Part shown: one piece after another, positions 1-31,195 of the stretch
Numbering within the stretch: position 1 is the first letter of the stretch
Layout of the letters: each line of letters starts with the position of its first letter
Virus record (IMG/VR): IMGVR_UViG_3300028414_000040
Location: 1 to 31,195 of that record
DNA length: 31,195 bases
From: a virus
Strand: one strand, 5' to 3'
Program-made: the position numbers and the translations under genes
The notes under the pieces: generated by a model
What the model was told of the DNA's origin: nothing
Database searches by the model: none
The model's input: only the letters and a program-made list of their open reading frames with translations

Positions 1-2
1 TA

Positions 3-3000
3 ATCAGCACAGATGCATCAGCCGATGCACTAGTATTTCCTACTCCTGGTACATTGCCAACAACTAATGCTGTTGAAGCAAAAGATCAACTTATTGCTAA
101 CAAATCTTTTATTGTTAGCGAAATCACAGAATGGATTGCAGTTAACTTTCCAAGTCTGACATATGATAGTGCAAAGTGCGAAAGAGATGTAGGATACATT
201 GTTGATGCTATATGTCATGACATTTTATATGGTGGCAACAGTGCAACTACAACTGTAGCTAACAGCTACTTTGTAGATGGTGTAAGCCAATTAGGAAGCC
301 CAAGCGAAGAAGCAGCAACAGCAGATGCATATGCAAGATTAAAAGACATCATTGGTGATATTGTTATCGAAGCCAGCGTTGTAAAAACTCCTGCTAATGC
401 TTTATCGCAAGATACAGCCGGAACGCCTGCAAGTTCAACTGAATCAGATGATGCCGAAGGCTTAGTACAAATTATCGAAGATGTAATTAGATCAGGCAAC
501 TTAGATAGCCTTCCTGCAATACAAATGCCAGTCATTAGTTGGTCGGCATCAGAAAGACAGCAAGGCTATAATACAATCAAAGGCAATAAAGAAACACTAA
601 AAGAAAATGTTTCGATCTTTATTGCTAATAACTTCCAATCATTTATTTACGATCAAGCAAAATGTGAAAGAGATGTTGGCATTATGATTGATGCAGTGTC
701 TTATGATGCAGCTATCGGAACCAACTACAATAGTGTGACAGCTGGGCTTGCATATCAACGTGCAAACAGTTCGTATGTACTAAGCGGTCAGAATTTACAA
801 ACTGTAAAAGCAATTGAATATTTAAGAGATAGAATTGACGAAGAACTATTTAGATTATCAGGATTGTTTAGAAGCAGAGCTAAAGCAGGTTTCAACGAAA
901 TCTTAGATATTATTAACAATGGTGTAGTAAGCACTGATACAGCAGCAGATACAATTGTATTTCCTGATAGCGGTATTAATGCTAACAATCAACTTGCAGT
1001 GACACAATTGCAACTTAACAGAGAATTCCTAGCAATAGAAACTACTGCCTTTGTGACAAACAACAATCCAAGTTTAGTTTACGATGAAGACAAATGCGCA
1101 AGAGATGTAAGGTACATAGTTGATGCTATTTGTTATGATATTATGTATCCTGGAAATTTAGCAAGTAAACAGGCAGCAGAAAGTTATTATGTAGGCGCAA
1201 CAAGTCAGTTAGGTACCGGACAAAAAGCAGCAACAGTTGCAGCATATGCAGAACTTGCAAATGTAGCATCAGATGTTATTCAAAACATTGCACACGGTAC
1301 ATTAGAACAAACTGGCATTAGTCAAGATGTCACAACAGGAACAGCAGGTGTTATAACAGCAGCAGTTGCAGATAGCTTGATCCAATATGTAGAAGATGTT
1401 GTTAATTCAGAAGACATAAGTGTTCTTCCTGCAGATGACAATACAGACCTTACTTGGACAACTCAGCAATTACAAGATGACTTTGCTCTACTACAAGATA
1501 GTAAAGCTTCGTTGCAAAATAGTGTAATTGATTATATCAACTATACATTTACAAGAAACTTTACATTTGATAGCGTAAGATGTAATAGAGATACAAAATA
1601 TATTGTAGATGCATTAACTTATGATATTTTATATGGCGGTAATGCAGCTACATATCAAGCAGCACAGAGTTATTATGTTGGTGCTTCAAGCCAAGTTGTT
1701 GGACAACAAACTGAAACAGCACAAGCATTGGGATGGGTAAAAACATTACTAGGTAGTGTTTTACTAGATGTATCAGTAAGCGATCCTGAACAAACAGTAG
1801 AAGTTCAAAGCACAGCAGCAAGTGCATCTACAGCAACAGAAGTCACAAGAGCAGAAACATTGCTTCAAATTATACAAGACGTTGTTGAGAATGGTACAGA
1901 TCAATTACCTGAAATAACTTACCCAGATACTACATGGGCAACAGCAGGCGCACAAAGTGCAATTGATAATCTACAAACAGAAAAGTCAACTATTGTAGAA
2001 GGAACAATTACATTCCTAGAAACAACTTACAATGCATTCTCGTACAATCAGGATAAGTGTCGTTCTGATACTGGACAAATTATTGATGCAGTAGCATACG
2101 ATTTGTTGTACACAGGAAACATTGCAACACTGATTGCAACTAGAGCCTATTTCTTAGGAACAGCTAACTATCTACCAGATGAGCAAAAAGATAATACAGT
2201 CGCAGCATATGCACACTTGCAAAGTGTAGTAGAAAGTTGCATTGAAGGTATAGCTGTCACGCCACAAGCAGGTAATACACAACCTCAAGTACTTGGTGGA
2301 GTATACGGCACTGTAGTTGAAAGTACAACTGCACAAAATCTAATTGGTATTGTAAAAGATGCAGTAGATAATCAAACACTAGTTGGAACTCCGTCGGAAT
2401 TAGAAGCTGACTACAGCTGGCTTCCGTTGCTAACAAGAACTACTGCTAGTCAGTTATTTTCTGCAAAAACAAGTATAGCAAATGGTACTATTGATTATAT
2501 TAACACAAGTATACTAGGATTTGATTATAACATAAACAAATGTAAACGTGACACTGGTTATATAATTGATGCAGTCATTTACGATACTATGTATGGAGGC
2601 AACAAGCAATCACGTAGAGCAGGCGAAGCATATTATAGCGGAGCAATATTAAATAATCTTTCTAACACAAACTATGCTAATCAAAGTGATATTACTGCAT
2701 ATTCATATTTTTACTTAGGTGATATTATGAAACAAGTTGCTGCAAACACTCCAGTGACAAAGAGCTTTAATAATTTAGAAAACCAAGTATTCTTAACAAA
2801 TGACGATGCAGATATAACAGTTGGACAAGGCATAGAATTACTAGTAGATAGAGTTGGCCAGGCAGTATTAGAAAATAGTACAGCTGGTTGGCATGAAATA
2901 CCACATAATCACGAACTAGGAAGTAGTGTATATAACAGTATCAGAAATGTATTAGTAGCTGCACAAGATACTATTGCAGATACAGCAACTGATGCACTAA

Positions 3001-3785
3001 ATGCAGAATTTGGTGGCGTAGCTGAAGTTAATATCTTCCCAGGATTAACAAGTGTCACCCAAGACAAAAAAGCAGCATTGTACAATGTTAGTACTATTAG
3101 TACAAGTGGACATGCATTTGAGTATGTTGGTGCAGGTGTCACATATAACGCTCTTCCATTCTTTGGCGGTACTGCTATAGCAGAAAAAGAGATTATTGAA
3201 CGTAATCAAGGTAGAGTATTTGCTGGTGGTACAGTTGACCAAATTGGTAATTTCAGAGTTGGTAATTTCTTTGGCGTAAACGCACTAACAGGTGCTATTA
3301 CACTTAATGCTAACGAAATTGACTTGTCAGGTCTAACCAGTGTTGGTCCGTTTATTAGAGACGGTGTTCCGGTTGGTGTTGAACTAAAAGAGGTTAGCGA
3401 TAACGCAAACTTAGTTGCAAGTATTGGTACACAAGACTTTAACACTGCTCCAACGCAAAAGGCAGTTGCAACATATGTTGAAAACAGATACCTAAACAAA
3501 CTTACAGGCGGCACTGTAAACGGTTCTACAACATTTGAAATCGATGTCACAATAGATGGAACACTTATACTTACAAACAACGACTTAGAAGTACAGTATG
3601 GTGGTACAGGTGTAAGCACATTTACCGAAGACGGTATACTATACGGCGATGTTGCTAATCCGTTGAAAGTCACAGATGCAGCAGGTACAAGCGACACTAG
3701 CGTAAGTTTCCAAGTATTAACAGTCACAGCAGATGACGATGCTACACCAGTTTGGACTGACACATTAGACGGTGGTAGCTTTTAA
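3..3785 (+). CDS. Giant tail-fibre/adhesin-type structural protein with six ~160-residue repeats (5' partial)
   Basis: The frame is open at the left edge from base 3, so the true start lies upstream. The TTG at 54 is not a convincing start because the residues before it match linkers seen between later repeats. 1260 residues are visible. Six repeats carry a core of the form YDxxKCxRDxxxIVDAxxYD; the conserved Cys codons lie at 177, 663, 1095, 1581, 2058 and 2541, about 480 bases apart. After them comes a module (about 3110-3300) with HAFEYVGAG, YNALP, GRVFAGGT and FRVGNFFG, also found in the next gene. The C-terminus has a YGGTGVST..DGILYGD motif like those in repetitive phage fibres. No signal peptide or membrane segment is seen. 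A structural or receptor-contact role is inferred from composition, size and position next to the S74-tailed fibre. No catalytic motif is visible. A baseplate-associated fibre component is equally possible. Confidence 0.75.
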   Translation: MSTDASADALVFPTPGTLPTTNAVEAKDQLIANKSFIVSEITEWIAVNFPSLTYDSAKCERDVGYIVDAICHDILYGGNSATTTVANSYFVDGVSQLGSPSEEAATADAYARLKDIIGDIVIEASVVKTPANALSQDTAGTPASSTESDDAEGLVQIIEDVIRSGNLDSLPAIQMPVISWSASERQQGYNTIKGNKETLKENVSIFIANNFQSFIYDQAKCERDVGIMIDAVSYDAAIGTNYNSVTAGLAYQRANSSYVLSGQNLQTVKAIEYLRDRIDEELFRLSGLFRSRAKAGFNEILDIINNGVVSTDTAADTIVFPDSGINANNQLAVTQLQLNREFLAIETTAFVTNNNPSLVYDEDKCARDVRYIVDAICYDIMYPGNLASKQAAESYYVGATSQLGTGQKAATVAAYAELANVASDVIQNIAHGTLEQTGISQDVTTGTAGVITAAVADSLIQYVEDVVNSEDISVLPADDNTDLTWTTQQLQDDFALLQDSKASLQNSVIDYINYTFTRNFTFDSVRCNRDTKYIVDALTYDILYGGNAATYQAAQSYYVGASSQVVGQQTETAQALGWVKTLLGSVLLDVSVSDPEQTVEVQSTAASASTATEVTRAETLLQIIQDVVENGTDQLPEITYPDTTWATAGAQSAIDNLQTEKSTIVEGTITFLETTYNAFSYNQDKCRSDTGQIIDAVAYDLLYTGNIATLIATRAYFLGTANYLPDEQKDNTVAAYAHLQSVVESCIEGIAVTPQAGNTQPQVLGGVYGTVVESTTAQNLIGIVKDAVDNQTLVGTPSELEADYSWLPLLTRTTASQLFSAKTSIANGTIDYINTSILGFDYNINKCKRDTGYIIDAVIYDTMYGGNKQSRRAGEAYYSGAILNNLSNTNYANQSDITAYSYFYLGDIMKQVAANTPVTKSFNNLENQVFLTNDDADITVGQGIELLVDRVGQAVLENSTAGWHEIPHNHELGSSVYNSIRNVLVAAQDTIADTATDALNAEFGGVAEVNIFPGLTSVTQDKKAALYNVSTISTSGHAFEYVGAGVTYNALPFFGGTAIAEKEIIERNQGRVFAGGTVDQIGNFRVGNFFGVNALTGAITLNANEIDLSGLTSVGPFIRDGVPVGVELKEVSDNANLVASIGTQDFNTAPTQKAVATYVENRYLNKLTGGTVNGSTTFEIDVTIDGTLILTNNDLEVQYGGTGVSTFTEDGILYGDVANPLKVTDAAGTSDTSVSFQVLTVTADDDATPVWTDTLDGGSF
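150..2760 (+). repeat. Six tandem copies of the Lys-Cys/Arg-Asp repeat (first fibre gene)
   Basis: The core motif recurs with Cys codons at 177, 663, 1095, 1581, 2058 and 2541, spaced 486, 432, 486, 477 and 483 bases. Most units have a YGGN-type loop after the core and an aromatic stretch such as YYVGxxSQ (subtype A). The second unit lacks that loop and has GQNLQTVKAIEYL followed by an FNEILDIINNG stretch (subtype B). The residues at the window edge (ISTDASADALVFP) match the tail of a subtype B unit, which implies another copy upstream. The units have diverged in DNA sequence, so they are old duplications. Confidence 0.85.
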
Positions 3786-3803
3786 ATAAGCTACTACCTT
3801 TTC
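3771..3803 (+). terminator. Rho-independent terminator overlapping the end of the first fibre gene
   Basis: An 11-base-pair stem pairs GGTGGTAGCTT (3771-3781) with AAGCTACTACC (3788-3798), with one G-T pair and a six-base loop, followed by TTTTC. The TAA stop codon (3783-3785) lies inside the loop, so coding sequence and terminator are merged. Confidence 0.8.
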
Positions 3804-3809
3804 TCCTAT

Positions 3810-3817
3810 GATAAATA
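3810..3817 (+). promoter_or_regulatory. Candidate T4-type late promoter for the giant fibre gene
   Basis: GATAAATA lies just after the upstream terminator and 78 bases before the ATG at 3895. It matches the NATAAATA box seen before several genes here. A second, weaker box (CCTAAATA, 3874-3881) runs into the strong ribosome site AGGAGG (3881-3886). Transcription start is inferred at about six bases past the box. Confidence 0.55.
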
Positions 3818-3894
3818 AGTATACAACGATTTCTATCGTGAAGTTTTGGGCGTCTACATAGACTTGACCCGTACCTAAATAGGAGGCCGCCTTA

Positions 3895-6800
3895 ATGGCA
3901 ACAAATATTAGACACAAACGAAGTGCGGTTGCAGGAAAGCAACCCATTGTATCTCAACTACAATCTGGCGAATTAGCAATCAACACAGCAGATGGTAAAA
4001 TATTTTTACTACGTGATGATAACACTGTTCAGGATGTAACAAGACGTATTTTTGATAATGACACCGAAGTTGCAATTGACGATAAAGGCGATAGTGCAGC
4101 AGCAGAAATTAACATCAGAGTAAACGGTCAAGACACTGCTCAGTATACAGCAGCTGGTGTAAACTTTTACAATGATATAGATGTTGAGGATGCAAACACA
4201 TTAACATTTAAAGAACTTACAGCGTCAGGTGACGACGGCGTAGGAATTAAAGCACCTGATACATTAGACTCAGGGTACCGTATGACACTGCCTCCGTCAC
4301 AAGGTACCGTAGGACAATTGCTTGCAACAGATGGATTAGGTAATTTATTTTTCCAAGACGCAGACGTATTTGGCGGCAACGTTGTTTATGTTTCACAAGA
4401 ACAAGGCGATGATGCTAACGATGGACAAAGTGCTCCGGTTAAAACTGTTAAAAGAGCCTGTCAAATTGCTTCTAGTTTGGTATACAATAGCGATGGATCA
4501 ATTAATTTTACAAGAGTAAACATTAAGGTTGCGGTTGGCGACTACACAGAAGACAATCCAGTTATTGTTCCTGATAACACAGTTATCAAAGGTGACGGTT
4601 TACGTGGTTGTATTATTCGTCCTGCTAATGCTAACTTGGACATGCTACGTGTTCGTAATGCTTGCTACTTTGGTGAATTTACATTCCGCGACGGAGTTGA
4701 TGACAACTTTATTCCAACTATTACAGCTGACTATGCTGTGGCATTTGATGATCCTTTTGATCCTGTTATTACAGACCGTGCAGACTATCCAAACCTACCA
4801 ACCACAAGACCGACAATTTTTACTTCTCCCTATATTCAGAACGCTAGTATTATTTCGTTCTTAGGTATGAACGGTGCTAAGATTGACGGTGCTAAAGTTG
4901 AATCGCCCAACGTTCCGACATACGGTATTGAGGCTGAGAATCCAGTTGTTGGCGCTATACCTGAACAAGGTAAGTCAATGGTTGCTAACGCCTTTACTAT
5001 CTTGTCATTTGGCGGTACAGCATGGCGACTAACCAACGATGCTTATGCACAGATCGTGTCTTGTTTTGAAATCTTCTTGCTTAACGGTGTTTACTGTCAG
5101 TCAGGCGGATATTGTTCTATTACCAACTCTGCTACTAACTTTGGGTTGTATGCTCTAAGAAGTTCCGGCTTCTCTCCAAAAGCGTTCTCGTTTGATAGAA
5201 GTTTTGTTGCATCAACTGGTCAGGCAGATGGTAAACAAACAATTAGTATTGTTGGTATTAATCGTGAAGCACCAGTTGAAGAATTTGTTTTAAGATTTAG
5301 AGAATCAGAATATAAAATAGCACATGATGTTTTAAAATCAAATAAAGATTTAATTGCAGAAGACACCGTGACATGGATTAATGCACAAATTGCTGCGGCT
5401 TCTCCGAGTATATGGGCTGGGTTTTCTTACAACGAAGATAAGTGCAGAAGAGATGTTAGAAACATTTTAGATGCAATTAGATATGATATTATCTTTAATA
5501 GTAATTATAGAACAGTAAGTGCTGCCTTAAGATACTTTAGTGGTAGCTTTAATGCTGAATTATTTGCTGCGCAAAAAGATCAGCACATTGAATCTTTTAA
5601 TCAAGCAAAAACAATTACAGCAAACTATCTAAGTGATGCAACTGCAACAAGTAGATCAAACGCATTATGGAACGAAGTAATTGATATTATCACCAATGGC
5701 GATGCAAATACTGTTCCTGGAGACGGAGTAGCAGATGCATATGTACGTCCTCTGCCAACTAGCGGTACAGACAATGCAAGCGATGCAGGTTTTGCAAATG
5801 CAGTACAACAATTATTAACAAACAAAACATTTATTACAAAAGAAGTCACTTCTTGGATTTCTACACAAGTCGGTTCTGGTATAGAACCTTTCAGTGAAAA
5901 CTTTATTTACAATGAAGCAAAGTGCGAAAGAGATACAGGACTAATTATTGATGCACTTGTTTACGATTTAACATATGGCGGAAATTTACAAACAACAGTT
6001 GCAGCATTAGCATACTTTATTGATGGTGTACAACAATATGGCGCAGGCCAGTTAGAAGAAACTGTTGCAGCATACGAACGTCTAAAAGAAGTAATTCAAG
6101 AAGTTATTTTAGAAACACCTGTAGCTGTAAGTGCAAGTAATCCTGAAACGCAAGACACAACAGGAACACCGGGTAGTACAGATGCTAGTGATTATGCTGG
6201 CGACAGAATGGATGATATTATTAATTATATCCAAAGTGAAGGCGCTACTGCACCAACTGAAGTATTGCCTGACTTTACTTGGGTATCTGGCAATTCAGAA
6301 TTTACAGCATATAATCAATTAGATTTAGAAGGCCAAATTAACATTGCGCAAAATGTGACAAAATATATCAACCAACAGATACAAACAAACATTTGGTACG
6401 GATTTACTTACGACGATGCTAAGTGTAATAGAGATACACAACTTATTGTCGAAGCAGCGGCACAAGATATTTGGGATACTGGTAATAGATATTCACGTAG
6501 TGCTGGTCTTGCATATTACACAAGAAACTTACAAGATTCGACACAACTTAGTATACAAGGACAAGAATTACAAACTATAGCAGCTATTGAGCAAGCAAAA
6601 GTATATGCGTTAACTTACATTAGCTCATTTTCCGCAGCAGTTCAAGATTTTGCAGGCTCACGTTTTGATATTGTTAATACTATTATTAACGATCCAAAAG
6701 ATTTGCCTGATCCAACTGAAGTAAGCAGTGAAGGTGATATAACTAATGATTTTAAAACAACACCAACTGAAACATTATTTAATGGTGCAACAGCAGTTAA

Positions 6801-9800
6801 CAGTGTCACTGATGTAATTACACTAGTAGGACACGGGTTTGTTAACGGACAAAAAGTAATTTACGATCCAAATGGAAATGCTCCTATTAAAGGATTGGAT
6901 GACGAACAACAGTATTATATTAATTTAATTAGTGAAGACGAATTTAAACTAACCTTTGATGACTCACTTGAATTTCCTGTAAATATTATTGAACCTAGTA
7001 CAGGCACACATAAATTCTTATCAGGTGTTATTGAATTCTTTGTCGAAGAAATTTTAACAAGTCACACAACTTATCAAACACTAGAACTTGAATCAGGTTC
7101 TGAAGGATTTGAATTTGTTCCAGGTAGAACTATTACAGGTACTACAGGCGCAAGTAATAACAGTGCTATTGTTTATAGTTGGGAGCCTAGAAATAGAATT
7201 CTTGTAGTAAGTATTGAAGAAGTAGCTGTAGGACAAAGTTTGCTACGTATTCAGTTTGACGAAACAAGTACTATCGACGAAGATCATGCTTTAACTCCAA
7301 ACACAGTTATAGGCGTAAACGAAGCAGCAGCACGTACTAATCTCGGTACATCTAGTTTTAGTGTCACTGCTACAGATGGTAGTAGTAGCCTAACAAACTT
7401 AATTAACTTACCAGAATCGCAGTGTTGGTTCCACAGACCGTCAGTTGTTAACTCATCATCACACACTTGGGAATACGCAGGTTCTGGTACAGACTATAAC
7501 GCTTTACCACAGAACGGCGGTAATACTAGAACAGAGTACGAACAGTTTGAAGAACTACCAGGGCGTGTTTATTCGTCAGGTACAAACGAACTTGGTGACT
7601 TTAAAGTTGGAGACTTTATTACAGCGTTCAACAGAACTGGTAATATTACATTTAGAAACAAAGTGCAGGTGGACGAGCTTGATGCGTTGAGACTAAGTCT
7701 TAGTGATGTTGCTATTGAAGAAATTTCAACTAGTGTAAACTTAGGTGACGACGAAATTGGTGGTCCAAGTGATGCTAGACTTCCTACACAGTTATCTGTA
7801 CGTTCGTTTATTAGTAATAGACTAGGCGGCTTTGTTGATAAAACAGTTAGTACAGCAGCCGTTCCGGGTGCTATTGTTCAGCTTAATACTAATGGTCAGT
7901 TAAACGCAGACTTGATTCCTGCTACTAGACAGTTTACAAACACAAACACAGATGGGTATCAATCAAGACTTGAACAAGTTGATGACATACCGCCAATTGA
8001 TTTGAAAGCTGGTGACATTGCTACTGAGAACTATGAGCAAGTCGAACTTGCACTTAGTGCTAACTTGTTTAATGCAGCAGACGGTGATATTATTACACAG
8101 CCCGGAGTAGCTGGTGCAACAGGTTATGCCAAAGGCAATTATAATCTAAGTGGCAACGTACTAGTTGTGACCATCGATGGAGCATGGAATGACGAAGATG
8201 ATAGTACCGGCGATCCTTGGGAAGCAAGCGCAGGAAATCTTTTTGTTAACGGAGTAGATTCAGGTGTTAGCATAAGCTCAAAAGGACCAAGTACAGAAAT
8301 TATTGATAACTGGTTCTTGCGTAGTTCTAATTCAAGTCAGTTCTTAAACTTAGATCCAATTCCAGATTATGTGTTTACAAGTGTAAACATTACTACTATT
8401 GAACGAAATAGTAATGTAGCAACAGTGACAACTGATGTAGCACATGATTTACAGATAGGTAATGTAGTACAGGTACTTTGTAATGAAGACGAATCATTTA
8501 ATGAAAACGGTCTTGTTATAAGCACACCAACAAGTACAACATTTACTATGTCAAATGTTGACACAGCAGATCCAACAAAATCAAGTGCAAGTGTCACAGG
8601 TACAACAAGAACTATTGTCACTAGTGCAGACGGTGGTGCTCAAGGTGCTGTGACTGAATATGTTGAAGGAATTGCAGAAAACTTAGACAATGCAAACTTA
8701 GTAGGCGGTAGTGGGTATACTCCGGTGTTGGCTACAGAAACATATCTAAGAGTTCCTTTGCAAGCTAAGACTGGATCGGGTACTGGTGCAAAAGCAGATA
8801 TTACTGTGACAGCAGGTCAAATTACTGATATTGATATTGTAAGAGGCGGTAGCGGTTATGAAGTAGGAGACTTAGTTGAAGTTCTTGCAAGTGATGTAGG
8901 CGGTACTGGTACTGGATTTGAAGTTGAAGTCACTAATGTCGGAAAACGTGTATATGTAAATATTATTGGCGGCGAATTATTTGTTGCAAGTGTCACAAGT
9001 ATTGACTTTGTAGAAGACAATACTGCGGTTGCAACTTCTCGTGATATCAACTTAGACGATGTTATTACTCATAACTTCCTTGCAGGCTTGTCGGGCTCAG
9101 GCGGTTCTGTAAACTATACAGATAGTAGAATTACAATTCCAAATCACGGGTTTGGACAAGGTGATCCGGTAATATATGATTCGCTTGCAAATACTCCAAT
9201 TGGCGGTTTGTTAAATGGATTGACATATTATGTAAAAGTAATTGATGCTGATACTGTAGAACTGTATGAAGGTTTTGCATTATTAAACCAAGCAGAATTT
9301 ACAAGTACACCTGCAAACAACAATCATAATATTACACGTAAGACTGTAAATATAGTTGATAATAGTATTGTTGTTGTAAATCACGGCTTTACAACAGGTG
9401 ATGCTTTCCGTATAGAAAGTTTAACTGACGGATCAAGTGCAAACGAATTACCTACAATTGAAACAGGTGATCCGATTGACAGTGGTTCGAGATTCTTTGT
9501 AGGTTCGGTGACAGACAACTCATTTACTATTCACTCATTACGTAGTGATGCACTTAATAGTATTAACGATCTTGTCACTAATGCTATTGTGATAATTACA
9601 GAAGGTGTAGGTAGCGCAGAAGTTATCCAAAACAACACACAGGTTAACAGTGTTATTAACACTTCTAGTAGATTAATTGAAAACTGGAATACACTGGCTG
9701 TGACAAACATTGACGCAGAAAATATTATTTCTGGTACAGTATCTCCAAGTAGATTAGCATTTAGCGGTGTACCTAATAGTGATACAGCGTTATTTGGTGA

Positions 9801-12800
9801 TAGTAGTTATAAAACTGTAGTACAAAGTTTGAAAAAAGCACCAACTATTGATAACCCAATTAGTTTAACAGGTAATAGTTTAAGTGGTGAGTTCTACGGC
9901 GATCCAGTTAATATCGGTATTAGTAATGTTGATTATGATCCATTAGGAACATTCTCAGGACTAGGTGTTAGTAGATTCTTACAAACACAATTTGATATCG
10001 ACACAGGCGGCAGTGGTCAAGTATTCATCAAAGACGGTGTTGTTGATGCAGGTACACTAGATGGATTAGATAGTGCTTATTTCTTAAATCCGGCTAACCT
10101 TACAAGTCTTGTTCCTGTCACAAAAGGCGGTACAGCACTTGCAACATACAGTGTTGGTGATATTATTTACGCACAATCTGCTGCAAGTTTAAATCAATTA
10201 GGAATTGGTAGAAGAAACAACTTCTTAAAATCAAACGGCGAGGTTCCTGAATGGGGTACTGCACTTGATCTTGCAGAAGGATTGGATATTGGTTCTGCTG
10301 CACTTACATCAAAAAGTACAGGCGCAGGTAGAATATATAACGAAAACGTCACAAGTTTACAAATTGGTGCTGCTGCTACAAATATTACAATGGGTAATGG
10401 CGATGGCCCAAGAGACTTATTTCCGTTTATTGCTAGTTATGAAGCAACTGTTAGTAGAGATGTTGTTATAAATTTTGAAATAACAACTGGTACAACTTCT
10501 GAAGTCACTCAGAACGGTGTAAACGAAGTTATTATGTCTGACACTACTGGCATACTAGCAGGTATGATTGTATCTGGAAGTTCTAGTATTCCTCCTAACA
10601 CAACTGTTAGTGGTGTCACCGACGATGCTATATATCTAAGTGCCGAAACTACAGGTAGTATCTTAACTAGTACAACATTAGGCTTTACCTATACACCATT
10701 TACTTTAGGTATTAACCCAGGCGATACTATTAATATTGGCTCCAGTTCGGTGGCAAACTTAGATGGTACATGGCCAGTAAGTGGTGCAACAGCAAATGCT
10801 ACTTCGTTTACAGTTAGAACAGAGGACCTTGTGACTGCATTAGAAACTGATATTCCAGCAGGCACAAATACTATTAATAACAATCTAGTTTTGAAAAATT
10901 CAAGTATTGTTGTAGGCAATGGAGAAACAAGTGTATCTCCAAGTAATGCTATTATTAAAGGTACAAACGGATTAGGAACGGATGTAGCAGGCGGTGATTT
11001 AACACTACAAGCAGGCATTGGCACTGGTAATGCAACCGGCGGCGACTTTGTTGTTAAAACAGGCGAAACGTCGACTACAAGTGACTTACAGCATACTTCA
11101 ACAGAGCGTATGAGAATTGACACATACGGCGATACTGAGTTAAATGGCTACACTGACTTTACAGATACAACTGCTATTAAAGTACCAGTAGGTACAACTG
11201 CAGAACGTCCAGGTGAATCAGGACAACGTGTTCCTGTCACAACAGGTCAAGTACGTTTTAACTCAAGCGATGTTGCATTTGAAGGATACGATGGCACAGC
11301 ATGGGCTACACTAGGCGGTGTTAAAGATATTGATCAAGATACATTTATCAGAGCAGAAACTGCATCTGGTGATGACAACGATCAACTAGATTTCTTTACT
11401 GCTAATGTACAACGTATGCAAATTGGTGCAACTGGTAATTTAGCATTTGGTGATGGATTGGATAAGTTTACAGTTGCATTTACAACTGGTACTGCAAATT
11501 TTGCAGGCGATTTAGTTGTAGAAGGCGATTTAACAATCAACGGTACAACTACAACACTCGACACTACAACACTAATAGTTGAAGATAAAAACATTGAATT
11601 AGGCAATGTTGCATCACCAACAGATATTACTGCAAACGGTGGCGGCATTACATTGTTAGGTGATACTAATAAAACTATGTTGTATAATGTGACTAATGCG
11701 GCATGGCAGTTTAGTGAAAATGTAAACATTGCTAATGCTAAAGTCTATCGTATTAATAACAGCGATGTTCTTAGTGCAACTACATTAGGATCAGGTGTTG
11801 TAGCATCTAGTCTAACAAGTGTAGGACAACTTGCAGCTGGTAGTATTACTACTAGTTTTGGCGATATCAACATTGGCGCTAGTACATTTACTGGCAACGG
11901 TAGTGGACTTACAACACTAAATGCAAGTGAATTAGATAGCGGAACTGTTGACGGAGCTCGATTAGGCGGCAACCAAAGTATGGCTGGTGTCAAAACATTT
12001 ACTGATACTAGTGCTGCAACAAATACTACAACTGGTGGTGTACGTGTAGGTGGCGGCCTAGGTGTTGCAGGAGATGTATATGCTGGTAGTTTAAATACTT
12101 CAAACGGCAGTGGTATTCAAGCGTTAAATGCAACAAACTTAGGTTCAGGTACTGTTCCAAACGCACGTATTACAGGTACTTATAGCAACTTAACCGGTTC
12201 AGGCGCATTGGATGCAGGCCAGATTACAAGTGGCTTTGGCAATGTTAACATTGGTACAAGCACATTTACTGGTAATGGTAGTGGACTCACTGATGTAGAT
12301 GCAGAAACATTAGATGGTATTAACGGAGCAAGTTTCTTACGTAGCGACGAAGCTGATACAATGACAGCACTACTTACTATGAGTCATGCAGGCGATGAGA
12401 TGATTCGTTTAGCAGACACAAGTGCAAGTGGCTCGCCATACATTAGTTTCTATCAAGCAACAGATCGTAGAGGTTATATACAATACGCAGACAGCGGCGA
12501 CAAGATTCAAATTGTCAACGAAGGTGGTAATACTAGACTCGAAATTGACAACGGATCAACTGGTCTTAAATTTAACGATGGTGCAAATACATACACTGTT
12601 TGGCATGCCGGCAACGACGGCGCAGGCAGTGGACTAAATGCAGACGAGTTAGATGGCCTTAGTAGTGGAAGTTTCATACGTAGCGATGCTAATGATAGTT
12701 TCAGTGGAACAATCACTGGTGCCGGTACTATTGATATTACTGGTAATATTACTGCTAATTCCTTTACAGGTGATGGTAGTGGCTTAACAGGTATTAGTGC

Positions 12801-13539
12801 CGACGATGCTAACACACTAGATGGCATTGACAGTACAGGGTTTATGAGAGTAGGCACTGGCGCACCAGCAGATCAAATCATAGGTAATAGTTCCGATAAC
12901 AATACTAGAGTTCTTAGGCAGCATACAGCTAGTAACAGAAGCAGTAATCTACAACTGCTTGGCGGTATGGGCAGAACCTTAATGGGATCATCTGTTGGAG
13001 GATCTCAAGGATTTGAATGTGCAACTGGTAGCGTCACAGGTGCTGGTGCAGGTGACGGATATTTGGCAATGATATATTCAAATGGCGGCACAGTTACTTG
13101 GACAGCAAGAGCTGCATTTAATCAAAATAACTGGGAATTCAGAGGCGAAGTTACAGCATATGCTTCCGATAAACGATTAAAAAATGTTAGTGGAAATATC
13201 ACAAACGCACTTGATAAAGTAAAATCTCTAAACGGAGTACTTTACACTTGGAACGAAAAGTCAGTAGAACACGGATTTAAAAATGAAATAGATGATAAAT
13301 CCGAAGCAGGATTACTTGCTCAAGAAGTTCAAGAAGTCTTGCCAGAAGTAGTAGTACCAGCACCGTTTGATTATAAAGATGGCAAGAGTGTATCAGGTGA
13401 AGAGTATTTAACTGTTAAGTATGAACGTATTGTACCATTGTTAGTCGAAGCAATCAAAGAAGCAGATACTAAAGCAGAAGCACAAGCAGCAGAGATTGCA
13501 GAACTTCGTGCAATGGTAGAAAAACTACTAGATAAATAA
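3895..13539 (+). CDS. Giant multidomain tail fibre with C-terminal S74 self-cleaving chaperone
   Basis: 3214 residues. The start is set by AGGAGG eight bases upstream. Domains in order: (1) an N-terminal segment with KRSAVAGKQP and LQSGELAINTADGKIF, common in marine phage fibres; (2) a pectin-lyase-like beta-solenoid region from about 160 (YVSQEQGDDANDG) to about 440; (3) three Lys-Cys repeats (Cys near 517, 677, 844); (4) a TWEYAGSG..YNALP module near 1190 shared with the previous gene; (5) small HGF..GD modules and a GGSGYxVGD region between about 960 and 1890; (6) fibre repeats with FTGNGSGLT or FTGDGSGLT near 2665, 2792 and 2957; (7) a C-terminal S74 intramolecular chaperone. The S74 core SDKRLKN has Ser3091 and a Lys five residues later. 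In endosialidase-type fibres that Ser marks self-cleavage after trimerisation, so release of a 124-residue C-terminal piece is predicted. It is probably a trimeric receptor-binding fibre. The exact adsorption role and ligand are unknown. Confidence 0.88.
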   Translation: MATNIRHKRSAVAGKQPIVSQLQSGELAINTADGKIFLLRDDNTVQDVTRRIFDNDTEVAIDDKGDSAAAEINIRVNGQDTAQYTAAGVNFYNDIDVEDANTLTFKELTASGDDGVGIKAPDTLDSGYRMTLPPSQGTVGQLLATDGLGNLFFQDADVFGGNVVYVSQEQGDDANDGQSAPVKTVKRACQIASSLVYNSDGSINFTRVNIKVAVGDYTEDNPVIVPDNTVIKGDGLRGCIIRPANANLDMLRVRNACYFGEFTFRDGVDDNFIPTITADYAVAFDDPFDPVITDRADYPNLPTTRPTIFTSPYIQNASIISFLGMNGAKIDGAKVESPNVPTYGIEAENPVVGAIPEQGKSMVANAFTILSFGGTAWRLTNDAYAQIVSCFEIFLLNGVYCQSGGYCSITNSATNFGLYALRSSGFSPKAFSFDRSFVASTGQADGKQTISIVGINREAPVEEFVLRFRESEYKIAHDVLKSNKDLIAEDTVTWINAQIAAASPSIWAGFSYNEDKCRRDVRNILDAIRYDIIFNSNYRTVSAALRYFSGSFNAELFAAQKDQHIESFNQAKTITANYLSDATATSRSNALWNEVIDIITNGDANTVPGDGVADAYVRPLPTSGTDNASDAGFANAVQQLLTNKTFITKEVTSWISTQVGSGIEPFSENFIYNEAKCERDTGLIIDALVYDLTYGGNLQTTVAALAYFIDGVQQYGAGQLEETVAAYERLKEVIQEVILETPVAVSASNPETQDTTGTPGSTDASDYAGDRMDDIINYIQSEGATAPTEVLPDFTWVSGNSEFTAYNQLDLEGQINIAQNVTKYINQQIQTNIWYGFTYDDAKCNRDTQLIVEAAAQDIWDTGNRYSRSAGLAYYTRNLQDSTQLSIQGQELQTIAAIEQAKVYALTYISSFSAAVQDFAGSRFDIVNTIINDPKDLPDPTEVSSEGDITNDFKTTPTETLFNGATAVNSVTDVITLVGHGFVNGQKVIYDPNGNAPIKGLDDEQQYYINLISEDEFKLTFDDSLEFPVNIIEPSTGTHKFLSGVIEFFVEEILTSHTTYQTLELESGSEGFEFVPGRTITGTTGASNNSAIVYSWEPRNRILVVSIEEVAVGQSLLRIQFDETSTIDEDHALTPNTVIGVNEAAARTNLGTSSFSVTATDGSSSLTNLINLPESQCWFHRPSVVNSSSHTWEYAGSGTDYNALPQNGGNTRTEYEQFEELPGRVYSSGTNELGDFKVGDFITAFNRTGNITFRNKVQVDELDALRLSLSDVAIEEISTSVNLGDDEIGGPSDARLPTQLSVRSFISNRLGGFVDKTVSTAAVPGAIVQLNTNGQLNADLIPATRQFTNTNTDGYQSRLEQVDDIPPIDLKAGDIATENYEQVELALSANLFNAADGDIITQPGVAGATGYAKGNYNLSGNVLVVTIDGAWNDEDDSTGDPWEASAGNLFVNGVDSGVSISSKGPSTEIIDNWFLRSSNSSQFLNLDPIPDYVFTSVNITTIERNSNVATVTTDVAHDLQIGNVVQVLCNEDESFNENGLVISTPTSTTFTMSNVDTADPTKSSASVTGTTRTIVTSADGGAQGAVTEYVEGIAENLDNANLVGGSGYTPVLATETYLRVPLQAKTGSGTGAKADITVTAGQITDIDIVRGGSGYEVGDLVEVLASDVGGTGTGFEVEVTNVGKRVYVNIIGGELFVASVTSIDFVEDNTAVATSRDINLDDVITHNFLAGLSGSGGSVNYTDSRITIPNHGFGQGDPVIYDSLANTPIGGLLNGLTYYVKVIDADTVELYEGFALLNQAEFTSTPANNNHNITRKTVNIVDNSIVVVNHGFTTGDAFRIESLTDGSSANELPTIETGDPIDSGSRFFVGSVTDNSFTIHSLRSDALNSINDLVTNAIVIITEGVGSAEVIQNNTQVNSVINTSSRLIENWNTLAVTNIDAENIISGTVSPSRLAFSGVPNSDTALFGDSSYKTVVQSLKKAPTIDNPISLTGNSLSGEFYGDPVNIGISNVDYDPLGTFSGLGVSRFLQTQFDIDTGGSGQVFIKDGVVDAGTLDGLDSAYFLNPANLTSLVPVTKGGTALATYSVGDIIYAQSAASLNQLGIGRRNNFLKSNGEVPEWGTALDLAEGLDIGSAALTSKSTGAGRIYNENVTSLQIGAAATNITMGNGDGPRDLFPFIASYEATVSRDVVINFEITTGTTSEVTQNGVNEVIMSDTTGILAGMIVSGSSSIPPNTTVSGVTDDAIYLSAETTGSILTSTTLGFTYTPFTLGINPGDTINIGSSSVANLDGTWPVSGATANATSFTVRTEDLVTALETDIPAGTNTINNNLVLKNSSIVVGNGETSVSPSNAIIKGTNGLGTDVAGGDLTLQAGIGTGNATGGDFVVKTGETSTTSDLQHTSTERMRIDTYGDTELNGYTDFTDTTAIKVPVGTTAERPGESGQRVPVTTGQVRFNSSDVAFEGYDGTAWATLGGVKDIDQDTFIRAETASGDDNDQLDFFTANVQRMQIGATGNLAFGDGLDKFTVAFTTGTANFAGDLVVEGDLTINGTTTTLDTTTLIVEDKNIELGNVASPTDITANGGGITLLGDTNKTMLYNVTNAAWQFSENVNIANAKVYRINNSDVLSATTLGSGVVASSLTSVGQLAAGSITTSFGDINIGASTFTGNGSGLTTLNASELDSGTVDGARLGGNQSMAGVKTFTDTSAATNTTTGGVRVGGGLGVAGDVYAGSLNTSNGSGIQALNATNLGSGTVPNARITGTYSNLTGSGALDAGQITSGFGNVNIGTSTFTGNGSGLTDVDAETLDGINGASFLRSDEADTMTALLTMSHAGDEMIRLADTSASGSPYISFYQATDRRGYIQYADSGDKIQIVNEGGNTRLEIDNGSTGLKFNDGANTYTVWHAGNDGAGSGLNADELDGLSSGSFIRSDANDSFSGTITGAGTIDITGNITANSFTGDGSGLTGISADDANTLDGIDSTGFMRVGTGAPADQIIGNSSDNNTRVLRQHTASNRSSNLQLLGGMGRTLMGSSVGGSQGFECATGSVTGAGAGDGYLAMIYSNGGTVTWTARAAFNQNNWEFRGEVTAYASDKRLKNVSGNITNALDKVKSLNGVLYTWNEKSVEHGFKNEIDDKSEAGLLAQEVQEVLPEVVVPAPFDYKDGKSVSGEEYLTVKYERIVPLLVEAIKEADTKAEAQAAEIAELRAMVEKLLDK
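5400..6710 (+). repeat. Three Lys-Cys/Arg-Asp repeats in the second fibre gene
   Basis: Copies have Cys codons at 5443, 5923 and 6424 (spacing 480 and 501 bases). The order is subtype B, A, B: the first and third lack the YGGN loop and end in helical stretches followed by VIDIITNG or DIVNTIIND, while the middle one has YGGN and YFIDGVQQYG. These are the same family as the six copies in the preceding gene. Confidence 0.85.
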
Positions 13540-13542
13540 TAG

Positions 13543-13567
13543 GGTAGCCAATTTATTGGCTATCTTT
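13543..13567 (+). terminator. Terminator after the giant fibre gene
   Basis: A nine-base-pair stem GGTAGCCAA (13543-13551) / TTGGCTATC (13556-13564), with one G-T pair and a four-base loop, is followed by TTT. It begins four bases after the stop codon. The T-run is short, so efficiency is uncertain. Confidence 0.7.
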
Positions 13568-13578
13568 CATTGACACAA

Positions 13579-13611
13579 AGTAAATAGTGTGTTATTGTAT
13601 AATAATAAATA
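13579..13611 (+). promoter_or_regulatory. Candidate late promoter region for the 13621-17375 gene set
   Basis: Two boxes of late-promoter type are present: AGTAAATA (13579-13586) and AATAAATA (13604-13611). The first would give a leader of about 29 bases containing the AGGA ribosome site at 13611-13614. The second would place the transcript start almost at the ATG and exclude that site, so the first is favoured. Confidence 0.45.
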
Positions 13612-13620
13612 GGATTCGTA

Positions 13621-13803
13621 ATGGCATTACCAGCAACAGGCAGTACAATATCAATGAGTGATATCCGCAATTACTTTGTTGGCGGAGGCTTTTCGAGTAG
13701 CTATACTATTAGTGTATTAGGAACATACATCGGTGTTAGTGCAAGCACTACTATTAGTATGAGCAGCACATTTGGCGGATACTATTTTCCAATTTTACCT
13801 TAA
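13621..13803 (+). CDS. Small tail-associated protein of the MALPxTG type
   Basis: 60 residues starting MALPATGSTISMSDIRNYF and ending in a Ser/Gly-rich stretch with STFGGYY. The pattern MALPxxGxISxxDI is familiar from short structural proteins encoded among tail genes of marine T4-like phages; their exact role is not known. It is rich in Ser, Thr and Gly, has one weakly hydrophobic stretch, and has no catalytic motif. AGGA lies seven bases before the ATG. It follows the giant fibre directly, which suggests a fibre- or tail-attached accessory. The next gene's ribosome site overlaps its stop codon. Confidence 0.6.
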   Translation: MALPATGSTISMSDIRNYFVGGGFSSSYTISVLGTYIGVSASTTISMSSTFGGYYFPILP

Positions 13804-13813
13804 GGAACACACA

Positions 13814-14188
13814 ATGAAAACATTATACGAAATTTTAAATGTAGATCTAGCACAAGAATATACCAAGGCACGTAAACTTGCAAAACTTGCTACATTAGAT
13901 GCTGGCGATCTTACAGCAGAAGTAGAAACTGCAATTAACGAAATGGACATTCCAAATGACGATGACAGATTGCACTGGATTCAAAAACTTGGAAGAGCAG
14001 CAGGTGCAGACTTGCTTACACTTGGAAAAGTGCAGCCAGAAAACATGATTAAAATGGCAAGTTTATCAGCTGACGACTTTCAAGAGTGCGTAAAAGTTGC
14101 AACAGGTTCTGCACGTGATTGGAATCAATTAACAATTGGTGCTGAAAAAGATCTTAATCAGGAAACAATTCCAAACACAATGCTCTAA
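13814..14188 (+). CDS. Hypothetical protein, 124 residues
   Basis: I do not recognise this protein. The ATG at 13814 is chosen because AAGGA (13802-13806) sits at normal spacing; a start at 13772 would overlap the previous gene and lacks a ribosome site. The protein is mostly helical in character (MKTLYEILNVDLAQEYTKARKLAKLA) with an acidic middle (IPNDDDRLHW), and has no Cys-rich, membrane or nucleotide-binding motif. Its stop shares one base with the ATG of the glycosyltransferase (TAATG), so the two are probably translationally coupled. A small chaperone or structural role would be a guess. Confidence 0.6.
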   Translation: MKTLYEILNVDLAQEYTKARKLAKLATLDAGDLTAEVETAINEMDIPNDDDRLHWIQKLGRAAGADLLTLGKVQPENMIKMASLSADDFQECVKVATGSARDWNQLTIGAEKDLNQETIPNTML

Positions 14189-14772
14189 TGCAATTAAGTA
14201 TTTGTGTCCCTGCAGGCGACAAAGTCCACACAGTATTTGCAAAAAGTTTAGCAAATCTAACTAGTCGCTTGACAAAATTATCAATAGACTGGAACTTGCA
14301 CATTGTAAGTAGCAGTGTAGTTTGTGAATCACGTACACAGTTAGCAAAAGAAGCACTGGGCAGTGATGCTACACATTTACTATGGTTAGACAGCGATATG
14401 TACTTTCCAGCAAGTGTTGTATTAGATCTGTTATCTCATAAAAAAGATATTGTTGCTGCAACATATAGCACAAGATACGCTCCGTATCGTAATGTTGCAT
14501 TTACAAATCCAAATGATACAAACGAAAGACTTGATATTAGTAATGGGCTGCATAAAGTTTGGGCAGTAGGTATGGGTTGTATGTTAGTCACACGACAAGT
14601 ATTTGAAGATTTACCCAAGCCTTGGTTTGCACACGAATATAATAAAACTTTAGATACACACAGCGGCGAGGATATATACTTTTGTAATCAAGCAATGCAC
14701 CACGGTTATGAAGTATACGTTGATGCAGATATTAAACTTGCACACATAGGAATAAAGGCTAATCAATTATGA
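14188..14772 (+). CDS. GT-A-fold glycosyltransferase (family 2-like)
   Basis: 194 residues. It opens with a beta strand (LSICVPAGD) and has the metal and nucleotide-sugar motif LWLDSDM (DSD at 68-70), then a helix and DIVAATYSTR. Later come WAVGMGCMLVTRQVF and GEDIYFCNQAMHHGYEVYVDADIKLAHIG, the usual acceptor/catalytic Glu-Asp (161-162) and C-terminal His of compact GT-A enzymes. Such proteins transfer a sugar from a nucleotide-sugar donor in the cytoplasm; the acceptor here is unknown. The gene overlaps the next by four bases (ATGA), so it is coupled to the Met-Phe-Trp repeat protein. Proximity to Ser/Thr/Asn-rich fibres makes virion glycosylation plausible, but DNA or host-surface glycans are alternatives. 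Confidence 0.75.
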   Translation: MQLSICVPAGDKVHTVFAKSLANLTSRLTKLSIDWNLHIVSSSVVCESRTQLAKEALGSDATHLLWLDSDMYFPASVVLDLLSHKKDIVAATYSTRYAPYRNVAFTNPNDTNERLDISNGLHKVWAVGMGCMLVTRQVFEDLPKPWFAHEYNKTLDTHSGEDIYFCNQAMHHGYEVYVDADIKLAHIGIKANQL

Positions 14773-17375
14773 AAGCAATAGATAGATTCGAACGTTTTGG
14801 TAATCCAATGCACAACGGGCAGGATTATTTAAAAAATCATATCTTTGAAAGATATCCAGTTATACACAACAAAACTGAAATATCAGAGTGGCAAGACCGC
14901 AGTAAGTATGTCTGGCTAGTAGATCCAACTTTAAAAGTATACGATAGCTTTCCTTGGTTTTACAGACCAAATAAAAATGATGATGTTGCAATACATGCAT
15001 TTCCTTATGTATTTGAAAAAAGTCGAGATGTAAAGTCGTGGGACATGGTACAACTAGTTCCAACGCAGCCTGGTGATTACGAAATTAAAAAACATGCACA
15101 TATCTGTGGACATTACGATCCTACAATGGGAACAGGCAAGTTTGAAATATTTTATATTGGCAAAGACAAAACTGTTTTAAATAAATTAATTGAAAGAAAT
15201 TTTGATGTACAAGTAGTTGATAATATTACACAAGCTAATGAGCGAAGTTTTACAGATATGTTTTGGGTAGTATACGACGATACTATGATCAGAGATACAT
15301 TTAAATTTAGCTATGTACCAGACGAGTGGAGTTATGATATTCCGCATGTATTTGGAAACGGAGACATTGATCAGTTAGACGGCATTGTACTATTACCAAA
15401 AAAATATAATGCTATTGACAAAGAAGTAAAGCATAGATTTTTTGTAAATAAAAAAGAAGTACGTATTATGGCAAGTAATCCAAAGCCATATGATATTTTT
15501 CAAATAAACAATTATAATGATTATTTAGAAGCCATCGAAAAAACTACTACAGATATGTTTTGGGGTTATAACAATCAAATTATTATACACAGCGATTTTA
15601 ATTTTGATTATTATATTAGTCATCACAGTAGTGATAAAAAATCTAACCATGCATGGCTAAATGGAAATAATTATAATGGTGTGTTTTTGTTTAGTAAAAC
15701 TAAACCTGTATCAGAAGAAGAAATACTTTTTAGAGATATAAAAGAAAAAATTGAACACAACACAATTGCAAGTATGCCTAAAGATTTTGAAAAGTTTAAG
15801 ATAGATACATACGACGAATATAAAAATGCATTAGATGTTTGCAGCAGTGATATGTTTTGGGTTATACCAAATGATGTAGATATTGCCGAAGATTTTACAT
15901 GGGACAAATACTTTCACGATCAAGAATCATTTGATATGAAAACCAATCATGTGTTTCTCAATGGTGAATCATATGACGGTATTGTACTAATGTGTGCAAA
16001 AGCAGAAATCACAGAAAAAGAATTTGAACACAGATTTTATGTAAACAAAAAAGAACACAAAGTTGTAGCAAGTACTCCAAAACCTTATCAGAAATTTACT
16101 ATTGACAGTTATGAAGATTATACCGAAGCACTATATAATTGCAATACAGAAATGTTTTGGAGTGTACCAAGTGATGTAGAAGTTGCTGAAGATTTTGATT
16201 TCAATTTGTACTTTGATCACCATAATACATATGATAGAAATATAAATCATGTATTTCTAAATGGCGAAAACTATGACGGTATTGTGCTGTTTAGTAAAAA
16301 CGTTCTAGTAAGTGAAAAAGAAATTGAGCATAGATTTTTAATTAAAAAGAAAGAACACGAAGTTGTAGCAAGTACACCTAAACCTTATCCTATCTATACA
16401 GTAAACAATTACCAAGATTATTTAAATGCAAAAAAAGATTGCAACTATGATTTATTTTGGATGGTAAATGATAGTTTCTTACCTGTAGACAATTTTGACT
16501 GGAACTTTAATATTACGCATCATAATCAATATGAACGTAAAATTAATCATGTATGGAAAAATGGCGACTACTTTGACGGCATTGCTCTTACTAATAAAAA
16601 ATTAAATATTAGTCAACGTGAAATTGATTATAGATTCTTTGTCACTAAAAAAGAATATAAAGAAATAGGCAGTATGCCCAAGCCTTATGATATTGTGTTT
16701 ATTAGTAATGGCGAACCTAATGCAGATGATAATTTTGATTTATTAAGCGAAACGTTTCCAAGAGCAAAACGAGTTATGGATATCAAAGGCATTCATGCAG
16801 CACATAAACGTGCAGCTGAGTTAGTTGAAACAGACATGTTCTGGGTAGTTGACGGTGATGCAGAAATAATTGACGGATTTGATTTTAATTATTATGTACC
16901 TGCTTATGACATCGATGGTAAAGATACTGTGCATGTATGGAGAAGTTTAAATCCAATTAACGGACTTGTTTACGGATACGGCGGTGTTAAATTATTACCC
17001 ACTAATCTAACTAGAAACTTAGATCAAACTACTACTGACATGACAACAAGTATTAGTGATAAGTTTAAAGGTATAGAAGAAATGAGCAACACAAGTGTAT
17101 TCAACACAGATTCTTTTAGTGCATGGCGCAGTGGATTTAGAGAATGTGCAAAACTTTCAAGTAGAACTATTGCTAGACAAAAAGACGACGAAACAGAATT
17201 TAGATTAGATGCATGGTGTACTCGAGGCGCTGATAAACCATTTGGCAAAGCAGCTATTGCTGGAGCAAAAGCAGGCAGAGCTTTTGGAGAAGACAACAAA
17301 GACAATGCACAAGAGTTGGTAAAAATTAATGATTTTGAATGGTTAAAAGATGAATTTAAGAAATTATATCAATAA
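14769..17375 (+). CDS. 868-residue tandem-repeat protein with Met-Phe-Trp motif, glycosyltransferase-like
   Basis: Repeats carry (T/S)(D/E)(M/L)FW with the Met/Leu at 164, 263, 362, 462, 562 and 690, i.e. spaced 99, 99, 100, 100 and 128. Each unit continues with an acidic stretch, DFxF or similar, then NHVFLNGxxYDGIVL and finally HRFxVxKKE..ASxPKPY. A degenerate seventh unit may start near residue 45 (YVWLVDP). Only the last unit has FWVVDGDAEI with a clean Asp-x-Asp (695-697), like the donor site of GT-A glycosyltransferases; earlier units have N-D, S-D or N-N there. The C-terminal 120 residues (SVFNTDSFSAWRSGFRECAKLSS...RLDAWCTRG) are non-repetitive. The four-base overlap with the upstream glycosyltransferase supports a joint function. 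Enzyme activity is inferred, not shown. A structural repeat protein is the alternative. Confidence 0.6.
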   Translation: MKAIDRFERFGNPMHNGQDYLKNHIFERYPVIHNKTEISEWQDRSKYVWLVDPTLKVYDSFPWFYRPNKNDDVAIHAFPYVFEKSRDVKSWDMVQLVPTQPGDYEIKKHAHICGHYDPTMGTGKFEIFYIGKDKTVLNKLIERNFDVQVVDNITQANERSFTDMFWVVYDDTMIRDTFKFSYVPDEWSYDIPHVFGNGDIDQLDGIVLLPKKYNAIDKEVKHRFFVNKKEVRIMASNPKPYDIFQINNYNDYLEAIEKTTTDMFWGYNNQIIIHSDFNFDYYISHHSSDKKSNHAWLNGNNYNGVFLFSKTKPVSEEEILFRDIKEKIEHNTIASMPKDFEKFKIDTYDEYKNALDVCSSDMFWVIPNDVDIAEDFTWDKYFHDQESFDMKTNHVFLNGESYDGIVLMCAKAEITEKEFEHRFYVNKKEHKVVASTPKPYQKFTIDSYEDYTEALYNCNTEMFWSVPSDVEVAEDFDFNLYFDHHNTYDRNINHVFLNGENYDGIVLFSKNVLVSEKEIEHRFLIKKKEHEVVASTPKPYPIYTVNNYQDYLNAKKDCNYDLFWMVNDSFLPVDNFDWNFNITHHNQYERKINHVWKNGDYFDGIALTNKKLNISQREIDYRFFVTKKEYKEIGSMPKPYDIVFISNGEPNADDNFDLLSETFPRAKRVMDIKGIHAAHKRAAELVETDMFWVVDGDAEIIDGFDFNYYVPAYDIDGKDTVHVWRSLNPINGLVYGYGGVKLLPTNLTRNLDQTTTDMTTSISDKFKGIEEMSNTSVFNTDSFSAWRSGFRECAKLSSRTIARQKDDETEFRLDAWCTRGADKPFGKAAIAGAKAGRAFGEDNKDNAQELVKINDFEWLKDEFKKLYQ
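15216..16980 (+). repeat. Tandem ~300-base coding repeats of the Met-Phe-Trp protein
   Basis: Five units of 99-100 codons plus a longer last unit. Motif codons (Met/Leu) start at 15258, 15555, 15852, 16152, 16452 and 16836. Units three and four are the most alike (VFLNGE, SYDGIV/NYDGIV, VVASTPKPY in both), pointing to a more recent duplication; the outer units are more diverged. Confidence 0.8.
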
Positions 17376-17790
17376 CTTGTAAAACAGTTTTTAGTTTATT
17401 TTGATTAATTTTACTTCTAAGTGTATTTTGTAAACCGTGATGTAATGGCTTTGGCCATGAGCCAAAATTTACCCATGCATATCCGTCGTGTTCTGAATTT
17501 AATTGTGGAATAAATTCTTTTTCTATTACACATAGATATGTGTGAAAATGAAAGTGCTCGTCGCTACTAATAAAAGTTTCTAATGGTATAGTTTTTTTAA
17601 TATCGGGCACATGTCCTATTTCTTCGGAAATTTCACGTTGCAACCCTTCCCAAGGAGTTTCTTCGCCCTCATTAGTTCCGCCAACTAATCCCCAGAGATT
17701 CTTTGCTTTACTTTGTGTTCTATGAAGAAATAAAAATCTTTTTGTCTGTAGTGAATAAAACAAAGCACCGCTACATATAATACTATTCAT
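17356..17790 (-). CDS. Nudix hydrolase
   Basis: 144 residues. A Nudix box GX5EX7REUXEEXG runs from Gly38 to Gly59: Glu44, Arg52, Glu53, Glu56 and Glu57 are all present. The position after Gly59 is His60 where a hydrophobic residue is usual. Nudix enzymes hydrolyse nucleoside diphosphates linked to another group, such as dNTPs, NADH, ADP-ribose or RNA caps; the substrate cannot be told from the box. The gene starts 13 bases after gp15 and has no clear ribosome site, so it is probably co-transcribed with gp14 and gp15. Its 3' end overlaps the convergent 868-residue gene by 20 bases, leaving no room for a separate terminator. Confidence 0.85.
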   Translation of the reverse strand: MNSIICSGALFYSLQTKRFLFLHRTQSKAKNLWGLVGGTNEGEETPWEGLQREISEEIGHVPDIKKTIPLETFISSDEHFHFHTYLCVIEKEFIPQLNSEHDGYAWVNFGSWPKPLHHGLQNTLRSKINQNKLKTVLQVIDIIS

Positions 17791-17803
17791 AAAAATAGTT
17801 ATC

Positions 17804-19489
17804 TTACAGTGTTATACTCCATGTGCCTCTTGGATAATATCCGTCTATTGCAGTTTGCCAATAATAATTATTCCAGTAGTATTGTTGTCCAGTTGTTATA
17901 TTTGTGACATATGTAGTTTCGTTATTGGTACTACCATCCCAAATAATATCCCATTTAGATCCGTCCCACTCAACTATATCATTTGCATCTGCAACAAAAT
18001 CGCTATTATCTGCATTCTTCCATGCTGCTGCACCGTCTTCATTTAAATTTAAAATATACTTGACTTCGTCGCCTGCATTGTAAGGAACATCTAATGTAAT
18101 TAAGAATTTATCACCTGCATTAGAACCTGTTGCTTCTACAGCTAATCCGTTTACATAAACATTAAAACTTGTGACTGTTTCGTCACCAATACGATCTCCA
18201 AGAGAACTTGATAAAATATTAAAGTCTAAATCGGTATGGATTTTGTTATCACTGTATGTTGCTTCAAAAGTTCTATCAACTTTAAATCCTAATGGCCCTA
18301 ATAATATTATACGTGTACCAACTGTCTTTACACTACTAGGATTAAAATCAATCGGATTAACAATATAATCTATTGTTCCGTCAGTTTTAGTTGGTCCTTC
18401 TATTAGAGTATTGCTAGGTAAAGTATCTGTATCCCAAACTATTTCTATAGTAAAATCATCGCCTGATTTAAGTGCAAACGTTCCTACAACTTCGGTATTT
18501 AATTCTGCTCTACGAATTCTAATTTGACTTATTCCTGGTTGAAATCTTGCAGGTAGTTCAGCTTCTAATATATTCAGCCAATTTACTTCGCCTACACGCA
18601 ATTTTCGATTCAATGCAAGCTGTGCAGTTTCTTCTTGTACAATAATATCAAAGTTTCTATAACTTGTCACAAGAGGGTTGTTAAGATCCAGTCGTCCGTT
18701 TCCAACACTTGCACTACCGTTGGTCACAATTGACCCGTCTGGTAGTACAGTTGTACCACTTACTGCGCCTTGATCTGAATCTGTAGGAGGATTAAATCCT
18801 TCTAAACTAACTGTGCCTTGTTCTGTGTTGAATACACTTGTTATAATATCTGTAATAATTCCTAGTTTTTTAACTTTAGTCGGTGGCGAAATGTATATAG
18901 GTGCAGTAAAGCCAATTGTAGCAACATCAATATCATCTTGTGTTCCTACCGGTATACTTCTACTACTAAAATTTATATCTTCTAAATACAGCGTTGTTAA
19001 ACTTGTCCAATCAACATAGTTGTCTGTTGTTTGAAATTCCAAGTCTGGGTTGAACAGCATAAAGATTTGTTCTAGTATTTGTAGCTTTTGCTCAGTGCTG
19101 GTGCTCCAAACATCTATGTTTATTGCCAGAGTATAAGGAGTAGGATGCAATCTTTCAACAGTATAACCCTTAGCTTGTTGAGATATATAGCTGTTAGTAT
19201 CGCTGTCAAATTCTTTTTCACGTAAGTTTATTTTACTAACAAAACTACTATCACTAAGTCTTGCTCTGTCCATTTGTAAACTAGTAATATAAACACCAAT
19301 ACGTGGAGCACTTGGCAGCTTGTTTTCTGAATTTTCTCTTATAATACTACCGACTTGTCTTGTAATATCTCCATACATGCACGGAACTCTTGTTAAATCG
19401 CCATCGCCGTCTTGATAACTAAAGTTGCTAAACACTCTAATTATTTGCGTAAGGTATCTACGTATTTGTCCATCATAAAAAAACTGCAT
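17804..19489 (-). CDS. gp15: Tail terminator / sheath stabiliser, T4 gp15-like, with long C-terminal extension
   Basis: The N-terminus reads MQFFYDGQIRRYLTQIIRVFSNFSYQ..RVPCMYGD, matching the T4 gp15 pattern FY..RRY..LFSN..RVP.Y. Further family features are PSAPRIGVYIT, a YTVERLHPTPYTLAINIDVW stretch, LQILEQIFMLFNPDLEFQTTDNYVDW, and SSRSIPVGT..APIYISPPTKVKKLG. In T4, gp15 (272 residues) caps the tail tube and locks the sheath so the head can join. Here the protein is 561 residues; about 300 extra residues follow the conserved part and end with WNNYYWQTAIDGYYPRGTW. The start overlaps the gp14 stop by one base (TAATG). Family placement rests on these motifs; the function of the extension is unknown. 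Confidence 0.82.
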   Translation of the reverse strand: MQFFYDGQIRRYLTQIIRVFSNFSYQDGDGDLTRVPCMYGDITRQVGSIIRENSENKLPSAPRIGVYITSLQMDRARLSDSSFVSKINLREKEFDSDTNSYISQQAKGYTVERLHPTPYTLAINIDVWSTSTEQKLQILEQIFMLFNPDLEFQTTDNYVDWTSLTTLYLEDINFSSRSIPVGTQDDIDVATIGFTAPIYISPPTKVKKLGIITDIITSVFNTEQGTVSLEGFNPPTDSDQGAVSGTTVLPDGSIVTNGSASVGNGRLDLNNPLVTSYRNFDIIVQEETAQLALNRKLRVGEVNWLNILEAELPARFQPGISQIRIRRAELNTEVVGTFALKSGDDFTIEIVWDTDTLPSNTLIEGPTKTDGTIDYIVNPIDFNPSSVKTVGTRIILLGPLGFKVDRTFEATYSDNKIHTDLDFNILSSSLGDRIGDETVTSFNVYVNGLAVEATGSNAGDKFLITLDVPYNAGDEVKYILNLNEDGAAAWKNADNSDFVADANDIVEWDGSKWDIIWDGSTNNETTYVTNITTGQQYYWNNYYWQTAIDGYYPRGTWSITL

Positions 19490-20643
19490 TAATTACTTGC
19501 CTTTGCTCTCAGTGCTTTACTTAAAGCCTGTCTTTCAATTACTTCTTCACCACCAATTGTACTTACAGTAGTATTGTTAATAAATGTGCCTTTTAGGGTA
19601 TCTCTATTATCGTCTGGTGTCATTGATGTTCTTACAGAGTCTTCTATTTTACTCCAGGTATTTCCATCGTATCTAAACAATCTATTTGGAAGTAAATCAA
19701 CTCTTAAAAAATAATCACCTACGGCTGCACCTGCAGGAAATCCACTGCCTTGGCTGTATGGAGCACCGTTAGGCGGTATACCATCACCAACTAAGTATCC
19801 CAGATACCCGTTGCCATCAGGTGTGACAAAAACTGTATCACTGGTTATAGTACCGTCAACTAGTAAGTCTTGGTAGTCTGCACTAACAATTGCAACTTCG
19901 CCTCTTTCATTAACACTAAGTGTATAGAATTGTATAGTACTATAACCACTTTGATTTGCATAGCTTTCGGCTTGTGCAATTACTGCATCATTGATTTGCA
20001 TTTCCTTTTCATATGTACTCAATACATCTCGAAGTGTATTTCCAGCTTCGTCGCCTGCATCTAAATCAAGTATATCTTTGTATTCTTGTGAATCCATTAT
20101 TTGTTTTACTCTAACTCTATATAAATGCGGATACCATGTTTGACTAAAGCCTTCTGCTGCTCTTGTCACTTCATCAACTACATAAAATCTTTTTAATGCT
20201 ACACTATAATCGTTTGCTGCATATTCGTCAATCAAATGAGGTAATTCAAATACATCACCTGGCATAATTTTTCTACCTAGTGTTTTGACACTAGAATTAA
20301 TATGCATTGTCATAAACAATGTATCATTTTGTAAAAATAAACCAAACTGACTTAAATCAAAGTCTTGATCTTGTACATTATAGTGTGCTCTTACATTATA
20401 GATATCGGGATCGTATTTTCTATCTCGGTTTTCTAAAAACAATAAATCTTGTATATTAGTTTCTGCTACAGCATCATATGCTGGTTGTTCGGAAGTGGCC
20501 TCATCGGCACTTACAGATTTGGGTCCTAAATACTTGTGTATTAGTAAATCTGTTCCTCCCACTGTGAATTGTTCGTAGATTATCTTATCTAAGAAAAAGT
20601 AATCGTTTGACCTCTCCGGCCTATATAGACTTAAACGTGGCAT
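19489..20643 (-). CDS. gp14: Neck protein, T4 gp14-like
   Basis: 384 residues from the ATG at 20643 (MPRLSLYRPERSNDYFFLDKI). An upstream in-frame ATG at 20694 would run through the promoter palindrome and into gp13, so it is rejected. Family-like segments are EQFTVGGTDLLIHKYLGP, IQDLLFLENRDRKYDPDIY, LSQFGLFLQNDTLFMTMHIN, PGDVFELPHLIDEY and FYVVDEVTRAAEGFSQTWYPHLYRVRVKQI. gp14 forms the neck with gp13 at the head-tail joint. It is longer than T4 gp14 (256). The C-terminal part carries a GDYFLR..NRLFRYDGNTW module that resembles units in the sheath insertion. It is read leftward, away from gp13, and heads a gp14-gp15-Nudix unit. The predicted late-transcript start is about at the ATG, so the mRNA may be leaderless. 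Confidence 0.82.
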   Translation of the reverse strand: MPRLSLYRPERSNDYFFLDKIIYEQFTVGGTDLLIHKYLGPKSVSADEATSEQPAYDAVAETNIQDLLFLENRDRKYDPDIYNVRAHYNVQDQDFDLSQFGLFLQNDTLFMTMHINSSVKTLGRKIMPGDVFELPHLIDEYAANDYSVALKRFYVVDEVTRAAEGFSQTWYPHLYRVRVKQIMDSQEYKDILDLDAGDEAGNTLRDVLSTYEKEMQINDAVIAQAESYANQSGYSTIQFYTLSVNERGEVAIVSADYQDLLVDGTITSDTVFVTPDGNGYLGYLVGDGIPPNGAPYSQGSGFPAGAAVGDYFLRVDLLPNRLFRYDGNTWSKIEDSVRTSMTPDDNRDTLKGTFINNTTVSTIGGEEVIERQALSKALRAKASN

Positions 20644-20648
20644 ACATA

Positions 20649-20663
20649 TATTTATGATAAATA
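20649..20663. promoter_or_regulatory. Divergent late promoters sharing one 15-base palindrome
   Basis: TATTTATGATAAATA is a perfect inverted repeat around a central G (20656). Read rightward, GATAAATA (20656-20663) precedes gp13, with GGAG at 20670-20673 and ATG at 20681. Read leftward, CATAAATA (20656 down to 20649) precedes gp14, whose ATG begins at 20643. Both match the T4-type late box. The 16 bases from 20656 are identical to those before the gene at 27158. Confidence 0.7.
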
Positions 20664-20680
20664 CTGTATGGAGAACTTTG

Positions 20681-21679
20681 ATGGTAGACAGCAACTTAGC
20701 AACACAAAAACAACAGGTATTTGATTATGTAAACGCAATGTTAGGCGGAGGCATGGTTGATGTCGAGCTTGATCCAATTCATTATGAAACAGCGTTAACT
20801 AAATCATTAACCAAATATAGACAACGTAGTGAAAACAGTGTAGAAGAAAGTTATGTCACTATAAAACTAAACCAAGATCAGAATGTTTATACCTTGCCTC
20901 AAGAAATTATTGAAGTAAGGAAAATTCATAGACGCAACGTTGGCAGTAGACTCGGCGGGCTCGGAGGCAGCGGAGGCGGTAATCCAATTTCTACACAGAC
21001 TATTACTGCTACTGCTGGACAAACAGAATTAAATGTAAATTATAATTTATTATCAGTTGCTACAATCAGAGTTGAGATAAACGGAGTTGCTACTTCTGAT
21101 TTCACTACCGATAGTGGACAAAATAACATAACATTGATAAATCCGTTAAATGCTGGAGATGTTGTAGGAATAAAACTTTTTCCAGAAGGTGAAAATACTG
21201 GCGGCAGTTTGTTTGAGCCATTTAATCTAGCATACACAAACACTTATTTGTTAGCAGGTTCGGGCATAGGCGGATTAGCAACTTATGATTTCTTTGCACA
21301 ACAACAAGAATTAGTAGGACGTATGTTTGGTAGTTTTATAGAGTTTACATGGAACCCTGCTACAAGTAAATTAACCATACTTCAACGCCCGCGATCAGAA
21401 GAAGAAGTTATGTTGTTTTGTTATAATTATCGTCCTGATGACCAATTATTAAAAGATTACAAGTCACAGCAGTGGATTAAAGATTATACACTTGCTAGTT
21501 GTAAATACATGCTAGGCGAAGCACGTAGTAAGTTTGCTACTATTGCTGGCCCAGGCGGTGGAACATCGTTAAACGGCGATACTCTAAAGAACGAAGCAAT
21601 GCAAGAGATGGAAAAGCTAGAAGCAGATTTATCTATGGCTGTAGCAGGCGGTACAGGGTATGGATTCTTAATTGGATAA
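20681..21679 (+). CDS. gp13: Neck protein, T4 gp13-like
   Basis: 332 residues from the ATG at 20681, chosen for GGAG seven bases upstream; the earlier ATG at 20654 lies inside the promoter. Recognisable features are FDYVNAMLGGGMVDVELDPIHYETALTKSLTKYRQRS at the N-terminus (read as two adjoining stretches), YTLPQEIIEVRKIHRR, FEPFNLAYTN, and the strongly family-like C-terminus WIKDYTLASCKYMLGEARSKFAT, GPGGGTSLNGD and a final GFLIG. T4 gp13 (309 residues) builds the neck between portal and tail. A Gly-rich linker (LGGLGGSGGG) around residues 90-100 separates an N-terminal helical part from a beta-rich part. It overlaps the next gene by eight bases. Confidence 0.87.
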   Translation: MVDSNLATQKQQVFDYVNAMLGGGMVDVELDPIHYETALTKSLTKYRQRSENSVEESYVTIKLNQDQNVYTLPQEIIEVRKIHRRNVGSRLGGLGGSGGGNPISTQTITATAGQTELNVNYNLLSVATIRVEINGVATSDFTTDSGQNNITLINPLNAGDVVGIKLFPEGENTGGSLFEPFNLAYTNTYLLAGSGIGGLATYDFFAQQQELVGRMFGSFIEFTWNPATSKLTILQRPRSEEEVMLFCYNYRPDDQLLKDYKSQQWIKDYTLASCKYMLGEARSKFATIAGPGGGTSLNGDTLKNEAMQEMEKLEADLSMAVAGGTGYGFLIG

Positions 21680-22493
21680 AATAAAAAAAGTTATTGCTGG
21701 CGGTTGTAGCTTTACAGCAGGCTCAGAATTAAAAGATTGGGATGCACAACAGCCTAACATAGGAATTTTAAGACCTCGTAGTGATTTTACATGGGCTAAT
21801 TGGCTACAGAAAAAAATATACAAAAACGCAACTGTAGACAACACAGCTATTCCTGGTAGCGACTACGGCGGATGTGTTAGGCGTGTAATTTTTCAAACTA
21901 ACAAAATGTTAAAAATATATAAACCTGATGAAATAGTTGTTTGTATTATGTGGACAAGTATTTTACGTAGGGAATATCCAAGAGTATCTCCAATTGATAC
22001 AGAAACACTTAACGACGACGAAGATAGATTTTTTAGTTCGCTTCCTTCAGATGGAGACGGTTTAAAGAGTTATTGGTCAATTAGATCAGGAATAGAACGC
22101 AGACAATATATTTCCGACGAGCATTTAGCTCGAACACTTATTGAGTTTTATACAAGACGTGCAACTGCGGATAATCATATATATTATCCTTTACAACAAT
22201 TAGAATATCTTACCAGTTGGTTAAAAATGCACAATGTTAAATTTTATTACACATGCGCTTTTAATGATTTATTAAGTCTTGAACATCATCAGCCTAATGT
22301 GTTTTATGAAGATATGAAACAAAGATTAGATTTAAAAAATATTGTGCATACAGAAGACAATCAAGGTTTCTATGACTGGGCCAAAAAACACAATTACAAA
22401 TGTGGAGAAACAGACCATCCATTAGAAGCAGCACAAGAAAAATGGGCTGATTTATTTTCTAAATACATAGTTGACAAAAACAAAACTATATAG
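21672..22493 (+). CDS. SGNH/GDSL-hydrolase-like protein
   Basis: 273 residues if started at TTG 21672, the only plausible start; it overlaps the end of gp13 by eight bases, suggesting translational coupling. The N-terminal GGCSFTAGSEL resembles SGNH block I, with the nucleophile Ser in Gly-Cys-Ser-Phe-Thr. TAIPGSDYGGCVRR could carry the block II Gly. Near the C-terminus CGETDHPLEAAQEKWADLF has the Asp/His pair typical of block V. SGNH enzymes are esterases, lipases or acetyl-hydrolases acting on acylated lipids or sugars; the substrate here is unknown. Similar genes are common among marine phage accessory genes. The residues between motifs are not recognised, so a catalytically inactive relative is possible. 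Confidence 0.6.
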   Translation: MDKIKKVIAGGCSFTAGSELKDWDAQQPNIGILRPRSDFTWANWLQKKIYKNATVDNTAIPGSDYGGCVRRVIFQTNKMLKIYKPDEIVVCIMWTSILRREYPRVSPIDTETLNDDEDRFFSSLPSDGDGLKSYWSIRSGIERRQYISDEHLARTLIEFYTRRATADNHIYYPLQQLEYLTSWLKMHNVKFYYTCAFNDLLSLEHHQPNVFYEDMKQRLDLKNIVHTEDNQGFYDWAKKHNYKCGETDHPLEAAQEKWADLFSKYIVDKNKTI

Positions 22494-22505
22494 TATAGTT
22501 AGTGT

Positions 22506-23009
22506 ATGCGTAAGAAAAAGTTATTAGTAATAGGACACGGCCGCCACGGTAAAGATACTGTGTGCGAGATCCTACGAGACAAATACAACTATACATTTGA
22601 AAGCAGCAGCAAGTTTTGCTCAAAGTTGTTCATCTACAATGATCTAAAAGACAAGTATGGATACGCCGATGAAGATGAGTGTTATGCTGACAGACATAAT
22701 CACAGAGCAGAATGGTATAATGCTATCTGCGATTATAATGTTCCTGATGCAGCGACTCTAGGTAGAGAAATGTTTGCTGCTTACGATATCTATTGTGGGC
22801 TACGCAACAAGCGTGAATTCTTTGCAATGCAAAATACTGGAGTGTTTGATTATTGTATTTGGGTTGATAGATCAGATCACTTGCCTAGCGAGTCTAAAGA
22901 CAGCATGAGCCTAGAACATTGGATGGCAGATTTTACAATTGATAACAATGGAACATTGGATGATCTTTGGTTTAATATTGAACAGCTAATAACACATTTG
23001 CATAGATAA
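22506..23009 (+). CDS. dNMP-kinase-like P-loop protein (T4 gp1 type)
   Basis: 167 residues. The N-terminus LLVIGHGRHGKDTVCEIL contains a P-loop GHGRHGKDT of the GxxxxGKD(T/S) form found in T4 gp1 (deoxynucleoside monophosphate kinase) and related NMP kinases. A later stretch ATLGREMFAAYD may be the acceptor-binding helix, and FDYCIWVDRSDHLP a core strand. T4 gp1 is longer (241 residues), so this is a compact relative. If active, it would convert dNMPs from degraded host DNA into dNDPs for phage replication, in the cytoplasm. There is no clear ribosome site, but the gene starts 12 bases after its neighbour. A small adenylate-kinase-like protein of other specificity cannot be excluded. Confidence 0.65.
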   Translation: MRKKKLLVIGHGRHGKDTVCEILRDKYNYTFESSSKFCSKLFIYNDLKDKYGYADEDECYADRHNHRAEWYNAICDYNVPDAATLGREMFAAYDIYCGLRNKREFFAMQNTGVFDYCIWVDRSDHLPSESKDSMSLEHWMADFTIDNNGTLDDLWFNIEQLITHLHR

Positions 23010-23052
23010 CTACGCACTTAACCCCTTAAAAAGCCCGTTTTCCACCAGATCT

Positions 23053-23060
23053 GCTAAATA
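23053..23060 (+). promoter_or_regulatory. Candidate late promoter before the sheath gene
   Basis: GCTAAATA lies 32 bases before the sheath ATG, with AGGAG at 23081-23085 between them. The second position is C rather than A, so it is a weaker match to NATAAATA. The rest of the 83-base gap shows no convincing terminator. Confidence 0.45.
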
Positions 23061-23092
23061 ATACTATAATAGCAATGTTTAGGAGAACAACA

Positions 23093-26000
23093 ATGGCATT
23101 AACATCACCAGGTGTAGAAGTCCAGGTTATTGACGAGAGTTTTTATACTCCAGCAGAACCGGGTACAGTACCTATTATATTTGTCGCTACAGGCGAGAAT
23201 AAATTAAATGGTGCCGGAACAGGAATTGCTCCTGGTACCACTAAAGCAAATGCTGGAAAACCTTACCTACTTACTTCACAGCGTGAACTTGTAGATACTT
23301 TTGGTGATCCATCATTTTATGTTGATAATAACAACAACCCAATCCACGGCGGGGAACAAAACGAATATGGTCTTCAGGCAGCATATTCTTACTTAGGTGT
23401 AAGCAATAGAGCATACGTAGTACGTGCAGATGTCGATCTCAATGCAATCAATGCAAGTGCAACTGCAACTACTGCTAATCCAGCAGATGGAACATATTGG
23501 TTAGATACTGCTAACAGCAGATACGGAATTTTTGAATGGAATGGCAGTGCTGTTTCAGTAAGCAACACTACAGGGCAAAGTTTTACAAACAAAACACCTG
23601 TCGTAATTACAGACTCAACTAAAGTAGTTGGCAGTGGTGATTACACACCGAAATCAAGTGTTGGATCAATAGGAGATTATGCTCTTGTTGTTCTTACAAC
23701 TGTTCCAACATTATATTATAAAAACACATCAGGTAATTGGGTTGTAGTAGGAAGCGGAGATTGGAAAGCAAGCTGGCCTTCAATCACAGGAACAGAAAAT
23801 GTATCTGGAGACGTATTTACAGCTAGTGATAACTTTACTGTTAATGATTCCGAAGGCGTACAAATCTTTACATTTGTATTAACTGGAGCTACTGCATCAT
23901 CGTTTGTGACTGATTTTACTACAGCCGCAGCAGGAACTGGTATATCAGCAGCCGTTGTAAACAACAGAATTGAAATTTACAATGACGGTTCTGTGCATGA
24001 TGCATTTCAGCTAGGTGGCACAGGTACAGTATTAACTGATGCAGGTCTTGCAGGTGCAGTAAATTATGCTGCTCCTAAGTTGCAAGCAAGTGCGCATACT
24101 AGTGTTCCTCTTTATAAAACTGGTGACGAAGGAAGACCAACTGGTAGTATATGGGTTAAAACAACTACTCCAAATGCCGGTGCAAACTGGAGTGTAAAAG
24201 TATGGAATGATGATACAGAGTTATGGGATACATCAAGTGCTCCAATTTATGGATCAAATCATGCAGCAATTTGGAGTATGGACTTGTCAGGTGCAGGTGC
24301 AAATCTTACAACTGCAAATCTTTACATTCAAACCAATACAACTGAAGCAGCAACAAACTTGGCAGATTTTACAATCTTCAAGCGTAATGCATCAGGCGCA
24401 ACAACAATTACAAGTTCTGCTATTACAGCAACTACATTTATATCAGGAACAGGCAATTTTACAATCAGTGAAAGTGTAAAAGGCAGTGCAATGATGAGTA
24501 CGCCGGTCACGGTAGTATGGTCACCAGCTGGTGAGATTGCTGATGCTGATGCACTAGCAGGTGCAATTAATGCAGCAGGTTTAGCTAACGTAAGTGCAAG
24601 TATTGTGTCAGGTAATAAAGTTGTTATTGAACATGCAACAGGCGGCGAAATTAGAATTGTAGATACAAATACAAAACTTGTTTCAGCTTTCCCAGCATGG
24701 AATTATACTAATTCTACAGGCACTGCAAACTTGTACGACGATCCAACTGGCGCTGCAAATAGTTATGTAGCAAGTCTTTGGAAAGAACTTACATATACAG
24801 CAAGCGACGATGCGCCAACTGCACTAGCAGCAGATGGCTCACTATGGTACAGTAGCGTAATTGACGAAATTGATATTATGGTACACGATGGTACAAACTG
24901 GAAGGGTTATGTAAATGAATATGCAGACTCAGATCCAGCAGGCCCTACTGTAAGTGCTACTGAACCAGAAGTACAATCAGATGGTAGTGCATTGGTCACT
25001 GGAGATATTTGGGTAAGCACAGCTGACTTAGAAAACTTTCCAACAATTTACAAGTACAATGCTACATTAAGTAGTTGGGTAGAAATTGATAAAACTGATC
25101 AAACTACTGAAAATGGTGTAATATTTGCAGATGCACGTTATAACACAGCAGGCTCAAATAGTGGCTCAGCTGGCGATATTGCAGACTTACTAGCTAGTGA
25201 TTACTTAGACCCAGATGCACCAGATCCTGCACTATATCCAAAAGGTATGTTGCTTTGGAATCTACGTAGAAGTGGATTTAATGTAAAACGTTTTGAACGC
25301 AGCTATATTGATGTAGCAGCTGAAAATACAAGAGCAGACGACGAATCAATGGCAGCGTACTATCCGCATCGTTGGGTGACTGAATCAGCTAATGAAGCAG
25401 ACGGTTCAGGAAGTTTTGGACGTAAAGCACAGCGTAAAGTTGTAGTACAAAAACTACAAGCAATGCTAAACGAAAACCAAGATATTCGCGATGATGAATC
25501 ACGTATCTTTAACTTGATTGCAACACCAGGTTATCCAGAACTAATTGGCGAAATGATCACACTAAACTATGACAGAGGCCTAACAGCATTTGTTATTGGT
25601 GACTCACCGATGCGTTTAACATCAGATGCAACTTCGCTTAACGAATGGGCAACCAACGTTAATACAGTTGTTGAAGATAACGATAACGGTCTTGTTAGTA
25701 GAGATGAATACTTAGGTGTTTATTATCCAAGTGGCTTTACTAGTGACAACGCAGGCAACAACATTGTTGTTCCAAGTTCGCACATGGTACTACGCACATT
25801 TGCACTTAACGACCAAGTTGCTTATCCATGGTTTGCACCAGCAGGTACAAGACGTGGCGGAGTTACAAACGCAAGTTCAACTGGTTATATCAACGGCGAA
25901 GGTGAATTTGTTGCAACAGCACTAAACGAAGGTGTAAGAGATACATTGTATGCAAACAATGTAAATCCAATTACATTCTTAACAGGTGCAGGACTTGTTG

Positions 26001-26359
26001 TATTTGGACAAAAAACTCGTGCAAGAAATGCAAGTGCATTGGATCGAATTAACGTTGCAAGACTTGTAGTATTCTTACGTAGTCAGTTAAACACATTAGC
26101 AAAACCATACTTGTTTGAACCAAATGATAAAATCACTCGTGATGAAATCAAACAACAAGTTGAAAGTCTAATGGTAGAACTAGTAGGACTAAGAGCACTA
26201 TTTGACTTCTTGGTTGTGTGTGACGAAACAAACAACACACCGGCAAGAATCGATAGAAACGAGTTGTATGTAGATATTGCTATTGAACCAGTAAAAGCAG
26301 TAGAATTTATTTACATTCCACTACGTATTAAAAACACAGGCGAAATCGCAGGGTTATAA
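23093..26359 (+). CDS. gp18: Tail sheath protein, T4 gp18-like, with large insertion
   Basis: 1088 residues from the ATG at 23093, placed by AGGAG eight bases upstream; the ATG at 23075 lies before this site. The N-terminus MALTSPGVEVQVIDESFY..PGTVPIIFVATG and the C-terminal half (MLLWNLRRSGFNVKRF; NLIATPGYPELI; FLTGAGLVVFGQKTRARN; FLRSQLNTLAKPYLFEPND; AVEFIYIPLRIKNTGEI) are classic for contractile sheaths. Sheath subunits stack around the tube and contract on infection. T4 gp18 has 659 residues; the extra length lies between about residues 125 and 690. It contains several GDxW..W units such as GTYWLDT, GSIWVKT, GSLWYSS and GDIWVST, and is probably surface-exposed. The core role is firm, but the role of the insertion is unknown. 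Confidence 0.93.
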   Translation: MALTSPGVEVQVIDESFYTPAEPGTVPIIFVATGENKLNGAGTGIAPGTTKANAGKPYLLTSQRELVDTFGDPSFYVDNNNNPIHGGEQNEYGLQAAYSYLGVSNRAYVVRADVDLNAINASATATTANPADGTYWLDTANSRYGIFEWNGSAVSVSNTTGQSFTNKTPVVITDSTKVVGSGDYTPKSSVGSIGDYALVVLTTVPTLYYKNTSGNWVVVGSGDWKASWPSITGTENVSGDVFTASDNFTVNDSEGVQIFTFVLTGATASSFVTDFTTAAAGTGISAAVVNNRIEIYNDGSVHDAFQLGGTGTVLTDAGLAGAVNYAAPKLQASAHTSVPLYKTGDEGRPTGSIWVKTTTPNAGANWSVKVWNDDTELWDTSSAPIYGSNHAAIWSMDLSGAGANLTTANLYIQTNTTEAATNLADFTIFKRNASGATTITSSAITATTFISGTGNFTISESVKGSAMMSTPVTVVWSPAGEIADADALAGAINAAGLANVSASIVSGNKVVIEHATGGEIRIVDTNTKLVSAFPAWNYTNSTGTANLYDDPTGAANSYVASLWKELTYTASDDAPTALAADGSLWYSSVIDEIDIMVHDGTNWKGYVNEYADSDPAGPTVSATEPEVQSDGSALVTGDIWVSTADLENFPTIYKYNATLSSWVEIDKTDQTTENGVIFADARYNTAGSNSGSAGDIADLLASDYLDPDAPDPALYPKGMLLWNLRRSGFNVKRFERSYIDVAAENTRADDESMAAYYPHRWVTESANEADGSGSFGRKAQRKVVVQKLQAMLNENQDIRDDESRIFNLIATPGYPELIGEMITLNYDRGLTAFVIGDSPMRLTSDATSLNEWATNVNTVVEDNDNGLVSRDEYLGVYYPSGFTSDNAGNNIVVPSSHMVLRTFALNDQVAYPWFAPAGTRRGGVTNASSTGYINGEGEFVATALNEGVRDTLYANNVNPITFLTGAGLVVFGQKTRARNASALDRINVARLVVFLRSQLNTLAKPYLFEPNDKITRDEIKQQVESLMVELVGLRALFDFLVVCDETNNTPARIDRNELYVDIAIEPVKAVEFIYIPLRIKNTGEIAGL

Positions 26360-26367
26360 TATCATAA

Positions 26368-26396
26368 TGTAGGGGGTAAAATAAAAACCCCCTACA
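26368..26396 (+). terminator. Hairpin after the sheath gene
   Basis: A nine-base-pair stem TGTAGGGGG (26368-26376) / CCCCCTACA (26388-26396) with an A-rich 11-base loop stands between sheath and tube genes. No T-run follows on the plus strand, so it may be a processing or attenuating hairpin rather than a full terminator. Confidence 0.5.
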
Positions 26397-26399
26397 AAT

Positions 26400-26407
26400 G
26401 ATAAATA
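26400..26407 (+). promoter_or_regulatory. Late promoter before the tail tube gene
   Basis: GATAAATAC, the best repeated form of the late box, lies 25 bases before the ATG, with AAGGAG (26418-26423) between. The tube protein is needed in high copy, which fits its own promoter. Confidence 0.6.
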
Positions 26408-26432
26408 CTTGTGTATTAAGGAGAAACAATAG

Positions 26433-27071
26433 ATGGCAATCTCGACTCTATTAAATTTAACAGTTCCATTAGCAAACGACACTACTTCTAGTAGTCAAGG
26501 TTTACTTATGCCAAAACTTCAGTATCGCTTTAGAGTGACACTAGAAAACTTTGGTATTAGTGGGAACACAACAGAATTAACAAAACAAGTTATTGATGCA
26601 ACTAGACCAAACATTCAGTTTGATCCTATTCAATTAGATGTCTATAACAGTAAAATTATGATGGCAGGTAAGCATACATGGCAAGCTGTCACTATTAATT
26701 TACGTGATGACATTAACGGTAATGTGCAAAAACTAGTTGGTGAACAACTACAGAAACAATTTGACTTTTTTGAACAAGCAAGTGCTGCTACCGGTCAAGA
26801 CTATAAATTTACACAACGTATTGAAGTCTTAGACGGCGGCAATGGAGCAAATACTCCACAAGTACTAGAAACCTGGGAACTTTATGGTTGCTATTTGAAC
26901 AGTGTTGATTACGGCAGTATGGCATATGGTACTAATGATGCAATGCAAGTTGCATTAAGTATTACATATGATAATGCAGTACAGCTCAATGTTGGAGTAG
27001 GAACACCAAACAACTTCCAAGATAGAAACAGTGAAACAGGCACAGGTGCTACAGGCGGCGCAGCTCTTTAA
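26433..27071 (+). CDS. gp19: Tail tube protein, T4 gp19-like
   Basis: 212 residues. MPKLQYRFRVTLENFG, followed by IDATRPNIQFDPIQLDVYNSKIMM, TWQAVTINLRDD, and YGCYLNSVDYGSMAYGTND..ALSITYDNA are typical of the gp19 family. Six-fold rings of this protein stack to form the inner tube through which DNA passes. It is somewhat longer than T4 gp19 (163 residues). A strong AAGGAG ribosome site sits nine bases before the ATG. It directly follows the sheath gene, the usual 18-19 order. The C-terminus is Gly/Thr-rich (TGTGATGGAAL), probably flexible. Confidence 0.92.
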   Translation: MAISTLLNLTVPLANDTTSSSQGLLMPKLQYRFRVTLENFGISGNTTELTKQVIDATRPNIQFDPIQLDVYNSKIMMAGKHTWQAVTINLRDDINGNVQKLVGEQLQKQFDFFEQASAATGQDYKFTQRIEVLDGGNGANTPQVLETWELYGCYLNSVDYGSMAYGTNDAMQVALSITYDNAVQLNVGVGTPNNFQDRNSETGTGATGGAAL

Positions 27072-27095
27072 TACTTAAATGAGATTGCATCAATG

Positions 27096-27124
27096 AAAAG
27101 GAGTCGAAAGGCTCCTTTTTCTTT
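27096..27124 (+). terminator. Strong rho-independent terminator after the tube gene
   Basis: AAAAGGAGTC (27096-27105), a GAAA tetraloop, then GGCTCCTTTT (27110-27119) with one G-T pair, followed by a T-rich run. This is the clearest terminator in the window. Confidence 0.88.
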
Positions 27125-27145
27125 ATATACTCAGTTTAAAATAAA

Positions 27146-27153
27146 GATAAATA
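27146..27153 (+). promoter_or_regulatory. Late promoter before the 27158 gene set
   Basis: GATAAATA ends only four bases before the ATG at 27158. The 16 bases from 27146 (GATAAATACTGTATGG) are identical to those from 20656 before gp13. If initiation is about six bases past the box, the transcript begins in the start codon. Confidence 0.6.
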
Positions 27154-27157
27154 CTGT

Positions 27158-28435
27158 ATGGCAACAAATAGTTTTTACGATAACTTCAGCAGTTTAGATA
27201 GTGGCAAAGGCATAGTCGGTGATTTTGCTCATGCGTCTGCATTATATAGACGAAATAACTTTAGACTTGCACCTAAAGTTAAATTTCTTTATCATGTTGT
27301 AGTAGATGTAAACACTACGGCACTTGGCGTATTAGGCAACAGTGTTTTTAGTCTGTTAAACAAACGTGAATTTAACTTGCTTGCAAACGCAGCCGATTTA
27401 CCGAGATACAGTATTCAAACTGAAACTTTAAATCAATACAATAGAAAAAAAGTAATTCAAACTCAACTTCAATATAACGAGGTTAATATCGATTTTCACG
27501 ATGATAATGCAGGGCTTACTAGTTTATTATGGGAAGCGTATTACAGATATTATTATCAAGATGGCAACTATACTGATCAAGGTAGTAGACCTAGAGCATA
27601 TCAAACTAAATTATATGATACAGATATAGCAAATACATACAGGCATGGCTTTAATAGAAGACGACCAACTGACATACCGTTTTTTAATAGTATTACAATT
27701 CATCAATTACATCCTCAAAATAAAGAAAGTACTTTTACAAGTTTTACACTTGTAAATCCTATTATTACAGAATGGCAACATGACAGAGTTGATCAAGCAG
27801 ATGGATCTGGTGTAATGCGTAATTCAATGAGACTTGCATACGAAAGTGTGTTGTATGACAGAGAACTTACTAGTCCTGATAAAATACAAAGTTTTGGAGA
27901 TATACAACACTACGATACAGTACCAAGCCCGTATAATAGTGTTAGTACAAATAGCATAGCAAAAGATTCCGATGATAATACTTTTTGGGGATCTATATTT
28001 ACTGATTTACTAGTAGGTATTGTTAACCTTACCGACTTTAATTCTCAACAACGACAAAGTCAACTGCCAAATAATGTAAGACAAATTGGTCAAACAACGC
28101 TGCCTCCAGCTACAAATAGAAACTTCTTTCCAAGTTCTGTAAACCCAAACAGTGTCACAACAGCACAGCCTGTTAACACAGCATCTCAAAATTTTAATAT
28201 TAGTAATCAACAGTCTTCGAGAGAAATAAACAATAATCAAAAACGTCTAGCAGACTTTGCAAAAAGTCTTACAACTACACAATTATCTACCTATACAGGA
28301 AGAAACATACAAGAATCAAAACAGTTTTATGATTCACTATCACCTAATGTAAAATTTCAGATAGAGCAGGCAGCAGCAACAGAATCTAGCACACAAGGAT
28401 TTGTTAGTAGATTAAACGAAATAGGAATTTTGTAA
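27158..28435 (+). CDS. Tail-tube-fold structural protein (possible tube initiator or second tube protein)
   Basis: 425 residues starting MATNSFYDNFSSLDSGKG. The middle part (PKVKFLYHVVVDVN; LPRYSIQTETLNQYNRKKVI; YNEVNIDFHDDNAGLTSLLWEAYYRYYY) follows the same order as gp19: a strand, a Pro-led segment, then a strand ending in an acidic turn and a helix. T4 gp54 and gp48 at the baseplate-tube junction share that fold and are candidate counterparts. The C-terminal 150 residues are rich in Asn, Gln and Ser, ending in helical KRLADFAKSLTTTQL. No ribosome site precedes the ATG, and the late box is only four bases away. It overlaps the next gene by one base (TAATG). Structural placement is inferred from fold-like spacing, not from strong identity. 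Confidence 0.6.
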   Translation: MATNSFYDNFSSLDSGKGIVGDFAHASALYRRNNFRLAPKVKFLYHVVVDVNTTALGVLGNSVFSLLNKREFNLLANAADLPRYSIQTETLNQYNRKKVIQTQLQYNEVNIDFHDDNAGLTSLLWEAYYRYYYQDGNYTDQGSRPRAYQTKLYDTDIANTYRHGFNRRRPTDIPFFNSITIHQLHPQNKESTFTSFTLVNPIITEWQHDRVDQADGSGVMRNSMRLAYESVLYDRELTSPDKIQSFGDIQHYDTVPSPYNSVSTNSIAKDSDDNTFWGSIFTDLLVGIVNLTDFNSQQRQSQLPNNVRQIGQTTLPPATNRNFFPSSVNPNSVTTAQPVNTASQNFNISNQQSSREINNNQKRLADFAKSLTTTQLSTYTGRNIQESKQFYDSLSPNVKFQIEQAAATESSTQGFVSRLNEIGIL

Positions 28436-28809
28436 TGAGCAGTTATGCAGATGAAGAAAAATCGCAAAAGCAAGACAGTGGTAAAGAAGTTAGACAATTA
28501 TTTGATAGGTATTTTACCAAGCAAATTAGTTTAACTAGTAATGAAGTTGATACTGTTGTAGGATTTTTTACAAAAAGAAAGTTTACAAAAGATGCAGCAA
28601 TTGCAGTATCTACTGTAATATTACAACAAGCCAAATCAGAAAATAAAAAAGTATTTGAAATTGTTGACACACTTGAAGGATTAGATGAAGTCCAATTAAG
28701 TAGGCTAGTAAGTGCTATCCTTAATAATAACAGAAGCAGAATAAGTGCATTAGGTTATAAAAACGATTATGCAACTCAAACTACAGAGAATAGAAATGTG
28801 AGACTGTAA
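28435..28809 (+). CDS. Conserved hypothetical protein of marine T4-like phages, 124 residues
   Basis: Function unknown. It resembles small proteins found beside structural genes in cyanophages by the pattern ELRxFxDRYFTKQI..VDxVVGFFxKRxF..LQQAK..FEIVDTL..L..VLNNNRSxxSxLG; I recall this pattern but cannot search it. It is helical and charged, with an N-terminal disordered stretch (EEKSQKQDSGKE). AGGA-like bases lie upstream, and the start shares one base with the previous stop (TAATG). The same one-base overlap joins it to the gp4 homologue. A virion assembly role is likely from context only. Confidence 0.65.
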   Translation: MSSYADEEKSQKQDSGKEVRQLFDRYFTKQISLTSNEVDTVVGFFTKRKFTKDAAIAVSTVILQQAKSENKKVFEIVDTLEGLDEVQLSRLVSAILNNNRSRISALGYKNDYATQTTENRNVRL

Positions 28810-29246
28810 TGGGACGCTTTGCACAGGGCAAGTTTACACTAAAAAACCCTGACAAATATATAGGTGGCCGAACTCCAACATATCGTAGTAGCTGGGAATT
28901 TGCTTTCATGCGCATGTGTGATCAAAATGATAACATATCAAAATGGGCAAGTGAATCAATAAAAATTCCGTATAGAAATCCTTTTACAGGAAAACATACA
29001 ATATATGTTCCAGACTTTTTTATAGTATATAATGACCGTACTGGAAAACAACATGTAGAATTAATTGAAGTTAAACCTGCAAATCATACTTTTAAAGAAC
29101 AACTAGGTAATAGTAAACATAATAAAGCACACTACGTATTAAATCAAGCTAAGTGGGGAGCAGCAAAGCACTATTGTAAACAAAAAGGCATGGTGTTTAG
29201 AGTTGTCAACGAAGGAGATATTTTCCATCAAGGCAAACGTAGATGA
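28809..29246 (+). CDS. gp4: Head completion protein, T4 gp4-like (TnsA/PD-(D/E)xK nuclease fold)
   Basis: 145 residues, close to T4 gp4 (150). The motifs MGRFAQGKF, YRSSWEFAFMRMCD, WASESIKIPY, YVPDFF, ELIEVKP and AKWGAAKHYCKQKGMVFRV are diagnostic. The nuclease-like residues are all present: Glu30, Asp69, Glu87 and Lys89. In T4, gp4 acts late in head maturation before tail joining; particles without it hold DNA but cannot join tails. Whether it cuts DNA, for example trimming packaged ends, is not settled from the sequence. It overlaps the oxygenase gene by four bases (ATGA). Confidence 0.9.
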   Translation: MGRFAQGKFTLKNPDKYIGGRTPTYRSSWEFAFMRMCDQNDNISKWASESIKIPYRNPFTGKHTIYVPDFFIVYNDRTGKQHVELIEVKPANHTFKEQLGNSKHNKAHYVLNQAKWGAAKHYCKQKGMVFRVVNEGDIFHQGKRR

Positions 29247-29782
29247 AAATATACGAACAAACATTTCCTTGGAAACACTGGATAATAGATAATTTTTTAG
29301 ATAAGTCTGATGTTGCAAAACTTTCATATGTTGCTCATAAACATATTCAAGAAAATAACAGTAAATTTCATTACACCGTTGATAGTTTACAAGATCCATA
29401 TAAACAAGTATTATCAAGTGCTATAGAAAAAATGCCAGATGTAATTAAGAATTTAAATTATACATCGCCTAGAAAATATAAAAAAATATATGCACTTGGA
29501 CATTTAGCTGTTAATCCTGCTAATTATAGTTTCCAGCCTCATTGCGATGATGAAACAAAAATATGGACATTTGTGACATACATAGGACCTAACAAAAGCA
29601 CAGGAACGTATGTAATGACAGATATGAATGAAAATAATAAAATAGAAATTCCTTGGATGCCAGGTCGGTGCTTAGTTTTTGCAGGAAATACTGGCGAAAC
29701 ATGGCACAGCTATACTAGTAGCAACGATTGGCGTGCAACTATAACCGCTTATATGAACACCAATAAAAATTGGGGTAAATAA
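29243..29782 (+). CDS. 2-oxoglutarate/Fe(II)-dependent oxygenase
   Basis: 179 residues with the double-stranded beta-helix motifs: His100-x-Asp102 (QPHCDDE), distal His155 (TWHSY), and Arg164 (DWRATI) for 2-oxoglutarate. Preceding strands (YALGHLAVNPANYS) and GRCLVFAGNTGETWH also fit the prolyl-4-hydroxylase-like group common in marine phages. Such enzymes hydroxylate proteins, nucleobases or small molecules; the substrate is unknown. The ATG overlaps the gp4 stop (ATGA), so it is made with a head-assembly protein, which is unusual for a metabolic enzyme and suggests a virion-protein or DNA substrate. Confidence 0.85.
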   Translation: MKIYEQTFPWKHWIIDNFLDKSDVAKLSYVAHKHIQENNSKFHYTVDSLQDPYKQVLSSAIEKMPDVIKNLNYTSPRKYKKIYALGHLAVNPANYSFQPHCDDETKIWTFVTYIGPNKSTGTYVMTDMNENNKIEIPWMPGRCLVFAGNTGETWHSYTSSNDWRATITAYMNTNKNWGK

Positions 29783-29807
29783 AGTAAGCATATAATGGAA
29801 AAGTACT

Positions 29808-30293
29808 ATGACTAAAAAACTAGAAGACATGTTAAATCTTCCTGATAATAAAGATCTTAATGAAGAAGAAAATATTGCTCCTGTTGTAGAACACGAAGAC
29901 ACATTTAGAGATATTGCAGAGTTTGACAAAATCTCTGATGCCTTGCCTGCTGTAAAAGGGCTAGGCGATATGGCAGACAAAGAACTCAACGAAGTTGCAA
30001 ATAAAGCCATGACTGCATATGACGATTTAATGGATCTTGGTATGAACGTTGAAAGTCGCTATAGCGGTAGAGTGTTTGAAGTTGCTGGCACAATGTTAAA
30101 AACCAGTCTAGATGCTAAAGTTGCAAAACTAGACAAAAAACTTAAAATGGTAGAACTACAACTTAAAAAAGAAAAAATGGATAGAGACAGCGGACCAGGC
30201 GGAGATGGCGACATTGTAAACGGCGAAGGTTATGTTGTGTCTGATAGAAATAGTTTATTAGAGCGCCTAAAAGGCATAGATAAAGATAAATAG
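29808..30293 (+). CDS. gp16: Small terminase subunit, T4 gp16-like
   Basis: 161 residues, against 164 in T4. An acidic N-terminus (LEDMLNLPDNKDLNEEEN) is followed by a helical core (AMTAYDDLMDLGMNVESRYSGRVFEVAGTML, read as adjoining helices) and a coiled-coil KVAKLDKKLKMVELQLKKEK. The C-terminal tail has a Gly-Asp-rich linker and SDRNSLLERLKG. gp16 rings recognise DNA and stimulate the gp17 motor-nuclease. Length, helix-coil layout and position support this, though identity to T4 is low in this family. The large subunit is not in the window; in T4 it follows gp16 directly, so gene order differs here. GGAA at 29797 precedes the ATG. Confidence 0.75.
   Translation: MTKKLEDMLNLPDNKDLNEEENIAPVVEHEDTFRDIAEFDKISDALPAVKGLGDMADKELNEVANKAMTAYDDLMDLGMNVESRYSGRVFEVAGTMLKTSLDAKVAKLDKKLKMVELQLKKEKMDRDSGPGGDGDIVNGEGYVVSDRNSLLERLKGIDKDK
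30285..30292 (+). promoter_or_regulatory. Candidate late promoter overlapping the gp16 stop codon
   Basis: GATAAATA ends within the TAG stop codon (30291-30293). It is followed by TAGGA, a ribosome site, and the ATG at 30316. Because the box lies in Lys/Asp codons, chance occurrence is possible. Confidence 0.4.
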
Positions 30294-30315
30294 TAATATA
30301 ATTTAGGATACGTCG

Positions 30316-30873
30316 ATGAAAAATTTTGCTGATTATTTAACAGAATCAAAAAGAACATATGAATTTAAAATTGGCATCGCAGGTGATCAGCCTGATGGAT
30401 GCGAAGATATAATTGAAACAGGATTATCAAAGTTTGGTATTTCCAAAATGTCAACCGGTAAAAAAACACCAATTCAGGAACGTCCTTTAGATTTTCCGCA
30501 ATTAGAAAATACAGAAGTTTATTACTACGAAGTAGAACTTACTTACCCTACAACTGTACAAGTTTTACAAGAATACTTAGGCAGTGTATGCGGTATTCCT
30601 CAAAGTCATATTATTGTACGTAATCCAAATGAGCCACAAGAATTATATCAGCAAGAAGACTCCAGTGAAGAATATGTATCCAAACTAACACAGGAAGATT
30701 TAGGCGGCGAGTCAGCACAAGAAGACGCAGGACCAGATCGTGTTATGAACTTGTTGAAAGAATTAGAAACAGCACGTAAAGACCGAGGCAACGATTATGT
30801 AGGCGAAACACCTTCAGGTGAAAGTAAAGATATCGGCGATACTGAAAATACAAAAAGCCCTATAGGAGCCTAA
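30316..30873 (+). CDS. Probable internal head/core protein with capsid-targeting-like N-terminus
   Basis: 185 residues. The first ten, MKNFADYLTE, line up without gaps to the T4 internal-protein targeting peptide MKTYQEFIAE: three identities and five conservative changes. The cut site would be after Glu10 (Leu-x-Glu, the gp21 protease form). The middle holds TYEFKIGIAGDQPDG, KMSTGKKTPIQERPLDFP and YPTTVQVLQEYLG; I recall similar proteins in cyanophage structural clusters but not their role. The C-terminal 70 residues are acidic and low in complexity, as in head core proteins. The start follows TAGGA. Head localisation is inferred. A cytoplasmic assembly factor is the alternative. Confidence 0.6.
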   Translation: MKNFADYLTESKRTYEFKIGIAGDQPDGCEDIIETGLSKFGISKMSTGKKTPIQERPLDFPQLENTEVYYYEVELTYPTTVQVLQEYLGSVCGIPQSHIIVRNPNEPQELYQQEDSSEEYVSKLTQEDLGGESAQEDAGPDRVMNLLKELETARKDRGNDYVGETPSGESKDIGDTENTKSPIGA

Positions 30874-30874
30874 C

Positions 30875-31195
30875 ATGAAAATATCTGAAGTAAAAGTTAT
30901 TAAAGAAGCAGCACCAACTAGATTTATTCCAACACACTACGGTGGACCAGGAGGCATGAATAATGTCATGCTACACACAGATGGCAATCTTTATTTTCAA
31001 AAACAAAGAGATGATGGCGCCGGAAGAGAAATAGTAAGATGGAACGGCAACCCAACAGGTGAAGGATTTTTTGGTAAATGGAACCCTGCAACTATTAAAG
31101 GTACAATAGTTGACGGACAGCGAGTTCCGTATCCAGCAGGAACAAACTTTAGTAATGCACCAAGAGCAGCAGCACCAGCAGCAGCACCAGCAGCA
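30875..31195 (+). CDS. Unrecognised protein, 3' partial, with possible prohead-protease site
   Basis: Open to the window edge, 107 codons without a stop. TAGGAG lies before the ATG, which follows the previous stop by one base. The N-terminus MKISEVKVIKEAAP has Ile-Lys-Glu followed by Ala, which fits the (Leu/Ile)-x-Glu cleavage form of the T4 prohead protease. Gly-rich segments (YGGPGGM; GKWNPATIKG) are followed by Ala-Pro repeats (RAAAPAAAPAA), a flexible tail that runs off the window. I do not recognise the family. Confidence 0.65.
   Translation, partial: MKISEVKVIKEAAPTRFIPTHYGGPGGMNNVMLHTDGNLYFQKQRDDGAGREIVRWNGNPTGEGFFGKWNPATIKGTIVDGQRVPYPAGTNFSNAPRAAAPAAAPAA

Follow-up and report, generated by a model that had tools for sequence, protein, structure and literature searches.

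Two tail-fibre genes with repeated units

The window, by which we mean the whole stretch of DNA that was analyzed, is an entire public virus record (IMGVR_UViG_3300028414_000040, 31,195 bases). It begins with two adjacent genes that carry nine complete repeated units of two subtypes, A and B. Because the window is the entire record, the missing 5' end of gene 1 cannot be recovered from the public record. The two genes contain the following features.

3..3785, plus strand: gene 1, encoding a tail-fibre protein of 1260 aa and running off the window at its 5' end, with six complete units and then a module resembling part of gene 2 (ORF list; PHROG tail fibre families 5342, E 8e-61, and 4527, E 3e-57)
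3..47, plus strand: end of a presumed preceding B unit (ISTDASADALVFPTPG), matching the tail of unit 2 (B)
57..530, plus strand: gene 1 unit 1, subtype A, Cys codon 177 (profile E 7.5e-57; AlphaFold2 pLDDT 96.5, predicted phycobiliprotein fold)
534 to about 950-965, plus strand: gene 1 unit 2, subtype B, Cys codon 663 (profile E 1e-39; model with pLDDT 87.9 and without a significant fold match)
969..1448, plus strand: gene 1 unit 3, subtype A, Cys codon 1095 (profile E 4.3e-47)
1443..1931, plus strand: gene 1 unit 4, subtype A, Cys codon 1581 (profile E 1.1e-48)
1929..2408, plus strand: gene 1 unit 5, subtype A, Cys codon 2058, CRSD in place of CxRD (profile E 3.2e-47)
2418..2909, plus strand: gene 1 unit 6, subtype A, Cys codon 2541 (profile E 2.5e-36)
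2853..3488, plus strand: gene 1 module after the units, common to gene 2 (BLASTP of gene 1 residues 951-1162 against gene 2 residues 1112-1309, 30%, E 2e-15)
3895..13539, plus strand: gene 2, encoding a giant tail fibre of 3214 aa (ORF list; PHROG 5342, E 1e-185)
3895..5295, plus strand: gene 2 N-terminal part before the units (tblastn matches in 278 phage records, each from a cyanophage or a marine single-cell virus)
5302..5736, plus strand: gene 2 unit 1, subtype B, Cys codon 5443 (profile E 4.2e-36)
5773..6279, plus strand: gene 2 unit 2, subtype A, Cys codon 5923 (profile E 2.3e-49)
6301..6729, plus strand: gene 2 unit 3, subtype B, Cys codon 6424 (profile E 1.5e-26)
7228..7821, plus strand: gene 2 copy of the module common to gene 1 (BLASTP)
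13165..13353, plus strand: Peptidase_S74 intramolecular chaperone near the gene 2 C terminus (Pfam PF13884, E 8e-13; 48.9 bits, cut-off 22)

The units were located with a profile of related viral units from which the window and near-identical contigs had been excluded. This profile recovers exactly the six units in gene 1 and three in gene 2 that the original prediction had counted (domain E-values 7.5e-57 to 1.5e-26), and it reports no match in 50 shuffles of the two fibre proteins. The order of the subtypes is also as predicted, (B)-A-B-A-A-A-A in gene 1 and B-A-B in gene 2. The bracketed B unit is implied by the peptide ISTDASADALVFPTPG at the window edge, a match to VSTDTAADTIVFPDSG, with which the following B unit ends. 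Other parts of the prediction hold more loosely. Unit lengths range from 144 to 167 aa (432-501 bases), with the B unit of gene 1 the shortest at 432 bases, so a near-constant spacing of about 480 bases is only an approximation. Among the A units of gene 1 the loop departs from YGGN in unit 3, which has YPGN, and in unit 5, which has YTGN. In the core YxxxKCxRDxxxIxDAxxYD, SD stands for RD in unit 5 and Arg for Lys in unit 4. All nine units have Cys and Asp at the positions of the bilin site discussed below; Arg is present in eight.

Membership of the tail fibres follows from the PHROG 5342 match (E 1e-185) and the Peptidase_S74 domain (E 8e-13) of gene 2. Pfam finds no family besides S74 in the whole proteins of both genes. 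It had been suggested that the fibre is modular and arose through duplication and exchange between genes, and this agrees with the alignment of blocks between the two genes (the shared module, and residues 1-306 of gene 1 with residues 607-933 of gene 2 at 35% identity) and with the varying number of units in relatives. Related phage ORFs hold 1 to 15 units with the Cys core, spaced mostly 135-165 residues apart.

Predicted fold of the units

We modeled one A unit with AlphaFold2, using 126 viral units as the alignment and no templates. The model has a pLDDT of 96.5 and a pTM of 0.92. When it is compared with the PDB by Foldseek, the best 30 matches are all phycobiliproteins (phycocyanin, phycoerythrin, allophycocyanin; PF00502) from cyanobacteria, red algae and cryptophytes, with probability 1.00 over about 155 columns, TM-scores of 0.46-0.60 by query length and 16-22% identity. 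Like the A unit, phycobiliproteins are about 160 residues long. Globin-domain proteins such as DosC come second in rank, and the Cys-x-Arg-Asp motif of the units is a phycobiliprotein trait that sets them apart from globins. The same fold is present in the independent BFVD models of tail proteins from S-PM2, S-WAM2, S-CAM1, S-H9-1 and S-ShM2. Hence, the phycobiliprotein fold of subtype A can be regarded as established by prediction.

For subtype B the model (pLDDT 87.9) has no significant match in the PDB; the best phycocyanin match has an E-value of 2.4. One difference from phycobiliproteins concerns the N terminus. Phycobiliproteins possess X-Y helices that serve subunit pairing. These assembly helices are not seen in the A model, where residues 1-14 are coil and a short first helix covers residues 15-24.

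Probable sequence kinship with phycobiliproteins

Relatives gathered from viral contigs gave 509 non-redundant units; a set of 126 viral units served as profile and alignment. A search with the profile of the 126 units against all PDB sequences gives 12 matches at E<=10, of which 11 are phycobiliproteins (best E 0.0033) with two helices aligned in register. The twelfth, a type IV pilin chain in second place (E 0.016), we attribute to chance since it is a lone match outside the core. A profile of the nine window units, as proposed with the original prediction, ranks phycocyanin first in the PDB, and the NCBIfam phycocyanin-alpha model matches gene 1 (E 1.1e-5). PF00502 (Phycobilisome) matches 19 of the 126 units with a best E-value of 1.3e-5; the next family matches 4. 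Across 20 whole cyanobacterial genomes the viral profile has four weak matches, two of them in phycobiliprotein genes.

The reverse comparison leads to the same family. A cyanobacterial phycobiliprotein profile finds 83 domains of at least 8 bits in viral ORFs and none among reversed decoys; nearly all of the 83 lie inside units, and some are aligned across most of the domain (residues 34-156 of 161). Of the 161 B units, about 33 reach E<0.01 with this profile. Profile against profile, hhalign gives an E-value of 9e-6, compared to 0.011 for the best of 150 column shuffles. The signal is gone once the 22-residue core is masked (E 0.67), so the argument for descent rests on the core together with the predicted fold. 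From these two we infer that the units and cyanobacterial phycobiliproteins very probably share a common ancestor.

The original prediction knew no named domain for the unit. This no longer holds for the A unit, with its predicted phycobiliprotein fold and its bilin-attachment motif. The match to a well-described domain exists at the level of fold and remote homology and stops below the family level, as the window's own units reach 14.1 bits against the PF00502 gathering cut-off of 22.2. The units also differ from phycobiliproteins in their setting: they stand in tandem in one chain, in two fibre genes of a phage, unlike the separate alpha and beta genes of a phycobilisome operon. Given the missing assembly helices, the operon context and the Pfam cut-off, the units should be filed as phycobiliprotein-like and not as phycobiliproteins proper.

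A candidate bilin site

In phycocyanin, Arg86 and Asp87 hold the bilin. The Cys, Arg and Asp of the units align with phycocyanin Cys84, Arg86 and Asp87, the helix-E Lys-Cys-x-Arg-Asp and the GG turn stand in the same register, and the turn follows the Cys after 18-19 residues in both. Unlike phycobiliproteins, subtype B lacks the GGN turn, and a pigment in the units is a candidate only. Conservation across the 509 non-redundant units is 92% for Cys, 89% for Arg and 96% for Asp.

The units that have lost the Cys are particularly informative. There are 42 of them, and 35 have Phe, Tyr or Trp in its place. Arg is present in 95% of the units with Cys and in 14% of those without; for Asp the figures are 100 and 48%, for Thr90 94 and 31%. 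Lys43 and Tyr74 are lost with the Cys as well. D58, the GGN turn and Q120 are retained, and overall identity is equal. On a tree built without the Cys, Arg, Asp, Thr and other tested columns, we count 21 changes of the Cys and 17 independent pairs. Within these pairs Arg follows Cys 13 to 0 (sign-test p 0.0002), Asp 8.5 to 0 (p 0.004) and Thr 7.4 to 0.2 (p 0.016), with Tyr at p 0.06. The controls N64, A54 and Q120 do not follow Cys in the independent pairs (p 1).

That Cys, Arg, Asp and Thr are lost together on independent branches while fold residues are kept points to one functional ligand pocket. On this evidence the units probably have a pocket for a small molecule. That the ligand is a bilin is a more tentative reading, for which we would stop a little short of an even chance. 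Two observations count against it: many units from Prochlorococcus phages and from gp7 have C-x-D-D in place of C-x-R-D, and the position of the propionate-binding Arg93 of phycocyanin is Asp in the units.

Distribution among phages and the bilin lyase CpeT

A single A unit used as query matches 176 of 50,697 phage records. All are Synechococcus, Prochlorococcus or "cyanophage" records except for one marine single-cell virus. The units sit in fibre genes and in the baseplate wedge gp7 (P-HM1, P-HM2, S-RIM2); among named phages they are near-exclusive to cyanophage fibres and baseplate wedges. P-HM2 has four units and S-PM2 nine. No units were found in T4, KVP40, HTVC008M, phiM12, P-SSP7, P-GSP1, Syn5, Ma-LMM01, S-CRM01 or P-SSM2. 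The closest known counterparts of the window's genes are the tail fibres of T4-like marine cyanophages (PHROG 5342 and 4527; "T4-like GC 830" of S-PM2), which have the same repeated units, flanking modules and fibre annotations.

The units accompany CpeT, a bilin lyase of the T type (CpeT/CpcT) that is not homologous to them, in 28 phage genomes. Among 20 marine T4-like or related cyanophages, 12 have both units and CpeT, two have units only, none has CpeT only and six have neither, an agreement of 18 out of 20 (one-sided Fisher p about 7e-4, calculated by hand and uncorrected for kinship). The lyase is often encoded beside the unit-bearing fibre gene, about 1 kb upstream in S-RSM4, S-CAM1, S-WAM2 and S-H9-1; it does not lie there in P-HM1, P-HM2, Syn9, P-SSM4, P-RSM4 or S-RIM2. 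As a general rule the linkage is ruled out by 15-16 unit-bearing metagenomic contigs, large related ones among them, in which CpeT, psbA and hli are absent. T-type lyases, moreover, are known to serve the Cys-153 site and not Cys-84 (PMC10452541), which also counts against a bilin in the units. What CpeT does for cyanophages during infection has only been speculated on (PMC10452541, PMC2984593).

The phage of the window and its host

The sheath, the tube and another virion protein of the window's phage are nearest to those of the jumbo phages Atu_ph07, Phosso and PA5oct. Named members of this 121Q/PA5oct/Atu_ph07 group infect Proteobacteria, and neither Atu_ph07 nor PA5oct carries the unit. 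For the fibre genes the only matches are cyanophages (83 and 278 records, with eight marine single-cell viruses among the 278), at up to 57% identity to Synechococcus phage DSL-LC03. Hence, unlike the T4-like cyanophages, the window's phage is a mosaic of a jumbo-phage body and a cyanophage-type fibre. As the fibre matches are confined to cyanophages, its host is likely cyanobacterial. The jumbo-group body, together with the lack of CpeT, psbA and hli in the related contigs, weighs against presuming a supply of bilin in this host.

Discussion

We favor, with some confidence, the explanation that the units are phycobiliprotein-like (globin-type) beads in tail fibres, with uptake of a bilin through the Cys as the likeliest mechanism. 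The beads would share an ancestor with the light-harvesting phycobiliproteins of cyanobacteria, having kept the helix-E site Lys-Cys-x-Arg-Asp and lost the N-terminal helices for phycobilisome assembly. They would then have multiplied and been swapped between fibre genes. During infection the fibre would be synthesized within the cell, where each bead could take up a linear tetrapyrrole (bilin) via the conserved Cys while Arg and Asp hold the ligand. Loaded beads would make up a portion of the shaft with which the fibre reaches the host. Ligand binding by the beads is probable; a function in light is speculative.

The main rival is that the beads are purely structural. An ancient capture of the phycobiliprotein fold would have supplied a stiff helical spacer whose pocket holds side chains or nothing, and Cys-x-Arg-Asp would be kept for packing. 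We see this as a serious possibility, if a less probable one than ligand binding. It would explain why units turn up in a phage whose body is not of the cyanophage type and in contigs that yielded no bilin gene, and why units with Cys and units with Phe, Tyr or Trp instead stand side by side in one array. What packing alone does not predict is the joint release of Lys43, Arg46, Asp47 and Thr90 when the Cys is lost, with other fold positions conserved. It is very unlikely that the likeness goes back to convergence, that is, to an unrelated helical repeat that shares the 22-residue motif with phycobiliproteins by chance. The sequence signal is indeed concentrated in the core and the TM-scores are moderate (0.46-0.60), but motif, position of the motif's helix and fold of the whole domain all coincide, phycobiliproteins lead the Foldseek results across the whole PDB, and some units align with the phycobiliprotein profile over residues 34-156 of 161.

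If loaded with bilin, the units could also gate adsorption by light, which we consider the least probable of these readings. An earlier study of light-dependent adsorption by Jia and colleagues reportedly used S-PM2. S-PM2 has nine units, and the title of that study (Jia et al. 2010, cited in PMC7238727) gives light-dependent adsorption to WH7803, the host of S-PM2. For P-HM2, with four units, modelled adsorption in the dark is close to zero, and P-SSP7, which lacks units, shows no light dependence (PMC7112961). These are three phages only, P-SSP7 belongs to another family, and light dependence could also have a cause on the host side. Phycobiliproteins, besides, work as antennae rather than as switches, and the pocket is not known to undergo a photocycle. 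Somewhat wider, and still unlikely, is the proposal that marine cyanophage tail fibres are chromoproteins, with covalent bilins in the virion, CpeT serving the beads and the pigment aiding light-dependent adsorption.

A literature search returned no paper that links phycobiliprotein-like units to phage tail fibres, and the phycobiliprotein-like fold in tail fibres appears to be undescribed in the literature that was searched. Our preferred explanation, beads with a ligand pocket that descend from antenna proteins, ties a fold of the host's antenna to the phage structure that makes contact with the host. It puts the beads forward as a possible substrate of CpeT, the cyanophage bilin lyase, and a pigment carried by the virion becomes a concretely testable basis for light-dependent adsorption. 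The fibres of many viruses of ocean cyanobacteria may be built from borrowed antenna-protein modules and are perhaps colored by them. Even without a pigment, proteins of host photosynthesis would have been reused as building blocks of viral fibres.

Neighboring genes and the mosaic virion

In cyanophages the phycobiliprotein-like Lys-Cys unit (~160 residues) also sits within giant baseplate wedge proteins, among them gp7 of P-HM2 and the gp7-like protein of S-RIM2, where C-x-D-D in part replaces the C-x-R-D core motif. In S-H9-1, an unannotated reading frame of the CpeT family of T-type bilin lyases (NC_070961 32008-32511, E 4e-43) lies a short way upstream of the unit-bearing fibre gene.

Further features of the window are:
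14769-17375, 868-aa repeat protein
23075-26359, tail sheath gene, 1094 aa
28809-29246, small TnsA-like endonuclease gene
29243-29782, 2OG-Fe(II) oxygenase-like protein (weak likeness)

The repeat protein, whose gene adjoins a glycosyltransferase-like gene, consists in part of several ~100-residue repeats with 'DMFW' and 'HVFLNGENYDG' motifs, and is without a match in Pfam or PHROG. Structural genes surround the endonuclease gene. The oxygenase-like type likewise occurs close to the fibre genes of the cyanophages S-CAM1 and S-H9-1.

The tail sheath is unusually long, and its closest relatives are jumbo-phage sheaths. Within 19489-28435 the sheath, the tail tube and one virion protein are akin to those of the jumbo phages 121Q, PA5oct and Atu_ph07, which infect Proteobacteria. 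The fibre genes, in contrast, match cyanophages only. This mosaic combination suggests that the phage is a jumbo cyanophage.
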